This document shows positions 1 to 64,000 of a stretch of DNA of 64,000 bases, piece after piece (the first letter of the stretch is position 1; each line of letters begins with the position of its first letter). The stretch spans positions 3,086,501-3,150,500 of the forward strand of contig NZ_CP101416.1 in the NCBI RefSeq assembly GCF_027942295.1. The letters are read 5' to 3'. Below the pieces are notes generated by a model. That model worked only from the letters and a program-made list of their open reading frames with translations. It searched no databases and was not told the DNA's origin. A program made the position numbers and the translations under genes. This DNA is from Pseudanabaena sp. Chao 1811. Its GTDB lineage: Bacteria > Cyanobacteriota > Cyanobacteriia > Pseudanabaenales > Pseudanabaenaceae.

Positions 1-173
1 AAATTCAACTAGCCACACAACTATTGCAATGGGTAGAAATAAAAATCAATCAAAAGCCTCAAGACCCTTCATCCAAACGCTTACGGCAAGCAGGACTAGG
101 CTTAGGAACTTGTATATTTACGACTGACTTTGACGATCCATTACCCGACGAATTCTGGCTCGGAGAAACATGA
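1..173 (+). CDS. 3' part of a DUF2281-like antitoxin (5' end outside window)
   Basis: An open frame runs from the window edge (first full codon at 3) to TGA at 171-173, giving about 56 residues. It ends in a short acidic tail, DFDDPLPDEFW, of the kind found in DUF2281 antitoxins that sit directly upstream of PIN toxins. Its stop codon overlaps the ATG at 170 of the following PIN remnant, which is the usual antitoxin-toxin coupling. The likely role is to neutralise that toxin. The start codon is off the window, so the full length is unknown, and the family call rests on the tail and on context. Confidence 0.6.
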   Translation, partial: IQLATQLLQWVEIKINQKPQDPSSKRLRQAGLGLGTCIFTTDFDDPLPDEFWLGET

Positions 174-274
174 AATTATTACTAGATACCCACACTTTTA
201 TGTGGTGGCATAATGCAACTTTAATTAGCCGAGACTCAGTTTTTAAAAATTATGAATGTTCTTTGATTTGGTAA
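170..274 (+). pseudogene. PIN-domain (VapC-like) toxin with internal deletion
   Basis: This 34-codon frame begins MKLLLDTHTFMWW, the N-terminal strand of PIN ribonuclease toxins with the first catalytic Asp. After about 19 residues it jumps to ISRDSVFKNYECSLIW, which matches the extreme C-terminus of the same family. About 90-100 central residues, including the other acidic catalytic positions, are missing. Both ends are in the same frame, so the simplest reading is an in-frame internal deletion. It would be catalytically dead. Confidence 0.7.
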
Positions 275-334
275 TGGTTATATACAGGAAAGCGACAGTC
301 CGCCGAACCACTATAGCTTTTCAGGAAAATAAAA

Positions 335-605
335 ATGTCTAATGTAATTGAAATCAAATATCAGGATAGACAAGGCACATCAACCATTGAATTGATCGAC
401 CTATTAAACCTGATTGCACAGGACAAACAACAACTCTCTCAAACCAGACATAGATCTTGATACACCTTGCGAAATCGTTTTAGAACTGATTGATAGTTCC
501 GTTTGGCGCATCTATTCCAAAGACGAAAGATTATTACAACACTTACAGCATGAGTTTAGCAATGTTCGGCATGATAGGTGCGTTAGCATTGCTAACACAC
601 CTTAA
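335..605 (+). pseudogene. Frameshifted hypothetical gene fragment
   Basis: An ATG at 335 opens a 41-codon frame (MSNVIEIKYQDRQG...) ending at 460. A second frame overlapping it continues with protein-like sequence (DTPCEIVLELIDSSVWRIY) to about 575. Together they look like one gene of 70-80 residues broken by a frameshift near 440-450. The second frame runs into the short palindrome at 577-601, after which it stops resembling protein. The family is not recognised. Confidence 0.35.
577..601. repeat. Short palindromic repeat (GGTGCGTTAGC type)
   Basis: GGTGCGTTAGCA and TGCTAACACACC form 12-base arms around one base, with one mismatched pair. It resembles the short dispersed GGTGCGTTAGC palindromes common in cyanobacterial genomes. 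It marks the point where the preceding gene fragment loses coding character. Confidence 0.5.
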
Positions 606-639
606 CTATATCGCCTTGAACATCCTGAGAGAGCAAGAT

Positions 640-2538
640 CTAAAAACTACAGGCTTGCTGCAACCAAGCATTTTCCGCCTCAGTGAGCAAAGGCGATAAC
701 TTCTCGATTACCGCCGCATAGTAACTCTCTAGCCATGCAATCTGCTGAGGATTGAGCTTGTGGCGATCGATTAATTTCTTGTCAAAGGGAATGTAGGTCA
801 AAGACTCAAACTCATACCAAGGCGTTTTATTAGGATTATCACCTTCAGCCTTGGGCGATTCCTGCTTAACTTCCTTTACAAAATAGAGATTCTCCAAACG
901 GATACCACCCCATTTCGGTTGATAGTACCCCGGCTCAATGCTATTGATTGTGCCAAGATCGAGGGATTGATTGACGCGCTTGCTGATGCCATTGGGCCCT
1001 TCATGGACATTGAGGAATACGCCCACACCATGCCCAGTGCCATGTCCATAGTCCAGCCTACTTTGCCAGAGAGAAGAACGAGCAATACCATCGATTTGGC
1101 TACCTGTCGTGCCTTTAGGAAATCTCTGCATCGCACAATTAATATGGGATTTGAGAACCTCCGTATAGCGATCGCGTTGTTCCGCAGTCGGTTCCCCAAT
1201 GCTCATAGCGCGAGTATCATCGGTCGTGCCACCGTAAAACTGTGAACCTGAATCTAGCAGGAGTAAATCGCCATTGATCAGTTTGCAAGCTGGGTTGGGG
1301 TTACTGTAATGCACAATCGAGCCATTCGCACCCGTACCTGCGATCGTTGGGAAACTGAGGTCGATAAAGCCTTCCTGTTGCTTATATAAACCTTCGATTT
1401 TGTGAGCAACATCCCTTTCGCTAATGACATTACCTGCGGTAACCTGTTCTTCGATCCATTTAATTGTCAAGGTCTTTGCCCAGCTAGCCTTGAGATTAGC
1501 TTTTTGCATCTGTGCGATTTCGACAGGATTCTTATGGGATTTGAAAGTCTCAATGGGATTATCACCATCAACAATTTTTGCCTTGACTGCCTTTAGTTGC
1601 AGATATGTACCGTAAGTAGTTTGCGGTGCGGCTATTAATACAGGTTGATGATCAGCAGCTAGCGATCGCAATGTTGGTAAATATTGCTCATAGTCAAGGA
1701 TCTGCACTTGCCTCGCAAGGGCTTGCCGCACCGCTTCATCAATGCGCGAAGTATTGGTAAAGAGATAAGCATCGGTCAAAGTGACGATCGCATAGCTAAT
1801 AAATACGGGATTGCACTCGACATCACGACCGCGCAAATTATAGAGCCATGCGATCTGATCCAGCTTGGTGACAGGTAAAATCGCCGCCTTCTTTTTCCCT
1901 AAAGCCTCACGCACCCGTTCTAATTTCTTGGCTAAGCCCTCACCTGTAATCTCATCAGGCAAAGCAATGATCGGTTGATCGCCAAAGGCAGGTATAGGCT
2001 CACTCTCCGCCCAAGGACTTTGCGATCGCACCGTATCCACCAAATTTTCGAGGATCGGCACAATCTCAACACCACTAGTATTTAAGCGATCGGCAAAGCG
2101 CCGATATTGGGAAATGGTAATCGTAAAGGGATCGATGCCGAGGCGAAAGGTTTTCTCTTGCTTGGTGGCATTTGTTCCCAATTCTTCAAGAACTTCTTCT
2201 ACGGTCTGATGATCTTCCAATCCCACTTTGCAGACCTTTTGCAACATTTCATCCACCTGCATATCCGCCTGCTCGTAATAGCGCGGATCGACAAATACCC
2301 AAGCTTGGGCAGTACCGATTAAAAAATCTCCAGCCGAACCCGTAAAACCACTAATCCATTGACGACGCTGTTTCGCTTCGGGCAAGTACTCATTGAGATG
2401 CTCATCCGCCGAAGGAACAAAATAGGCATCAAGTCTATGTTTCGCCAATTGCGATCGCAAAGCCGTAAATTTCTGGGCAACTCCCATTAATTCAGAGGAT
2501 TGTGGTGATGTGGTGGTTAAGGGCTGCAATAAAACCAT
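640..2538 (-). CDS. Xaa-Pro aminopeptidase (aminopeptidase P, M24B, long form)
   Basis: The 632-residue protein has two creatinase-type N-terminal domains (about 20-340) and a pita-bread M24 peptidase domain (about 350-580). A short C-terminal extension is typical of the eukaryote-like long aminopeptidase P. Family metal ligands are visible: Asp in LLLLDSG (near 428), Asp in TTDDTR, His in HGTGHGVG (near 500), Glu in SIEPGYY (near 534) and Glu in GIRLENL. It should remove N-terminal residues preceding proline, using two metal ions, in the cytoplasm. Methionine 18 is an alternative start. The gene is monocistronic, and the alpha/beta hydrolase gene diverges from it at 2754. Confidence 0.92.
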   Translation of the reverse strand: MVLLQPLTTTSPQSSELMGVAQKFTALRSQLAKHRLDAYFVPSADEHLNEYLPEAKQRRQWISGFTGSAGDFLIGTAQAWVFVDPRYYEQADMQVDEMLQKVCKVGLEDHQTVEEVLEELGTNATKQEKTFRLGIDPFTITISQYRRFADRLNTSGVEIVPILENLVDTVRSQSPWAESEPIPAFGDQPIIALPDEITGEGLAKKLERVREALGKKKAAILPVTKLDQIAWLYNLRGRDVECNPVFISYAIVTLTDAYLFTNTSRIDEAVRQALARQVQILDYEQYLPTLRSLAADHQPVLIAAPQTTYGTYLQLKAVKAKIVDGDNPIETFKSHKNPVEIAQMQKANLKASWAKTLTIKWIEEQVTAGNVISERDVAHKIEGLYKQQEGFIDLSFPTIAGTGANGSIVHYSNPNPACKLINGDLLLLDSGSQFYGGTTDDTRAMSIGEPTAEQRDRYTEVLKSHINCAMQRFPKGTTGSQIDGIARSSLWQSRLDYGHGTGHGVGVFLNVHEGPNGISKRVNQSLDLGTINSIEPGYYQPKWGGIRLENLYFVKEVKQESPKAEGDNPNKTPWYEFESLTYIPFDKKLIDRHKLNPQQIAWLESYYAAVIEKLSPLLTEAENAWLQQACSF

Positions 2539-2753
2539 GAAGTTTATCTGTGGGTAGAGATTGATCTATCCAAATTTTAACCGATCTTATTTGGAAGGCA
2601 CAAAACCAGAACTTGTACCCCCTGAGTAGCGAGAGGCACAAGCTTTTAGGTCTTTAGCTGGATAAAGAATTAATAGCTCATTTGCTATAATCTCTTTTCC
2701 TATAGCCACTTTGGGATAAAAGTCCCCTTTTATCTAACCCCATAATTACTGCA

Positions 2754-3650
2754 ATGTTAATTACCGAAAATATCGAAACTCGCGATCGCCTCCACAGCTC
2801 ATTGTCAACATGGACATGGCAAGGACATCAAATCCAATATTCCGTCACGGGTTCAGGTATACCTCTAGTGTTGATTCATGGCTTTGGCGCGTCCATCGGT
2901 CACTGGAAAAAGAATATTCCCGCATGGGCTGAAGCTGGCTATCAAGTATTTGCCCTCGACCTCTTAGGCTTTGGCGCTTCCGCCAAACCTTCCCTCGATT
3001 ATTCCCTCGAACTTTGGGAAGAACTACTTCGTGACTTTCATCAAGAACTAGTCCAACGCCCTGCAATCTTCATCGGTAATTCCATTGGTGCATTGCTTGC
3101 CCTGATGTTAGCGGCGAATTCTCCCGAAATTGCGATCGGTGCAGTTTTGCTCAATGCCGCAGGTGGTCTAAATCATCGTCCTGACGAATTGAATTTGCCC
3201 CTGCGTTTAGTGATGGGAGCCTTTGCCAAGTTAGTTAGCTCCGAAGTCACAGGCAAGTTTGTATTTAACCAAGTTCGCCAAAAGCGGAATATTCGCAATT
3301 CCCTTCGTCAGGTCTATCGCAATCATCAAGCGATCGATGATGACTTAGTAGATATGCTCTATCAACCATCCTGTGATGAAGGCGCACAAAAGGTCTTTGC
3401 CTCCATTCTCACCGCTCCTGCTGGTCCTCGCACTACAGATCTTTTAGCCAAGATCGAAAAGCCCTTGTTAGTACTCTGGGGTGATGCCGATCCTTGGACT
3501 CCGATCAATGGCGCAAAGGTCTATCAAGAAGCAAGTAAAACCAAAGATATTCAACTCATTCCCATTCCCAATACAGGACATTGCCCCCACGACGATCGCC
3601 CTGAAATCGTTAATGCTTTGGTAATTCACTGGCTGCAAAAGTTAACATAA
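2754..3650 (+). CDS. Alpha/beta hydrolase, chlorophyll dephytylase/pheophytinase-like
   Basis: This is a 298-residue alpha/beta hydrolase. The oxyanion loop is HGFGA (near 42) and the nucleophile elbow is GNSIG with Ser near 110. A candidate acid lies in LWGDADPW (near 244) and the catalytic His is in NTGHCPHDDRPE (near 276). The GNSIG elbow, the LLNAAGG segment and the GHCPHDDRP ending match what I know of plant chlorophyll dephytylase CLD1 and pheophytinase relatives. Removal of the phytol tail from chlorophyll or pheophytin is therefore a plausible reaction, but this is family-level inference. The stop codon is the first base triplet of a strong hairpin. Confidence 0.75.
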   Translation: MLITENIETRDRLHSSLSTWTWQGHQIQYSVTGSGIPLVLIHGFGASIGHWKKNIPAWAEAGYQVFALDLLGFGASAKPSLDYSLELWEELLRDFHQELVQRPAIFIGNSIGALLALMLAANSPEIAIGAVLLNAAGGLNHRPDELNLPLRLVMGAFAKLVSSEVTGKFVFNQVRQKRNIRNSLRQVYRNHQAIDDDLVDMLYQPSCDEGAQKVFASILTAPAGPRTTDLLAKIEKPLLVLWGDADPWTPINGAKVYQEASKTKDIQLIPIPNTGHCPHDDRPEIVNALVIHWLQKLT

Positions 3651-3682
3651 GAATATAGAGAGCTACGCTCTCTATATTCTTA
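3648..3682 (+). terminator. Perfect hairpin overlapping the hydrolase stop codon
   Basis: Two 16-base arms (TAAGAATATAGAGAGC and its complement) enclose the three-base loop TAC. The TAA stop of the alpha/beta hydrolase is inside the left arm. There is no long T tract, so intrinsic termination or 3'-end protection is inferred from position. Confidence 0.65.
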
Positions 3683-3829
3683 TCTGACTCACCAAAATTA
3701 AATAGTGATCGCTCTCTCAATTCTAAAAAAAATCACGATTACCATTATCTCTAGATCCCTAAATAATTATTGAAGAGATAAAATAGTCGAAGATTATGAA
3801 TTCTAGAAATTTGTCGCTAAATATTTAAT

Positions 3830-4429
3830 ATGGAAAATCCTGCAATTACCAATCACGAAATTCATCCCTTAATCGCTCAACGTTGGAGTCCTCGTGCCTT
3901 TGATAGCAAACTTGTAGAACCTGAAAAACTTGCCCAATTATTTGAAGCCGCACGCTGGGCTTCCTCTTGCTTTAACGATCAGCCTTGGGCATTTATCGTA
4001 GCGACCAAAGATGATACGGTGAACTATCAGAAAATGCTGGATTGTCTTGTACCTTTTAATGTGTCGTGGGCACAAGTAGCTCCCGTACTCGGATTAGTGA
4101 TTGCTCAAAAGAACTTTAAGCACAATGGCAAACCCAATGCTTGGGGTGAATATGATGCAGGTCAAGCAGCAGCAACTCTAGTATTGCAAGCTACAGCTTT
4201 AGATCTAGTCGCGCACCAAATGGGAGGTTTTGACGCAGATAAGGCGATCGCTACTTTCAATATTCCTGAAACCGCGAAACCAATTGCTGCGATCGCGATC
4301 GGTTATGCAGGAGAACCTAGTAATTTGCCCGCAGAACTACAAGAGAGAGAAACTGCTCCTCGTGCGCGTAATCCCCTATCAAGCATTGTCTTTACAGGTG
4401 AATGGGGAAATTCGGCTACGTTTGTCTAG
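3830..4429 (+). CDS. Nitroreductase family protein
   Basis: The 199-residue protein starts with the nitroreductase phosphate-clamp signature RWSPRAFDSK and continues with the FMN-binding helix EAARWASSCFNDQPW (about 36-57). Its C-terminal part, IAAIAIGYAGEP, is the usual GYP-type FMN loop. It should be a homodimeric FMN-dependent NAD(P)H oxidoreductase acting on nitroaromatics, quinones or similar acceptors; the natural substrate cannot be told. The gene stands alone and ends 4 bp before a bidirectional terminator shared with psaK. Confidence 0.88.
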   Translation: MENPAITNHEIHPLIAQRWSPRAFDSKLVEPEKLAQLFEAARWASSCFNDQPWAFIVATKDDTVNYQKMLDCLVPFNVSWAQVAPVLGLVIAQKNFKHNGKPNAWGEYDAGQAAATLVLQATALDLVAHQMGGFDADKAIATFNIPETAKPIAAIAIGYAGEPSNLPAELQERETAPRARNPLSSIVFTGEWGNSATFV

Positions 4430-4433
4430 CACT

Positions 4434-4470
4434 AAAAAAAGAGAGTTCGCTATGCGAACTCTCTTTTTTT
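4434..4470. terminator. Bidirectional intrinsic terminator between nitroreductase and psaK
   Basis: Perfect 17-base arms around the loop TAT are flanked by seven A residues on one side and seven T residues on the other. It can act as a Rho-independent terminator for both convergent genes. Confidence 0.88.
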
Positions 4471-4473
4471 AGC

Positions 4474-4746
4474 TTATAGCAAACCTGCTTGAGACAAGCC
4501 CAAAATCCAACCTGCACCAAGGATGTGTCCTAGGCAAGTTACACCAAGCAATTCAGGAACACCAAAGCCTTCAAACAAGCCAGGTAGTTCTATAGGCAAG
4601 TTGGGACCAACACCTTTGACTTTAATGCCGTAGCGAGCAACAACTAATGCAAACAAGTTAGCGGTTACCATGATCAAACCAACACCAGCAGACCATGTTG
4701 GAGTAGCGGGAACTGCGGCAAGTAAGTTAAGAGTTAGATGTGTCAT
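4474..4746 (-). CDS. psaK: Photosystem I reaction center subunit X (PsaK)
   Basis: This 90-residue membrane protein has two hydrophobic helices (about 18-40 and 62-86) joined by a polar loop (RYGIKVKGVGPNLPIELPG). These are the length, topology and loop sequence of PsaK. PsaK sits at the edge of photosystem I in the thylakoid membrane and contributes chlorophyll and carotenoid sites for energy transfer and state transitions. The start is ATG with an AGGA motif about 10 bases upstream. The 164-base region upstream to 4910 is AT-rich and probably holds the promoter; I see no unambiguous regulatory motif. A terminator follows at 4434-4470. Confidence 0.93.
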   Translation of the reverse strand: MTHLTLNLLAAVPATPTWSAGVGLIMVTANLFALVVARYGIKVKGVGPNLPIELPGLFEGFGVPELLGVTCLGHILGAGWILGLSQAGLL

Positions 4747-4910
4747 AAATTTGATTTCCTGAGTTTAATTACCTATTAAAATTTTTTTAACTGCCATAAT
4801 CCTAAAGTTAAGTACAGACATCAGGAAATTGTTCTTAAGTTAAATTCATTAAACTTAGTAATCGTTTACAGTCAATCAAGAAATTCACTTTACTCACTTC
4901 TTTATTTGGC

Positions 4911-6539
4911 TTAGATTTCTTCTAATACTTTAAAGCGAACATGATTGAGAGCTAATTCACCAATGGAATAGGGCTGAGGTTGAATTGTTTCAAAAAAGAT
5001 ACCTTTACCAATTTCCACATGATACCAAGGAAGTCCCATAAACCAGCGTGTAGGATAGGGGCGATCGCCTGTATCATCAGGATTCGATTCCATTGGCAAC
5101 CAACCGATACTAGGAATATAGAATTCAATCCAAACGTGGTTATAGTATTGGTGTAAGGGAACGTTCAACATTAAGTCGCCATCATGGGGACATTTATAGC
5201 GTCCGACTGTACGGCAGGCAATTCCATTCAATCTTGCAAGAGCGAGTAATAAACCGACATATTCCCCGCAGGAACCTGTACCTCTAAGCAAAACTTCTTC
5301 TGGAGCCGCAATATATGGTGTAACGCGATAAGACAGTTTATCATACACATAATCGCGAATTAGGAGCATTTTTCGCAAAATATTAGTCTCATCACCGACG
5401 GCTTCTTTGGCGGCGGCTTGAATGATCGGATTGTCCATGCTCAAGCCATCATCATCAATGAGATAGAGCTTCTGCATTTCAGGAGATAGATCTGGTACAA
5501 ATTCCACTTCACTATCCTTGAGTTCGTATTTGATGCCATGCAATTCCAAAGTTGCTTTCCACCCAAACATACGTGCTTCTTCGGGTTTGAGATTGCCAAG
5601 CTTAAAGGCAGCAACTTTCTGTCCATCGACAATTTCCTCCTCAAAGGGAATGCCGATTGGCTCGATCGCTAATAGTTTTTGACGATAGGTATCGGTGGGA
5701 TAGGCAACTCGCCATGTGAGGTTATAGACAGAAGTTGGTTCCTCAGAAGAGAGTTCTTCAAGATAGATCATTTCCACTTTGTAACCAGAGGTGAGCGTGT
5801 AATTTAACTTCCCATCTTGGTATTGATCAAACCTCAATCGATGAATAAAGGTTTTTTCACGGGCTGCCACGGAAAATGGCTCATCTAAATCGTTAGGACT
5901 TTCGCGAATGTAATTCTCATCGCCTGAGTAAACTACATATAAATCATCTCCTAGAAATCCTAATCCCATCGGATTGGGGAAAGGTGTCAAGCCACGTTGC
6001 AAAATTTCGCCAGACTTTGCCTTGAGACGATAAACAGTTTCTTCGGTGCGATCGCTTACCCACAGTTCTTCACCCACTAAAGTTAATGCTTCAAAACCTG
6101 CTCCGGGGGCATCCATAATTCGCAGTAAGGTGCGGGTAGCACGTCCAAATACAAAGATCTTACCAACCTCCCTAGAACTTACATACACGCCACCTTCGGA
6201 TACGGCAATGCCATCAACCCTGTTAGGCAGTTCCATAAATGGCTGCAAATCAAAGTCAACCATATTGCAGTAATAAATCCCATTGTCCTTAGTAATCCAA
6301 AGTGTCTCTCCTGCGATCGCTAAACCTGTTGCGTCTCGAAACTGCGCTGCTGTGTAATTATTCAGTACCGTTGCGCCTTCGGAAAATGGATCGATTTTGA
6401 GGAGATGCCCTTGATAGGCATCAACACAAAGCGCATAGGGTTTGCCCTGAGGCGCATCATTATTTGCGTCGGTTTGCCACACTAAACCGTGAAGGTTATA
6501 AGCGCCAATGGGATAAATCGTGCTTGGTAAGCTAGGCAT
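4911..6539 (-). CDS. Transglutaminase-like protein with N-terminal propeller-like region
   Basis: In this 542-residue protein, the first about 220 residues contain repeated segments of beta-propeller type (for example GLAIAGETLWITKDNGIYY and GVYVSSREVGKIFVFG), as in SMP-30/NHL-like folds. The C-terminal 150 residues form a transglutaminase-like papain-fold domain. Its triad is visible: Cys in GTGSCGEYVG (near 424), His in YNHVWIEFY (near 467) and Asp in ESNPDD. No signal peptide is seen, so it is probably cytoplasmic. Bacterial transglutaminase-like domains often act as proteases or amidases; the substrate is unknown. It is a single gene between psaK and a repeat region. Confidence 0.75.
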   Translation of the reverse strand: MPSLPSTIYPIGAYNLHGLVWQTDANNDAPQGKPYALCVDAYQGHLLKIDPFSEGATVLNNYTAAQFRDATGLAIAGETLWITKDNGIYYCNMVDFDLQPFMELPNRVDGIAVSEGGVYVSSREVGKIFVFGRATRTLLRIMDAPGAGFEALTLVGEELWVSDRTEETVYRLKAKSGEILQRGLTPFPNPMGLGFLGDDLYVVYSGDENYIRESPNDLDEPFSVAAREKTFIHRLRFDQYQDGKLNYTLTSGYKVEMIYLEELSSEEPTSVYNLTWRVAYPTDTYRQKLLAIEPIGIPFEEEIVDGQKVAAFKLGNLKPEEARMFGWKATLELHGIKYELKDSEVEFVPDLSPEMQKLYLIDDDGLSMDNPIIQAAAKEAVGDETNILRKMLLIRDYVYDKLSYRVTPYIAAPEEVLLRGTGSCGEYVGLLLALARLNGIACRTVGRYKCPHDGDLMLNVPLHQYYNHVWIEFYIPSIGWLPMESNPDDTGDRPYPTRWFMGLPWYHVEIGKGIFFETIQPQPYSIGELALNHVRFKVLEEI

Positions 6540-6650
6540 AGGGTATTAGGCGAGGGGTTTGATTTGTAATTTAGACAGATTTTCGATTTTCTGCAAATCT
6601 TGATCTGACTTTAAAAGCAATATTACTTCCGTAGCGAAGGTAACAGTAGT

Positions 6651-6753
6651 TAAGTAGATGAGCATAAATGAACCTAAAACCAGAGATTGTTCCGCCCGCT
6701 ACGCGGGCGGAACAATCTTTTCAGTTTTCAGTTTATTTATGCCTAGCTACTTA
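6651..6753. repeat. Inverted-end element with internal hairpin (TAAGTAG..CTACTTA type)
   Basis: The left end TAAGTAGATGAGCATAAATG and the right end, read backwards as TAAGTAGCTAGGCATAAATA, are imperfect inverted repeats. They enclose a perfect hairpin at 6684-6718 (16-base arms, loop TAC). The same ends recur at 19181, 35681 and 53997. The element fills most of the 321-base gap between the transglutaminase-like gene and the desaturase. No gene was found in the gap. Confidence 0.65.
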
Positions 6754-6815
6754 GAATTGCACGCTGAGTGTGTAATTTTCAAAAGCACAAGAATTTTTTA
6801 AAAGTGTTGGCTTAA

Positions 6816-6868
6816 ATCCATAAAAGAATGGATTTGGTACTTTGTACCAAATCCATTCTTTTATGGAT
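6816..6868 (-). terminator. Perfect 25-base-arm hairpin over the desaturase stop codon
   Basis: Arms of 25 bases enclose the loop TTT. The TAA stop of the desaturase (6861-6863, minus strand) lies inside the right arm. Position suggests a 3'-end or terminator role, although no T tract follows the stem. Confidence 0.7.
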
Positions 6869-7970
6869 TAGTGGTGGTGATGCCTAATTCAGGACAGGGA
6901 ACCATTTTTTTGCCTGACCAATTTGTAAATGTAGTTTCATCAAGGTAATGACGTGGGGTTTGTAGCATTAATTTCCATGCTTTATCGGCATCGACCAAGT
7001 TAAAGCGATCTGGATAGTGAGTTAATAATAATTCTTGCACCATCGGATAGTAACTTGGATTCATCCCTGGGAAAATATGATGCTCTGTGTGATAAGAAAA
7101 GTTGATATGGAGTAGATCAAATATTTTCGGTACACGAATCGAAAGGCTATTAATTAAAGCATCATTTACTGTTGTCATCCGACATAGCATGTGGTTTGTG
7201 TAAATGTAAAACATTAAACCCGCATGTCCAATCCAAATTGGAAGAAAATAACTAAGTAAGAGCTTAATAGGAGAAAACTGCAAGCTCCCTAAAATAGCTA
7301 GATGTAGGCTAATGATTGTCATTAGTTCACCTACGATTGCCAATCTTTCTTTTTCACTAATGCTGAATGCAAATACTGGATATTGTGCATTTTGTTTATT
7401 AAAGAAAAGAACGGATGTAAGGTTACGAAAGGTATGTACCCCCCAAGCATGACCCATCCCAATGGTTAACAAAAATGGATTCACTTCTGATGATGGTACA
7501 AAAGCATTTTGAATCCATTTCCCCCAGTTATTTGGTTGTGAAGATAAATAGTTGCGATCGGGATCTTGCTCAGAATTAGTTTTACTGTGATGTTCACGAT
7601 TATGAACAGCCTTCCACAAAGTTGGTGGCATCCAGAGCATTGTCAATCCTAATAGACTAACTAACTGACGCAACCGAGGGTTACTAATCGCAGAGCTATG
7701 TAATAGATCATGGGTGCTAAATAGCAACACAATGATGCTGTTTGCCATAACGATCGCAATTGGTAAATATAGCCAGAGATATTGCCAAGCCCACCGATCT
7801 AGATAAGATGCGATCGCCCACCCCACGATCAAGAGCATCAAATTAATTAATAAAATCCAAACTTTGTTGGAATCTGGGAGAAAAGCCTCTGCGGGAAGAA
7901 ATGGACGCAATTTTTTGGCATAGTCAGCCTGTGTGATCAAGACTGGTTGATCGACAAGATTATTATTCAT
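6861..7970 (-). CDS. Membrane fatty acid desaturase / carotenoid-oxygenase-like di-iron protein
   Basis: This 369-residue integral membrane protein carries three histidine clusters typical of the fatty acid desaturase superfamily: HDLLHSS, HNREHH and HTEHHIFPG. These bind a di-iron centre on the cytoplasmic face. Hydrophobic segments lie at about 43-95, 105-120 and 225-270. It should introduce a double bond or hydroxyl into an acyl lipid or carotenoid; the exact substrate and position are not evident. Hairpins bracket the gene on both sides (6816-6868 and 7994-8046). Confidence 0.8.
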   Translation of the reverse strand: MNNNLVDQPVLITQADYAKKLRPFLPAEAFLPDSNKVWILLINLMLLIVGWAIASYLDRWAWQYLWLYLPIAIVMANSIIVLLFSTHDLLHSSAISNPRLRQLVSLLGLTMLWMPPTLWKAVHNREHHSKTNSEQDPDRNYLSSQPNNWGKWIQNAFVPSSEVNPFLLTIGMGHAWGVHTFRNLTSVLFFNKQNAQYPVFAFSISEKERLAIVGELMTIISLHLAILGSLQFSPIKLLLSYFLPIWIGHAGLMFYIYTNHMLCRMTTVNDALINSLSIRVPKIFDLLHINFSYHTEHHIFPGMNPSYYPMVQELLLTHYPDRFNLVDADKAWKLMLQTPRHYLDETTFTNWSGKKMVPCPELGITTTNP

Positions 7971-7993
7971 TATTCACTGTGTAAAGGTCTCAC

Positions 7994-8046
7994 AGCTCGC
8001 TATGTTGAAAAATTTTGCCAAGCAAAATTTTTCAACATAGCGAGCT
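7994..8046. repeat. Perfect hairpin upstream of the desaturase gene
   Basis: Arms of 25 bases surround the loop CAA. Total length, arm length and three-base loop are the same as in the hairpin at 6816-6868, but the arm sequence is unrelated. It lies between the 3' end of the MerA-like gene... in fact 24 bases upstream of the desaturase start and 95 bases from the MerA-like upstream neighbour's boundary on the minus strand, so it could act in the desaturase leader or merely separate the two genes. Confidence 0.65.
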
Positions 8047-8141
8047 ATAGGGTCTCAAAAATTCCCCTTTATAGACTTAACACATGATCTAGAGCTAAAC
8101 TTAACGATATATTCCAGATTTCGCTTAAATATCTGTAATTT

Positions 8142-9728
8142 CTAGCTAAATTTACTAAGAACTTTTAAAAGAGTTTGAGTACGTGGCGTAAGCAAAGTTT
8201 TTCGATAGGCATCGGCAGCTTTTTTGATCGCATCAGCTTGGGTGGGGTAGGAATGGATCACACCAGAGAGAGTATTTAATCCCTGTTTAGAGGCGATCGC
8301 TAAAGTGATTTCGCTAATCATTTCCCCTGCATGACGCGCCACAATGGTTGCCCCAAGAATGCGATCGCTGCCGCGTTGATGCAAGATTTTGACAAAGCCT
8401 TCAGTCTCGCCATCATAAATTGCGCGATCGACGGAACTAAAAGGAATCTTAATTTCATCGGTTTCTAAGCCTTGCGCCTTAGCTTCCTTAGCATATAGAC
8501 CCACATGGGCAATTTCAGGATCGGTATAGGTCACCCAAGGCATGACTAAATCACTGAGCTTACTTTTGCCCAAACCAAAGGGAGAAAAGAGCGTATTTTT
8601 AATCACAATCCGCGCCGCCGCATCAGCAGCATGGGTAAACTTCCAGTTCATACAAATGTCCCCTGCGGCGAAAATTCGGGGATTGGTTGTTTGCAGATAG
8701 TCATTGACGACCACACCAAGCTGTTTGCTGTATTCCACACCCGCAGTTTCTAGATTTAGTCCTTCCACATTTGGCGATCGCCCTGCACCGACGAGAATTT
8801 CATCGACTTCTATTTGATGGTTAACTCCATTTTGTTGATAATGGATGATTTTGCCATTGCTAGTTTTGGTGACTTGAGCGATCGCACAATCCAAAAGCAA
8901 ATGCACACCTTCACGGAGAAATACCTGTTGCACAATTTCGGCAGCATCAGCATCTTCGCGATCGAGTAAGTGCGAATTTTTGTGCAGTAACGTCACTTCG
9001 CAACCTAAGCGCTGAAAAGCCTGTGCTAATTCACAACCAATTGCACCGCCACCAATGACGGCTAATCTTTTGGGTCGCTCAGTGAGGGAAAATACATTTT
9101 CATTGGTTAAATATCCTGCTTCGGCAAGTCCTGCTATTTGTGGATCAGATGCTCTTGCACCTGTGGCAATTACCGCTTTTTTAAAGTGCAATTTGATGGT
9201 TGATTTGATGTTTGATTTGGTGTTATTAACAGCGATCGCCTTGTGATCAATAAAACTTGCCGAGCCAAGAAACACATCTACACCGAGATTCCGAAATCTC
9301 TCCGCCGAATCATGGTGGCTAATGCCAGCACGGATTTTTCGCATCCTTTCCATTACGGCAGCAAAATCGATATCAATATTCTGAGGTGAATTAATGCCAA
9401 ACCTCGCAGCATCGAGGATATCCGCGACTACTCGCGATGAACGAATCACGCATTTAGAAGGAACACAACCAACATTGAGACAATCACCGCCCATAAGATT
9501 CTTCTCAATTAGCGCCACTTTCAAACCTAAACCTAATCCTGCCGCCCCAGCCGCGACAACCAATCCCGCCGTTCCTGCACCAATCACGACCAAATCATAA
9601 AGCGCCGCAGGTTGAGGATTGACCCAATCGAGAGGATGCACATTCGCGATCAAATCACGATTATATTCATCCACTGGCTGAATGAATTCTGCATAGCGAT
9701 CGCTGGAATATTCTGAGGATTGAGTCAT
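8142..9728 (-). CDS. MerA-like pyridine nucleotide-disulfide oxidoreductase
   Basis: This FAD-dependent oxidoreductase (528 residues from the chosen start) has an N-terminal FAD motif VIGAGTAGLVVA and the redox disulfide CLNVGCVPSK. A central NAD(P)-binding GGGAIGCELAQ and a C-terminal dimerisation domain with HSYPTQADA follow. It matches cyanobacterial proteins annotated as mercuric reductase (slr1849 type). It lacks an N-terminal heavy-metal domain and the C-terminal Cys pair of true MerA, so Hg(II) reduction is uncertain and a general thiol or quinone role is possible. I chose ATG 9728 (MTQSSEY) because the frame upstream runs into the DoxX gene. DoxX and DUF72 genes lie upstream on the same strand. 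Confidence 0.8.
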   Translation of the reverse strand: MTQSSEYSSDRYAEFIQPVDEYNRDLIANVHPLDWVNPQPAALYDLVVIGAGTAGLVVAAGAAGLGLGLKVALIEKNLMGGDCLNVGCVPSKCVIRSSRVVADILDAARFGINSPQNIDIDFAAVMERMRKIRAGISHHDSAERFRNLGVDVFLGSASFIDHKAIAVNNTKSNIKSTIKLHFKKAVIATGARASDPQIAGLAEAGYLTNENVFSLTERPKRLAVIGGGAIGCELAQAFQRLGCEVTLLHKNSHLLDREDADAAEIVQQVFLREGVHLLLDCAIAQVTKTSNGKIIHYQQNGVNHQIEVDEILVGAGRSPNVEGLNLETAGVEYSKQLGVVVNDYLQTTNPRIFAAGDICMNWKFTHAADAAARIVIKNTLFSPFGLGKSKLSDLVMPWVTYTDPEIAHVGLYAKEAKAQGLETDEIKIPFSSVDRAIYDGETEGFVKILHQRGSDRILGATIVARHAGEMISEITLAIASKQGLNTLSGVIHSYPTQADAIKKAADAYRKTLLTPRTQTLLKVLSKFS

Positions 9729-9786
9729 GACTTGATATGAGTGAGCTAAAGATAAATGATTGTCGAGAGATGCGAAGCAATGCTTT

Positions 9787-10161
9787 TTAACTCTTTTTGG
9801 TATACCACCATGCCCAAGCAATTAGGACTACTTGCAGTGGCAACCGTCCCCATCGCAATAGGTCTGAGTCAGGGATTCCATCCATTTGAATGCGATTAAC
9901 TGCCATATTGATATTGGCAGGAAATACGGCAATAAATAGCGCAATCAATCCCCATGCGGCGGCTTGACTAACCATAGGAACGAGTAAACCAACTCCTCCT
10001 AAAATCTCAAATATGCCACTGATATAGACCAACACTAAAGGAGCAGGTAAAAAAGAAGGAACGATCTTGACAAAGGGATCGGGTGTTACCCAGTGGAGTG
10101 TCCCTGCGGTGATCATAAATATCGCAAGCAATACCCGCAAGACTGATTTAATTGTGAGCAT
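9787..10161 (-). CDS. DoxX family membrane protein
   Basis: The protein has 124 residues with four hydrophobic helices (about 7-26, 42-62, 66-85 and 105-120). The DoxX pattern is recognisable, with the ISGIFEILGGVGLLVP segment in helix 2. DoxX proteins are small inner-membrane proteins linked to redox or detoxification partners. The upstream DUF72 gene stops one base before this ATG, and the MerA-like oxidoreductase follows 58 bases downstream. A three-gene redox-linked operon is likely, but function is inferred from context only. Confidence 0.82.
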   Translation of the reverse strand: MLTIKSVLRVLLAIFMITAGTLHWVTPDPFVKIVPSFLPAPLVLVYISGIFEILGGVGLLVPMVSQAAAWGLIALFIAVFPANINMAVNRIQMDGIPDSDLLRWGRLPLQVVLIAWAWWYTKKS

Positions 10162-10162
10162 G

Positions 10163-11047
10163 TTAAAAGAGGGTTAATTGTTGTGGTGGCGGAGTGAGAG
10201 CGTCCCAAGGCAATGCTGGCACTGGAACATTCGCTTTTTCTAACATTTCCTGAAAGTACCTTGCATTATCGGGCGATCGCTCTTCGATCGGGCAGTGCAT
10301 AAAGAAGTATATTTGCTTTCCCTGTGTGAGCCATGCTCGTAAATAAGTTTCCCATTCTTGCCAAAAGCGAATATTCAGATTGCGATCAGGGTGGCTAATA
10401 AACCGCACAATACTAAAAGGGGCTGTCACTACAGGTTGCAAAGGCAAATTGGGTTTGCGGCGTTCCTGTTGAACTGGGATCGATAAAGCTGGATCAATGT
10501 CATCACCAAAGGGCAAATCATATATGGGGCGCGAATCTAGCAATACCCGACCGATTCCTAAACTCTGTAATAACTGATTGAGGCGATCGCTATGATTCGG
10601 CTTAAACCAATCGGCATGACGCACTTCTAGAGCGATTTGATAATCCTGTGTTGGTAATGCTTTGAGGAAATTTTCGAGATCAGTAAAATTCGCAGGGCTA
10701 TAGCTAGGCGGTAACTGGATAAAGGACACACCCAAGCGATCGCCAAAACCCGATATCAAATCTAAAAACTGGAAAGCCTGCTCGATAAATGGCATCAGCA
10801 AACCATTATGGGTGAAATGTTTCGGGAATTTTGAACAAAAGCGAAATTCTGTGGGTGTATCCTTTGCCCAACGCTCGATGGTTTGGCGATCGGGGATCAC
10901 ATAAAAAGTGGAATTTACCTCCACCGTCATCAGGCGATCGCTATAAAGTGGCAAAAATTCCGTTGAACGACTTCCCTTCGGATAAAAATCACCAACCCAA
11001 CCCTTAAAAGCCCAAACCGCACAACCTAAATAAAATATGTTAGACAT
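10163..11047 (-). CDS. DUF72 (YecE-like) family protein
   Basis: The 294-residue TIM-barrel-like DUF72 protein starts FYLGCAVWAFKGWVGDFYP, the family N-terminal motif. It also contains VEVNSTFYVIP, FCSKFPKHFTH, FIQLPPSYSP, ALEVRHADWF and the C-terminal IYFFMHCPIE. The biochemical role of DUF72 is not established. The gene is first in an apparent operon with DoxX (one base apart) and the MerA-like gene. Its ATG lies 87 bases from the divergent PsiE gene, so the two probably share a promoter region. Confidence 0.9.
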   Translation of the reverse strand: MSNIFYLGCAVWAFKGWVGDFYPKGSRSTEFLPLYSDRLMTVEVNSTFYVIPDRQTIERWAKDTPTEFRFCSKFPKHFTHNGLLMPFIEQAFQFLDLISGFGDRLGVSFIQLPPSYSPANFTDLENFLKALPTQDYQIALEVRHADWFKPNHSDRLNQLLQSLGIGRVLLDSRPIYDLPFGDDIDPALSIPVQQERRKPNLPLQPVVTAPFSIVRFISHPDRNLNIRFWQEWETYLRAWLTQGKQIYFFMHCPIEERSPDNARYFQEMLEKANVPVPALPWDALTPPPQQLTLF

Positions 11048-11133
11048 TATAAAAACTAATGAAATTATGATTGTGTTATAAATACAGCCTATGTTAATTT
11101 GAGTCCATGTTTTTTAGTGGATGAAATCTAGAT

Positions 11134-11643
11134 ATGCAACAGTTAAATAAACTCATTGATGCTCCTGTTGATGAACAAATCAATCCCAATCAAGACAAAA
11201 ATACTTTACGTTATCGGATTGTCCACACTTTAGAGCTAGTCCAAGACGCGATCGCTATTTCTCTATGTATTGGGCTATTCTGCGTCATGGTGTTGCAACT
11301 TAAGGAGATTTTCTTATCATTAATTACAACCTTGCGATTTCATGAAATTACTGCCGATATTTTATTTATTCTCATCTTAGTAGAACTATTTCGGCTATTA
11401 ATTATTTACCTTCAAGAACAACGAGTATCGATAGGGGTTTCTGTCGAAGTGACAATCGTATCGGTCTTGCGGGAAGTAATTGTTAAAGGTTTGCTAGAAG
11501 TTGAATGGAAACAGGTATTAGCAACTTGCGCCTTCTTAGTTGCCCTAGCATTACTCTTAATCGTCCGAGTTTGGCTTCCCCCCACATTTGAAGGCATCGA
11601 TCCCGAACAAAAAGCATCACTACGTTTCAAAGGGCGGAAATAA
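11134..11643 (+). CDS. PsiE-family (phosphate-starvation-inducible) membrane protein
   Basis: The protein has 169 residues with four hydrophobic segments (about 34-58, 68-92, 98-120 and 128-149). The conserved FRLLIIYLQEQRVSIGVSVE stretch and the overall size fit the PsiE family. Its molecular function is unknown; in other bacteria psiE responds to phosphate starvation. The gene is monocistronic and ends in a terminator shared with the response-regulator gene opposite. No clear Pho box was seen upstream. Confidence 0.8.
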   Translation: MQQLNKLIDAPVDEQINPNQDKNTLRYRIVHTLELVQDAIAISLCIGLFCVMVLQLKEIFLSLITTLRFHEITADILFILILVELFRLLIIYLQEQRVSIGVSVEVTIVSVLREVIVKGLLEVEWKQVLATCAFLVALALLLIVRVWLPPTFEGIDPEQKASLRFKGRK

Positions 11644-11670
11644 AAAAGGGGGACTATGCCCCCCTTTTTT
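11642..11670. terminator. Bidirectional terminator
   Basis: Six A plus five G residues face five C plus six T residues across a short loop (ACTATGC). This is a classic A/T-flanked stem that can serve both the psiE-like gene and the convergent response-regulator gene. Confidence 0.88.
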
Positions 11671-11674
11671 ATTT

Positions 11675-12046
11675 CTATTTGACCTGACTAAGTAACTGCT
11701 TAATGGTTTTGATTAATTCAGGTGGGTGATAAGGCTTAGTTAAGTAAGCATCTGCCCCCTGCTTCATACCCCAGTACTTATCAAATTCCTCACTTTTGGT
11801 TGTACACATAATTACGGGTACATCCTTCGTAGAGGCATTATTTTTGATCCAACGGCATAACTCATAACCATTCATTTGAGGCATGACCACATCGGTAACA
11901 ACGAGATCGGGAGTAAAAGCCTTAAGCTTTTCTACTGCCTCAGCACCGTTATTAGCTTCCGTAACTTCCATACCATGTTGTTTTAAATGTGCCGAGACCA
12001 TCTCCAACACCATCGGACTGTCGTCCACTACGAGGACTTTTACCAT
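11675..12046 (-). CDS. Single-domain response regulator (CheY/PilH-like)
   Basis: This is a 123-residue stand-alone receiver domain. The acidic pair is in VVDDSP (Asp 8-9), the phospho-acceptor Asp is in VVTDVVMP (near 52), the switch Thr is in IMCTTK and the conserved Lys is in LTKPYH (near 104). The wording QGADAYLTKPYHP and KYWGMKQGAD is typical of PilH/PixH regulators used in cyanobacterial pilus motility and phototaxis. No kinase or pil genes are adjacent, so the partner is unknown. The gene is monocistronic and ends at the terminator at 11642-11670. Confidence 0.88.
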   Translation of the reverse strand: MVKVLVVDDSPMVLEMVSAHLKQHGMEVTEANNGAEAVEKLKAFTPDLVVTDVVMPQMNGYELCRWIKNNASTKDVPVIMCTTKSEEFDKYWGMKQGADAYLTKPYHPPELIKTIKQLLSQVK

Positions 12047-12197
12047 GACTGCTTTCCTTCTTTTCCAGTTGTGCGTTAGCGTAAATCGTCATCAAAGCCC
12101 AACGCCCTTAAGAATTGAGGCAATTTAGAACGATTAATTGCTAAAGCAATCGTAAATTTTCTAAAACCCTAAAAATAAGATAAGGTTAAGAATATTG

Positions 12198-12221
12198 CCT
12201 AATCAACATTAGGTGTTTTTT
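12198..12221 (+). terminator. Terminator-like stem and T run in the 12047-12320 gap
   Basis: CCTAAT-CAAC-ATTAGG is followed by GTGTTTTTT on the plus strand. No plus-strand coding region precedes it, so it may end a short non-coding transcript or be chance. The rest of the 274-base gap holds the start regions of the divergent regulator and ABC genes. Confidence 0.4.
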
Positions 12222-12320
12222 GATTGTGTCTTTACAGAATTGCTGATCCAACTCTAAATCATCAATGAAAAACATCGATATTGTTGACAGTATATCAGAA
12301 TGCATCTTGGTTAAAGTGCT

Positions 12321-13307
12321 ATGGCGGCGGTTACAGTTGAAGGTTTGAGCAAAATTTACAATATTGCAGTCAAAGATACGGGACTAGTTGGCACACTCAA
12401 GCATTTTTGGCATCGTCAATATCGGCAAATTGCGGCCGTTAAAGATATTTCCTTTGCGATCGCCTCTGGTGAAATGGTGGGATTTTTAGGGCCAAATGGC
12501 GCAGGTAAAACTACAACTCTAAAAATGCTAACGGGTTTAATTCATCCATCATCGGGCAATGTCCAAGTCGCAGGGCATATCCCCTTTCGGCGTGATGCAG
12601 GCTTTCTCCAAAAAATTACCTTGGTGATGGGTCAAAAACAACAACTAATTTGGGACTTGCCAGCCCTAGACTCATTACGCATGAATGCGGCGGTATATGA
12701 CATCCCTGACAAAGTATTTAAGCATCGTGTTGGCGAATTGACCGAGATGCTATCGCTTGAAGGGAAACTATCGCAACCAATGCGGAAACTCTCCCTCGGT
12801 GAGCGCATGAAGGCAGAGTTGCTAGCGGCGCTATTGCATCAACCGCAGGTTTTATTTTTAGATGAGCCGACCTTGGGGCTAGATGTCAATGCTCAGGCAA
12901 GTGTACGTGAATTTTTGCGGGAATATAATCAACGCTATCAGGCCACGATTTTGTTAACTAGTCACTATATGGCAGACATTACCGCTTTGTGTAAGCGCGT
13001 ATTGCTGATCCATCAAGGGGGACTGATCTATGATGGCAGTCTGGATGGCTTGCATGATAACTTTGCACCCTACCGAGAAGTGCGGGTGGAGTTAGCTCAA
13101 CCGATAGGCGATCGCAATGATTTACAGAAATATGGTCAGATCCTGAATATTGATGGTCAAGCGGTTTGCTTTTTAGTGCCACGCGAAAATTTGACAAAGG
13201 CGGTTTCTCAGATTCTTGCCGAGTTAGAAATCTTGGATTTATCGGTAAATGAACCTGCGATCGAGGAAGTCATTGGCAGCGTTTTTCGAGCTGGTACTGT
13301 CAATTAA
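12321..13307 (+). CDS. ABC-2 type transporter ATP-binding protein
   Basis: The 328-residue ATPase has Walker A GPNGAGKTT (near 57-65), a Q-loop in MGQKQQ, the ABC signature as the variant LSLGERM (near 157), Walker B VLFLDEPTLGLD (near 177) and an H-loop in LLTSHYM. An N-terminal extension (KHFWHRQYRQIAAVKD) and a long C-terminal domain match ATPases of ABC-2 exporters encoded with multi-span permeases. No permease gene is adjacent, so the partner and substrate are not visible. A near-perfect hairpin spans the stop codon. Confidence 0.88.
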   Translation: MAAVTVEGLSKIYNIAVKDTGLVGTLKHFWHRQYRQIAAVKDISFAIASGEMVGFLGPNGAGKTTTLKMLTGLIHPSSGNVQVAGHIPFRRDAGFLQKITLVMGQKQQLIWDLPALDSLRMNAAVYDIPDKVFKHRVGELTEMLSLEGKLSQPMRKLSLGERMKAELLAALLHQPQVLFLDEPTLGLDVNAQASVREFLREYNQRYQATILLTSHYMADITALCKRVLLIHQGGLIYDGSLDGLHDNFAPYREVRVELAQPIGDRNDLQKYGQILNIDGQAVCFLVPRENLTKAVSQILAELEILDLSVNEPAIEEVIGSVFRAGTVN

Positions 13308-13343
13308 AGAAATAGTGGACGCTTAGCGCCCACTATTTCTTTA
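13305..13343 (+). terminator. Near-perfect hairpin over the ABC gene stop codon
   Basis: Arms of 18 bases with one mismatch enclose the loop TTA. The TAA stop of the ABC ATPase opens the left arm. It belongs to the three-base-loop hairpin class of this window. Confidence 0.7.
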
Positions 13344-13567
13344 TTCTCAAGCATTGCTATAGATTTTTGTGAGGATATCGTGATGTTTAGGAGATTGTAA
13401 CTTTTGTGTAACCAATAAGTAACTTTCAGGTCTATCCAAAACTTGTGAGCAGCATTAGTGTCTTACTCAGTAGTTAGATTTGCTGATCGATAATTGCATG
13501 AAAAAATTAGCTCTAACGAGTAAAGATACCAAATGAGTTCTATCTTTAGTATTACTTCCAGAAAGCC

Positions 13568-13798
13568 ATGTTAAATGCTCCTCAAATATTTCCACGATCT
13601 CGCACCTATGGGGAATCTCAGACTGAAAACTTGATGTTTCATGAAATGTTGAAAGAGTTTTCTTTGCGGGTTAGCATTATCTATAATCTGCAAACTAGCG
13701 GTGACATCTCACAAAGTGAAGCTTTCTTGCAACTTGCAGAGCTATGGCAACAGCTAGAAAAATCTGCAAACTCCTCAATACCTAAACTCCACAACTAA
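13568..13798 (+). CDS. Small conserved cyanobacterial protein (DUF7219-like)
   Basis: The 76-residue soluble protein has an FPRSRTYGE start, a central ENLMFHEMLKEFSLRVS helix and an LQLAELWQQLEKS tail. I recall this pattern (PRSR.YG...ENL.F...L.EF...V..I..L.T.G..S..EA....LW..LK.S) from a small family in cyanobacteria, DUF7219. The function is unknown. It converges with the next gene, and the stop codons overlap by two bases. Confidence 0.65.
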   Translation: MLNAPQIFPRSRTYGESQTENLMFHEMLKEFSLRVSIIYNLQTSGDISQSEAFLQLAELWQQLEKSANSSIPKLHN

Positions 13799-15174
13799 TT
13801 GAGGTACTTAGCAACCTCATCAACTGTGAGCGGTTCGTTGGATGTACTGGGGACATCGACAACGATCAAAAATCCTTCAACTTTGCCCTTACCAACGGTA
13901 TTTAGAGCATCAAGAATCTTAGGCATATCTGCCTTGAGCAAGCTTCCGCGCTGATCATAAAGTTCTAGAGCCGAGAGACAGCCTAAAGTCGCATTCCAAT
14001 CAAAATATTTTGCCTTGACCACTTTATCTTTATTACGGAAGAAGTCGATCGCTGCACCACTGCCATGAATGCGAAATAGCGATCGCCCGACATTACCTGC
14101 CCAATAGCTTTGGAGAATAGGTTGATAGTTGCGCCATGTGGGAGGGAGGAGTGCTTGATAGGATTGGAGATTACCTGTGAATTTTCCTTTTTGATTGGGT
14201 AAAAAAGCCTGAACGCCATCCTCAAAAGGCATAAATAGATTCACCAATGAAAATTGTCCATAGGCGTGAAACAATTCATCATCGGGTTGCAAGGAGACTC
14301 CTTCCATGCGATAAATTCCCTGTGGTGTGCGTCCATTGGTAAAGTACCAATCGAGATTTCGCAAGGATTGCAGTAATAGCGGAACTGACCAAAGTTGTTT
14401 ACCGCGTTTTAGGAATTTCCCATTGCTATCCTTAACGATTGCCAAACATAAAACCTCACGATTGGGACGGCAAAGAACGTACATATGGGACTGTTGTGGT
14501 GCAATTTGCCATTTCAACAAATCCGCAAGATTGGGAATTGTGGAGCCTTGAGTAGAGTTATCATTACGAGCGGTTTGGATGGTTGCTCGTAAATGTAAGT
14601 CCTGCTGCCAACTGGGAAAACGTTGCTGAATTTTGAGAATGAGTTTGTCAAGCTGTGCTTTGCTAAGACTTTGAGCAGGATCGGTGGATTTAGCTAAAGC
14701 TGACAGCGATAGTGCTATCCATTGGGAATCGCTACTTTCATTGACTGTGCGGACAAAGTAGGGTTTGAGCTTGCCATATACCGCAGGTTTGAGGGTGTAT
14801 AGCTGCATCCCTACCTGCATTGCTGTATCGATGATGCCCTTTTGCGGATCGGTGAGATTCGGAGCTGTTGTCATCTGCAAAACATTAGTTAAGGCTTGCA
14901 CGGCATAGGTTTCTTCAGGTGCTAATACACCGATCGCCCATAGAGAATCTTGCCAATGCGCGGCATTACTGTCAGTAATCGGATATTTTTTGAGATCAAA
15001 TCTACTAGGATGTGCCTTTTGCTGTTGGTCTTGAATTTGGGCGTTTCTGGCTGTCTCAGTGGCTTTGGGCTGATAGGAACGGATCGGCGGAGTCTGCGCC
15101 TTCGCCATTTGAGGTGAGGTAGAGGCGACAAAAAAGGCGATCGCTGCCAAAGCACTAGACATGAATTGATACAT
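13795..15174 (-). CDS. Exported protein, L,D-transpeptidase-like C-terminal region
   Basis: From ATG 15174 the product has 459 residues with a signal peptide (MYQFMSSALAAIAFFVAS...AKA, cleavage near 27). The longer frame upstream adds a charged segment that would spoil the signal. The C-terminal part has IHGSGAAIDFF followed by TLGCLSALELYDQ. This resembles the His and the Ser/Thr-x-Gly-Cys active-site arrangement of YkuD L,D-transpeptidases, although the usual SHGC is TLGC here. It could modify peptidoglycan in the periplasm. The N-terminal 250 residues are helical and unassigned. The family call is tentative. Confidence 0.55.
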   Translation of the reverse strand: MYQFMSSALAAIAFFVASTSPQMAKAQTPPIRSYQPKATETARNAQIQDQQQKAHPSRFDLKKYPITDSNAAHWQDSLWAIGVLAPEETYAVQALTNVLQMTTAPNLTDPQKGIIDTAMQVGMQLYTLKPAVYGKLKPYFVRTVNESSDSQWIALSLSALAKSTDPAQSLSKAQLDKLILKIQQRFPSWQQDLHLRATIQTARNDNSTQGSTIPNLADLLKWQIAPQQSHMYVLCRPNREVLCLAIVKDSNGKFLKRGKQLWSVPLLLQSLRNLDWYFTNGRTPQGIYRMEGVSLQPDDELFHAYGQFSLVNLFMPFEDGVQAFLPNQKGKFTGNLQSYQALLPPTWRNYQPILQSYWAGNVGRSLFRIHGSGAAIDFFRNKDKVVKAKYFDWNATLGCLSALELYDQRGSLLKADMPKILDALNTVGKGKVEGFLIVVDVPSTSNEPLTVDEVAKYLN

Positions 15175-15242
15175 AGTTTCTCGAACCGCACAGTGTTCGT
15201 GTAATGTATCACAAACTTTTTTTCTCAAAAATAAAGAGATTC

Positions 15243-15374
15243 CTTAGTAGATGATTTGGTAGTGCTAAATAGGTAAGGATGGGCGGCGCGAAGCGCCGCC
15301 CATCCTTACCTCAATAAATCCTTTCCTTTTTAGGACTACCGATGATTTTACCTAAGGCAAAATCATCTACTAAG
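15243..15374. repeat. Nested inverted-repeat element (three layers)
   Basis: The outermost arms CTTAGTAGATGATTT (15243) and AAATCATCTACTAAG (ending 15374) are perfect inverted repeats. The next layer is GGTAGTGCTAAA (15258) against TTTAGGACTACC. The core is a perfect hairpin at 15272-15310 (18-base arms, loop GAA). This is the layout of a small non-autonomous element. It lies between the transpeptidase-like gene and the tRNA gene. No coding sequence is inside. Confidence 0.65.
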
Positions 15375-15426
15375 ATTTGGCTTTAGAAATGAGTATCTAC
15401 TGATTTCTAAAGCGCTATGTTGAATA

Positions 15427-15499
15427 TGGAGCTAAGGGAACTCGAATCCCTGACCCCCTCAATGCCATTGAGGTGCGCTACCAACTGCGCTATAGCCCC
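15427..15499 (-). tRNA. tRNA-Ala (anticodon GGC)
   Basis: The minus strand folds into a complete cloverleaf. The acceptor GGGGCTA pairs with TAGCTCC (one G-U) with discriminator A. The D arm contains AGTTGGTAG. The anticodon stem CCTCA/TGAGG has loop ATGGCAT, giving anticodon GGC, and the T loop has the TTCGAGT motif. No intron is present and CCA is not encoded, as is usual in cyanobacteria. Confidence 0.95.
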
Positions 15500-15634
15500 G
15501 AAATTTGATTTAGGTGCTAATCAATTTATTAGCTTGTCTATAATCGCTCAAATTGGATTTTATGTCAAATGCGATCGCCTAAAAATTGCAAAAAATTTTA
15601 CTCTAGCAATGTTAAGAGATAGCTAGGACAAATC

Positions 15635-15689
15635 AAAACCCAAATAAGTGAAGGCGGCACTTCGTGCCGCCTTCACTTATTTGGGTTTT
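15635..15689. repeat. Perfect 26-base-arm hairpin
   Basis: Arms beginning AAAACCCAAATAAGTGAAGG surround the loop TTC. It is one of three large hairpins in the 437-base gene-free stretch 15500-15936. Flanks GCTAGGACA and TGTCCTCAGC form a partial outer inverted repeat. Confidence 0.65.
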
Positions 15690-15746
15690 ATGTCCTCAGC
15701 AATCCTTACATTGCTAGAGCAGTCCTAAATCATTTGTAGATTTTTG

Positions 15747-15789
15747 GGTTTGTGGAAGCGCACCCCTTCGGGGTGCGCTTCCACAAACC
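15747..15789. repeat. Perfect 20-base-arm hairpin
   Basis: Arms GGTTTGTGGAAGCGCACCCC and complement enclose the loop TTC. Flanks GCAGTCCTAAAT (15719) and ATTTAGGATTGC (ending 15801) form near-perfect outer arms, as in a small inverted-end element. Confidence 0.65.
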
Positions 15790-15847
15790 ATTTAGGATTG
15801 CTATATTGCCAAAGTGATTGGCATTGTTAAGGGACATAAAGGAAAAT

Positions 15848-15900
15848 AAGGAACCTATTTATGTGGCGCGGCTTTGCCGCGCCACATAAATAGGTTCCTT
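15848..15900. repeat. Perfect 25-base-arm hairpin upstream of the TPR gene
   Basis: Arms beginning AAGGAACCTATTTATGTGGC enclose the loop TTT, 36 bases before the ATG of the TPR gene. This is a leader position rather than a 3' end unless it ends a transcript from the left. Confidence 0.65.
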
Positions 15901-15936
15901 GCGAACTAAACCTAAATAAAATACAAAAATAAACAT

Positions 15937-17841
15937 ATGTCAGATCCCGTAAGCAAACCTCTCACCACCTACGAGCGCTACCTTATTTTCGTTGAGCGGA
16001 TAATTCTCAACATAAATAATGGCAAATTGCTATCTAAAGAACATGTCTATCGCATTCTCAGTGAAAGCTTAGAATCTGGCACAGGGGAAATTTTTGAGCG
16101 ATCGCTTGCCGAACATAGCAATCTGTTGCAAGCAAATTTTGATGCTCAGACCGATACAGTCAAACAAGCTAAGGCAACCCAAAGCCTGCGTGCTATGAAA
16201 ATCCTCAAAGATGCGTGGGAGCAGTGGCAAACCAACTATCAAGTTCAGGATACCTGTGCTAGAGGTTTACAGAGGATATTGGACGCTGAGGCGCAAGATC
16301 GCTTATTGACTTTAATCCAAGTTCTTGACCCCAATCACACACCTGTTTTTGAACGTCAGCATCTTCAAATCCTTACGGAATTGTTGCAAAAAACTGCGGA
16401 GACATTGGTTGATGATTCGGAAGCTTTTCAATTGCGTCAATTTGCGATCGGGCTAACTCGTGGCTTAGCATCCTTTGACCTATTGGAAGGATTTCTCGTC
16501 AGTTGGCTCTATGCGTCACAGCGACAGGTGGGCTTTGAACGAACAAAGGTAGCTGGTCCTTGGCAGATCTGGGCGCAGCAGATTGCGAGTCCTTTACCCA
16601 AGGAGCTATTTGCTGGACAGTCTCTCAATCAATCGGCAGCAGCGATCGCCCAATCGCAACGGAGCATCGATATTAGTGCTTGGGTAGAGTTATCAATTCT
16701 CTTGCGATATTTACAGAATGGGCTAGTGCGCTGGTTTGACCAGCAACCCTATGATGCGAAAGCAGGATTGCATGTGACGGGTATTACCTTTGTTGTCTTT
16801 GCGATGATTTGGGGGGAACTCAGCAGTGGCTTCCAAAATGCTCAGAATTTATCAGAACGCGATCGCCAATATTTTGCCAAAATTTGTTTCCGTCTGAGTC
16901 TCCAAACTTTGCGAACCTTTGCCCAACGCGAAAACTTTCCCCTCTATGGTGGTGTATTTGCCTCATTCTCAGGGGAAAGCTTCCGCGAAACGATTAACTA
17001 TCTCGATCAACCTCTTAAGGAAGCAGAAAATACTCAAGAGAAAGCCCGTATCCTCACAGTATTAGGCTATTCCCAAGCTTGGATGGGGCAACATAATCAG
17101 GCGATCACACTGCATCAAGAGGCGTTAACCCTTGCCCGTGAAGTCGGTGATCAACGTTGCGAAATTGCTAATCTCAATCATCTGAGTCGGATTAGACTCA
17201 TACAAAAGGATTTCAGCAATAGTGAATCTCAAGCTCAGAGAGCGGTGATTTTAGCGCGGCAAAATGGCGATCGCCAAGGAGAGGCTAATGCTCTGGCAAA
17301 TTTAGGTTATAGCGAGGTGATGCTGGCGCGACAACAGGAATATGTGACTCCCGAAGAGATGGAAACGCCGATCAATCATTTAGAACGCGGACAAAAGCTA
17401 TCTGAGAAATTGAATGATTTGCAAAATCAAGCTCTTTGTTGGGTAGGTTTGGGAACTGCCTATGTGGCGATCGAGCAACCCCAGCAAGCACAAATCCATT
17501 TAGAGCAAGGCTTAGCTATCACTCAACAAATTGGCGATCGCGATTTACAAGCTCTCAGTCATGCCTATCTCGGTGAGGCTTTCTATCAACTTAATCAACT
17601 AGAATCTGCGACTTATCATGCTTGTTTAGGAATGTATTTGCTAGAACAACGGCATAGCAAAGCATGGCAACAGTCCGCAGCTTTGGTCGTGATTTTGCAA
17701 GGGAAATTAGGCTCTGAGGCTTTCTCTAATATTCTGCAACAAATGCGATCGCAGTTTATTGCTCTCATTGGTATCGATGGATTTGATCATTTACCAAATT
17801 TAATTGAACGTTATCGCCAAGGAGATATAAAACCATCTTAA
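15937..17841 (+). CDS. Tetratricopeptide repeat protein
   Basis: In this 634-residue soluble protein, the first about 350 residues are helical and not assigned to a family. TPR units follow from about 360 to 600, for example ARILTVLGYSQAWMGQHNQA, CEIANLNHLSRIRLIQKDF, GEANALANLGYSEVMLARQQ and QALSHAYLGEAFYQLNQLES. Such repeats make a superhelical scaffold for protein-protein contacts; the partner is not evident. No signal peptide or membrane segment is seen. It is a single gene preceded by a hairpin. Confidence 0.8.
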   Translation: MSDPVSKPLTTYERYLIFVERIILNINNGKLLSKEHVYRILSESLESGTGEIFERSLAEHSNLLQANFDAQTDTVKQAKATQSLRAMKILKDAWEQWQTNYQVQDTCARGLQRILDAEAQDRLLTLIQVLDPNHTPVFERQHLQILTELLQKTAETLVDDSEAFQLRQFAIGLTRGLASFDLLEGFLVSWLYASQRQVGFERTKVAGPWQIWAQQIASPLPKELFAGQSLNQSAAAIAQSQRSIDISAWVELSILLRYLQNGLVRWFDQQPYDAKAGLHVTGITFVVFAMIWGELSSGFQNAQNLSERDRQYFAKICFRLSLQTLRTFAQRENFPLYGGVFASFSGESFRETINYLDQPLKEAENTQEKARILTVLGYSQAWMGQHNQAITLHQEALTLAREVGDQRCEIANLNHLSRIRLIQKDFSNSESQAQRAVILARQNGDRQGEANALANLGYSEVMLARQQEYVTPEEMETPINHLERGQKLSEKLNDLQNQALCWVGLGTAYVAIEQPQQAQIHLEQGLAITQQIGDRDLQALSHAYLGEAFYQLNQLESATYHACLGMYLLEQRHSKAWQQSAALVVILQGKLGSEAFSNILQQMRSQFIALIGIDGFDHLPNLIERYRQGDIKPS

Positions 17842-17858
17842 AATTTGGTGATGATATC

Positions 17859-17981
17859 GTGTTTGTGAAGCTAGAGGGCAAGCGTTATGGAATATCTCAG
17901 GTCTTGTCTCCTCTAGTTAATCAAAGCGATTTAGAGATGGCATGGCGAGTTTTACGCAAGATTGCAGAAATAGAAGTTTAA
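17859..17981 (+). pseudogene. Short gene remnant after the TPR gene
   Basis: An open frame reads VFVKLEGKRYGISQVLSPLV... to TAA at 17981 (40 codons from GTG 17859). It continues open upstream into the TPR gene without a good start. The composition looks protein-coding (LEMAWRVLRKIAEIEV), so it may be the 3' end of a decayed gene. The family is not recognised. Confidence 0.3.
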
Positions 17982-17994
17982 TTTTTGGATGTTA

Positions 17995-18300
17995 TTAAGC
18001 AGGTTGTTTTTCCTGAACAGTTACTGAGAGTTTTAGCCCTAATTGGTTTAGTAATTTAGCAATGGTCAGTAACTCACTGGACTGTTGTTTCGGAAGTAGC
18101 TGAGGGTTGATATCTAAGTTCAGATTATTGTTTTTTGAATTGTTTGTAATATCTTGTTGAGCTTCTGCAACATTTTTCAAAGCCAATAAAATATGCTCGA
18201 AGTTTCCATCTTCTAAGACTGCATCTAGGTAAGCAGCAGCTTCTAAGGGATCTTTTAAGGATTCAATTAGGTAGGAATGATAGCTTTTATAGGTTGGCAT
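17995..18300 (-). CDS. HigA-like antitoxin (COG3636 type) with degenerate HTH
   Basis: The protein has 101 residues. The N-terminal LKDPLEAAAYLDAVLEDGN and LALKNVAEAQ and the C-terminal LNQLGLKLSVT match the addiction-module antidote family COG3636. The middle, where a helix-turn-helix would be, is a low-complexity NNSKNNNLNLDINPQ stretch, so DNA binding and autoregulation may be lost. It overlaps the downstream end of the toxin remnant by 14 bases, as expected for a toxin-antitoxin pair in toxin-first order. Confidence 0.7.
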   Translation of the reverse strand: MPTYKSYHSYLIESLKDPLEAAAYLDAVLEDGNFEHILLALKNVAEAQQDITNNSKNNNLNLDINPQLLPKQQSSELLTIAKLLNQLGLKLSVTVQEKQPA

Positions 18301-18460
18301 TTTCTCTCCTCTGAAAGTCTACCCAGTAATGCTTTGCTCTGATGATATCTTGATTTTGGGTGTTTTTGTCACCGCCACACAGCAAAAGAATTATGGTTGC
18401 TCCTGCTTGAGCAAAATATATGCGATAACCTTGTCCATAGTCAATTCTGAGTTCCATGAC
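18287..18460 (-). pseudogene. HigB/RelE-type toxin, N-terminus removed by an IS256 fragment
   Basis: The remaining 58 codons read VMELRIDYGQGYRIYFAQ...LLLCGGDKNTQNQDI...YWVDFQRR, the C-terminal half of the phage-derived Gp49-like HigB toxins (COG3657). At 18461 the sequence switches abruptly to IS256 transposase DNA. The first about 45 residues of the toxin are missing. The nominal start in the IS sequence would give a chimeric 75-residue product. This mRNA interferase is probably inactive. Confidence 0.8.
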
Positions 18461-19104
18461 GGGTATGTGGATTTCTCCGAATGAAGGTGCGAAATTCTGG
18501 TTGTCAGTACTCACCGAAATTCACAACCGTGGGGTCAAAGATATTTTGATTGCCTGTGTCGATGGCTTGACTGGTTTCCCTAATGCGATTGAGACGGTAT
18601 TTCCTAAAACTCAGGTGCAGTTATGCATTGTCCACATGGTCAGAAACTCGGTCGCTTTTGTACCTTGGCAACAACGCAAGCAAGTTTGTGCTGACCTCAA
18701 GGCTATTTATAGCGCGGCGACGGAATCGGAGGCTGAGTTTAATCTCGAACTCTTTGCTGAAAAGTGGGACAAGCAATATCCATCAATCTCCAAGTCTTGG
18801 CGCAGTCATTGGGCAAACATTATCCCCTTCTTTGCTTTCCCGACCGAGATTCGCAGGGCGATTTATACCACCAATGCGATTGAGTCGATGAACAGTAGTT
18901 TGCGGAAGGTGATTAAATCCCAACAGATTTTTCCCTCTGATGATGCTGCTTTCAAGCTCGTTTATTTAGCAATGCGGAATATCTCGAAGAAGTGGACGAT
19001 GCCGATTCGTGATTGGAAACCTGCTCTTAATCGCTTTGCCATCCTCTTCGAGGATCGTCTCCACGTCTAGCTTCTAGACTTTACACATTTTACTTGACAA
19101 TCTC
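18461..19104 (+). mobile_element. 5'-truncated IS256-family element
   Basis: Positions 18461-19104 match 44129-44772 of the complete IS256 copy almost base for base. They cover the transposase from about residue 202 to its stop at 19070 and the right end TTTACTTGACAATCTC. The left end and the first half of the gene are missing. The left junction lies inside the HigB-like toxin gene. No target duplication can be recognised. It is transposition-defective by itself. Confidence 0.92.
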
Positions 19105-19203
19105 AACGAGTATGATTTAGCTCTTGCTATCATCTCTGGTATCGAAGCTCGTAGTTCTGTAGGTGGTTATCCCATCGAACGTTTTATATTTAATTGTGCC
19201 TAG
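19105..19203 (+). pseudogene. 3' remnant of an unidentified gene next to the IS256 fragment
   Basis: Directly after the IS end, an open frame reads YDLALAIISGIEARSSVGGY... to TAG at 19201-19203. It looks like the C-terminal 32 residues of a gene whose 5' part was lost in the rearrangement that left the truncated IS256. The family is not recognised. The last residues come from the inverted-end repeat that follows. Confidence 0.45.
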
Positions 19204-19210
19204 CTACTTA
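19181..19210. repeat. Single end of a TAAGTAGCTAGGCA-type element
   Basis: GTTTTATATTTAATTGTGCC followed by TAGCTACTTA is nearly identical to the right end of the complete element at 35681-35784. There is no matching left end or hairpin here, so this is a half element. Confidence 0.6.
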
Positions 19211-19282
19211 TTCGGAATAATTCTCTGATTTAGAGTCTTTTCTTTCTCAACTATTGCAACCATAATTACTTGTCTCCAATTT

Positions 19283-19864
19283 TCAAATTCCTGCTTTCAC
19301 AAAAAACTGTTCTGCTGTCACTGCTAAATCTGGGAATAACTCATCGGTTAATAGGCGATCGCCTTGATAAGTTTCAGGTGGACGATCGGGATAGAATACC
19401 GTGAAAGTTCTGCTCATCGGATCAATAACCCATACTCGTAATATTCCAGACTTCAAATAATCACCAGCCTTTGCCACAAATTCCTTAAAAGTCTGTCCTT
19501 CTGACATAATCTCAATTACTAACTCTGGCGGTACTGGACACATTTCATTACCGACATCACTAGGCAATCGTTCTATCGAAATGTAGGTCAAATCAGGTAC
19601 GGGACACCAATCTTGATCGTTGCGTGTTAGCACTATTCCCCATTCAGGATAAACAAAACCTTTGCCTTGAAACAAAGTTCGTAAAAAAATCAATAATTCT
19701 GCTTGTAAAGATGCATGAAATCTTTTTGGTGACATTTTTCTGATAACTTGACCATCGATAAATTCATAATTCTGATCAGACTCAGGGCTTGCCAAAAATT
19801 CCGCCAATGTCATTCGCTGTGATGTTACTGTCTCTATCACTGACGATTGAATCGCTGTAGTCAT
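19283..19864 (-). CDS. Uma2 family (DUF820) putative endonuclease
   Basis: From ATG 19864 (MTTAIQSS) the product has 193 residues. An AAGGAG Shine-Dalgarno seven bases upstream decides this start over the ORF start at 19885. Uma2 features are MTLAEFLASP, the YEFIDGQVIRKMSP opening, VPDLTYIS and PELVIEIMSEG (the PD-(D/E)xK core), and a C-terminal LFPDLAVTAEQFF. These genes are highly expanded in cyanobacteria. Nuclease activity is predicted from the fold but the role is unknown. A second, more diverged Uma2 gene follows upstream at 19921. Confidence 0.88.
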   Translation of the reverse strand: MTTAIQSSVIETVTSQRMTLAEFLASPESDQNYEFIDGQVIRKMSPKRFHASLQAELLIFLRTLFQGKGFVYPEWGIVLTRNDQDWCPVPDLTYISIERLPSDVGNEMCPVPPELVIEIMSEGQTFKEFVAKAGDYLKSGILRVWVIDPMSRTFTVFYPDRPPETYQGDRLLTDELFPDLAVTAEQFFVKAGI

Positions 19865-19920
19865 TTTCGTACTCCTTTTTTGCAAAAAAAATCTGTCCCG
19901 ATGTAACCACAGATTCGAGA

Positions 19921-20556
19921 TTAAATTAGAGATTTGCGAAACTCTCTTAACATGGCGCTTGTACCGATCGCGATCGCTTGATTTACAAGCTGTGGAATTA
20001 GGGTATTGATTGGTATATCTGGAAAAAGCAAACTACTCTCTGACTCTAGATAATGTCCATCGGTCAGTAAAAATATCTGCAAACTATCATTACGATAAAT
20101 CCAAACTTCAGGCACGGAGATCGCTTCGTAAGCAGATAATAAGGTCTTAGAAGTGACATCCGACTCGATCGCCAAATCAGGTGGCGGATAGATATCCACA
20201 TCAATACGTTCTTGACAATCACGCACTAAAGGTGAATTGGTAATATACAGACAAGTATCAGGTTCCACACCAGCACTTCCTTTTCGATAAAAGGTAGTTG
20301 AGCCAAAATCTTCCCAATCTCTCCCTTGCGCATCTAAAATTGCCGTTACAATATATCTCGCGAGACGATGGGGACGCTCATGTTGGGATAATGGGGAGAT
20401 AATCTCTAAAGTGCCTTGATAGTATGCAATGCGAGTATGGCGATCTTCACCTAGCTCATTAAGGATGTCTTCACAATCATGCCAACTCTGAGAATGAATG
20501 GCGATCGCACTACCATGTCGTAGGTCAATAGATTTGATGGGAATAGTGACGGTCAT
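19921..20556 (-). CDS. Uma2 family (DUF820) putative endonuclease
   Basis: From ATG 20556 (MTVTIPIK) this is a 211-residue Uma2 protein. The in-frame start at 20607 would add 17 basic residues. The core motifs are YYQGTLEIISPLSQHERPH, EPDTCLYI and PDLAIESDVTS, the last carrying the catalytic acidic positions. Its sequence differs enough from the neighbouring Uma2 at 19283 that a recent tandem duplication is unlikely. The function is unknown. Confidence 0.85.
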   Translation of the reverse strand: MTVTIPIKSIDLRHGSAIAIHSQSWHDCEDILNELGEDRHTRIAYYQGTLEIISPLSQHERPHRLARYIVTAILDAQGRDWEDFGSTTFYRKGSAGVEPDTCLYITNSPLVRDCQERIDVDIYPPPDLAIESDVTSKTLLSAYEAISVPEVWIYRNDSLQIFLLTDGHYLESESSLLFPDIPINTLIPQLVNQAIAIGTSAMLREFRKSLI

Positions 20557-20680
20557 GCGCTTTCTTCTGCTGATATATAGGTTTTTAAGTTTGCCTATAG
20601 CTATCATCAGTCGTATTTTATCAGATATTTTTGATTGTACTTTTCAGGGAATCGCCTGTTCGAGCAAGTAACCAATCAAC

Positions 20681-20713
20681 AAAAAAGCAGCCTGTTTGAC
20701 GGGCTACTTTTTT
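20681..20713. terminator. A/T-flanked stem-loop
   Basis: AAAAAAGCAGCC and GGGCTACTTTTTT pair with one mismatch around TGTTTGAC. It looks like an intrinsic terminator. It is upstream of the Uma2 gene on the minus strand and has no obvious plus-strand gene before it, so the transcript it ends is unclear. Confidence 0.6.
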
Positions 20714-20741
20714 ATGAGGCGATCGCGTCCCCTAGCTGTTA
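20710..20741. repeat. Solitary CRISPR-repeat-like copy
   Basis: AGGCGATCGCGTCCCCTAGC matches the core of the array repeat at 22107, but both ends are diverged. It lies 578 bases left of the first array repeat, in the 339-base stretch (20557-20895) between the Uma2 and SH3 genes. That stretch otherwise holds only a terminator and one hairpin. Confidence 0.5.
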
Positions 20742-20805
20742 TACCAATTCACGAAAGTGTGACAACACTTTTTTGAATTGAAAACCAAGCCCAGTAATGA
20801 TTTTA

Positions 20806-20838
20806 AAAACTAAAAATGGCGTAGCCATTTTTAGTTTT
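20806..20838. terminator. Perfect 15-base-arm hairpin downstream of the SH3 gene
   Basis: AAAACTAAAAATGGC and its complement enclose the loop GTA, 57 bases beyond the stop of the SH3 protein gene. The T-rich arm could support termination on the minus strand. Confidence 0.6.
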
Positions 20839-20895
20839 AGTATGAGTAGGGGGGAAGGAAGGCAATCTTGCCAAGTTTAGACCAGTTTTTTCCGC

Positions 20896-21261
20896 TCATC
20901 GACCACCTTCCACCCTAAAGCATCTTTCACCAAGGAAAGGTCTCGCAATCCATCCTCTAGTTCCACTGGGGATGTACTCTACATAATCCCAGTACACTGC
21001 TTCCCCGTCACTTTCACGCACGGCGGCTCCAATATCGTAACGCAGTCCGTTTACTCTTTGTCCCACTAAGACATAGCCAACGATATCAAATTCAACTCCG
21101 GGACCAGAGCGCATGTTAACCCGTGATCCTCTTTCTTGACCAACAACATCAAAATTGCAACGTCCTCGGACTATGGATTGGGCATTGGCGATCGGGGTGA
21201 TTTGAGGCAGGAGAGTAATGAGAGGGGCAATGGTTGCTACCAGAATTTTAGTTAATTTCAT
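20896..21261 (-). CDS. Exported SH3-domain (SH3b-like) protein
   Basis: This 121-residue protein has a signal peptide (MKLTKILVATIAPLITLLPQ...ANAQ, cleavage near 28). One bacterial SH3 domain follows, with the hallmark RVNMRSGPGVEFDIVGYVLVGQ and GTRGWIARPFLG. Two Cys (in GRCNFD and GERCFR) may form a disulfide in the periplasm. SH3b domains usually bind peptidoglycan or mediate protein contacts; no partner domain is present. A hairpin lies downstream and the CRISPR-like array starts 58 bases upstream of its ATG. Confidence 0.82.
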   Translation of the reverse strand: MKLTKILVATIAPLITLLPQITPIANAQSIVRGRCNFDVVGQERGSRVNMRSGPGVEFDIVGYVLVGQRVNGLRYDIGAAVRESDGEAVYWDYVEYIPSGTRGWIARPFLGERCFRVEGGR

Positions 21262-21318
21262 AGATTTGGATTTAGCTTCAATTATTTATTACAAGCAAGA
21301 TGGCTAAATAAAATCTTT

Positions 21319-21572
21319 GTTCCCAATTGATCGCGTCCTCTAAGCAATAGGGAAGCAGAACTATACTGGAGGCAGAGACAATTTAACGTGTTTGCAAATC
21401 GTATCCCCTAGCAAGTAAGGGAAACAGATTATAATTGTAGTCCATCTGAGGAGGATGAATAGTTTCTAATTGATCGCGTCCTGCAGCGAGTAGGAGACAG
21501 ATCTACTACCTTGCTCTAATTGTGGCGATCACAAGTTTCTAATTGATCGCATTCCCTAATGAGCAGGGGAAT
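21319..21572 (-). CRISPR. Degenerate end of an orphan CRISPR array (4 repeats)
   Basis: Diverged repeats start at 21319, 21390, 21462 and 21535, spaced 71-73 bases apart. Each keeps variants of GTTTCCAATCGATCGCGTCC...TAGCGAGTAGG. Repeats are about 36 bases and spacers about 35 bases, all different. Read on the minus strand the repeat ends in GATTGGAAAC, close to the ATTGAAAC end common in cyanobacterial CRISPRs. This cluster is therefore the old trailer side, and its greater decay fits that. No cas gene is in the window. Confidence 0.65.
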
Positions 21573-21685
21573 CCCAAAATGTATTTTGGGCATAGTCAAA
21601 TTTTACACGTCTCCGACGATTTGGTGCTCTGTTGATTTGATATTGAAGTAGAGATAGTACTGAGAGAGTAATAGATATTTAAACT

Positions 21686-21922
21686 TCAAACTTTCCCCTT
21701 TTTTGTTTGTATCAACTTTCCTCCCTTAATGATTACCAAGGTAGATATAGTAATTGCGACGATCGCTATCAAGATGGTAACAAAGAATTGAGGTATACAA
21801 TTCCTTAGTGGACAAAATAGAACAATCGCGATCATCAGTTCAATTAGTGTCAATATTATGGCTATGGAACCAGTAATGCCTGCCAAAATCAGAATAAACC
21901 CAAGAATTTTTTTCATAGTCAT
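21686..21922 (-). CDS. Small two-helix membrane protein
   Basis: The protein has 78 residues with two long hydrophobic stretches (about 5-37 and 46-67), a short CPLRNCIPQF loop and a basic tail (KGGKLIQTKKGKV). The charge pattern looks like a genuine membrane protein. The family is not recognised. It lies between the two clusters of CRISPR-like repeats, in a 460-base interruption of the array. Confidence 0.5.
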   Translation of the reverse strand: MTMKKILGFILILAGITGSIAIILTLIELMIAIVLFCPLRNCIPQFFVTILIAIVAITISTLVIIKGGKLIQTKKGKV

Positions 21923-22034
21923 AGATCTTACGGTATAGCAGTGGTTGCGATCGCTCAGAATTAATGCTCCCTGAAGCGATCGCTAACGAGTAGCGAATTT
22001 GAAGAAAAATCCTTGGAAATGGAAAAACATGGAA

Positions 22035-22438
22035 GTTCCCAATTGATCGCGTCCCCTAGCGAGTAGGAGAAGCACTCCAATTACAGATCCAAACAAAGCT
22101 AGTTTTGTTTCCAATCGATCGCGTCCCCTAGCGAGTAGGAGAAAAGCTGACTTAAAAGCTAAGCGCGATCGCATGATGTTTCCAATCGATCGCGTCCCCT
22201 AGCGAGTAGGAGAAAAGCTGACTTAAAAGCTAAGCGCGATCGCATGATGTTTCCAATCGATCGCGTCCCCTAGCGAGTAGGAGATCCCTACGCCACAATC
22301 CGATTCACGCGCGTTCGCTCGGGTTTCCAATCGATCGCATCCCCTAGCGAGTAGGAGACTCTCCAAGCGCGATTTTATTCAAGTGGTTTGGAAAGCAGAG
22401 AAATTTCCAATCGATCACGTCCCCTAGCGAGTAAGTAC
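22035..22438 (-). CRISPR. Better-preserved part of the orphan CRISPR array (6 repeats)
   Basis: Repeats start at 22035, 22107, 22178, 22249, 22323 and 22403. The middle ones agree on GTTTCCAATCGATCGCGTCC plus CCTAGCGAGTAGGAGA (36 bases), with an internal dyad (TCCCCTA/TAGGAGA). Spacers are 35-44 bases. The two spacers starting at 22143 and 22214 are identical and contain a HIP1 octamer. The rightmost repeat is changed at its end and is followed after 50 bases by a divergent gene, so a normal leader is missing. A possible decayed repeat lies near 21964-21998. Confidence 0.75.
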
Positions 22439-22489
22439 TGTAATACTCATACGCTATTATCTCCTGAGATATCATCAATTAAAAAAACT

Positions 22490-22828
22490 ATGGCTTTATT
22501 TCTCGTAACCAGTCTGATCGATGAAGGCATCTATGACAGTAGATTTGAAGTAGTTGAAGCAAATTCCAAGTTAGAAATTGCTGCTCACATGATTAGCAAT
22601 TCATGGCAATGGGAGCGTTTTTTGCGTAACTCTGTTCCTAGCGATTGGCGTGGCGGTGGCGTGAATTATGGCACTTTGTTAGATTGCGTCAGGCGATCGG
22701 ACATCACTCCCGAAAGGCTTTTAGAACTAATCGACATGACCAGAGTTGATGGTGATTCTGATGCTCAGTTGGCGATTCATGAGATTACACCAATATCTTT
22801 ACAGGCGGTGAATGTGAATAAATTTTGA
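22490..22828 (+). CDS. Hypothetical protein at the leader side of the array
   Basis: The 112-residue soluble protein begins MALFLVTSLIDEGIYDSRFEVVEA. I chose ATG 22490; the longer frame upstream reads into a CRISPR repeat and is not credible. Features are EIAAHMISNSWQWERFLRNS, DWRGGGVNYGTLLDCV and LLELIDMTRVDGDSDAQLAI. It gives the impression of a conserved small protein, but the family is not recognised. It is transcribed away from the CRISPR array and towards the type I RM operon. Confidence 0.65.
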   Translation: MALFLVTSLIDEGIYDSRFEVVEANSKLEIAAHMISNSWQWERFLRNSVPSDWRGGGVNYGTLLDCVRRSDITPERLLELIDMTRVDGDSDAQLAIHEITPISLQAVNVNKF

Positions 22829-22907
22829 TTTTAATTGTTTTTATTGGTAGGGATCGCCTTAATCACCTCTTCTAAATTTTTATAAATCTGTGACAGTAAA
22901 TTTAATT

Positions 22908-25900
22908 CTATTCCTGATTATATTTTTTGAAATTTTCGGCTTGTTCAAAAATCTCTTTAAATACTTCATCTTTAGGAACTGGTGGATAGTCGTTTTCGGC
23001 AAGGATGAGAATCAAATCTACTTTTAATTCGGCTTTGATATCGTCTCTTTGTGACCAGTCTGTATATTTGGCTTTGTCATCGACGATCGCTTTAACTTCA
23101 CGGGCAAGCTTAATTAGTTTGTCTTCTGGATAGGGGAACTCGTATTTTTGAGCGACGGATTTTAAAATGTCATAAAAAGCTTTTTCTTCAAAATTGATAC
23201 CTAGCTCGATAAAGGAATCACGCTCTCTTTGCAATTCTTTGAATAAGTCGGCAAATTGTTGAGCGACATCATCGAGGACATCGTTAGCAAAACCAATATA
23301 TTCTTTACGCTCGTTATATCTATCTACTAAGGCTTTGAGCTTTTTGGAAAAGTCGATCGCTTTGATTTTGTTGACGCGCTTATATTTGGCAATCGCCTTT
23401 TTTAAGAGGTTTTGCAAAAGTTTGATTTTCGTATTTGGCAATTTGATTTTGTCGATTTTTGCCATGTACTCATCGCTAAAGATGTCGATATCAGCTTCTT
23501 GATCATCTTGACCGAGTTTAAAGATTTCTTCTACACCGTCACTAACTAGAGCTTCTTTGATCATTTCCCTGACGCGCTCATTCATTTGGGAGCTATCGGG
23601 AGCATCGCCTTTGTTGAGTTTAAAGACGATCGCTCTGACCGCAAAGTAAAAATGGATATAGTCGCGTTCTAGTTCTGAAATTTGTTGGCTAGAGCAGCAA
23701 AGTTTATAGGCTGAACGTAATTTTTTGACCATGCCCATAAAGCGCTGTTCTAACTCATTGGTTAGCTGCACAAATTCGGCGGCGCGGTTGAGACATTGTA
23801 ATTTTTTTAAGGGAGTTCCATTAAAGAAGTCATCGCTATTAAATTGGATCAATAATTTGGCTAACAAATCTAGTTGATCTTTGACGATCGCAACGGCTTG
23901 ATCGATATCTTCAAAGTCATTTTCGCCAACGCTCGAATATTTCTTGAGCGCGAGATTCATACTGGTTTTGATGCCGATGTAGTCCACGACTAAGCCGCAT
24001 TCTTTGCCTTCGTAAACGCGATTTACTCTAGAGATAGTTTGGATTAGTGAATGTTGTTTAATCGCCTTGTCAATGTAGATGGTGTCTAAAAATGGCACAT
24101 CAAAGCCTGTCATCCACATATCGACAACGATCGCAATTTTAAAGTTAGATTTAGCATTCTTAAATTGCCGATCGAGTTCCTTGCGATTTTCCTTAGCGCC
24201 GATCGCATCGTATAGTTCTTTCGGATCATCCTTATCGCGGGTCATCACCATCTTGATTTTGGCGATTGGTTTGATTTCTTGACGTTCTCTTTCGGTGAGT
24301 TCTACGCCTTCATCACATTCTCTGGGTTCTGCCCATTGGGGACGCAGGGCAATAATTTCTTTGTAGAGGTTGTAGGCAATGGGGCGACTTGATGCCACAA
24401 ACATGGCTTTGCCTTTGATGGTTGCGCCTTCAGATACACGGGTTTCGTAATGTTCTACAAAGTCTTTGGCAACGGCTTTAAGGCGATCGGGATCGCCCAA
24501 GATTACTTCTAGATTTGTATTTGCCTGTTTGCTTTCTTCGATTTGATATTGATTAGTGCCTTCTTCAGCACATTTTTTATAATAGGCTTCTATCTCTTGG
24601 AGTTTGTCTTCTTTTAAGAGGACTTTGGCGGCTCTACCTTCATAGACAATGCGAACGGTGATTTCATCATCTACGGATTCTTTCATAGTGTAAGCATCGA
24701 CTACACCGCCAAATACTGCTAATGTTCCGTCAACGGGTGTGCCTGTAAAGCCGACATAGGTGGCATTGGGTAAGGAGTCGCGGAGATATTTAGCAAAGCC
24801 ATATTTTTTGTCAACGCCTTCTTTGGTTACTTTTGTTTTTTGATCGAGGTCGATTTGAGTGCGGTGGGCTTCGTCTGACATACAAATTACGTTGCTTCTG
24901 GTGGTCAGTAATTGCGTGTTTTCCGTAAATTTCTGCACGGTTGTGAGGAATACGCCGCCACTTTTGCGATTTTGAAGGTGTTTTTTGAGGTCTTCGCGGG
25001 ATTCTACGCAGATGATGTCTTGATCGCCGATGAAGCCTTTGGCGTTGGTGAATTGTTCGGATAGTTGATCGTCTAGGTCGGTGCGATCGGTGATCAGGAC
25101 GATGGTGGGGCTGGCGAAGTGGGTGCTTTTCATCAGCAAGCGCGTTAGATAGAGCATGGTGTAGCTTTTGCCGCAGCCTGTCGCGCCGAAGTATGTGCCG
25201 CCTTTACCGTCGCCGACTGGGTGCATATTGGTTTTGATGCTTTCAAATAGTTTGGTGGCGGCGTAGTATTGCGGATAGCGACAAACGACTTTTTCGTTTT
25301 TGGTGGAGGTGTCGGGAAAATGGATAAAGTCTTTGATGATGTCGAGTAGTCTTTGGCGGTTAAACATTCCCGCGATCATTGTATAGAGTGAGTCGATGCC
25401 ATCGGCGGATTTGCTATTGATGTCGGTTTTGCGCCAAGCATAGAAGTCATCGTAATCGGCAAAGAGTGAGCCGCTTTTGTTATTTACGCCATCGCTGATT
25501 ACACAAAAGGCATTGTATTTGAATAGTTCGGGAATGTCTCTTTGGTAGCGAACTGTGAGTTGGGTATAGGCATTTTTGATGGTGGTGTTTTCTTTGACTG
25601 CGCTTTTAAATTCGAGGACGACTAGAGGCAAGCCATTAATATAAACAATGGCATCGGGTATCCGTTTTTCATAGCCTTGGATTTCTAGTTGATTAACGAT
25701 TTTGAAGTTATTGTTTTTAATAGTTTGGTAATCAATCAATTGAATAAATAGGTCTTTTTGGTTACGATCTTCGCGTTTAAATAAAAAACCATCGGCGATT
25801 AATCCCATAATCGCTTTGTTGCTATCGTAAAGTGTGGAGCTTGGATAGGTTTCTAGTTGGCGAATAATGGTGGCAATTTCGTTAAGGGTGATGTCTTCGT

Positions 25901-26048
25901 ATTGATTGATTAGAAATGCTTTTAAGTCTTCTTTTAGTAAAACTTCGCTGATTTCTTTGTGGATATGCAAGCCGTTATGATGAGTTATTTGTTCGGTTTC
26001 AAATAATTCTAAGATGGCTAATTCTAGAGACTCTTCTGTGAATTTCAT
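22908..26048 (-). CDS. hsdR: Type I restriction enzyme, R (motor/nuclease) subunit, system A
   Basis: The protein has 1046 residues. The N-terminal nuclease domain has PDAIVYINGLPLVVLEFKSA (about 130-150), the PD...ExK motif. The superfamily 2 motor has Walker A GATGCGKSYT (near 290), DEAH in MSDEAHRTQ (near 389), motif III YVGFTGTP and motif VI QTISRVNRVY. It should translocate DNA and cut at a distance once assembled with HsdM and HsdS. It appears intact and full length. It starts four bases after the hsdS stop. The hsdM and hsdS genes of the same operon are both interrupted, so assembly is doubtful. Confidence 0.95.
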   Translation of the reverse strand: MKFTEESLELAILELFETEQITHHNGLHIHKEISEVLLKEDLKAFLINQYEDITLNEIATIIRQLETYPSSTLYDSNKAIMGLIADGFLFKREDRNQKDLFIQLIDYQTIKNNNFKIVNQLEIQGYEKRIPDAIVYINGLPLVVLEFKSAVKENTTIKNAYTQLTVRYQRDIPELFKYNAFCVISDGVNNKSGSLFADYDDFYAWRKTDINSKSADGIDSLYTMIAGMFNRQRLLDIIKDFIHFPDTSTKNEKVVCRYPQYYAATKLFESIKTNMHPVGDGKGGTYFGATGCGKSYTMLYLTRLLMKSTHFASPTIVLITDRTDLDDQLSEQFTNAKGFIGDQDIICVESREDLKKHLQNRKSGGVFLTTVQKFTENTQLLTTRSNVICMSDEAHRTQIDLDQKTKVTKEGVDKKYGFAKYLRDSLPNATYVGFTGTPVDGTLAVFGGVVDAYTMKESVDDEITVRIVYEGRAAKVLLKEDKLQEIEAYYKKCAEEGTNQYQIEESKQANTNLEVILGDPDRLKAVAKDFVEHYETRVSEGATIKGKAMFVASSRPIAYNLYKEIIALRPQWAEPRECDEGVELTERERQEIKPIAKIKMVMTRDKDDPKELYDAIGAKENRKELDRQFKNAKSNFKIAIVVDMWMTGFDVPFLDTIYIDKAIKQHSLIQTISRVNRVYEGKECGLVVDYIGIKTSMNLALKKYSSVGENDFEDIDQAVAIVKDQLDLLAKLLIQFNSDDFFNGTPLKKLQCLNRAAEFVQLTNELEQRFMGMVKKLRSAYKLCCSSQQISELERDYIHFYFAVRAIVFKLNKGDAPDSSQMNERVREMIKEALVSDGVEEIFKLGQDDQEADIDIFSDEYMAKIDKIKLPNTKIKLLQNLLKKAIAKYKRVNKIKAIDFSKKLKALVDRYNERKEYIGFANDVLDDVAQQFADLFKELQRERDSFIELGINFEEKAFYDILKSVAQKYEFPYPEDKLIKLAREVKAIVDDKAKYTDWSQRDDIKAELKVDLILILAENDYPPVPKDEVFKEIFEQAENFKKYNQE

Positions 26049-26695
26049 TTTTTAATTCTCCATTGTTGCCAGTTTTGAAAGTAATAAGTTTTTAAGAATG
26101 TTCAATTTTTGATTCTGCTCAATTTCACATTCAATTAACTTAATAACTTTGTTTAAATGACAATCATAGATTTTTAGAATATCCTTGGCAGGTTTAATAA
26201 TGATCATATTATTTAAGTAAGCCGTTGTCATACTTGGCACAGCAGAACCGACATCTAAAGAATTGAAATTAATTGATTTTAAATAGTAGTAAACATAGCA
26301 ACCACTATATAAATTTTTAACTATAGAATAAAACATTGTATCAACCGACCAAAAAGGCTTGTTTACAAATAAAATATTATTTAAAGAGCCTTTTCTTGGA
26401 ATTAAAATTGTTTGCTTATCATATAAATATTTATCTACATATCCCATAATTCCGCCTGAACCATACAAGGGGATTTGTCCATTTTGTAAATGCTTATAGT
26501 CTTTGCCATATTTAACTTCAATTAAATTCTCTAGTTTTGTAACTTCCCAACCTTTCGGAATCTCTCCCAATTCACTCTCTACCATTTCACCGCCATTTGA
26601 TTTATAAGGCTTTCCGTCTTCATCAGGAAACTCAAAATCAACAAACCATTGTTTATAAATCGCTTGAGCCGTTTCTTCTAACTTTTGATTCAGTA

Positions 26696-27723
26696 CAGTC
26701 CATTGAGGGATTAAGTAGTACAGTAACAACACTTAGTAAACCAATTTTTGAAGAAATCTTTTTCTAACAAGTAAGGGAAAACGTTGATTAAATGCTGAAG
26801 TAGTTTTTGAGAATGAGGTCTAAGCAATCTAATAAAATATTTGAGAACCGACCACATCATCTCAATTGGATTAAAATCAGGAGAATAGGTGGGTAAGTAC
26901 AAAATCTTAGCACCTGTCGCTGTAATTGCTTTTGCGACCCCCTCAACTTTATGGCAGTTGAGGTTATCCATGATGATCCTATGCTCAGGACGTAATTTAG
27001 GTACTAGGTCATCTTGGACAAAGGTGAGAAAATCTGCTCCTTTCATAGAACCCTGAATCGTTTTCAGGCAAACAATCCCATCAACTGAAATAGCGCCAAT
27101 TATTGTGTATTTCTGACCTTTGTAAAAGGGACGAAGACTGAATACTCTTTTGCCACATTCACTTCTTGCCACAGAGCGTTCCATCCCCTGCCATACTCCC
27201 GTTTCATCAATACAAATCAGATCTTCAGCTTTCACTTCATTCAATGCTTCCCAAAATTCACATCTTTGCTGTTGTACTGCCTCACTTTTTACCTTTTCAT
27301 GGCGATAGGTCTTTTTTTTAGAGTGATGTTATGCCTCTGGAAAAATCGGCACATGCTGCCTGTGGTCACTGATACTCCTGTTTGTTCTGCTACTTCTTCA
27401 CAGTACTGCCATAGTGTCCAATCTGGATGCTCTGAGACAATTTCGAGGATTTTCTCCTGATGCGCTTCGAGGGGACTTTTGATTGGACTACCTAATGGTT
27501 TGTGGTTTAGTTCTCCTGTCTCTCGGTATTGATTCAGTAGTTTTTGCACTGTTTTCGTCGCGACTTGAAATTGCTTCGCTACTTCCCGAATCGATGTATT
27601 TCCTGCTTCGTAGTTTGCTACGATCTTTTCTCTGAGATCTAGTGAGTAAGGTGCCATTTTTTACTCTCTTTTGGGTTTTGCTATCCTAGCTTATCTTGTA
27701 CTACTCTTTCCCTCAATAGGCTG
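26696..27723 (-). mobile_element. IS630-family insertion sequence in hsdS-A
   Basis: The element is 1028 bp. Its ends are imperfect inverted repeats (CAGTCCATTGAGGGATTAAG at 26696; the other end reads CAGCCTATTGAGGGAAAGAG). It is flanked by TA at 26694-26695 and 27724-27725, the hallmark TA target of the IS630/Tc1 group. It carries one transposase in two overlapping phases and looks complete. Confidence 0.95.
26711..27657 (-). CDS. IS630 transposase with programmed frameshift
   Basis: Frame A (27657-27289, 122 residues) holds the helix-turn-helix part (MAPYSLDLREKIVANYEAGN, VAKQFQVATKTVQKLL). It stops shortly after a run of eight A residues (minus strand, near 27312). A -1 shift there joins KKKTYRHEKV to the second frame, which runs to 26711. 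That frame carries the DDE catalytic residues in LICIDETG, IIMDNLNCHK and SPDFNPIEMMWS. Both parts are otherwise undamaged, so the enzyme is probably functional. The shift is inferred from the slippery run and family precedent. Confidence 0.9.
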
Positions 27724-29734
27724 TAAATTATTCAGCGCGATCCGATTTACCAATACATTGTATTCCTTGACAATTTCTCTCTGCTTCCCAATATCAGGAA
27801 CAGGAAGCTCCATATTACACATCTCTTCCCAACTGAAAATTTCTCTGACACTTCCGTAAGACATAAATCTTGCATAGCGATCAAATTCTGGTCTTCTAAA
27901 CCACATCATCAGATATTCGGGCAGCAATTTCTCTGTATTTACAATTTCAAAAACTGTATAAGCTTGCGAAACTAAGCCATGATCTTCATCTTCTAATAAA
28001 GCGATCGCTATTTTGTCGCCACGTCTTGAAGTATCAGGCACATAAGTAAATTGACGCTTTTTAACAATTTTGTAACTTCTAAAATCTGTGCCTACCGTAT
28101 TAGCAATTGATTGTATAAATACCTTTTGAGTTGAAACACCAAGCAAATTATCTTTTTTATCTTCTGTATTTCTGATGTCAACTTCACGAATATAAGCACC
28201 CAATTTTTTATAATTTGATCTCATAACCCAACTCCTTAAATACAGCCAGTAAATTCTTCTTAGAATGTTCTTCAGCCTTCAATAACTCCGTAAACTCTAC
28301 TTGCAAAGACAGCATCTTCTCATCAAAATCAATATTTTCATCTCGATTAATAAACTCAATATACTTACTCGGTACAAGCGAAAAATCTTTGTTTTTAACC
28401 TCATCAAATGAAGCACTATAACAAAACTCTGGAATATCTTGATAAGTTTTCTCATAATTAGTTGACTGCCAATTGTGGTAAGTCGTACTTATCTTTTGAA
28501 TGTCTGAATCAGCAAATTGTGTATATTTTTTCTCAAATGGTTCACCCATTTGGCGCAAATCCATAAACAGAATCTCATTCTCTCGATTTCTGTATCTTTT
28601 TAACTGCCCATTAAGTTCAACAGTTCGCGCCTTTTTATTTCTATTTAAAATCCAAAGCGTCACACTAATATCGGTAGTGTAAAACAAATTTCGAGGCATC
28701 ACTAAGATTGCTTCTACTAGATTATTCTCAATCAACTGCCTACGAATACTATACTCAGTCCCCCCACCCGACAAAGCCCCATTTGCCAAAATAAACCCCG
28801 CCACCCCATTCACCGACAGCTTAGACACAATATTCAAAATCCAAGCATAATTCGCATTCCCAGTCGGCGGCACATCATAACCCAACCATCGCGGATCATC
28901 AACTAACTCATTCGCCCCTCTCCATTCCTTCTGATTAAAAGGAGGATTCGCCATAATATAATCCGCCTTCAAATCCCGATGCTGATCCTTCCTAAAAGTA
29001 TCTTCAGGCACATCACCCAAATTCGCCGAAATCCCCCTAATCGCCAGATTCATCTTCGCCAGCTTATAAGTAGTCGCCGTATATTCCTGACCATAAATCG
29101 AAATATCCTTTTGATTACCATGATGGCTCTCAATAAACTTAATCGACTGCACAAACATCCCCCCCGACCCACAAGCAGGATCGTAAATCTTCCCCTTGTA
29201 AGGCTCGATCATCTCCGCAATCAAATTAACGATACTCTTCGGCGTATAAAATTCCCCTTTGCCCTTCCCTTCCGCCAAAGCAAACTTACTCAAAAAGTAC
29301 TCATATACCCGCCCCACAATATCCTGTTGCTTATCCTGAAGTGTATTAATGTTATTGATCGTATCCAACAAAGAAGCCAACTTACTAACATCCAGACTCA
29401 AACGCGAATAGTAATTGTCAGGCAAAGCCCCCTTTAGCGAAGGATTATTTTTCTCCACCGTAAACAAAGCCGTATCAATCTTTAGCGCAATATCAGCCTG
29501 TTTCGCGTTTTCCATCAAATAACCCCAACGCGACAACTCAGGCAGATAAAACACATTCTTCATGGTGTAAAACTCCACCATATCCAAATACTTATCCTTT
29601 CCCTCAGCGATCAACTCCTGCCGCCTCTCCTCAAACTTATCACTCGCAAACTTGAGAAAGATCAACCCCAAAACAACGTGCTTATATTCCGAAGACTCCA
29701 CCGAACCCCGTAACTTATTCGCCGAATCCCATAG

Positions 29735-30991
29735 CTGAGAACTTGCACCATTCTGGAAAGGGGTTGCAAAGAGAGTAAAGATGTGAAAAAAAGGGCGTAG
29801 TAGTAAATTAAATAACGATTATGGAAAGCATCGTTAAGCACGCCCAAGGTTTAGTGTATAGCCTAATTTGTCTGATGCCAAGTGTGTATCAAAAAGCAAG
29901 TCTGAATGCAATATTAGGGCTATTTCTGGAAGCGCAAGGGCATCCCTATCCAGAACATACACAGGTAAAATCAGCGAGTGCATTAAGCCGATTTCTCAAT
30001 CACTATAACTGGTCAACAAGAGGACTAATTCGAGCAACAAGGCTGTCAATTTTGGGGCAAATCGCCAAGCATCGCCCATCGAAGAGAGTGCCATTAAAGA
30101 TACTGATAGACCTGACCACCTTAGAAAAAAGCGGCAAGTTTTTACATTTGAGCAATCCCACCCCAAACGAACCAGACCCATGGGTGAGAATCCTCAACGG
30201 AAAGCGAGGACTACATCTGGTTGTACTGTATCTGGTCTATGGAGAGTGGCGCGTACCATGGAGTTTTAGAGTATGGCGCGGCAAAGGATACTCCAGTCCC
30301 TCTGACTTAGCTTGTAAGTTATTGGGGACAGTACCCAAGCAACTAACCCAAGGCAAGACTGTGATTGTCCTTGCTGATACTGAGTTTAGTACGGTGAAGT
30401 TTTTCAATGCTGTCCGCGCCAAGTCTTGGCGCATCGTTGTCGGTGTCCGCAACAATCGTAAACTTCAAGATGGACGTACCGTCAAACAACTTTATCCCCA
30501 TGGCAAACGTGGACAACTAATTTTACTGGAAGGGCTAAGTACGCCTTTGACGATCTCTTGGTTCTGGCTCAAAAGAGCCGATAGTAAACGGGAGTTACGC
30601 TTTGTGGTCTCTTCTCATCCTTATTCTGGCGCTTATCTGGTGATGTTAGGTCGTAAGCGTTGGGCGATTGAGGGATTCTTCAAAACCATCAAACATCGCT
30701 TTGGTTTGCATTGTTTTGGGCAATCTACAAAACTTGGCGTTTATCGTTGGCTTATCCTCTCTCTGCTTTCTTATCTTTTGGCTCATTGGATTGATCAATG
30801 GTCGTTTCCTCCCATCTTGGACTGGAAAGCTACCTGTGATTTAACCCTTTCTGTTTTATTCCCTTCTGTCCTTTGGTTGAAACTTCTCAGGTATCTTCAA
30901 ATTAGTGCCGATATTGCTGCTCGTCATGGCTTTGAAATTATTCTCAAACCCATTCCCACTTGACTCTTTCACGAATGCTGCAAGATCTCAG
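29735..30991 (+). mobile_element. IS4-type insertion sequence in hsdM-A
   Basis: The element is 1257 bp. Ends CTGAGAACTTGCACCATTC (left) and CTGAGATCTTGCAGCATTC (right, inverted) are imperfect inverted repeats. The 4-bp direct repeat ATAG flanks it at 29731-29734 and 30992-30995. It carries one intact transposase gene in the orientation opposite to hsdM. Confidence 0.92.
29821..30963 (+). CDS. DDE transposase (IS4-like)
   Basis: The 380-residue transposase has acidic residues placed as in IS4-like DDE enzymes: ILIDLTTLEK (first Asp), IVLADTEFST (second Asp) and KRWAIEGFFKTIKHRFG, with the Glu in an IEGFFK stretch comparable to the YREK signature region. No stop or frameshift is seen, so it is probably active. 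The exact subgroup (IS4, IS701 or related) cannot be fixed by eye. Confidence 0.88.
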   Translation: MESIVKHAQGLVYSLICLMPSVYQKASLNAILGLFLEAQGHPYPEHTQVKSASALSRFLNHYNWSTRGLIRATRLSILGQIAKHRPSKRVPLKILIDLTTLEKSGKFLHLSNPTPNEPDPWVRILNGKRGLHLVVLYLVYGEWRVPWSFRVWRGKGYSSPSDLACKLLGTVPKQLTQGKTVIVLADTEFSTVKFFNAVRAKSWRIVVGVRNNRKLQDGRTVKQLYPHGKRGQLILLEGLSTPLTISWFWLKRADSKRELRFVVSSHPYSGAYLVMLGRKRWAIEGFFKTIKHRFGLHCFGQSTKLGVYRWLILSLLSYLLAHWIDQWSFPPILDWKATCDLTLSVLFPSVLWLKLLRYLQISADIAARHGFEIILKPIPT

Positions 30992-31038
30992 ATAGAGTTT
31001 CTTCAATGCTTTTTTGTTTAGTTTGCTTTGCCATATCA

Positions 31039-31074
31039 GTTTTTAAGCGATCGCGTCCCCTAGCGAATAACAAT
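31039..31074. repeat. Solitary CRISPR-repeat-like copy before hsdM-A
   Basis: GTTTTTAAGCGATCGCGTCC followed by CCTAGCGAATAACAA matches the array repeat at about three quarters of positions, in the same orientation. It lies four bases upstream of the original hsdM ATG. The RM operon A therefore sits between the array at 22438 and this copy. Confidence 0.6.
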
Positions 31075-31181
31075 AATCTCTATTAAACCTCATATTTTGT
31101 TCATGGTCTAGATGAAATCTCTGAAGCTAGGAAGCTTATATGATACTTCTCAATAAATTCACTGTAGGAGAATCAGCGAAT

Positions 31182-31934
31182 TTATAACAAGGCGATCGCG
31201 CATAAACTTAGCGCTTCTGTCCATTCAACGATCGCACCATAACTATCGCCAGTATGTCCACCGATGCAACGATTGAACCAAGCACCAATTAACCACGCAA
31301 AACTAAAACCAATTAAGGTTAAGCCAATTCCTAAATACATAGATTGGCAAATATAGCTGATTATCAAATTGCCCATTGTTAATAAAATCGCCACTAGCCA
31401 CACTTGCCAATGATGCAAATCCTCTTGATGGAATTTGCCCTTACCGATCACTTTGAGATAGGGATAAACCATAATCGCCCTTAACTGTCCCCACCTTGCC
31501 CAAGCCCATACACTAGCTAAAATCCAAAAGCGCTGATCTCTGATTGCCGCAAGCGCAACTACTTTTAAGAATAAAATTGCGATCGCTGCCATTGCCCCAA
31601 ATGCTCCCGTATTACTATCCGCCATCACCTCAAGGCGACGATTCGGATCGGTGACTGCTAACCCATCAGCCGTATCCATAGCCCCATCGAGATGCAATCC
31701 CCCCGTAATTAATAGAGCTAATAAAATCGTCAGTAGCGATCGCAGATAAACGAATTCAGGCGCAGGTTTAACGATTCCTAGCAGCAGATCTAAACAGGCG
31801 ATCGCGCTACCAATCAAAATTCCAACCAATGGCGCATAGACAGCTATTCCCCGAAAATCTAATGCACCCTGTGGACTCAAAGGTAAACAGGTATAAAAAA
31901 TTAAGGCTGCTTGAAATTTCCGCCAATACTGCAT
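31182..31934 (-). CDS. cobS: Adenosylcobinamide-GDP ribazoletransferase (cobalamin synthase)
   Basis: This 250-residue polytopic membrane protein has the CobS signature GGLHLDGAMDTADGL (near 80-94) and FLKVVALAAI, with the conserved C-terminal RCIGGHTGDSYGA. It joins adenosylcobinamide-GDP to alpha-ribazole, the last assembly step of cobalamin (or pseudocobalamin in cyanobacteria), at the membrane. Length and topology are normal. No other cobalamin gene is adjacent, although the CbiX-like chelatase gene at 54111 belongs to the same wider pathway. Confidence 0.93.
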   Translation of the reverse strand: MQYWRKFQAALIFYTCLPLSPQGALDFRGIAVYAPLVGILIGSAIACLDLLLGIVKPAPEFVYLRSLLTILLALLITGGLHLDGAMDTADGLAVTDPNRRLEVMADSNTGAFGAMAAIAILFLKVVALAAIRDQRFWILASVWAWARWGQLRAIMVYPYLKVIGKGKFHQEDLHHWQVWLVAILLTMGNLIISYICQSMYLGIGLTLIGFSFAWLIGAWFNRCIGGHTGDSYGAIVEWTEALSLCAIALL

Positions 31935-32039
31935 TTACTAAAAACTCTAAAAATCAAAAAAGACACTTCGTATCCTTTCTAATTTAGCGTCAGTTCGATA
32001 AATGCGGAAAATGGCTGCTCGAAATCATATTAATTTGAG

Positions 32040-32068
32040 GGAGGGGCGGCACGAAGCGCCGCCCCTCC
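32040..32068. repeat. Near-perfect hairpin between cobS and the Ctp gene
   Basis: GGAGGGGCGGCAC and GCGCCGCCCCTCC pair with one mismatch around GAA. The right flank CTTACC...TTAGGACTACC matches the inner arm of the element at 15243-15374; no complete left arm was found. Confidence 0.55.
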
Positions 32069-32197
32069 TTACCACAATTTGTTAGGACTACCATTTAATT
32101 GACATTGAGGATAAACCCTAGGAGCGTTTTCGATCAAAGAAAGATTAGCTAGGATAGAGACAATAGTTTTTTTGCATCGAGAGTTTGCGTAGAGAGC

Positions 32198-33466
32198 ATG
32201 ATAAAACAGCGTCGTATTTGGTCTTGGCTTGTGATTGGTTTAATGGCGATCGCCGTCCAGTTTTTTTGGATCGGTGGCGCAAATGCTGCGGTTACAGACT
32301 ATTTGCAGGAACAGAAATTTCTAACCAATGTTTGGCAAATCGTCAACCGATCCTATGTGGATGATGATTTTAATCATCAAAACTGGTACAAAGTGCGTCG
32401 TCAATTTATCAATCGCAAGTTTAATAGTCGCGAAGACACCTATGCGGCAATCCGTGAAATGCTTGCCACACTGGATGATCCCTTCACGCGCTTGCTAGAG
32501 CCAGATAAGTTTAGAAGTATGCAAACTAGCACCTCAGGAGAGTTAACAGGCGTAGGTCTGCAAATCGCAGTGGACGAACCTGATAATACCGTGACGGTAA
32601 TTGCCCCGATTGAGGGTTCGCCTGCGGATGCAGCAGGTGTCAGATCTCGCGATCGCATTGTTGGCATTGATAATATTCCCACTAAGGGCTTAAGTCTTGA
32701 TGAATGCGCCACCAGAATGCGCGGGGCAATTGGTTCAGAAGTAAAGCTCAGTCTGGAACGTCCGCTTGCGGATGCGAAAGGTTTCGAGAAGCTTGATGTG
32801 GTAATTAAACGCGATCGCATTGCCGTTACACCAATCATTGCCAAAATCAATCAAGAGGAAAATCATAAAGTCGGTTATATCCGTTTGAATCAATTCAATG
32901 GCAATGCGGCGGCAGACATGGAAAAGACTTTGAAGAAGTTCCAATCTCAAGGTGCAGATCGTTACGTTCTCGACCTACGAGGCAATCCTGGAGGACTATT
33001 TGACGCAGGTTTACAAATTGCGCGGATGTGGATTCCCGAAGGTACTGTCGTTTATACCGTAGATCGTCATGGCGTGCAGGAGAGTTTTGAAGCTAAAGGA
33101 GATGCGATTACCAATGCGCCGTTAGTGGTACTCACCGATGGCGGTACAGCTAGTGCTAGTGAAATCCTTGCTGGGGCTTTGCAAGAGAATAATCGCGCTC
33201 AGCTTGTGGGAACGACAACCTTTGGTAAGGGGTTAATTCAATCTTTATATGAATTGGAAGATGGTGCAGGTTTGGCGGTCACTATTGCTAAGTATGAAAC
33301 CCCCCAACATCATAATATCCACAAGCGCGGCATCATTCCCGATATTGAAGTCGAGCTAACTCAACCTATTACTCGCAAACAACTCGGCACAAAGGAAGAT
33401 CCTCAATATGTGGCGGCGCTATCAGTTTTAGATGGAACCTATAAAAACATGGTAGCAAAATCATAA
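32198..33466 (+). CDS. Carboxyl-terminal processing protease (S41, Ctp family)
   Basis: The protein has 422 residues. An N-terminal signal peptide (RIWSWLVIGLMAIAVQFFWIG, cleavage near AANA) directs it to the lumen or periplasm. A PDZ domain follows (about 110-200, with GVGLQIAVDE and GVRSRDRIVGID). The S41 domain has catalytic Ser near 319 in GTASASEIL and Lys near 344 in TFGKGLIQ, 25 apart as in D1-processing CtpA. Cyanobacteria have several paralogues, of which CtpA matures the D1 protein of photosystem II. Which paralogue this is cannot be decided here. A long palindromic repeat follows the gene. Confidence 0.9.
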   Translation: MIKQRRIWSWLVIGLMAIAVQFFWIGGANAAVTDYLQEQKFLTNVWQIVNRSYVDDDFNHQNWYKVRRQFINRKFNSREDTYAAIREMLATLDDPFTRLLEPDKFRSMQTSTSGELTGVGLQIAVDEPDNTVTVIAPIEGSPADAAGVRSRDRIVGIDNIPTKGLSLDECATRMRGAIGSEVKLSLERPLADAKGFEKLDVVIKRDRIAVTPIIAKINQEENHKVGYIRLNQFNGNAAADMEKTLKKFQSQGADRYVLDLRGNPGGLFDAGLQIARMWIPEGTVVYTVDRHGVQESFEAKGDAITNAPLVVLTDGGTASASEILAGALQENNRAQLVGTTTFGKGLIQSLYELEDGAGLAVTIAKYETPQHHNIHKRGIIPDIEVELTQPITRKQLGTKEDPQYVAALSVLDGTYKNMVAKS

Positions 33467-33474
33467 ATTAATCG

Positions 33475-33544
33475 CCCCCTAGCCCCCAATTCTGGGGGAA
33501 CAATAATTTTCAAAGTCCCCCAGAATTGGGGGATTTAGGGGGCT
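33475..33544. repeat. Long palindrome with CCCCCAATTCTGGGGG arms
   Basis: GCCCCCTAGCCCCCAATTCT and its near-complement on the right side form a long stem with an AT-rich centre; each arm also contains its own smaller palindrome CCCCCAATTCTGGGGG. This type of repeat is widespread in cyanobacterial intergenic DNA. It starts 9 bases after the Ctp stop and could act as its terminator. Confidence 0.7.
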
Positions 33545-33593
33545 TGATAAATCACAACAAAGATAGAGAGATTTGTGTGTATAAGATAGATTT

Positions 33594-34931
33594 TTATGTG
33601 GAGTATAAACTCTGTAGAGTTGGAATAAAGGAAGGATAGGAAATTGCGGCGGATTCGGCACGGTTGATTGAGGTTTTGCCTTTGGCAACTAGAGCCGCGA
33701 TCGCTAAACTCATGGCTATACGATGATCGTCATAGCTATCGACCTCAGTACCCGTCAGCGCTTTACCGCCGACGATTTCCATGCCATCGGGTCGCTCAGT
33801 CACATTTGCACCGAGTTTGGTTAATTCCTTCACCATTGCCACAATTCGATCGCTTTCTTTGACCCGCAGTTCTTCGGCATCCTCAATAATGGTTGTTCCT
33901 TCTGCACAACTAGCGGCGATCGCTAAAATGGGAATCTCATCAATTAAACGAGGAATGACCGCACCACCGATGCGGCAAGCTTTGAGAGATGCCGAACGCA
34001 CATGTAAATCGGCAACGGGTTCGCCTGTAACTTCGCGTTCATTTTCATAGGTAATGTCGGCTCCCATTTCCGCAAGAACTTCTAAAATCCCTGTACGAGT
34101 GGGATTAATTCCCACATTCTCAATTACTAAATCAGAATTGGGAACGATTGAGGCAGCGACTAGCCAAAAAGCAGCAGAACTAATATCTCCGGGGACGGTT
34201 ACTTCTTGACCAACTAATTTTGCACCACCTTTAACGGAGACCGTATTGGTGTCAACATCGACACTGACATTCGCGCCAAAAGCTGCCAACATTCTTTCAC
34301 TGTGATCACGCGATCGCTCTGGCTCGGTGATAATCGTTTCGCCATCGGTCATCAAACCTGCCAGCATGATGCAGGACTTGACCTGTGCCGAAGCGACGGG
34401 GGATTGATAGTGAATTGCTTTGAGATTTTGTCCTGAAATGGCGAGGGGTGCACGCGCTCCATTTTCTCTACCCCAAATACTAGCTCCCATTTGGCGCAAA
34501 GGATTGACGACGCGGGACATGGGACGCGATCGTAAGGAAGCATCACCTGTGACTGTAAAGAAGCGATCGGGATGGCTCGCTAAAATGCCTAACATTAACC
34601 GTAGCGTAGTGCCTGAATTACCTGCATTGAGCACATCTACGGGTTCCTTGAGATTCCCTAGCCCAATCCCCTTGACGATCACTAAATCTGAATTTAGCTC
34701 AGATATTTCCGCCCCCATCGCCGCAAAACAAGCTGCGGTACTACGAGGATCTTCCCCCAGTAGTAGCCCACGAATTCGTGTTTCTCCTTCGGCAAGGGAG
34801 CCAAGCATTAACGCCCGATGCGAAATGGATTTATCCCCCGGAATCGTAATTCTGCCCTGTAACCCCTGAGGCAACTGGCTAGAGTCAATAGTGAGGATAT
34901 GGTTGGGGTGCGTAGTGGCAAGGTCAATCAT
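33594..34931 (-). CDS. aroA: 3-phosphoshikimate 1-carboxyvinyltransferase (EPSP synthase)
   Basis: From ATG 34931 the protein has 445 residues; the longer frame would need a TTG. Motifs are [19 protein letters not shown] (PEP/S3P-binding), [15 protein letters not shown], the RPMSR loop and a C-terminal DYHDHR-like [10 protein letters not shown] with the catalytic acidic and His residues. It transfers enolpyruvate from PEP to shikimate-3-phosphate in aromatic amino acid synthesis in the cytoplasm. It is a single gene. The Yip1-family gene diverges from it. Confidence 0.97.
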
Positions 34932-35053
34932 GTTAAAGTCAGTTAGCAATTACTATTAGATTACAGTGCTTTGCGCTCTCCGTAAAACATAGAGTTTTGT
35001 TGAAAGTGTTGCCAAATAACCCTTTCAAGAATAGTTGCTCATAGGAAGAAACC

Positions 35054-35689
35054 ATGAATGCCACGCCCAATCCTGAAGATATTAATGCGATCGCTCCTGA
35101 TAGCAGCACCGATAGCAATACCAGTAGCAATGCTGAAAGTGTTACTCTTCCCGCACCACCACAAAATTTAGGGACATTTCTCGATCGCCTATATGGGACA
35201 TTATTTTTGCCCCAAGTAACCTTTGAGCAACTCAAGGCACATCCGTCCTTTGTGCAAGCAGCGATCGTGATTGCTTTAGTCAATGCTTTGGAAGCCATTC
35301 GCCTTGATCATTTATCGATTGTGAGAATTATCGGCTCGGTGATTGGTGGGAGCATTGGCTGGGTATTTTTTACATTTTTATTGAAACAATTGGCTAATGT
35401 GTTTCAAAAGAATGTGGAGATGCTGGAGTTACTGACCCTCACGGGTTTTGCGAGCTTACCTTGGATATTCATGGCTCCTGCCCTCAGCTTGCCACCCCAA
35501 TCCCGTTTTCTTGGCGCGATCGCGGTGATCATCTGGTTTATTGTCTGGCAGGTATGGAGCGCATCGGTAGCACTAGGTATTAAAAGCTGGAAAACTTTAG
35601 CGATCATTCCTTTAGCGATCGCTGGTGGTATCGTTGCCCTGATTTGGCTCGGTAACACCATCAAGTTGCTATTGAGCATTAGCTTTTAA
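35054..35689 (+). CDS. Yip1-domain membrane protein
   Basis: The protein has 211 residues. After a Ser/Asn-rich soluble leader (about 1-45) come about five hydrophobic segments (72-88, 94-115, 130-150, 158-175 and 183-205). Family features are FLDRLYGTLFLPQVTFEQL near the start and LLTLTGFASLPWIFMAPA in the middle, typical of bacterial Yip1-domain proteins. The molecular role in bacteria is unknown. Its stop codon is part of the inverted-end element that separates it from sqdX. Confidence 0.75.
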   Translation: MNATPNPEDINAIAPDSSTDSNTSSNAESVTLPAPPQNLGTFLDRLYGTLFLPQVTFEQLKAHPSFVQAAIVIALVNALEAIRLDHLSIVRIIGSVIGGSIGWVFFTFLLKQLANVFQKNVEMLELLTLTGFASLPWIFMAPALSLPPQSRFLGAIAVIIWFIVWQVWSASVALGIKSWKTLAIIPLAIAGGIVALIWLGNTIKLLLSISF

Positions 35690-35784
35690 GTAGCTAGGAG
35701 TAATTCCAAAATCTGTGGCGCACGCTGCGCGTGCGTCACAGATTTTGGGTTTTATATTTAATTGCACCCAGCTACTTAAAAGCT
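35681..35784. repeat. Complete inverted-end element between convergent genes
   Basis: Perfect 15-base outer arms AGCTTTTAAGTAGCT (35681-35695) and complement (35770-35784) enclose a near-perfect hairpin at 35706-35748 (20-base arms, one mismatch, loop TGC) and a TTTTATATTTAATTGCACCC stretch. The left arm contains the TAA of the Yip1 gene and the right arm ends one base before the sqdX stop. This is the best-preserved copy of the family. Confidence 0.75.
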
Positions 35785-35785
35785 T

Positions 35786-36910
35786 TTAAACTAATGTTGG
35801 CTGAGAAGTTTTGATTGTTTGTTCGTAATATTTTTGTAACTGGCGCGTGGCAGCATCCCATCCCCATTTTTCTGCTTCGAGACGGGCTTCAATGCACATT
35901 GCTTCATGGCGATCGCGTAATAGATTTTGAGTAGCTGTCACCAAGCCATCGCGATCGCTTGGCTCAAATAAATAGCCATTAACGCCATTAGTGACAATAT
36001 CAGGGATGCCACCTGAGTTTGCGGCGACAACAGGACAACCTGCTGCCATTGCTTCTAATAGCACTAAGCCGAGGGTTTCGGTACGGGATGGGAATAGAAA
36101 GGCATCGCTAGAGGCAAAGGCAGAAGCAAGATCATCACCACGCAGATAACCGACAAAATTAGTATTTGTCCCTGAAAAGATTTTCTCTAGCTCCTGACGG
36201 TAGGGCCCGTCACCGACGAGGGCAAGGCGACTATTGGGAATAGCCTGTAACACGGGCAGGATTTGCTGAATCTCTTTCTCCGCTGACAGTCTACCTACAT
36301 ATAAAAACAAAGTATCTTCGGGATGTCCTTGCGTAAGGCGCGATCGCATTTCGTCACTTTTAAACCTTGGATGAAACTGCACCGTATCCACACCACGCTG
36401 CCACAGGTCGAGCCTTTCTACACCATGCGATCGCAATTCATCGATCATCGCTGTGGACGTACAGAGATTTAACACAGCCTGATTATGCGTATTTTTTACC
36501 AAGTCCCACATCAGCCCTTCGAGAAAGCCTAAACCGTAATGCTGTAAATATTGGGGCAAATGCGTATGGTAAGAAGCCATCAAGGGGTAATTCATCTTTT
36601 TGGCATAATAAATCCCAGCCATTCCTAAAATTGCAGGATTGACGACATGGATCAAATCAGGTTTGAACTGTTCTAGGGCATGACCAATTGAAGGGCGCGG
36701 CAAGGCTAGTTTTAGTTCTGGATATAGGGGAAAGTCAAAGGCAGATACCCCGTAAATCTGAGCGCCGCAATATTCCGTAAGTCCCCCGTCGGGCGAAAAT
36801 ACGAGGACTTGATTACCGAGATTGACCAAATACTCAACGGTATATTTGAGGCGGGTGACGATGCCATCGATTTTTGGCAAAAATGTCTCGGTAAATATGG
36901 CGATACGCAT
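35786..36910 (-). CDS. sqdX: Sulfoquinovosyltransferase (SqdX-like, GT4)
   Basis: From ATG 36910 (MRIAIFTETFLPKIDGIVTR) the protein has 374 residues; the longer frame adds a poor leader. It is a GT-B glycosyltransferase. Diagnostic segments are VFSPDGGL.EYCGAQIYGVS, LALPRPSIGHAL, HVVNPAILG and SYHTHLPQYLQHYGLG. The nucleotide-sugar site is in PSRTETLGLVLLEAMAAG. These match SqdX, which transfers sulfoquinovose from UDP-sulfoquinovose to diacylglycerol to form the thylakoid sulfolipid SQDG. sqdB is not adjacent. The gene is convergent with the Yip1 gene. Confidence 0.88.
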   Translation of the reverse strand: MRIAIFTETFLPKIDGIVTRLKYTVEYLVNLGNQVLVFSPDGGLTEYCGAQIYGVSAFDFPLYPELKLALPRPSIGHALEQFKPDLIHVVNPAILGMAGIYYAKKMNYPLMASYHTHLPQYLQHYGLGFLEGLMWDLVKNTHNQAVLNLCTSTAMIDELRSHGVERLDLWQRGVDTVQFHPRFKSDEMRSRLTQGHPEDTLFLYVGRLSAEKEIQQILPVLQAIPNSRLALVGDGPYRQELEKIFSGTNTNFVGYLRGDDLASAFASSDAFLFPSRTETLGLVLLEAMAAGCPVVAANSGGIPDIVTNGVNGYLFEPSDRDGLVTATQNLLRDRHEAMCIEARLEAEKWGWDAATRQLQKYYEQTIKTSQPTLV

Positions 36911-36959
36911 AGTTATAACTGCACGGAATCGTTGTCTGTAAGTTGACAGCATCATAAAA

Positions 36960-36987
36960 GAAAAAGCACCCTATAGGGTGCTTTTTC
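36960..36987 (-). terminator. Intrinsic terminator downstream of ilvN
   Basis: GAAAAAGCACCC, TATA, GGGTGCTTTTTC form a 12-base stem with A/T flanks 26 bases beyond the ilvN stop, before the sqdX start region. Confidence 0.85.
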
Positions 36988-37013
36988 TTGAAAAGCCTCA
37001 ATTGAGGAGACTA

Positions 37014-37553
37014 CTAAAGATTAGATAAAGCGCCTCGCGCCCCGTCACGGGAAACTTTGAGATATTCCGTATTAACCCCTGATTCACGGGTAAGCGAAAC
37101 CTTGCCAGTACGCGCAATTTCGCGAATGCCAAACTTATTTAACATCTTCAAGATCGCCACCATCTTACCAGGGTCACCCACTACCTCGATAGTTAAGAAA
37201 TCGTCAGCTACGTCAACGATCCGAGCACGGAAAATTTGCGAGATCTCGATAATTTCTGATCGCACATTTGGGGCAGCATTTACCTTAACAAGCATCAACT
37301 CACGCTCAACACAAGGAATATCGGTAAAGTCGAGAATAGTGATCGTATTAATTAGTTTTTGCAACTGCTTGGTGATTTGCTCAATCGTATGATCGTCGCC
37401 TGAGACAACCATCGTAATGCGCGTAAATCCATCTTGCTCAGCCGTCCCGACCGCAAGGCTCTCGATATTAAAACCTCGGCGGGCGAACAAGCTAGCAATG
37501 CGGGTCAGCACGCCTGCCTCATCTTGGACGACAACGGAGAGAGTATGTTTCAT
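37014..37553 (-). CDS. ilvN: Acetolactate synthase small (regulatory) subunit
   Basis: The protein has 179 residues. An N-terminal ACT domain ([36 protein letters not shown]) binds branched-chain amino acids for feedback control, and a second ACT-like domain ([21 protein letters not shown]) follows. It partners the large catalytic subunit, encoded elsewhere, in the first common step of valine, leucine and isoleucine synthesis. Length and order are normal. It ends in its own terminator. Confidence 0.95.
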
Positions 37554-37651
37554 GGTGACAAATTCGGCAAATAAACAGCACAGTAGACTATATTAATGAC
37601 TTTGGTTACTTTATTGCGACTATCAAGCTACATATTGCATAGCCAATTATC

Positions 37652-40600
37652 TTAGATTTCTAAATTACGCACCAGATTTTCAAAGTCATCACATAATTTA
37701 TTGACTAAATCTTCTATTTCTTTGAAGAAGGAATCTCCAACTTTTTTACGGTATAAGACTTTGTACTTACGATAGATTTTAGAAAAATCGTCATAAATCT
37801 CTTCCTCTGAGACGTTAGATTTTATTTTGGTAATTAATCGTTTACCATCATCAGAGGAAAGAATATAGGCAAAAAATTCATATATCTTTGCCTTAAAGTC
37901 ACGAATACGCTCTCCCTTTAATTCTTCTTGCTCATTCCGTGCTTCGAGGATGGCAAGAATATCAAATTGATGAACTGTATAGGGAGATTTACCTTCAGCT
38001 ATTTTGATTGGAGGTTTTGGTTTGGTTTCTTTGGGCTGGGTTTGGACTTCGATAATGCCGATTTGATTGTCAAAATAGACCTCGATCGCATCTTTAATAT
38101 CATCGGTGCGATGTATCTGATTGTAGATTTTGTTGAATAGGCGCAGAAAATTTAAAAAATGCGGTTCGCTGTATTTTGGCTCTAGAGCAATTACATATTC
38201 AATGCGATTGAGAATGGTGAAATATTGGGCGGTTTTGGCTTTGGTGTCGGCAGTGGGTTTGGGATTAGCCTCGATATACTTTTCGATGTTGCTTTCGAGA
38301 TCTAGGTAGTTTTCGGGATTGTTGGGCTTTGTGTCATCGTGGGCGATCGCCACAAATATATTGAAAAACTCTGCGTAAACATCAGACTTTTTGAGCATTG
38401 TGAAGAGAATTTCTAATATGCGTTTATCGCTGAAGGGATCGAAGTCACTCACGACAACATCTGAGAAATGCTCGAAGGCTTCTTTGATATTTTGGACGTT
38501 GACATTGTTGTAGGAGAAGTCAACGATTTTGCATTCATTTTTATGTTTGGCGGTGCGATTGACTCTGGATATTGCTTGAATGGCGCTAATACCTTTGATT
38601 TCTTTGTCTAGAAATAGGGTGTGCAGTCTTTTTTCGTCGAATCCTGTTTGCAGTTTGGCAACCACGATAATTAAGCCATTTTTCTTGAGGGCAAAGTTTT
38701 CTAAGACTTTTTCTTCGGTGAGTCCGTCATTTAGTCCTGTGGCGCTTTGCTCGTCTTGGTTGCTGGAGTAGACGATGTGAATAGGTGCTTCGGCATATTT
38801 AGCGTATTTATTTTGTTTGACGATTTCTTGGAAATGTTTAGTGATGGCTTGTTTGTATGCGATCGCTGCCTTAATCGAGTACACGGCAAGCATGGCTTTT
38901 GCCGTGCCGCGAATTTTAGGATAGACATCTTTTACGAGTAGATCGGCGATGTATTTGGCGATCGCATTAATTCGTTCTCTTTCTTCATAGATTTGCTTTT
39001 TGTCAATATCTTTATAATTAGGTTGCTCAAAACCTTCCATTTTGTTTTGAGGAAGGTCAAATAACATTTTGGAAGCAACAGGGATAATATTTTCGATAGG
39101 ATTATGAATAAAGCCGTCTTTGATTGCTTCATTCATGGTGTAGGAATCGAAGGGAACCCACAGCTTTTCGCTTTCGGCATAGCCGCTAAATTCACCAAAA
39201 CGGGCGAGGGTATGGTCGTCAGGTGTGGCGGTGAAGCCGATAATTAAATTCTTTTTGGTACGGAATAGGCTGGTTTGAGTGTCAAAGGGTGTTTGCAGTT
39301 CATCGAAGATATTGACCATTTCTTCATGTTGCTCACCACTGTTGGAACGGTGGATTTCATCGATTAGGAAGACAATACGCAATTGCGAGAGTTTTTGCAT
39401 GGTGTCAGGGGCAAGCATTTCTGCAACTGCACCAAATTTTTGCAAGTTGACGATCACTAGGCGGGTATCGGATTCGAGGGCTTTTTGGAAACTTGCCTTG
39501 TTATTTGCTTCCACATACATCCGATTGTCGATGTTCATATTTAGCATTTTTGAGTCGATCTGGCTGCGGAGTTGCAGGCGATCGACGACAATCATGATTT
39601 TGTCATAGACATATTCACCATTGCGGCGTAGGTCTTTGAGTTGCAGTGCTGTCCAGCCAATGATGTTGGATTTGCCAAATCCTGCGGCATATTGCAGGAG
39701 GAGCGAATAGATATTTTTGTTGTTGGCGTAGGCTTTACGCTTTTCGATGAGTTCGGCGCGTTTGCTAGGGGCGACATGGGCGAGTTGTCGCTCTAGTTGT
39801 TTGATGAAGTAATCATCTTCGGTTTCATGATCGAGAAATTCATCGATTTTGGCGAGAATTTTGTCTGTGCCAAATTTTTGTTTGGGACGGGGCGAGATGA
39901 GGTGTCCTTTTTCGTCTTTGAGTTCTTTTTTGCCATTAACAAAATAGACATCACGCTCGATGAAGTTGTAATAGAGAATTTCCTTTTCGATGAAGCTTTT
40001 GCCGTAATGGTATTTGAATATTTCTTTGAGTTTGTCTTTTTTGTCGGCGTTAGGATTTAGCAGGGGATAGGGTTTAAATACTTTGATGGCGTTTTTTTCG
40101 TATTCTTCGCGATCAAACTCTTTATCGCGGCAGGTGGTGAGAATCTCATCAAAAAAGTCAGAGATGGTGCGGATAACGTAGGTTTCGCCGAGGTCGGTGC
40201 TGGTGATATGGATTGCTTTTTCAAATATTTTTAAGAAGTCTTTGCGATGAGATTCTTTTTCTTTATCGCTGAGATAGAGATGGCGATCAAAGTTTTCGTA
40301 ATAGACTCTGACGGCTTCAAAGTAGTCTTTGATGACTTTACCGCGTCCGTTCTTTTTGGCGGTTTGGTTGCTGAGGTTAGATTTTAGTTCGCTATAGCCG
40401 AGATAGATGCCATTCACAAATAGGCAAATATCAGGGCGAAAGGAGAAGATGATTTTGTTTTGATATTTGTATTTGTAGGGTAGTTCTTGGACTACGGAAA
40501 ATATATTTTGATTGAAGAGATTACTATCATGAATTACGCTGTCATCGGTATAAAACAGATGTAGTTTTACACCTTGGAATGTAATGGATTTATTGGCATT

Positions 40601-40867
40601 AATAAACAGTGCCATGTTGCGACTACTGGCGATTCGTTCTTGGATTAATTCGATGAGTTCTGCTAATAGTTTTTTGCGATCGCCACTATATTTTTTGAGC
40701 AGGAGTTCGTAATTTTTTTGATTGAGTTCAGTTTCAGAAATGAAGGTTTGAAGGTCTTCTTCGATGATCAGGGAGTTGGTGACGGTGTTGGCTTTAACTT
40801 CTTGATAGCCTAGACTTTCACGAAAGAAGGGGATCAGGAATTTGTCTTGAAGGTGAGTTTCGTTCAT
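37652..40867 (-). CDS. hsdR: Type I restriction enzyme, R subunit, system B
   Basis: The protein has 1071 residues. The N-terminal nuclease motif is FRPDICLFVNGIYLGYSELKS (about 142-162). The motor has Walker A AAGFGKSN (near 393), a DEIH variant of the DEAD box in LIDEIHRSNSG (near 503), motif III IIGFTATPDD and QAISRVNRTA as motif VI. It is unrelated in detail to HsdR of system A. The frame is intact. It lies 1.5 kb from the rest of the hsd genes, separated by a toxin-antitoxin pair and a GxxExxY unit read on the other strand. Confidence 0.92.
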   Translation of the reverse strand: MNETHLQDKFLIPFFRESLGYQEVKANTVTNSLIIEEDLQTFISETELNQKNYELLLKKYSGDRKKLLAELIELIQERIASSRNMALFINANKSITFQGVKLHLFYTDDSVIHDSNLFNQNIFSVVQELPYKYKYQNKIIFSFRPDICLFVNGIYLGYSELKSNLSNQTAKKNGRGKVIKDYFEAVRVYYENFDRHLYLSDKEKESHRKDFLKIFEKAIHITSTDLGETYVIRTISDFFDEILTTCRDKEFDREEYEKNAIKVFKPYPLLNPNADKKDKLKEIFKYHYGKSFIEKEILYYNFIERDVYFVNGKKELKDEKGHLISPRPKQKFGTDKILAKIDEFLDHETEDDYFIKQLERQLAHVAPSKRAELIEKRKAYANNKNIYSLLLQYAAGFGKSNIIGWTALQLKDLRRNGEYVYDKIMIVVDRLQLRSQIDSKMLNMNIDNRMYVEANNKASFQKALESDTRLVIVNLQKFGAVAEMLAPDTMQKLSQLRIVFLIDEIHRSNSGEQHEEMVNIFDELQTPFDTQTSLFRTKKNLIIGFTATPDDHTLARFGEFSGYAESEKLWVPFDSYTMNEAIKDGFIHNPIENIIPVASKMLFDLPQNKMEGFEQPNYKDIDKKQIYEERERINAIAKYIADLLVKDVYPKIRGTAKAMLAVYSIKAAIAYKQAITKHFQEIVKQNKYAKYAEAPIHIVYSSNQDEQSATGLNDGLTEEKVLENFALKKNGLIIVVAKLQTGFDEKRLHTLFLDKEIKGISAIQAISRVNRTAKHKNECKIVDFSYNNVNVQNIKEAFEHFSDVVVSDFDPFSDKRILEILFTMLKKSDVYAEFFNIFVAIAHDDTKPNNPENYLDLESNIEKYIEANPKPTADTKAKTAQYFTILNRIEYVIALEPKYSEPHFLNFLRLFNKIYNQIHRTDDIKDAIEVYFDNQIGIIEVQTQPKETKPKPPIKIAEGKSPYTVHQFDILAILEARNEQEELKGERIRDFKAKIYEFFAYILSSDDGKRLITKIKSNVSEEEIYDDFSKIYRKYKVLYRKKVGDSFFKEIEDLVNKLCDDFENLVRNLEI

Positions 40868-40943
40868 GAGAAGCTTTAACCAGTAAGAATATGATAAAGT
40901 AAGGATTCCTTACACTGTATTTAATCGAGTTAGAAGGTTTGCG

Positions 40944-41162
40944 ATGCTTGCTAAGTTAACTGCAAAAAATCAGCTTACTTTACCTAAAAGTATCACACGA
41001 GAAATTGGTGATTCTGAATATTTTGATGTAAAAGTCGTGGATGGACAAATAATTCTTACGCCTGTGAAAATTCAAAGGGCTGACGCTGTAAGGGCTAAAC
41101 TGGCGGCTTTGGAGTTAAGCGATCGCGATATTGACGATGCGGTAAATTGGGCGCGGAAGTGA
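40944..41162 (+). CDS. AbrB/MazE-type antitoxin
   Basis: The 72-residue protein has a swapped-hairpin AbrB domain (MLAKLTAKNQLTLPKSITRE, FDVKVVDGQIILTPV). The C-terminal helical tail (ADAVRAKLAALELSDRDIDDAVNWAR) would bind the toxin. Its stop overlaps the next ATG by one base (TGATG), so the pair is translationally coupled. It probably represses its own promoter, which lies in the 76 bases between it and the divergent hsdR. Confidence 0.85.
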   Translation: MLAKLTAKNQLTLPKSITREIGDSEYFDVKVVDGQIILTPVKIQRADAVRAKLAALELSDRDIDDAVNWARK

Positions 41163-41587
41163 TGACCGATCGCATCCGAGTTGTGATTGATACGAATTTA
41201 TTGGTGTCGGCTTTGATATTTGGGGGGAATATGGCGAAGCTGCGTTTTGCATGGCAAGGCGATCGCTTTATTGCTTTGGCTTCTAAGGCAACGGTTACGG
41301 AGTTAATACGGGTGCTTGCTTATCCAAAATTTAAGCTGACGAGGACAGATCAAGAGGATTTATTAGCTGATTATTTACCATTTTGCGAAACGGTTTTGAT
41401 GCCTGAGCAGTTGCCTGTTATTCCGCAATGTCGCGATCCTTTTGATGAACCTTTTCTAATTTTGGCGCTGGTGGGTTGTGCTGATTATTTGGTGACAGGC
41501 GATCGTGATTTGTTATGTCTTGCGGATAGTTTTGCTTGTCCGATTGTGACGTTTGAAGAGTTTTTTAAAGTTGTGAAAATTGTTTGA
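41162..41587 (+). CDS. PIN-domain toxin (COG1569 type)
   Basis: From ATG 41162 the protein has 141 residues. PIN-fold acidic residues are in VVIDTNLLVSALIFGG (first Asp), the central ATVTELIRVL (Glu), and CRDPFDEPFLILALVG plus YLVTGDRDLLCL near the C-terminus. These would bind metal for ribonuclease activity. It is paired with the AbrB-type antitoxin. All catalytic positions are present, so unlike the two decayed toxins elsewhere in the window this one looks functional. Confidence 0.87.
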   Translation: MTDRIRVVIDTNLLVSALIFGGNMAKLRFAWQGDRFIALASKATVTELIRVLAYPKFKLTRTDQEDLLADYLPFCETVLMPEQLPVIPQCRDPFDEPFLILALVGCADYLVTGDRDLLCLADSFACPIVTFEEFFKVVKIV

Positions 41588-41844
41588 ACACGGATTTTTG
41601 AGATTACACAGATTTCACTGATGTTTGAACACAGATTTTTAGGGATTACGCTGATTTCACAGATTTTTTTGGATGCTCGCAAGAAAGTTAAAATCTGTGT
41701 AATCCTTTAATCCATCTAATCTGTGATTCAGACTCTTATTAATTGTTGGAACACGGATTAGACAGATTACTCCGATTTCACGGATTTTTTAATTTGTGTA
41801 ATCCTGTAATCAGTTTAATCTGTGTTCTAAGGTTGTGTGAGTGT
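41588..41844. repeat. Iterated ACACGGATT/GATTAC repeat block, left of GxxExxY gene
   Basis: Short variants of GAACACGGATT, GATTACxCTGATTTCAC and AATCTGTGTAATCC repeat in both orientations throughout this stretch. Positions 41642-41740 (99 bases) recur as a direct repeat at 42317-42415 with only a few differences. The block starts just after the PIN toxin stop. No gene is inside. Confidence 0.8.
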
Positions 41845-42222
41845 ATGGAGAATTTTAAGTATGCGGATATTACTCAGAAGATTATCGGGGCTAGTTTTGA
41901 GGTGCATAAGTTTTTGGGTAATGGGTTTCAGGAGGTGATCTATCAGAGGGCTTTGGCTTATGAGTTGGGTCAGGCGGGGTTGAGTTTTGCGCGGGAGATT
42001 GAGCAGCATATTTTTTATAAGGATTTGCCTGAGCCGATTGGGACTCGTCGGGCTGATTTTGTGGTGGAGGATAAGGTTTTGGTGGAGTTAAAGGCGGTTA
42101 TTCAGCTTGAGGATGTGCATTTGGCTCAGGCTTTGAATTATCTGAAGGTGTATAAGTTGGAGGTTGGTTTGCTGATTAATTTTGGTAGCAAGAGTATGAC
42201 GTTTAAGCGGTTGGTGAGGTGA
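41845..42222 (+). CDS. GxxExxY family protein
   Basis: From ATG 41845 the protein has 125 residues, the family's usual length. The eponymous motif is present as GNGFQEVIYQ (G-x-x-x-x-E-x-x-Y region), followed by ADFVVEDKVLVELKAV, which looks like a PD-(D/E)xK-type core (D...ExK), and LAQALNYLKVYKLEVGLLIN. The function is unknown; a nuclease-like fold is plausible. It is flanked on both sides by the same ACACGGATT repeats, an association I know from members in other genomes. Codon use is GTT/TTG-rich and differs from neighbouring hsd genes. Confidence 0.87.
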   Translation: MENFKYADITQKIIGASFEVHKFLGNGFQEVIYQRALAYELGQAGLSFAREIEQHIFYKDLPEPIGTRRADFVVEDKVLVELKAVIQLEDVHLAQALNYLKVYKLEVGLLINFGSKSMTFKRLVR

Positions 42223-42227
42223 TGGTT

Positions 42228-42415
42228 TGAACATGGATTAGATTGGATTACGCCGATGTTTGAACACGGATTAGACGGATTAAAGGATTACACTGATTTT
42301 TGAACACGGATTTGATGGGATTACGCTGATTTCACGGATTTTTTTGGATACTCTCAAGAAAGTTAAAATCTGTGTAATCCTTTAATCCTTCTAATCTGTG
42401 ATTCAGACTTTTATT
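42228..42415. repeat. Iterated ACACGGATT/GATTAC repeat block, right of GxxExxY gene
   Basis: This block has the same short units as 41588-41844 (GAACACGGATTAGACGGATT, GGGATTACGCTGATTTCACG), ending in the second copy of the 99-base direct repeat (42317-42415). The last 13 bases overlap the 3' end of hsdS-B, whose final codons and stop are therefore part of the repeat. Confidence 0.8.
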
Positions 42416-43526
42416 TTGCCTGTGACGACATCGTTGATTAGGGTTTTACGCAATTCTTTGAGTTTTTCGATTTGGGTGTTGATGGTTTGGATGATTTGGT
42501 CTATTTGTGCGGTTTTCTTATCAAGATAATCTGCGATCGCCTTTTGTTCGGAGAGTGGAGGAACAACAATTGATATAGAACGAAAATTATCTTTATTGAG
42601 CTTGGGTTGTGCAGTAGCAGTCATTTGTACTCGAAATTGTTCAAAGCAGCAAATGCTACTAAGATGATAATTGATAAATCTTTTAAATAATCTATTGCTG
42701 AAAATTGCTAAGAACATATTAGGACCTAAAGTGGCTTTGAAATTAATTTCAGGAACCATCTTGACCAATCCTGTATAGGCTCCAACATTTGCAATCAATA
42801 TTTCACCACCATTTATTTTGGTTTTTGCGAGGAATTCATAAGCATTTTTATCCACATACAAACCATCATTTGTTAAGTCATGACGCAAATCAGTCAACCT
42901 TACAAGTCGAGCATAGCCATTCTCTTGATAAGTAACGTTCTCAGCTAAACTCGCAAATGATCCATTAGCTGTGTAGTCTGTAAGTACTCGCAAAGAACGT
43001 TTTATCAATTCACAACTCCAATGCTCAGGAATTTCACCGATCCACTTAATGCCGCTATCTTTCATCGGCACAGACTTATCAAGCCCGCGAGTCACGGTTT
43101 CATTGATGAGAGACTGTTTGAGCTTGCCGTATTGTGTTGCTTTTTGGGTGAGCAGGTCAATTTTGCGATCGCATTGTGCTGTTTTGGTATCGAGGTAAGT
43201 AGCGATCGATTCTTGTTCAGAAATAGGGGGAACTAAAATATCAATATTTGATAGGCTATTAAGGTAAATACCTGGCTGAGCGGAATAACTGGTATTAGAC
43301 CATAATACATTTTGGAAATAAGAAGAACTAACAAAATAGAAGAAAAATTTGCTGTTTAAAATTTTAATAATTGGTCTTAAAGTAGCAAGACTTCTTTGGG
43401 TAACAAATTCAGTCATACCTGAAGAGACTAATGCAACCTTCCCCAGAGAGTGTAAAGTGAAGTGTGTAAAGTCTGGGATATATACAGAGAGATGATCTAG
43501 ACACACAATTACCAACACTAAAACTG

Positions 43527-44738
43527 ATGAATATACGCAAAGAATTGCTCGACGAATTGCTGCAAGAATGTAAAACACCACCTGACCTATTCGGAGAAGG
43601 AGGCATTCTGAAACAACTGACAACCGCGTTGGTGGAGAGAGCCTTGGAAGCAGAACTATCAACCCATCTGGGATACGGTAAGCACGAACCAAGACCAGAA
43701 GGACAAACCAACAGTCGCAATGGCTATAGCCAGAAAAAAGTGCAAGGTGACTTTGGCGTAGCCGAAATCGCAGTCCCCCGAGATCGGCAAGGGGAGTTTG
43801 AACCGCAGATGGTGAAGAAAGGACAAAGTCGCTTGTCAGGACTAGATGAAAAGATCATTGCTCTCTACGCACGAGGTATGAGTGTCAGGGATATTCAAGC
43901 CCAGTTGCAAGAAATGTATGGTGTTGAAGTATCACCAACACTTATTTCCAATGTTACAGATGCAGTAATTGACGAGGTGAAGCAATGGCAAAACCGTCCC
44001 CTTGAAGCAGTCTATCCAATCGTCTTTCTGGACTGTCTAGTCATCAAAGTCCGAGACAATGGCAGAGTGATTAACAAATCCTTGTACTTTGCCTTGGGCG
44101 TGAATATGGACGGGTACAAGGAATTACTGGGTATGTGGATTTCTCCGAATGAAGGTGCGAAATTCTGGTTGTCAGTACTCACCGAAATTCACAACCGTGG
44201 GGTCAAAGATATTTTGATTGCCTGTGTCGATGGCTTGACTGGTTTCCCTAATGCGATTGAGACGGTATTTCCTAAAACTCAGGTGCAGTTATGCATTGTC
44301 CACATGGTCAGAAACTCGGTCGCTTTTGTACCTTGGCAACAACGCAAGCAAGTTTGTGCTGACCTCAAGGCTATTTATAGCGCGGCGACGGAATCGGAGG
44401 CTGAGTTTAATCTCGAACTCTTTGCTGAAAAGTGGGACAAGCAATATCCATCAATCTCCAAGTCTTGGCGCAGTCATTGGGCAAACATTATCCCCTTCTT
44501 TGCTTTCCCGACCGAGATTCGCAGGGCGATTTATACCACCAATGCGATTGAGTCGATGAACAGTAGTTTGCGGAAGGTGATTAAATCCCAACAGATTTTT
44601 CCCTCTGATGATGCTGCTTTCAAGCTCGTTTATTTAGCAATGCGGAATATCTCGAAGAAGTGGACGATGCCGATTCGTGATTGGAAACCTGCTCTTAATC
44701 GCTTTGCCATCCTCTTCGAGGATCGTCTCCACGTCTAG
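43527..44738 (+). CDS. IS256-family (mutator-type) transposase
   Basis: The 403-residue transposase has the N-terminal [30 protein letters not shown] and the catalytic residues in [12 protein letters not shown] (Asp), [14 protein letters not shown] (Asp) and [15 protein letters not shown] (Glu). The mutator signature C-I-V-H-M-V-R appears in [10 protein letters not shown]. The frame is complete, so the protein is probably active. The fragment at 18461 comes from a near-identical element. Confidence 0.95.
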
Positions 44739-44772
44739 CTTCTAGACTTTACACATTTTACTTGACAGTCTC

Positions 44773-44883
44773 GGACGATGCCGATTCGTGATTGGAAACC
44801 TGCTCTTAATCGCTTTGCCATCCTCTTCGAGGATCGTCTCCACGTCTAGCTTCTAGACTTTACACATTTTACTTGACAATCTC
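44773..44883 (+). repeat. Tandem duplication of the IS256 3' terminal 111 bases
   Basis: Positions 44773-44883 repeat 44662-44772 with one base change near the end (GACAATCTC against GACAGTCTC). The repeat includes the last 77 transposase bases and the right inverted repeat. The element therefore has two right ends in series, and only the outer one abuts the target duplication. Confidence 0.95.
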
Positions 44884-45199
44884 CTTCCCCATAGTCGCTC
44901 CAACAACTGCTAATTGTAAATCACCTTCCTTAATCTTCAATGATTTTGATATCGTTTTATAATCTTCTTCTGAGATAAAGCTATCGTCATCTAAAAATAT
45001 AAATTTTGAATTTACAATGTTTCTAACGCTTAGTAATGGATAACCAATATCTACCCTACTAAAAGATCCATGAGTTCCATCTCTTATATGTGAACATATA
45101 GTTTTCGCTTTTCTAACTTCCCAATGCTCAGGCACATCACCCAACCACTCAATCCCACTATCCTTATAAACTGGATACTTTTTAACCGACAATTGATAA

Positions 45200-45796
45200 T
45201 TATTCATTAAATACTATATCCTCATAAACCTGTTCAATCTGGCAATTGAAATTAACACTTTTTAGCTCGATCGCATCCCCTTTTTGATAGTTAATAATTC
45301 GCCAGTCACCCGTTTCAGTTTTGCGGAATAATTCGATCTCGATCGCATCTACACTGACTAAAACATATTCTTGCAAACTAGGATTACGGCGGTACATTTT
45401 AAACTTGTTGCCGCGTTCGCATAGCGTCTCCGAAGGAGATTCATAGGCTTCTGTGCTGGGGGATAAGACCTCAATGATCAGACAAGGATAGGTAATGTAT
45501 TGGTTTGTCGTCTTATCGCGATCGTCACAGGTCACACTGATATCTGGATAGACATACTTCGTCGCGCCGACAATACTTACTCGGCAATCAGAATTAAGAG
45601 TTTTACAGCCGCTTCCGCGCAGATGAGTTTTAAGTAGAGCCAGAAAGTTTCCCGCAATATCCCCATGATCGATCGTGCCGCCACTCATCGCATAAACTTC
45701 GCCATCGATGTACTCATGACGTTCTAATTGTTTTTCCTCCCATGCGAAATATTCTTCGGGAGTAAACTTCGGAAAATGTTCTTTTAATGCAATCAT
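45200..45796 (-). CDS. Uma2 family (DUF820) putative endonuclease with in-frame repeat insertion
   Basis: The protein has 198 residues. Uma2 features are FTPEEYFAWEEKQLERHEYIDG.VYAMSGG, GCKTLNSDCRV, YPDISVTCD and PCLIIEVLSPSTEAY (catalytic acids). The usual family text AY(D/E)RGNKFKMYR is split here by eight extra residues (SPSETLCE) encoded by a 24-base repeat at 45416-45439. The gene lies in the hsd operon between brnA and hsdS. The product probably still folds because the insertion is at a loop after the core; its role is unknown. Confidence 0.88.
   Translation of the reverse strand: MIALKEHFPKFTPEEYFAWEEKQLERHEYIDGEVYAMSGGTIDHGDIAGNFLALLKTHLRGSGCKTLNSDCRVSIVGATKYVYPDISVTCDDRDKTTNQYITYPCLIIEVLSPSTEAYESPSETLCERGNKFKMYRRNPSLQEYVLVSVDAIEIELFRKTETGDWRIINYQKGDAIELKSVNFNCQIEQVYEDIVFNE
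45416..45439. repeat. 24-base short dispersed repeat inserted in the Uma2 gene
   Basis: TTCGCATAGCGTCTCCGAAG plus GAGA resembles the GCGTAGCGTCTC...GAGA short repeats common in filamentous cyanobacteria. Its length is divisible by three, and a TTC triplet occurs at its start and just after it, consistent with a duplicated target. Confidence 0.7.
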
Positions 45797-45865
45797 CTAA
45801 AAAACTTTAAATATTTACTCAAATTTTATTCTGCATGGCAATCTCTAGAAACACAAACATGACAT

Positions 45866-46147
45866 TTAAACATTTAAATAAGCCTTATTTGCCTCAGCAT
45901 AAATCTTTAAAGCCATAGCCATCTGACGCTCTGCCGAATCCCCCTGAGACTCAAACCACGCCAACACATCTTGATCAATCTTTAACGTTATCGTTGCCTG
46001 ACTCTTAGGAGCGCGACGTACCACAGCCTTAGCAAACATCTCTGGTGTAACCTCTGGGCAATCAGAAAAATCAATATCCTCATCAGACATTGCATCCAAT
46101 CTCGCCAAATCAGTTTCAGACTTGTTCAAAATAGACTTGTTGTTCAT
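45866..46147 (-). CDS. brnA: BrnA-family antitoxin
   Basis: The 93-residue protein has the BrnA opening (LARLDAMSDEDIDFSDCPEVTPEMFAKAVVRRAP) and a ribbon-helix-helix-like SQATITLKIDQDVLAWFESQG. The tail AERQMAMALKIYAEANK replaces the common GYQTRINAMLR helix, so the C-terminus is unusual. It overlaps the brnT end by 32 bases, as expected for this toxin-first operon. It should bind BrnT and repress the promoter. Confidence 0.88.
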   Translation of the reverse strand: MNNKSILNKSETDLARLDAMSDEDIDFSDCPEVTPEMFAKAVVRRAPKSQATITLKIDQDVLAWFESQGDSAERQMAMALKIYAEANKAYLNV

Positions 46148-46385
46148 ATTTAGTAGCCTTTCTCGCAGAAATAATACGGACTAAATCATCATTCTCAGTA
46201 TGAACGACAGCAATTACCCGACCCTGAAACAACCCAAAAGTTACAAATCGCTGCTCACCATAATTATAGCGATCGTCCTCGACTGTTACAGTATCGCCAT
46301 CAAAAACAGATGAAACATCCGCAAAGTCAAAACCATGCTTACGAATATTAGTTAAACGCTTATTTTCATCCCATTCAAATCTCAT
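46116..46385 (-). CDS. brnT: BrnT-family ribonuclease toxin
   Basis: The 89-residue protein has family motifs FEWDENKRLTNIRKHGFDF at the start, a central EQRFVTFGLFQGRVIAVVHT and RIISARKATKYEQQVYFE at the end, all typical of BrnT. It is an RNA-cleaving toxin neutralised by BrnA. Its ATG is two bases from the hsdM-B stop, so the pair is transcribed as part of the RM operon. It appears intact. Confidence 0.92.
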   Translation of the reverse strand: MRFEWDENKRLTNIRKHGFDFADVSSVFDGDTVTVEDDRYNYGEQRFVTFGLFQGRVIAVVHTENDDLVRIISARKATKYEQQVYFEQV

Positions 46386-46387
46386 GA

Positions 46388-48445
46388 TTAACTATCAATT
46401 ATTAATTTTTCCAATTCTTGTAGCTCCTGATCGAGAGATGCAATTTCTCCCAAAATCTCCTCAACCGATCGCAACTTTTCAGGCTTATAAAACACCTTAT
46501 TAAAATTAATCTCCACACCCACCACATTCTCCAAATACTCAAACGGTTTCGTAATATATTTCGCCATAAACGCCGCGATCGCCTCCCGATTTGTCACCTC
46601 ATCGCGATGAAACGGAATAATCTCATAATCCTTTTGGTAGTCAGGAGTTAACTCCACCGTAATCTCAATGCGTTCTGCCTGAGTTTTAGACGCTTTTTTA
46701 AAAGCCGACTTCACCACAATCTTTCCGCAGCCTAACTCATCACGCTTCGAGCCAGATTGTTTGATAATTGTTTCGCGATCGCTATCAAAACTATAAACAG
46801 CCTTATCCGTCGTCACCACCAACGGCTGATCCTTATAGTCCAACGAGTCCACAAACGGCTTAATGTCCTGCTCATACAACTCAGCCAACGAGCCAAACTT
46901 AGCCGCGTCATAATCGGTGATTGTAAACTCAGTCAGCGATCGCACCCCGTTGTCTAACGCGATCGGCGCTAACTTGAGACTAGTCTTACCATCCTTGAGA
47001 TGACTCGCAAAACTCCGACCCTGCTCATCCACATTCGTGAGCATAATCCCCTGCTTATTGAAATAGAAAAACTCCTTGTCAAACACCCGCGCATAGTCAT
47101 TGTCCACAAACCGCGCCAAAGTTTCCGCAATTTCTAAACGGCTTGCCTCATCAATTTCCTTGCGCTTTGAACCCTTGTTTTTCTTGAGCGGCTTAAACTT
47201 TTCACTCGCATTAATCAGCATCACCTTATCCTTGCGATCGCTCGACTTGCGCTTATTCAACACCCACAGATAAGTATAAATACCCGTATTAAAAAACTCA
47301 TCCGTCGGCAACTGGATCACCGCCTCCACAATATCGATATCCAACATCCACTTGCGAATATTGCTCTCCGCCGAACCCGCATCGCCACTAAACAGCGTCG
47401 AGCCATTGTGAACTACCACACCCATACCCTGCTCACTCAGCTTCGAGATCAAATGCTGCATAAACAACAACTGACCATCAGAAATTGACGGCACATACTG
47501 AAAGCGCTGTGTCTTATCGTCCTTAATTGCTTTTTCGTAACCCTTCCAACTCACCCCATAGGGCGGATTGGCAATCACCACCTCAAATTCATCATTGTAA
47601 AACTTGTCATCCGTGAGCGTATTGCCATGCTCGATCTTAGAATCCAACCGAAACCGACTCTCAATCTTTGCCAACGCATACAGCGCATCATTCCAGTCCT
47701 GCCCAAAAGTCTGAGTCAGCCGTTGCACCTTGGCATTAATCCGATCCTCCACCCCAAACAGCAAATTTCCGCCACCACAGGTGCAGTCATAAATTTTTAA
47801 AAGGCGATCGCTATCCTCAATCTTCGAGGCAATAATTTCCGCAATCAGCCCGATCACATCATCAGGCGTATACTGTTCCCCCGCAGTCTCCGCCGAAATA
47901 TCCGCCCAACGCCGCTTAATATGCTCCTCTAAAGTCGTGATTGCCGAGTTATCAAAGGGCTTTAAGTCAATACCACTCCATTCTTTGGTGTAGCCCAGCA
48001 AAACTTTTTTCGCCTTTAGTTTCGCAATTACACCCTTGATATCCAGAAACTTTTCCCCATCCGTCGCCTCAACGCCTAATAAATCTCTAGTTTCTCCATC
48101 AAAACCATGCAAATAAGCCTCAAAGTCAATATCAAAGGATTTATCATTCTGGCAAATATCCTTCAAGGTCTGATTCTTCTCAAAAATAAACTTGTTATAG
48201 CCCTGACCGCGATCTTGAATTAGCGTCATCCGATCCTCTGCATCCAGATCCGCCAACTCAGCCTCCCCAATTTCGGCAGTCAGTTCATCCAGCATCCTGA
48301 TCAAACGACTTTCGATCATCACCAAAGCAAAAAAAGGCATCATGTAAGACGGCCATTCTGACTCCTTAATCCCACAGCCGCGCAGTAGATCCGCCGTTGC
48401 CCAGATCCTTGATTCGTATTGAAGAATGTTATTGTTATCAGTCAT
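46388..48445 (-). CDS. hsdM: Type I DNA methyltransferase subunit, system B
   Basis: The protein has 685 residues. The AdoMet-binding region is IYDCTCGGGNLLFG (near 225) and the catalytic motif IV is ANPPYGVSW (near 293). The N-terminal helical region (IWATADLLRGCGIKESEWPSY) and long C-terminal extension with coiled-coil-like ILGEIASLDQELQELEKL are typical of the larger HsdM type. The gene is intact, but its specificity subunit is disrupted, so directed methylation by this system is probably lost. It is first in the hsdM-brnT-brnA-uma2-hsdS operon. Confidence 0.94.
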   Translation of the reverse strand: MTDNNNILQYESRIWATADLLRGCGIKESEWPSYMMPFFALVMIESRLIRMLDELTAEIGEAELADLDAEDRMTLIQDRGQGYNKFIFEKNQTLKDICQNDKSFDIDFEAYLHGFDGETRDLLGVEATDGEKFLDIKGVIAKLKAKKVLLGYTKEWSGIDLKPFDNSAITTLEEHIKRRWADISAETAGEQYTPDDVIGLIAEIIASKIEDSDRLLKIYDCTCGGGNLLFGVEDRINAKVQRLTQTFGQDWNDALYALAKIESRFRLDSKIEHGNTLTDDKFYNDEFEVVIANPPYGVSWKGYEKAIKDDKTQRFQYVPSISDGQLLFMQHLISKLSEQGMGVVVHNGSTLFSGDAGSAESNIRKWMLDIDIVEAVIQLPTDEFFNTGIYTYLWVLNKRKSSDRKDKVMLINASEKFKPLKKNKGSKRKEIDEASRLEIAETLARFVDNDYARVFDKEFFYFNKQGIMLTNVDEQGRSFASHLKDGKTSLKLAPIALDNGVRSLTEFTITDYDAAKFGSLAELYEQDIKPFVDSLDYKDQPLVVTTDKAVYSFDSDRETIIKQSGSKRDELGCGKIVVKSAFKKASKTQAERIEITVELTPDYQKDYEIIPFHRDEVTNREAIAAFMAKYITKPFEYLENVVGVEINFNKVFYKPEKLRSVEEILGEIASLDQELQELEKLIIDS

Positions 48446-48540
48446 GCAAAATTTTTTAGCTACAGCTTTTGAAAGTATAGTAGCTACAAGCCACCAAGAA
48501 AGATTCGCCCAAAAATTCGATTCAGCTAAACATCAAAAGT

Positions 48541-49407
48541 ATGACTGCTCAGTTTCATCATGTCCCCGTCCTTGCCGAACCCACGATCGCAGGTTTAGAA
48601 ATCGTTGCAGGTGGAATATATCTCGATTGCACCGTGGGTGGTGGTGGTCATAGCGCCTTGATTTTGCAAGCGGCGGAGAATGTGAGCTTAGTGGGAATCG
48701 ATCGCGATGAAATGGCGATCGCTGCGGCTAGTGAAAATCTCAAAAACTATGCAGATAGAGTTAGTTTTTGGCGGGGCAACTTTTGTGAATATAAACCCGC
48801 ACCAGATTTAAAGTTTGATGGCATTCTTGCAGATTTGGGGGTGAGTTCAACCCAGTTTGATGTTGCCGAGCGAGGCTTTAGCTTTCGAGAATCTGGCGAT
48901 CTCGATATGCGAATGGATAATCGCCAAACCCTTACAGCCGCCGAAATTATCAATCACTATAAAGAAGCGGAACTTGCGGATATCTTTTTTAAACTTGGTG
49001 AAGAAAGATTATCGCGAAGGATTGCGCGTCAGATTGTGGAGAAGCGTCCTTTTAGAACTACTTTAGAATTGGCTAATGCCATCTCCGCTTGTGTTCCCGC
49101 CAGCTATCGTCATGGCAGGATTCACCCCGCCACCCGCACTTTTCAGGCTTTACGCATCGCCGTTAATCGCGAGTTAGAAAGTCTCGAAAAATGGCTAGCC
49201 GTTGCACCCAATTGGTTAAAAACTGGCGGCAAAATTGCGGTGATTACTTTCCATAGTTTAGAAGACCGCATTGTCAAACATACCTTTCGCGAAGACGATC
49301 GCCTTCAAGTAATCACCAAAAAAGTGATCATCGCCACCGATGAAGAAATTCGCGCCAATCCGCGATCGCGATCGGCGAAATTACGCATCGCACAGAAAAA
49401 GGAATAA
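48541..49407 (+). CDS. rsmH: 16S rRNA (cytosine1402-N4)-methyltransferase
   Basis: The protein has 288 residues. RsmH motifs are [28 protein letters not shown] (AdoMet binding), [25 protein letters not shown] and the C-terminal [16 protein letters not shown]. It methylates N4 of C1402 in the decoding centre of 16S rRNA. It is a stand-alone gene, divergent from hsdM-B, and converges with polA at a shared hairpin. Confidence 0.96.
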
Positions 49408-49430
49408 TCACAACGCAATGTGTTGTGATT
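49404..49430. terminator. Hairpin between rsmH and polA
   Basis: TAATCACAAC and GTTGTGATTA form 10-base arms around GCAATGT. The arms include the stop codons of both convergent genes. Confidence 0.6.
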
Positions 49431-52284
49431 ACTTTGCCTCCATCCAATTTTTGCCAGTGTGAATATCTACTTCTAGCTTTACCGAAAGCTCTAAAGCTGT
49501 TTCCATTGCTAGCTTGATCTTCGGTTGCAATTCCGCAACTTCATCAGGAGGAACCTCGAACACTAATTCATCATGGACTTGCAAGAGCAATCGTGCTTGA
49601 TAGTCTTTGAGAAGATCATGTACTCTGAGCATGGCAAGTTTCACAATGTCAGCACTGGTTCCCTGTATCGGTGCATTGACTGCCGATCGCAATAGAGCCG
49701 CTTTTTGATAGCCAGCCATATCTTTGAGATTGCGGAAATATCGTCTTCTACCTAGCACAGTCTGCACATAGCCATCCCGTTCCGCTTCTATTTCCACGCT
49801 TTGCATATAGGTAAAGATCCGTTCATAGCGTTGGTTGAATTTCTCAATGAATTGCTTGGCTTGTTTCACTGGCACACCAATATCACGGCTAAATTTTTGC
49901 GCTCCCATGCCATAGATCACCCCGTAGTTAATGATTTTGGCAAGGCGACGTTCTTCACTATTTACTTCTTCTTTTTCTAGAAGTAATTGCGCTGTGACTG
50001 TATGCACATCCTCACCAGCGTTAAAGGCTCGCATTAATTCAGGCTCTTGGCTTAAATGAGCAAGAATCCGCAATTCAATTTGAGAATAGTCGGCAGCTAG
50101 TAAAATCCAATCTTCTTTGGGTAAAAATCCTGCGCGAATCCGCTTACTGAAAGCAGTACGGATAGGAATATTTTGTAAGTTGGGATTGGAACTGCTTAAG
50201 CGACCTGTGGCGGTAACAGTTTGATTGAAATCGGTATGCACGCGCCCCGTTTTGGGTTGAATCAGCGAGGGCAAAGCATCGACATAGGTGGATTTGAGTT
50301 TGGCAAGGGTACGGTTTTCAAGGATTGTGTCAATGAGAGGATGATCTCCTTCCAATTTATTGAGAACCGCCACATCGGTGGAGTAGCCTGTTTTGCTTTT
50401 GCGAGATTTCTTCGTGAACTTTTCGCCAAGTAGTTCAACTAAAATTTCGCTTAATTGCTTCGGGGAGTTAAGGTTAAACTCTTGTCCTGCCTGTTGATAG
50501 GCAGCGATCGCTAAAGCATCTAGGTCTTTCTCTAATTCCTTAGAGAAAATACCCAAATAGTCTTTATCAATCCTAATCCCTCGCCATTCCATTTCTGCAA
50601 GAATCGGTTCTAGGGGAATTTCCAGATTTTGGAACAATTCCCACAATTCGGGAACAGATTTTAGTTTCTCTTCTAAAATTGGTCGAATGTGATAGGTGAT
50701 ATAAGTATCCATGCCGCAATATTGAGCGACAGAGGGAATATCTACTTCAGCGATCGATTTAAGTTTGCCAACAAGGGTTTTATAGCTCACGGTGCGGATT
50801 TGCAGGAAGTCCATCGCCAGATCGTCAAGCTTATGACTAGCTTCAGGATCGATGACATAGCTAGCGATCATCGTGTCGAATACCACACCTGCTAGTTCAA
50901 TCCCTGCGGACTTAAACATCAAGCGATCAAACTTGGCATTCTGCAAGTATTTAGTATAGCTAGCATCTTCGAGAATGGGCTTGAGAATCGCGCTTACTTC
51001 TTCCCATCGCAGGTTTTGCCCTGAATTATGGCTTAAGGGAATATAGGCAACTTCACTAATAGAATTACCCCAACAGCAACCAATACCAACTAACTCCGCC
51101 TCAAAGGGATTTAGCGCCGAGGTTTCCGTATCCCATGCCGTCGGTTGCTTATTATTCAGGATTTTGCATAAATCCTCTAATTTAGAAATTGTGTCGATAA
51201 TCTGTACATCTAATTTCAAAGAAGCAGTTGCGGCGATCGCTTGATTTTCCTCTTGCTTAGCAAAGTCAAACCACAACTCCTCATCCTCCCCATTCGGAGC
51301 CGATGTTTTGCTCCCCTCTCCCTGTGGGAGAGGGGCTGGGGGTGAGGGCTTCTTCTCATAATTCCCTGACAACTTAGCCTGAATTTGATCGACTCGCTTG
51401 ATAAAATCCTTTAGCTCAAGTTCCTCTAATAGCGGAACTAACTGCTCCGTATCAAAACCTGTCAACTTACAATCAGCGATCGCGACAGGAAGCGGCACAT
51501 CGGTTTTAATTGTCGCCATGAATTGTGAATGCTTAGCATCCTCAATTCCTTGCTCTAGCTTGGTTTTAACTGCTCCCTTCATACTAGGCAAAGCTGCCAA
51601 CACATTCTCTAATGAACCATATTCCGTAATTAATTTAACCGCAGTTTTTTCGCCAATCCCTCGCACCCCTGGAATATTGTCGGAAGCATCACCGCAGAGA
51701 GCTTTATAGTCTACAACCTGCGTGGGCAATACTCCTAGCCTCTCTTTTACCTGATCGGCATGGTATTCCACAATCTTATCTTTTTGTCCTAAGTTCAGTA
51801 CCGAAATCCGCTTTTCGGCATCAATTAACTGAAACAAATCGCGATCGCCACTTAAGATCTTGACGGTGTAACCCTCCGCACTCGCCGCCTGTGAGAGCGT
51901 TCCCAAGACATCATCCGCCTCAAAACCTGCTTGGGTAATTGCAGGCAAATTCATTGCTGCTAATACTTTTTGTAAGTTCTGAATATCAGGAATAAAGCTC
52001 TCAGGGGTTTCTGAGCGATTTGCCTTGTAGGTATCGTCAATTTCATGGCGAAAGGTGGGCTGAGCAAGGTCAAAGGCGATCGCTACAGCAGCAGGTTTTT
52101 CGCGATCGAGCATCTCAATTAATGCCTTCAAAAAGCCAAAACAAACACTGGTGGGGATTCCTGTCGAGGTACGCAAGCCGCCTTCGGGATGTTTGCCAAA
52201 GGCATAAAAGGCACGAAACGCGAGAGAATGTCCGTCAACTAGTAGAAATGTGGGATATGTTTGTTCGCTTGACATATTTGACAT
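49429..52284 (-). CDS. polA: DNA polymerase I
   Basis: The protein has 951 residues. The 5'-nuclease domain (1-300) has LLVDGHSLAFRAF, GFEADDVLGTL and ALCGDASDNIPGV. The 3'-5' exonuclease domain (about 365-560) keeps AWDTETSALNP. The polymerase domain (580-951) has motif A ADYSQIELRILAHLS, the O-helix RRLAKIINYGVIYGMG and motif C QVHDELVFE. It fills gaps and removes RNA primers. Between the first two domains, near residues 313-325, is PSPPAPLPQGEGS, encoded by an inserted palindromic repeat. It starts three bases after the hflX stop; an operon is likely. Confidence 0.96.
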   Translation of the reverse strand: MSNMSSEQTYPTFLLVDGHSLAFRAFYAFGKHPEGGLRTSTGIPTSVCFGFLKALIEMLDREKPAAVAIAFDLAQPTFRHEIDDTYKANRSETPESFIPDIQNLQKVLAAMNLPAITQAGFEADDVLGTLSQAASAEGYTVKILSGDRDLFQLIDAEKRISVLNLGQKDKIVEYHADQVKERLGVLPTQVVDYKALCGDASDNIPGVRGIGEKTAVKLITEYGSLENVLAALPSMKGAVKTKLEQGIEDAKHSQFMATIKTDVPLPVAIADCKLTGFDTEQLVPLLEELELKDFIKRVDQIQAKLSGNYEKKPSPPAPLPQGEGSKTSAPNGEDEELWFDFAKQEENQAIAATASLKLDVQIIDTISKLEDLCKILNNKQPTAWDTETSALNPFEAELVGIGCCWGNSISEVAYIPLSHNSGQNLRWEEVSAILKPILEDASYTKYLQNAKFDRLMFKSAGIELAGVVFDTMIASYVIDPEASHKLDDLAMDFLQIRTVSYKTLVGKLKSIAEVDIPSVAQYCGMDTYITYHIRPILEEKLKSVPELWELFQNLEIPLEPILAEMEWRGIRIDKDYLGIFSKELEKDLDALAIAAYQQAGQEFNLNSPKQLSEILVELLGEKFTKKSRKSKTGYSTDVAVLNKLEGDHPLIDTILENRTLAKLKSTYVDALPSLIQPKTGRVHTDFNQTVTATGRLSSSNPNLQNIPIRTAFSKRIRAGFLPKEDWILLAADYSQIELRILAHLSQEPELMRAFNAGEDVHTVTAQLLLEKEEVNSEERRLAKIINYGVIYGMGAQKFSRDIGVPVKQAKQFIEKFNQRYERIFTYMQSVEIEAERDGYVQTVLGRRRYFRNLKDMAGYQKAALLRSAVNAPIQGTSADIVKLAMLRVHDLLKDYQARLLLQVHDELVFEVPPDEVAELQPKIKLAMETALELSVKLEVDIHTGKNWMEAK
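51311..51348. repeat. Palindromic repeat inserted in frame in polA
   Basis: CTCCCCTCTCCC TGTG GGGAGAGGGG followed by CTGGGGGTGAGGG is a dispersed palindrome frequent in cyanobacterial and other genomes, often encoding SPPAPLPQGEG-type peptides. Here it adds about 13 residues to the linker between the 5'-nuclease and exonuclease domains. Confidence 0.8.
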
Positions 52285-52287
52285 ATT

Positions 52288-53961
52288 TTAAGATAGTTCT
52301 CCGATCGCATATTCGATTAGTTTTAACAAAGCCTTGCTCATTTGCTCAAAGCCTTGACGCTTCAGGGCAGATATGGCGATCGCATCGGGATATTTCTCTA
52401 AGAGTGCCTGAGGATCTGCAACCGCATCAATTTTATTAAACACTAATAAAGTCGGCCCAACTGCAATCGGCATATCTTTGAGGATTTTATCCACCGATTT
52501 AAGCTGATCTTCCCATGCAGAATGGGACGCATCAACGAGATGGACTAATACATCGGCTTCCGATACTTCTTCAAGGGTGGCACGAAACGCATCAACGAGG
52601 GATTTGGGAAGTTCGTGAATGAATCCCACGGTGTCGGTGAGTAGAACTGTATGCATTTTGTCCTCTTCACCTGTGAGCGTCAGGCGGCGCGTGGTGGGGT
52701 CAAGGGTCGCAAATAACTTATCGGCAGCATAAACATCAGCCTTAGTCATCGCATTCAATAAAGTTGATTTACCTGCATTGGTATAACCAACGATCGCTAC
52801 CGTCGGCACTTCTTGATCAACCCGTTTTTGACGAATGCGCGATCGCTGAGCTTGTAAATGATTGACTTGCTGTTGAAGGAAGGTAATCCGCTTTTGGATC
52901 ACACGGCGATCGGATTCTAACTTAGTTTCCCCAGGCCCGCGAGTACCGATACCACCACCGAGTCTGGATAGGGCTTGTCCATGTCCTGCGAGGCGTGGCA
53001 GACGATATTCTAGTTGGGCTAGCTCAACTTGTAACTTCCCTTCCGATGATTGAGCGCGTTGAGCAAAAATATCGAGAATAACTTCCGTGCGATCGCTAAC
53101 TCGTAAGCCGATCATTCTTTCGATATTACGAGTTTGAGAAGCCGTAAGTTCGCGATCAAACACTACGAGATTTGCGCCTTTTGTTTGGGCAGCGATCGCT
53201 AATTCTAAAACTTTACCTTCACCCAGCACAGTTTGTGGATGGGGACGTTCTCGCTTTTGCCAAATAGCATCAAGAACTTTACCCCCTGCACTTTCCACCA
53301 ATTGACCAAGCTCGATCATCGCAAAGGGCATGGAGTCCGATTTCTCTTTTTGGCGCATTAAGCCCACTAGCACCACCCGATCTTGGTTATCGTCGGTAGT
53401 ACGTCCTGCAAAATTGCGGCTAAATTCTTCTTCTAGCCCTTCCACTAACTCTAAGAAATCTTGCTTCGATAGGGCATCTACCGTCATCAGTTTAGACACG
53501 CGCCAAGCTTCTTGCTGCTCAGGTAGTTCCGTATCCGTAGCTGGTAGTAAATGCGCCAAATAGCCACGCTCAGTATAGCCTTTGGGATTTACTGGCAAAA
53601 TCACCAACGCATCAAGGCGCTGCATCAACATCGCCGTTAAGTCGGTAGGATTTGGATACTCAGCATCGGGGCTAGCACAAATACACCTAATCCCACTGAG
53701 GCGATCGCTACCATAGCGCGGTAACTCTAAGGGTGGAATTTTGGTTTGATTGGGCGAACCGATCGCCACGCGGATCACCTGTCCACGGCGATTAATATAC
53801 AGACAGATCGACTCCTTTAGCTCAGCACTGACGGCGGCAAGGCGTTGAGCCAATTCGGGAGTGGTGAGGCTATCTTGAGGCAAACGCGATCGATAGAGCC
53901 GATCTAATTGCTTTAATTGATGAGCCTTGAGTCCTTGGGTTTTTCCGTAAATAGTTTCGAT
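52288..53961 (-). CDS. hflX: Ribosome-associated GTPase HflX (start codon uncertain)
   Basis: The GTPase has an N-terminal HflX domain, GGGIGTRGPGETKLESDRR, a coiled-coil linker and a G domain with GYTNAGKSTLLN (G1), DTVGFIHELP (G3) and FNKIDA (G4). It binds ribosomes and can split stalled ones. The first canonical start is TTG 53883. However, the frame upstream encodes ETIYGKTQGLKAHQLKQLDR, the conserved N-terminus of cyanobacterial HflX, and has no ATG, GTG or TTG before the stop at about 53972. I extend to ATC at 53961, aligned with the usual Met before ETIYGK. polA follows downstream. Confidence 0.85.
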   Translation of the reverse strand: METIYGKTQGLKAHQLKQLDRLYRSRLPQDSLTTPELAQRLAAVSAELKESICLYINRRGQVIRVAIGSPNQTKIPPLELPRYGSDRLSGIRCICASPDAEYPNPTDLTAMLMQRLDALVILPVNPKGYTERGYLAHLLPATDTELPEQQEAWRVSKLMTVDALSKQDFLELVEGLEEEFSRNFAGRTTDDNQDRVVLVGLMRQKEKSDSMPFAMIELGQLVESAGGKVLDAIWQKRERPHPQTVLGEGKVLELAIAAQTKGANLVVFDRELTASQTRNIERMIGLRVSDRTEVILDIFAQRAQSSEGKLQVELAQLEYRLPRLAGHGQALSRLGGGIGTRGPGETKLESDRRVIQKRITFLQQQVNHLQAQRSRIRQKRVDQEVPTVAIVGYTNAGKSTLLNAMTKADVYAADKLFATLDPTTRRLTLTGEEDKMHTVLLTDTVGFIHELPKSLVDAFRATLEEVSEADVLVHLVDASHSAWEDQLKSVDKILKDMPIAVGPTLLVFNKIDAVADPQALLEKYPDAIAISALKRQGFEQMSKALLKLIEYAIGELS

Positions 53962-53996
53962 ATGCGTTACTCGTTATAATTGTGACTAGTGCTGTG

Positions 53997-54078
53997 TAAG
54001 TAGGCATAATTAAATATAAACCCCTCAAACCTGCGCCGCAGGTTCGATATCTGGATTTTAATTATGCCGAGGTACTTA
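53997..54078. repeat. Inverted-end element (short version)
   Basis: TAAGTAGGCATAATTAAATA on the left and ATTATGCCGAGGTACTTA on the right (reading TAAGTACCTCGGCATAAT inverted) are its ends. The central hairpin is only 7-base arms around GCC (54028-54044). It lies between the hflX start and the CbiX-like gene. Confidence 0.6.
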
Positions 54079-54110
54079 AAAGCAAATATTATAATTATAC
54101 TCAAGAGTCT

Positions 54111-54821
54111 ATGAACGCCACCGCGCTTTTTTTTGTAACGCATGGTAGTAGCGACCCCCGTTCGTGGTTAGGATTACAAGATCTAGTTGCCATAGCGCGA
54201 TCGCAAAGCAATCTCTATATTAGCGGCGGATGTCTGGAAGGTCAGCCCCTTACCCTAGCTCAGCAATTAGAAAAATTTGCCTATGAGATGATTGCTCATG
54301 GCATTTCTACCATTGCTGTCTTGCCATTGTTACTGTTGGAAGGAGTGCATGTTAGCGAAGATATTCCCGCAGAGGTAGCGATCGCCCAAAGCAAATTTCA
54401 AGATCGCTTGAGTTTTCGGACAATTGCTCACTTAGGAACGCATTCTCAAATTCCTGATTTACTGTTACAGCAATTTGAGAAATATACGGATGCCCCAAGT
54501 CAAGAAAAGCCATCTCGCATTTTAATTTCCCACGGAAGTCGTCGAACTGGGGCAAATCATGTGGTTGAGAACTTAGCAAGATCTAGCCAAGCGATCGCTG
54601 CCTATTGGGGGATTGAACCCAAAATAGAGACCCAAATTGAGTATTTACTTGCCCAAAACATTTATAAAATTAACGTATTACCTTATTTTTTAACCGAGGG
54701 TGGTATTACTGAAGCGATCGCAAATAAACTAAAACCCTATAGTGATCGGGCGCAGATCCAACAGTTGCCAGTACCATTATCAAATGAGCAGCTTGTAAGT
54801 TTAGCTTTAAGCATGATCTAG
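54111..54821 (+). CDS. cbiX: Sirohydrochlorin cobalto-/ferrochelatase (CbiX/SirB family)
   Basis: The protein has 236 residues in two similar halves, each beginning with a chelatase loop: FFVTHGSSDPRS (near 8) and ILISHGSRRTGANH (near 142). The conserved His of each loop binds the metal. The repeat explains the length, about twice that of the short archaeal CbiX. It inserts Fe or Co into sirohydrochlorin, for siroheme or cobalamin. The context does not show which; cobS at 31182 shows that a corrinoid route exists. The PAS-GGDEF-EAL gene follows 34 bases downstream. Confidence 0.9.
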   Translation: MNATALFFVTHGSSDPRSWLGLQDLVAIARSQSNLYISGGCLEGQPLTLAQQLEKFAYEMIAHGISTIAVLPLLLLEGVHVSEDIPAEVAIAQSKFQDRLSFRTIAHLGTHSQIPDLLLQQFEKYTDAPSQEKPSRILISHGSRRTGANHVVENLARSSQAIAAYWGIEPKIETQIEYLLAQNIYKINVLPYFLTEGGITEAIANKLKPYSDRAQIQQLPVPLSNEQLVSLALSMI

Positions 54822-54855
54822 TATATAAACAACTTTAACCGACAAGGGAAACACG

Positions 54856-57399
54856 TTGGCCGAAAGGTATAAGCATCTAAATCCAATCTATCAAGAGATT
54901 CTCAAACAAGAGCGTCTCAAGAATTTAATGCGTATTGCTAAATGTATTGAAAATAGTACGGTTGGAGTTTTTGAAACAGATTTAGATGATCACATTCGGG
55001 AAGTAAGTGTATCCTTCTGCGATCTTTTAGGATATAGAGCTTCACAAATCTGTCAACTCAAATACGAGGAAATCTGTCATCCCGATGACCTATCAGCCTA
55101 CTACTTCCTTAAGGAAAGATTACTATCAGGAGAAATTGATCACTGCTATCTCAATGTACGCTACATCCGTGAAGATGGGCAAATTGTGCAGGTATTACAA
55201 AGCACAGATCTCTCTATTGATAACACCAAGGAGCCATACTTTGTCAATAGATTTGAAGATATAACGGATTGGGAACAGACTTCTAAAAACCTACAGGATA
55301 CTGACAATCGCACACGCTATCTATTTGAGAACAATCCTAATCCGATGTGGATTTATGATCTCGAAACGTTGAGATTTTTAGCCGTCAATCAAGCTGCCAT
55401 CAATCACTACGGTTATAGTAAAGAAGAATTTCTCTCTATGACTTTGCAAGATATTCGTCCTCCCGAAGATATTCCTAAACTTTTGGAGGCGATCGCTAAT
55501 GCTAGGGTCTCAATCGGTTTAACGGAACCTGAATTATGGCGACACTGTAAAAAAGATGGTAGCCAGATTTTTGTATCTGTTTCATCGCACACTCTTATTT
55601 ACAATAATCGTCAATGTAAAATCATTTTAATTAATGATATTACCCAAAAGATACAAGCTGAAGAAGCACTAAAGAAGGCTGAAGCTAAGTATCGCAGTAT
55701 TTTTGAGAATGCTGTAGAAGGGATTTTTCAGTCTTCAGTGGATGGTAAATTCTTAATTGCTAATCCCATGCTTGCGAAGATCTATGGGTATGATACCCCT
55801 GAAGATTTGATTGCGAACCTTACAGATATTGGGCATCAGTTATATGTCAATCCTCAACGCCGACTGGAGTTAGTCAAGCTGTTGCTAGAACAAGAGGATG
55901 TCAAATTATTTGAATCTGAAGTCTATCGCAAAGATGGTTCGATTATTTGGACTTCAGAAAATGCCCATGCGGTTTATGATGTCGTGGGTAATCTACTCTA
56001 TTTTGAAGGAACAGTGGAGGACATTACCGCTAGCAAAAGGGCTAAAGCGGAGATCGAACATCTTGCCTTTCATGATTCGCTCACCAATTTACCAAATCGA
56101 GTTCTATTTCGTGAGCGTCTATCCTCAGCTCTAGAACATGCTGCGGAAAAGCTGCAAATCTATCTTGATGAGGTTCAGGAGGTGGCAATTAAGTTGATCC
56201 CTCCTTTACTTGCTGTATTGTTTCTCGATCTTGATCGTTTTAAATTAGTCAATGACACAATGGGTCATGCCGCAGGCGATCGCCTGTTGATCGAAGTTTC
56301 TAAAAGGTTGAGTGAGTGCATGTTTGAAAGTACTTTCTTGGCAAGGATGGGGGGCGATGAATTTATGATCTTTGTTTCTGACTTGCAAAGTGTGGAGTCA
56401 ATTCAGCAATTTGCCCAGTTAATTTTGCAATCCTTTGAAGTACCATTTTTTGTAGAAGAAATGGCACTTTATATCGGTACAAGTATCGGCATTAGCCTCT
56501 ATCCCAGTGATGGCATGGATCACGAAACCTTGATGAAACATGCTGACACGGCAATGTTTCGCGCTAAGGAGCGGGGCAGAAATCATTATCAACTATATAA
56601 TCATGCGATCGGCGCAAAGGTGATCGAATATGTAGCGATCGAGAATGGGATTCGTCAAGCCTTTGAGCGCTCTGAGTTTCAAGTGTTTTATCAACCCCAG
56701 ATTAATCTAGCTACGGGGGAGATCGACGGTATGGAGGCTTTGGCAAGATGGCTACATCCTGAGCTAGGCTGGGTTCCGCCCAATCAGTTTATCCCTGCGG
56801 CGGAGGAGCATGGTTTGATCGTGAGGTTGGGTGAATTAATTTTACGAACTGCTTGCGCTCAAAATCGGTCTTGGCAACAACAGGGGCTACCCCCAATCAG
56901 AATCGCGGTAAATTTTTCTGTTAAACAGTTCCAATCACCAAATTTATGCGATCGCATTATGCAAATTCTTGATGAGACGAATTTAGAGCCGCAATATTTG
57001 GAATTAGAAATTACCGAAAGCTTAGTCATGCAAGACCAAACGACCATCATTAAAATGTTGCGACAATTGCAAGCCTTGGGCATGTGCGTATCCATCGATG
57101 ACTTTGGGACTGGCTATTCTTCCCTCAGTTATTTACGATTATTACCCGTCAGCAAAGTCAAAATCGATGCTAGCTTTGTCCGCGAAACTCCTCATAATCG
57201 GGATGATGCCGCCATTACATCGGCAATTATTGCAATGGCGCATAATCTCAATCTCATTGCGATCGCTGAGGGAGTAGAGCGAAAGGAGCAGCTAGAGTTT
57301 TTACGCGCCCATCATTGTGACGCAGTACAGGGATATCTCTTCAGTCGTCCAGTTCCTGCCCACGAAGCCACATTATTACTCAAGGCTCAATTTAAATAA
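54856..57399 (+). CDS. PAS-PAS-PAS-GGDEF-EAL cyclic-di-GMP signalling protein
   Basis: The protein has 847 residues. Three PAS domains lie at about 26-141, 150-270 and 276-396. The GGDEF domain (about 405-580) has RMGGDEFMIF near 497. The EAL domain (about 600-845) has MEALARW near 625, ELEITESLVM, SIDDFGTGYSSLSYL and IAEGVERKEQLEFL. Catalytic residues of both domains are present, so it could both make and break c-di-GMP under control of signals sensed by the PAS domains. No membrane segment is seen. The TTG start is supported by AAGGG nine bases upstream. Two hairpins follow. Confidence 0.93.
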   Translation: MAERYKHLNPIYQEILKQERLKNLMRIAKCIENSTVGVFETDLDDHIREVSVSFCDLLGYRASQICQLKYEEICHPDDLSAYYFLKERLLSGEIDHCYLNVRYIREDGQIVQVLQSTDLSIDNTKEPYFVNRFEDITDWEQTSKNLQDTDNRTRYLFENNPNPMWIYDLETLRFLAVNQAAINHYGYSKEEFLSMTLQDIRPPEDIPKLLEAIANARVSIGLTEPELWRHCKKDGSQIFVSVSSHTLIYNNRQCKIILINDITQKIQAEEALKKAEAKYRSIFENAVEGIFQSSVDGKFLIANPMLAKIYGYDTPEDLIANLTDIGHQLYVNPQRRLELVKLLLEQEDVKLFESEVYRKDGSIIWTSENAHAVYDVVGNLLYFEGTVEDITASKRAKAEIEHLAFHDSLTNLPNRVLFRERLSSALEHAAEKLQIYLDEVQEVAIKLIPPLLAVLFLDLDRFKLVNDTMGHAAGDRLLIEVSKRLSECMFESTFLARMGGDEFMIFVSDLQSVESIQQFAQLILQSFEVPFFVEEMALYIGTSIGISLYPSDGMDHETLMKHADTAMFRAKERGRNHYQLYNHAIGAKVIEYVAIENGIRQAFERSEFQVFYQPQINLATGEIDGMEALARWLHPELGWVPPNQFIPAAEEHGLIVRLGELILRTACAQNRSWQQQGLPPIRIAVNFSVKQFQSPNLCDRIMQILDETNLEPQYLELEITESLVMQDQTTIIKMLRQLQALGMCVSIDDFGTGYSSLSYLRLLPVSKVKIDASFVRETPHNRDDAAITSAIIAMAHNLNLIAIAEGVERKEQLEFLRAHHCDAVQGYLFSRPVPAHEATLLLKAQFK

Positions 57400-57400
57400 C

Positions 57401-57431
57401 CATTTGCGCCGTGCAAAGCACGGCGCAAATG
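57401..57431 (+). terminator. Perfect hairpin at the end of the GGDEF-EAL gene
   Basis: CATTTGCGCCGTGC and its complement enclose the loop AAA, one base after the stop codon. Confidence 0.6.
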
Positions 57432-57440
57432 TGTGGGCTA

Positions 57441-57473
57441 TGAGAGAGGATTTGCTACGCAAACCCTCTCTCA
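57441..57473. terminator. Second hairpin in the same intergenic space
   Basis: TGAGAGAGGATTTGC and GCAAACCCTCTCTCA pair with one mismatch around TAC. It separates the GGDEF-EAL gene from the convergent nnr gene. Confidence 0.6.
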
Positions 57474-57494
57474 TCAAATTATTCCGAACTCGCG

Positions 57495-59057
57495 TTAATT
57501 ATTGGTGGAGAAGGAATACTTACCAAAGTACTGTAAAAATGGTAATAGGTTTTGTGCGAGTGTAACAGGATCGACACCCATAACCGTAAGCTGATGGGAA
57601 GTCCAGATCGCTGTTTTTGAATGCCAGACCGTGGCAGCGATCGCCACATCACTTGCTGTCATCCCTTGGGCTAGTAAACCCCCAATCATTCCTGCTAGCA
57701 CATCACCACTACCACCTCTAGCTAGTGCAGGCGTACTTTCAGGATTAATCCATACTTGCGAATCAGTAGCATGGGGGAATGCGATCGCAGTTCTGGCTCC
57801 CTTAAGTAAAATTGTTGATTGGGTAAGATTTACGACTGTTTGTAAGGCTTCTATCCGTTCAACTTCGCGTAATTCTGGAAAGAGACGACAGAACTCTCCC
57901 CAATGCGGCGTGAGAATCGTTGTATTCTTTCTATTCTGTAATTGAGAAATTCTTTGATCTTGCTCCAATGCTGCTACGGTATTTAAGCCATCGGCATCTA
58001 GAACTAATGGGCGATCGCTATCTAAGAGCCTTTGGACAATTTGCCTTGCCTCAAGAGAGATCCCACAACCACAAGCAATTGTCTGATATTTCTGCAAATC
58101 AAGATCAGGTAATTCGGCGATCGCCCCAGACTCAGTTTCGGGACAGCCAATGACGAGGGCATCAGGAATCTGTGCCAAAATGAGCGATTTGAGGGAATGC
58201 GGAACGGCGATCGATAACATACCGATGCCCGTTGCCTTTGCCCCCATTGCTGCTAAAAGTGCGGCTCCTCCATATTTTTGAGAACCGACAACTAGGAGCA
58301 AATGCCCGATTTCATACTTATGGGTAGTCGGATGACGTTTAATGGGCAAGCGATCGCTAAGTATTTGCTGGGGATCGATGCGCCAGAGTGGATGTGCATT
58401 ACCTAGTACTTGCCGAATAAATTGTTCGGGAATATTGAAGTCGATTCTTTCAAGTTCGCCGACATAGGGAGTTGCTAATTCTGTCAGTAAGCCCCGCTTC
58501 CATAATCCCAAACAGAAGGTATGCGTGGCTCTAATTGCAATGCCCATTACCTTCCCGTGATCAGTATGGATTCCTGATGGTAGGTCAATACTGACAATTG
58601 GGACTTGCCAATTATTGATTGTATTAATGGCGATCGCCACATCTCCAACTATATCCCGTTCTAATCCAAATCCAAAGATACCATCGACAATGAGATCACA
58701 TTTCTGTAATGATTCTAAGGATACAAAGGGAATTCCTAAGCGCTTGGCATAACAACTATGTACCCTTGTTAAAGGCTTGGATTTCGTAAATGGCGTATAG
58801 ATACGCACCTCTCGCCCTTGATGATGGAGTTCTCTCGCAACAACTAGCGCATCTCCGCCATTATGTCCCGGACCAACGAGAATACCCACATGCCCATAAA
58901 CTTCAGCAGGATAGAGTTCCGTTAATCTCTGGGTAATCCGCAGTGCAACTTTCTCCATAAGAGCAGCAACGGGCATTCCTGCTTGGAAGATAAGCTGCTC
59001 GATCGCCTGCATCTGAGCAGCAGTAGCGATCGCTTGAGAGGAGAGACAATCGATCAT
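57495..59057 (-). CDS. nnr: Bifunctional NAD(P)H-hydrate epimerase / dehydratase
   Basis: The protein has 520 residues. The N-terminal epimerase domain (1-215) has VGPGHNGGDALVVARELHHQG and SIDLPSGIHTD. The C-terminal ribokinase-like dehydratase domain (230-515) has VVGSQKYGGAALLAAMGA, LVLDADGLN and LARGGSGDVLAGMIGG. The fused enzyme repairs damaged NAD(P)H hydrates, the first domain interconverting epimers and the second dehydrating the S form with ADP or ATP. Its ATG abuts the stop of the PP2C gene upstream, suggesting a two-gene operon. Confidence 0.95.
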   Translation of the reverse strand: MIDCLSSQAIATAAQMQAIEQLIFQAGMPVAALMEKVALRITQRLTELYPAEVYGHVGILVGPGHNGGDALVVARELHHQGREVRIYTPFTKSKPLTRVHSCYAKRLGIPFVSLESLQKCDLIVDGIFGFGLERDIVGDVAIAINTINNWQVPIVSIDLPSGIHTDHGKVMGIAIRATHTFCLGLWKRGLLTELATPYVGELERIDFNIPEQFIRQVLGNAHPLWRIDPQQILSDRLPIKRHPTTHKYEIGHLLLVVGSQKYGGAALLAAMGAKATGIGMLSIAVPHSLKSLILAQIPDALVIGCPETESGAIAELPDLDLQKYQTIACGCGISLEARQIVQRLLDSDRPLVLDADGLNTVAALEQDQRISQLQNRKNTTILTPHWGEFCRLFPELREVERIEALQTVVNLTQSTILLKGARTAIAFPHATDSQVWINPESTPALARGGSGDVLAGMIGGLLAQGMTASDVAIAATVWHSKTAIWTSHQLTVMGVDPVTLAQNLLPFLQYFGKYSFSTNN

Positions 59058-60968
59058 TTAGGGATTTGGCGGTACAAATTTTTTGAGACTTGTTGGCACA
59101 TGTTGACGCACCCAGTCCTTTACTTGAGGAAATTGCAGCGCCGCAAAACCGCTACCGAGCAATAGAGCAACTAAAATCAAAATGATCATAAATGCTTTAT
59201 TGGTCTGTCTTGGGAGTCCCAGTTCTGTTTTTGCGGAGTCCATATCATCCATATCAAATCCAGCAGCATCTGTGCTAGATTCAGCAACATCTGCGGCAGT
59301 TTCCGAATTATCAGTAATAGGTTCTGTCGTCACTAAAGCTCCTGCTGCATCCACCGCATGATCAGGATTAGGCAAGATATCTTCAGTATCGGCATCATCT
59401 TCGTCATCGGAAGCGGTGATCTGCTCAACCATATCCTCATTAGGATCGGGCGGTGCAAAACGACAGCGCATCAGGGCGACGGTAATGTTGTCATGACCAT
59501 TTAGCTCATTAGCCTGATCGATGAGATCTTGGCAGCTCCGATCAAGAGATTTATCTTCGGTCAAAATTGGCAGCAAATATCTTTCATAAAGCTGCTCAAC
59601 CCGATCAAAGTCACTTAAGCCATCGGAGCAGAGAAGTAGCACGCAATCTTCATCAATAAAAAATCTTTGCACCCTTGGGACAAGCATATCGGAACCTCTA
59701 GTTCCTAAAGCCTGAATTAAGGCTCCACCATCAATGCGTTGTGAGGAGTAGGCGTAAAAGTTGTATCCCAATGTGGTTTCGCGAGTTGCCACATCATCAT
59801 CGAGGGTGACTTGACGTAAATTATTTTTACTGACGCAATAGAGACGACTATCGCCCACATGCACCACATATACTTCATTACTAGGATGTCCGTGGGGATG
59901 GGGTATCACTGCCATTACCAAAGTTGTCCCCATCCGTTGTTGGGCATGACGTTGCTGTTGATCGTTGATGGCAACAATTTGATTGTTGACAACGCGAGCC
60001 ACCATTTCTAATTGGGCAATAAACCCTTGGGCGGAAAAATCAGGATCATTCTCTGCTTGATGCAGCAGGGTTTTTAGTTGCTGCTCGAGGGTCTTGATTG
60101 CCAAGGAGCTTGCAACTTCTCCGCCATCATGTCCACCCAAACCGTCACAGACGATCGCTAGACGATCGCGCAGACTCTCAGCCTGTTCAGTCCGTTTTTG
60201 GCGCTTAATGTCAGGATAGCAAGCGTCCTCGTTATGGTCACGCTGTTGACCAACATCAGTAGCACTAGCAATGCGTACTGTGAGCGGTTGCTCCTGCATG
60301 ATCTTTAATGACAACTGATCGAGATAGGCGATCGCTGTATTTACGTCATATTCCCCTCGTCCCAAACTATAGAAAAACTCAGCGATCGGCTCGGCAATTT
60401 CGGGCTTAGCCAGATCTAGCCACTGTACCCAAATGTCTCCTAATTGCGAGATATGTACCGCCGATACATCCGCTTGCAATTCCAACAGGCGCACCCACAT
60501 CCCATCAACCCTGACCAATTTGGGTTCAATCAAAGTGCGCGTCATATTTTGTTCGGCGAGGGGTTCCCAGAGATTGAGGACTTGCCAGAGCAAATTAATT
60601 TGCCTTAACGCCGATGCTTTTCCCCAACTCTCAGCTAAGGTCGGACAAAGATTGCCTTGGCGATCGATGGGGACATTTTCTAATAAAAAGATTTCTGAAA
60701 GGTTTAGCTCTTCACCTAGCAACAGCAAACCATAGGGACGCGGTAAATGTAGGCTTAATCGTGATAGCTTCAGGTAAGACACTACATAAGTCTGAAATTC
60801 AAGGGGTAACTCAGGTAGTGTGAACGCATCTGTGTCAACGACAATTTGCGAGGACAGGACACGGTAGCGATCGCCAAGTAGAGATGCAGGGGGAAATGCT
60901 TCGGTATCTAGTCCGACAGCCCAAAGATATTGCTGCTCAACTGCCGTAGTTTGCTCTTGATTTTCCAT
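59058..60968 (-). CDS. PP2C-type protein phosphatase with C-terminal membrane anchor
   Basis: From ATG 60968 (MENQEQTT) the protein has 636 residues; the longer frame needs TTG. An N-terminal region of about 230 residues is unassigned. The PP2C domain (about 240-500) has QRDHNEDACYP, VCDGLGGHDGGEVAS, VHVGDSRLY, LLCSDGLSD and GHDNITVALM, keeping the metal-binding Asp residues. An acidic, low-complexity linker (about 510-590) precedes one membrane helix (FMIILILVALLLGSGFAAL). It should dephosphorylate Ser/Thr proteins in the cytoplasm while tethered to the membrane. nnr follows directly. Confidence 0.9.
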   Translation of the reverse strand: MENQEQTTAVEQQYLWAVGLDTEAFPPASLLGDRYRVLSSQIVVDTDAFTLPELPLEFQTYVVSYLKLSRLSLHLPRPYGLLLLGEELNLSEIFLLENVPIDRQGNLCPTLAESWGKASALRQINLLWQVLNLWEPLAEQNMTRTLIEPKLVRVDGMWVRLLELQADVSAVHISQLGDIWVQWLDLAKPEIAEPIAEFFYSLGRGEYDVNTAIAYLDQLSLKIMQEQPLTVRIASATDVGQQRDHNEDACYPDIKRQKRTEQAESLRDRLAIVCDGLGGHDGGEVASSLAIKTLEQQLKTLLHQAENDPDFSAQGFIAQLEMVARVVNNQIVAINDQQQRHAQQRMGTTLVMAVIPHPHGHPSNEVYVVHVGDSRLYCVSKNNLRQVTLDDDVATRETTLGYNFYAYSSQRIDGGALIQALGTRGSDMLVPRVQRFFIDEDCVLLLCSDGLSDFDRVEQLYERYLLPILTEDKSLDRSCQDLIDQANELNGHDNITVALMRCRFAPPDPNEDMVEQITASDDEDDADTEDILPNPDHAVDAAGALVTTEPITDNSETAADVAESSTDAAGFDMDDMDSAKTELGLPRQTNKAFMIILILVALLLGSGFAALQFPQVKDWVRQHVPTSLKKFVPPNP

Positions 60969-61435
60969 GAAGATGTTAGTACTTACCAAACTCAATGGTG
61001 AATATATAGATGAAGCTAGGGTATGTCTAAGACATAACAGTATGGACTGATATTATCTGAGAAACTACAGTATTAAATGTTTGGTCTATTTCTTCAAGAG
61101 ACATTTGGCTATTGTAGCGAAACAAAGTCACAAATTTAGTGGATTTTGCGATGTTTCATGTACTGCCAATCGACAAAGTATGAAGGTCAATCCAACTTAC
61201 CACTGGATTTCTTGAGAATCTAGGTATGGTAATGGTTAAACTCTTAAGTTATAGAAGTTAAATTTAACAATAAAAACTTAATACTTACTTAATACTTGTT
61301 TAATACCTATTTTTATTCTGCTTATTTTTTAATTTATTTTTGCAATTTACATTCAATTTTTATCAAAAAACCTTTATTTATTACCTCTTAGTTAACTCTT
61401 AGTACTTTTCTAACATTATTTCTTTACCACAGACT
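60969..61435. other. AT-rich intergenic region upstream of hrcA
   Basis: This 467-base stretch has no credible coding frame. It becomes very AT-rich after 61240 and contains three in-phase 11-base units at 61277-61306. I saw no CIRCE-type inverted repeat (TTAGCACTC...GAGTGCTAA). Confidence 0.5.
61277..61306 (+). promoter_or_regulatory. Triple 11-base direct repeat (Pho-box-like)
   Basis: CTTAATAC, CTTAATAC and TTTAATAC start at 61277, 61288 and 61299, separated by three bases. The spacing and the CTTAA core resemble cyanobacterial Pho boxes, but the last two bases of each unit differ from the usual pattern. It lies 130 bases before hrcA. Confidence 0.35.
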
Positions 61436-62500
61436 ATGAACCCTCAACTTACCCATCGTGAACAAAAAGTCCTTTGGGCAACCATCGATCACTATATTCA
61501 AACAGCAGAACCTGTTGGCTCCAAGGCGTTGGTATCTGAGTATGACTTTGATATTAGCCCTGCCACAATCCGCAATGTGATGAATATGCTCGATCGCATT
61601 GGTTTGTTATATCAACCCCATACTTCGGCAGGGCGTGTTCCCTCAGACTCTGGCTATCGTGTCTATGTAGATAAGCTGATCGATCCTGCTAGCGAACTCA
61701 CCTATAGTACCCACCAATTTCTCGCCAGCAAAAGCGATCGCCTTGGCAAGTCCAGCCTTGATGGCGTAATGCGTGATGTTGCTCAAATTTTGGCGACCCT
61801 AAGCGGTTGTATTGCTGTAATTACTGCCCCAAATATGCAAAAAATGCGAATTAGGCATTTGCAATTAGTCATGGTCGATGAACGAAAGATCATGGCGATC
61901 GCTGTTAGTGACACTTACCACACTGCCTCGGTGACGATGGATTTACCTAGTGAAACAAAGCCAGAGGTATTAGAAGGGGAATTAAATATTCTCAATAATT
62001 TTTTAAATGAGCATTTACGGGATAAAAACTGGTCAGACTTAAATAACGCATTGCAATGGGACGATCTTGATCGCCAGTTTCAGCAATATGCAGTGTTATT
62101 GCAGCAGTCCTTACAGCAACTGATGAAATTATGTGATCGCACAGCTTTGGGACAAATGTTTATTAGTGGCTTAACGGAGTTATTACGTCAACCAGAGTTT
62201 TCTAATTTGCAACAGGTGCAAAATATTGTGCAGTTACTCGAAGCTGATCGCGCTTCGTTGATGGCTCTGATTGTCGATCAACCTAGCCCCTCTGCAAATT
62301 CAGTCAGTATCAGAATCGGTTCCGAAATCTCTATTGAGCCAATTCAGAACTGTACTTTTATCTCTAGTACCTATCTCTGTGATGATAAACCTGTAGGAAC
62401 GGTTGGAGTTCTCGGCCCAACCCGTTTGGGTTATACAAGAGCGATCGCTTCAGTACAGGCCGCAGCATTGCATCTCACTGACGCGATTAGTAAATGGTAG
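61436..62500 (+). CDS. hrcA: Heat-inducible transcription repressor HrcA
   Basis: The protein has 354 residues. An N-terminal winged-helix domain has the family text VLWATIDHYIQTAEPVGSKAL, SPATIRNVMNMLDRIGLLYQPHTSAGRVPS. A dimerisation and inserted domain follows, with LGPTRLGYTRAIASVQ near the end. It binds CIRCE operators upstream of groESL-type genes and responds to chaperonin availability. No CIRCE site was seen near this gene, and no dnaK or grpE follows, so it appears monocistronic. Confidence 0.95.
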   Translation: MNPQLTHREQKVLWATIDHYIQTAEPVGSKALVSEYDFDISPATIRNVMNMLDRIGLLYQPHTSAGRVPSDSGYRVYVDKLIDPASELTYSTHQFLASKSDRLGKSSLDGVMRDVAQILATLSGCIAVITAPNMQKMRIRHLQLVMVDERKIMAIAVSDTYHTASVTMDLPSETKPEVLEGELNILNNFLNEHLRDKNWSDLNNALQWDDLDRQFQQYAVLLQQSLQQLMKLCDRTALGQMFISGLTELLRQPEFSNLQQVQNIVQLLEADRASLMALIVDQPSPSANSVSIRIGSEISIEPIQNCTFISSTYLCDDKPVGTVGVLGPTRLGYTRAIASVQAAALHLTDAISKW

Positions 62501-62507
62501 AACTTTG

Positions 62508-62546
62508 GGTAGGGATGGGCGGCGCTTTGCGCCGCCCATCCCTACC
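62508..62546. terminator. Perfect hairpin between hrcA and the convergent agrE-like gene
   Basis: GGTAGGGATGGGCGGCGC and complement enclose the loop TTT, eight bases after the hrcA stop. The arm sequence resembles that of the hairpin at 15272-15310. Confidence 0.65.
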
Positions 62547-62586
62547 TACCATACAAACCCTGAAATAGCAGGGCTTGTATTTTGAA

Positions 62587-64000
62587 TTAGGCAGCGATCG
62601 CTACAGGACTATCGAGCTTTTTCAATTGCTGAACGAGGAGACTGAGGAAGAGCCCGACATCGGTGACTACGCCGACGGACTCTACGGAACCGCGATCGGA
62701 GAGTTTCGTCACAACGGCGGGATTGATATCAACGCAAACCATCTTTACACCTGCGGGAGTCATATTGCCTACACCGATGGAATGCAGCATTGATGACAGC
62801 ATCAAGATCATATCGGCATTGCGAATTTGTTCGCTATAGAGGCGTTGGGCTTCTAGCAAATCCATCACCGTGTCAGGTAAAGGTCCATCATCACGAATGG
62901 AACCAGCTAGAACAAACGGAACATTATTCTTGACACATTCGTACATTACGCCAGTCTTCACAAAGCCTGCTTCCACTGCTTTGTGGATGCTGCCATAGCG
63001 ACGGACGGAGTTAATCACTTTGAGGTGATGGCGATGTCCACCCTTGACACTGACACCACGCTTGAGGTCAACACCGAGGGAAGTTCCCATCGAGGACTGT
63101 TCCATATCATGGACAGCGATCGCATTACCACCGAGCATCGACTGCACATAACCTTCACGAATCAAGTAGGCAAGGTGAGGAGCGCCACCAGTGTGTACAA
63201 CTACGGGACCACAGGAGACAACTAACTTGCCACCGCGATCGCGAATTTGGCGCAGTTCCCATGCGATCTGTTCGACGACAAGTTCGACACGACGTTCGCT
63301 AGATACACCTGCACCCATGAAGGAAAATTCTTCTTTCTTGGCATTGTCTCGTGCTTCAGGTTTACGAACTGTCCGTACGCCATCGTAACCAACTACGACG
63401 CGATCGCCTACGACTAAATCACGCAAGAGCTTACAGGTGGCAGTTTTGCCATCGGGACTAATCGCGATCGCCGCATCCATCCGTTGATTAGTGCAACGAA
63501 TCCATTCACCATCGACACAGGCATCGGTGGGATAGATGGTGGTGACATAAAAGTCATCGGGGGCAACGCCATCTTGGAGGACTGGCTCAAGATTGGCATC
63601 GGAGGTATCGCGATCCTGTAGGACTGCACCAATTTCAATCAATTCGCCCATGATGGTTTCCATGAGGTCATGGGATGGGGCAGAAATGCGAATCCTTGCT
63701 AAGGATGTACTTTGTCTCTGTTCACCAAGATTAAATTCTAAAACTTGGAAGCTACCACCATTATCAGTAACTAGATCGAGCGCCCGATTGATAATTCCAG
63801 AATCCAGTAGATGTCCTGTTAATTCGACAATTCTTGCTTCAACACCACTAGGCTCAAGATCAGGCTGTTCACTAGTAATGGGAACTTCAACAGTTCTGAG
63901 GGTTAAGCATTTAGCGGCTCCACCTGCTTTGAGGAATTCCGTAAGCGGTGTTTCGATCACATTAAAGCCAGCCTTCGTAATGCGCTGTTTTAAGCCATCG
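62587..64000 (-). CDS. agrE: Arginine dihydrolase / ornithine-processing enzyme (AgrE/ArgZ type), 5' end outside window
   Basis: The frame stays open to the window edge, so the nominal start at 63960 is not the true one. At the upstream end, FNVIETPLTEFLKAGGAAKC contains the likely catalytic Cys of the guanidine-modifying dihydrolase domain. The following about 400 residues match the TIGR00300 (LOR/SDH-like) domain, with ISAPSHDLMETIMGELIE, VSCGPVVVHTGG and MLSSMLHSIGVGNMTPAGVK. In Anabaena AgrE (about 700 residues) the first domain makes ornithine from arginine and the second converts ornithine to proline. The visible 470 residues fit that architecture. Confidence 0.88.
   Translation of the reverse strand, partial: DGLKQRITKAGFNVIETPLTEFLKAGGAAKCLTLRTVEVPITSEQPDLEPSGVEARIVELTGHLLDSGIINRALDLVTDNGGSFQVLEFNLGEQRQSTSLARIRISAPSHDLMETIMGELIEIGAVLQDRDTSDANLEPVLQDGVAPDDFYVTTIYPTDACVDGEWIRCTNQRMDAAIAISPDGKTATCKLLRDLVVGDRVVVGYDGVRTVRKPEARDNAKKEEFSFMGAGVSSERRVELVVEQIAWELRQIRDRGGKLVVSCGPVVVHTGGAPHLAYLIREGYVQSMLGGNAIAVHDMEQSSMGTSLGVDLKRGVSVKGGHRHHLKVINSVRRYGSIHKAVEAGFVKTGVMYECVKNNVPFVLAGSIRDDGPLPDTVMDLLEAQRLYSEQIRNADMILMLSSMLHSIGVGNMTPAGVKMVCVDINPAVVTKLSDRGSVESVGVVTDVGLFLSLLVQQLKKLDSPVAIAA

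Follow-up and report, generated by a model that had tools for sequence, protein, structure and literature searches.

The repeats at positions 21319-22438 of the window, the whole 64,000-nt stretch of Pseudanabaena sp. Chao 1811 DNA that was analysed, very probably represent an inert relic, left over from the trailer side of a type III-B (Cmr) CRISPR-Cas locus, and the array is clearly a genomic fossil and not a new kind of system. A specific account can be given of the site, namely that a III-B locus was left without its operon and leader side and that a type I restriction-modification (R-M) cluster now lies there. What was lost and what replaced it is evident from an intact counterpart in a relative and from scars at both edges of the site, neither of which was visible to the reader of an initial annotation made from the window alone. 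Orphan arrays are well known, often with no account of where they came from; in this case the lost operon can be identified. The locus is a neat example of turnover among defence genes at a single place in the chromosome, from a III-B operon to a type I R-M cluster, and may be of use in ordering or modelling the loss of CRISPR among cyanobacteria. The portions of the literature that a search returned contained no paper about this locus, and absence from print is not claimed.

Structure of the array

Ten CRISPR repeat copies of approximately 36 nt, a decayed group of four on the left and six better preserved ones on the right, were located at 21319-22438, with plus-strand starts at 21319, approximately 21390, 21462, 21535, 22035, 22107, 22178, 22249, 22323 and 22403. 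Eight of these were placed by gap-free alignment at no more than 12 mismatches and the first two by eye. Repeats within clusters were spaced 71-80 nt apart and 464 nt separated the left cluster from the right, so that the repeat number, spacing and two-cluster layout given in the initial annotation were borne out. The repeat reads GTTTCCAATCGATCGCGTCCCCTAGCGAGTAGGAGA on the plus strand and UCUCCUACUCGCUAGGGGACGCGAUCGAUUGGAAAC on the minus strand, where it has the annotated GGAAAC at its 3' end. With up to three mismatches, the 19-nt repeat core was matched seven times in the window as opposed to 0 times in 100 shuffles. Eight spacers of 35-44 nt, seven of them distinct, lie between the repeats. 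Similar-length but differing spacers between repeats, together with the occurrence of the same repeat beside cas genes in eight congeners, identify the feature as a CRISPR array.

The left, trailer-side cluster (21319-21570, minus strand) comprises the four decayed repeats and three spacers; the repeat at approximately 21390 carries a short deletion, and the two repeats aligned with the consensus of congener G014 differed from it by 6 and 7 mismatches. The right cluster (22035-22438, minus strand) comprises six repeats and five spacers, including an exact duplication of a 71-nt repeat-spacer unit (22107-22177 and 22178-22248), and its rightmost, leader-side repeat is truncated, leaving the consensus after GAGTA at about 22433. 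Between the clusters is a 464-nt interruption (21571-22034) with a 78-aa open reading frame (ORF) at 21686-21922 on the minus strand; the ORF had no Pfam match, and a tblastn search of those relatives' loci that were covered gave no match either. In the region 20000-24000, a search for known RNA families returned only a tmRNA match far below the cut-off.

The leftward decay described initially was confirmed for the four left repeats but is not by itself evidence of a relic. Of the six right-hand repeats, three were identical to the GGAGA-ending consensus of G022, G027 and G019 and another was one base off, which indicates that decay is modest. Mean mismatches to each array's own consensus, counted without gapped or isolated repeats and hence for eight of the ten window repeats, were 2.75 in the window's own genome (G000), about as many as in the operon-bearing G022 (2.42), G027 (2.56) and G010 (2.62), with 1.81 in G019, 1.67 in G025 and 0.06-0.55 in G014, G013, G008 and G015. 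Thus, unevenness, which also occurs in operon-bearing genomes, does not show abandonment, whereas loss of the operon, loss of the sequence preceding the first repeat and truncation of that repeat do. Five congeners with III-B operons (L034/L035, L037, L040, L032/L033 and L044) had uneven arrays with 0-26% of repeats identical to the consensus, unlike G014, the most regular, in which 96 of 98 repeats were identical and Cas1 and Cas2 adjoin the array. A link between uneven repeats and missing cas1/cas2 beside the array was considered and dropped, since the arrays of G008 and G015 are even with no cas1 in the stretches fetched.

Type III-B operons beside the same repeat in congeners

In eight congeners, arrays of this repeat adjoin homologous type III-B (Cmr) operons. 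The operon of G022 was assigned to type III-B from profile scores for Cas10b, Cmr3, Cmr4, Cmr5, Cmr6 and Csx1. Searched with G022 Cas10, matches at E below 1e-100 were found in G008, G010, G014, G015, G019, G022, G025 and G027 and, outside the genus, in G003, while G018 (41 aa), G005 and G006 gave only short weak matches. Matches spanning stop codons were noted, one in G008, G015 and G019 and two in G014. A strong III-B Cas10 match was present in eight of the nine genomes with at least nine repeats and in 0 of 15 repeat-less congeners (two of these being under 90% complete and one, G018, giving the weak 41-aa match). The exception among genomes with at least nine copies was G013 (L029, L030 and L031), with 78 repeats and no Cas10 match in the genome; its array adjoins homologues of the Cas1, Cas2 and CARF-like gene of G014, and this genome is possibly another partial loss. 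In G014, the cmr4 and cmr3 ORFs (L028:16912-17708) were short, 71 and 174 aa as opposed to 276-364 aa in relatives.

The matching site in a relative

The best match around the window's cobS-like gene was from G022, where array, III-B operon and cobS are all present at the corresponding site. This right anchor (31182-31934, minus strand) was placed by nucleotide comparison and is taken to be cobS by reading rather than by a family search. The gene order in G022 is a homologue of window 19921-20607, the array, csx1 to Cas10, a divergent gene and cobS, while that of the window is two genes, the array, a 112-aa gene, hsdR, an interrupted hsdS, hsdM, an insertion sequence and cobS. Window 31121-38507 was 89-95% identical to G022, the match starting at the edge of the III-B operon that faces away from the array, and window 19926-20648 matched it at 89% on the other side of the G022 array. 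The left anchor (19261-20736, minus strand) consists of a Uma2-family gene (19283-19885), a second gene (19921-20607), also presumed from reading to be Uma2, and a terminator-like element; 19261-20736 was 90% identical to the trailer-side flank of the G019 array and matched G022 in part. The element, approximately 95 nt at 20638-20736, contains a terminator-like hairpin with a T-run on one side and an A-run on the other, and recurs near array trailer ends or other genes in G008, G012, G019, G022, G025 and G027.

In G019 the III-B module is reversed, with cobS beyond the trailer side, and in the other six operon-bearing genomes no cobS match was found within the stretches fetched around the arrays, which indicates that the III-B module is not fixed to one site in the genus. 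The window left of 19261 is not syntenic with G022, and the match of 45250-64000 to G022 is largely in inverted order; the region has therefore been rearranged more than once. Two copies of a transposase-like protein (18456-19070 and 43527-44738) are 99% identical over 204 aa, the first being shorter.

Scars at both edges

Between the two anchors, remnants of the two outermost genes of the lost segment were recognised. At 22849-22895 on the minus strand, in the expected place and orientation, is the 3' end of csx1, 83-85% identical to csx1 of G022, G027, G010 and G025 in matches of 47-52 nt (E 3.9e-7 to 4.8e-6) and in frame (LLSQIYKNLEEVIKAI as compared with LMSQVHKNLEEVIKAI in G022). At 31121-31156 on the plus strand are the final codons (LKLGSLYDTSQ*) of a gene that, in G022 (L035:9799-10959), adjoins the operon between Cas10 and cobS and ends VLKLASLYDISR*. 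Homologues of the flanking gene were present in fetched loci of G008, G010, G013, G015 and G019; its WYL label is taken from the annotation of a Leptolyngbya counterpart. Both scars are short, 47 nt and approximately 36 nt. As a control for the second, a query beginning at 31121 was matched from its first base in G022 alone, whereas in 23 other congeners the listed match over cobS started at base 49-72, close to the end of cobS (base 62), and G030 had no match over cobS among the matches listed. A tblastn comparison of the window with 41 ORFs taken from arrays and operons in G014, G019 and G022 gave matches to the array, to the flanking genes and at the csx1 scar, and beyond these only short ones.

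What now fills the site

A stretch of approximately 35-40 nt between the csx1 stop and the first repeat is common to G010, G015, G019, G022, G025 and G027, the interval being occupied by other sequences in G008, G014 and G013. The corresponding place in the window (22439-22489) is not conserved with the six congeners, their shared stretch is absent from the window and no native leader was found, a new promoter being possible. The divergent gene that the initial annotation placed at the leader position is the 112-aa gene at 22490-22828 on the plus strand, which is unrelated, had no Pfam match and has homologues on two cyanobacterial plasmids.

Where the III-B operon would lie is a type I R-M cluster (22908-29701, minus strand). 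It consists of hsdR (22908-26048), hsdS in two parts (26052-26732 and 27691-28224) and hsdM (28208-29701), all on the minus strand. The first hsdS part scored above the Pfam cut-off for Methylase_S and the second below it, so that the latter is presumed from reading to be hsdS. An insertion sequence (26711-27657) lies between the parts; the specificity gene appears to have been split by it, and the R-M cluster may itself be inactive. A second insertion sequence (29735-30991, plus strand; transposase ORF 29821-30963) is absent from the matching stretch of G032. Elsewhere in the window, two proteins (37652-40867 and 46388-48445) show distant similarity (24-25%) to HsdR and HsdM of the cluster.

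Direction, repeat fold and related systems

In relatives the array comes directly after csx1 on the strand of the operon, and the III-B locus of a Leptolyngbya boryana plasmid is alike in this respect. By the same arrangement, transcripts of the window array would run leftward, in agreement with the minus-strand transcription and right-hand leader proposed in the initial annotation. In the intact locus, leftward transcripts would have been cut within the repeat and loaded into a Cas10-Cmr complex that, as is general for type III systems, would recognise foreign RNA and switch on Csx1. At the matching site, this genome lacks the operon and the conserved stretch before the first repeat, the R-M cluster and insertion sequences now lie there instead, and the 3' ends of the two outermost genes persist as scars; the array, now presumably without working guides, would be drifting neutrally.

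Seven window repeats were folded. Minus strands of the repeats at 22035, 22107 and 22323 gave a centroid with a 7-bp stem and a 5-nt loop followed by a single-stranded tail, the repeat at 21535 gave a 5-bp version of the stem, and those at 21319, 21462 and 22403 did not form it. Z-scores of the seven ranged from -1.06 to +1.10, which indicates a hairpin no more stable than those of shuffled sequences. The internal dyad noted initially is thus real, with the full stem in three of seven repeats, but it is not strong.

Compared with the III-B loci of Pseudanabaena (e.g., G022, G019 and G008, median spacer length 36-38 nt), the window array is alike in its 36-nt repeat and in array strand and, in the case of G022, also in its genomic site adjoining cobS. 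It differs in that cas genes and the conserved stretch before the first repeat are missing, that repeat is truncated, the array is interrupted and an R-M cluster stands where the operon would be. The III-B locus of Leptolyngbya boryana plasmid pLBX encodes Cas10/Cmr2, Cmr3, Cmr4 and three further genes with an array directly behind on the same strand, and a WYL-domain gene diverges beside Cas10. Its repeat ends TGAATGGAAAC with a stem that differs from that of the window repeat, and, unlike the window locus, it is on a plasmid and retains its operon, the Cas10 of which is 48% identical to that of G022.

CRISPR3 of Synechocystis PCC 6803, as described in one report, is of subtype III-Bv, with a 13-nt guide tag AUUGAUUGGAAAC, a leader of 1 nt and no involvement of Cas6 (PMC3575380). 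A second report attributes its maturation to RNase E, which recognises the stem-loop and cuts the single-stranded stretch after it (PMC10989914). Against the tag as given in the former text, the last 13 nt of the window repeat, AUCGAUUGGAAAC, were identical at 12 of 13 positions, and the stem-loop with its single-stranded tail has the layout described in the latter for the RNase E-cut repeat. A weak Cas6 model, which found the family in 2 of 14 controls, gave no match in the window's own assembly. By analogy with CRISPR3, the window array may have been matured by RNase E. Synechocystis PCC 6803 is unlike the window in having an operon and abundant guides.

Could the array still be in use?

The initial annotation reported no cas gene within 20 kb on either side and left two readings, a relic or the use of Cas proteins encoded elsewhere. 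The same two origins, remnants of decaying systems or arrays served by Cas proteins in trans, are suggested for orphan arrays in PMC9071438; in contrast with orphan arrays generally, the operon lost here was identified through the matching site of a relative and the scars at both edges. The absence of cas genes extends to the whole assembly, which is 4.73 Mb in one contig, for the five families searched, namely Cas1, Cas10 (G022 query), RAMP (PF03787), Cas6 and Cas3-HD. In control searches of 14 genomes, Cas1 was found in 9, RAMP in 4, Cas6 in 2 and Cas3-HD in 7, making Cas6 the weakest of these absence tests. Neither Cas10/Cmr2 nor the RAMP (Cmr) proteins on which a functional III-B system depends were thus detected in the assembly, and the recommended genome-wide search for a cas locus with the same repeat returned the repeat only at the array and no match to the five families. 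Cas proteins encoded elsewhere would have to belong to other families, such as Cas9, Cas12 or Cas13, or to an unassembled replicon such as a plasmid.

There is a small chance that the orphan array remains in use, transcribed from a newly acquired promoter and supplied with Cas proteins by a plasmid missing from the assembly. The three right-hand repeats identical to the relatives' consensus, the retained hairpin and the occurrence of related III-B operons on cyanobacterial plasmids are all in keeping with such use, and an assembly of one contig may lack plasmids. Against it are the five missing Cas families, the loss of the pre-repeat stretch, the truncated first repeat and the interruption. 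In addition, a simple promoter scan of 20600-23000 gave one minus-strand match, within the neighbouring gene, as opposed to a mean of 5.5 in shuffles. The relic reading is strongly favoured.

It is somewhat less probable still that the array yields guide-like small RNAs without Cas proteins, which could act as ordinary antisense RNAs. Since cleavage in this subtype may fall to housekeeping RNase E, crRNA-like RNAs could outlive loss of the effector; in Synechocystis, however, knock-out of Cmr2 removed all CRISPR3-derived crRNA, according to PMC3575380.

Spacer targets

Spacers were compared with phages and plasmids, as proposed in the initial annotation, and the comparison gave only chance-level matches (E 0.3-4) and no target. 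Spacer cores had 0 exact matches in viral_contigs for five of the seven distinct spacers, which were all but two from the decayed left cluster. Among 364 spacers compared, six of the window's eight included, none was shared between the window and its relatives and the only cross-genome pairs were G022/G015 and G027/G010; all seven distinct window spacers likewise had no counterpart in the relatives' arrays.

Retention of the array for a role other than defence, either through spacers against incoming cas genes or in the control of host genes, is improbable. A title cited in PMC9071438 reports orphan arrays with anti-cas spacers. The seven distinct spacers were compared with 1.26 Mb of DNA, mainly the cas-operon loci of relatives, dropping rows in the array itself and at 11 loci of its own genome, and gave 32 matches of 13-17 nt. 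This number was above chance (2-16 in 20 shuffled sets), but the best match, at 30.2 bits, fell within the range of best matches in the shuffled sets (26.3-34.2 bits). One spacer with a common octamer, GCGATCGC, accounted for 24 of the 32. No convincing anti-cas spacer and no long match to the relatives' cas genes was found. As to host genes, a search with the array DNA returned no other locus in the window's own genome at E 0.001, hence no self-targets.

Distribution of the repeat

The initial annotation had named dispersal of the 36-mer at hundreds of sites as the mark of an interspersed repeat; with up to three mismatches, the 36-mer occurred five times in the assembly, always at the array. 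At the same stringency, a 21-nt core occurred nine times, seven in the array and once each at 20721 and 31049, all within the window. A 32-nt part of the repeat, again with up to three mismatches, was present in 12 of 38 genomes of the family, the window's own included, with five copies in the latter, one each in G002 and G012 and 9 to 108 in the other nine. A scan of named genomes located the repeat core in 15 stretches, 14 from Pseudanabaena and one from Elainella, and a plasmid search located the repeat itself in one Pseudanabaena plasmid. Although single short motifs also occur at 20721 and 31049, close to hsdM in G032 and at one place in G023, an interspersed repeat family is refuted, to near certainty, by the confinement of core matches in the assembly to the window and by the arrays that relatives have next to Cas operons, in which the copies number up to 108 and the spacers differ.

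The lone motif at 31049-31069, which resembles half a repeat, lies near hsdM, as does its counterpart in G032 (C1:1247938-1247958), and was seen once in G023 (C23:69136-69156); both of these genomes had no match in the 32-nt survey of 38 genomes.
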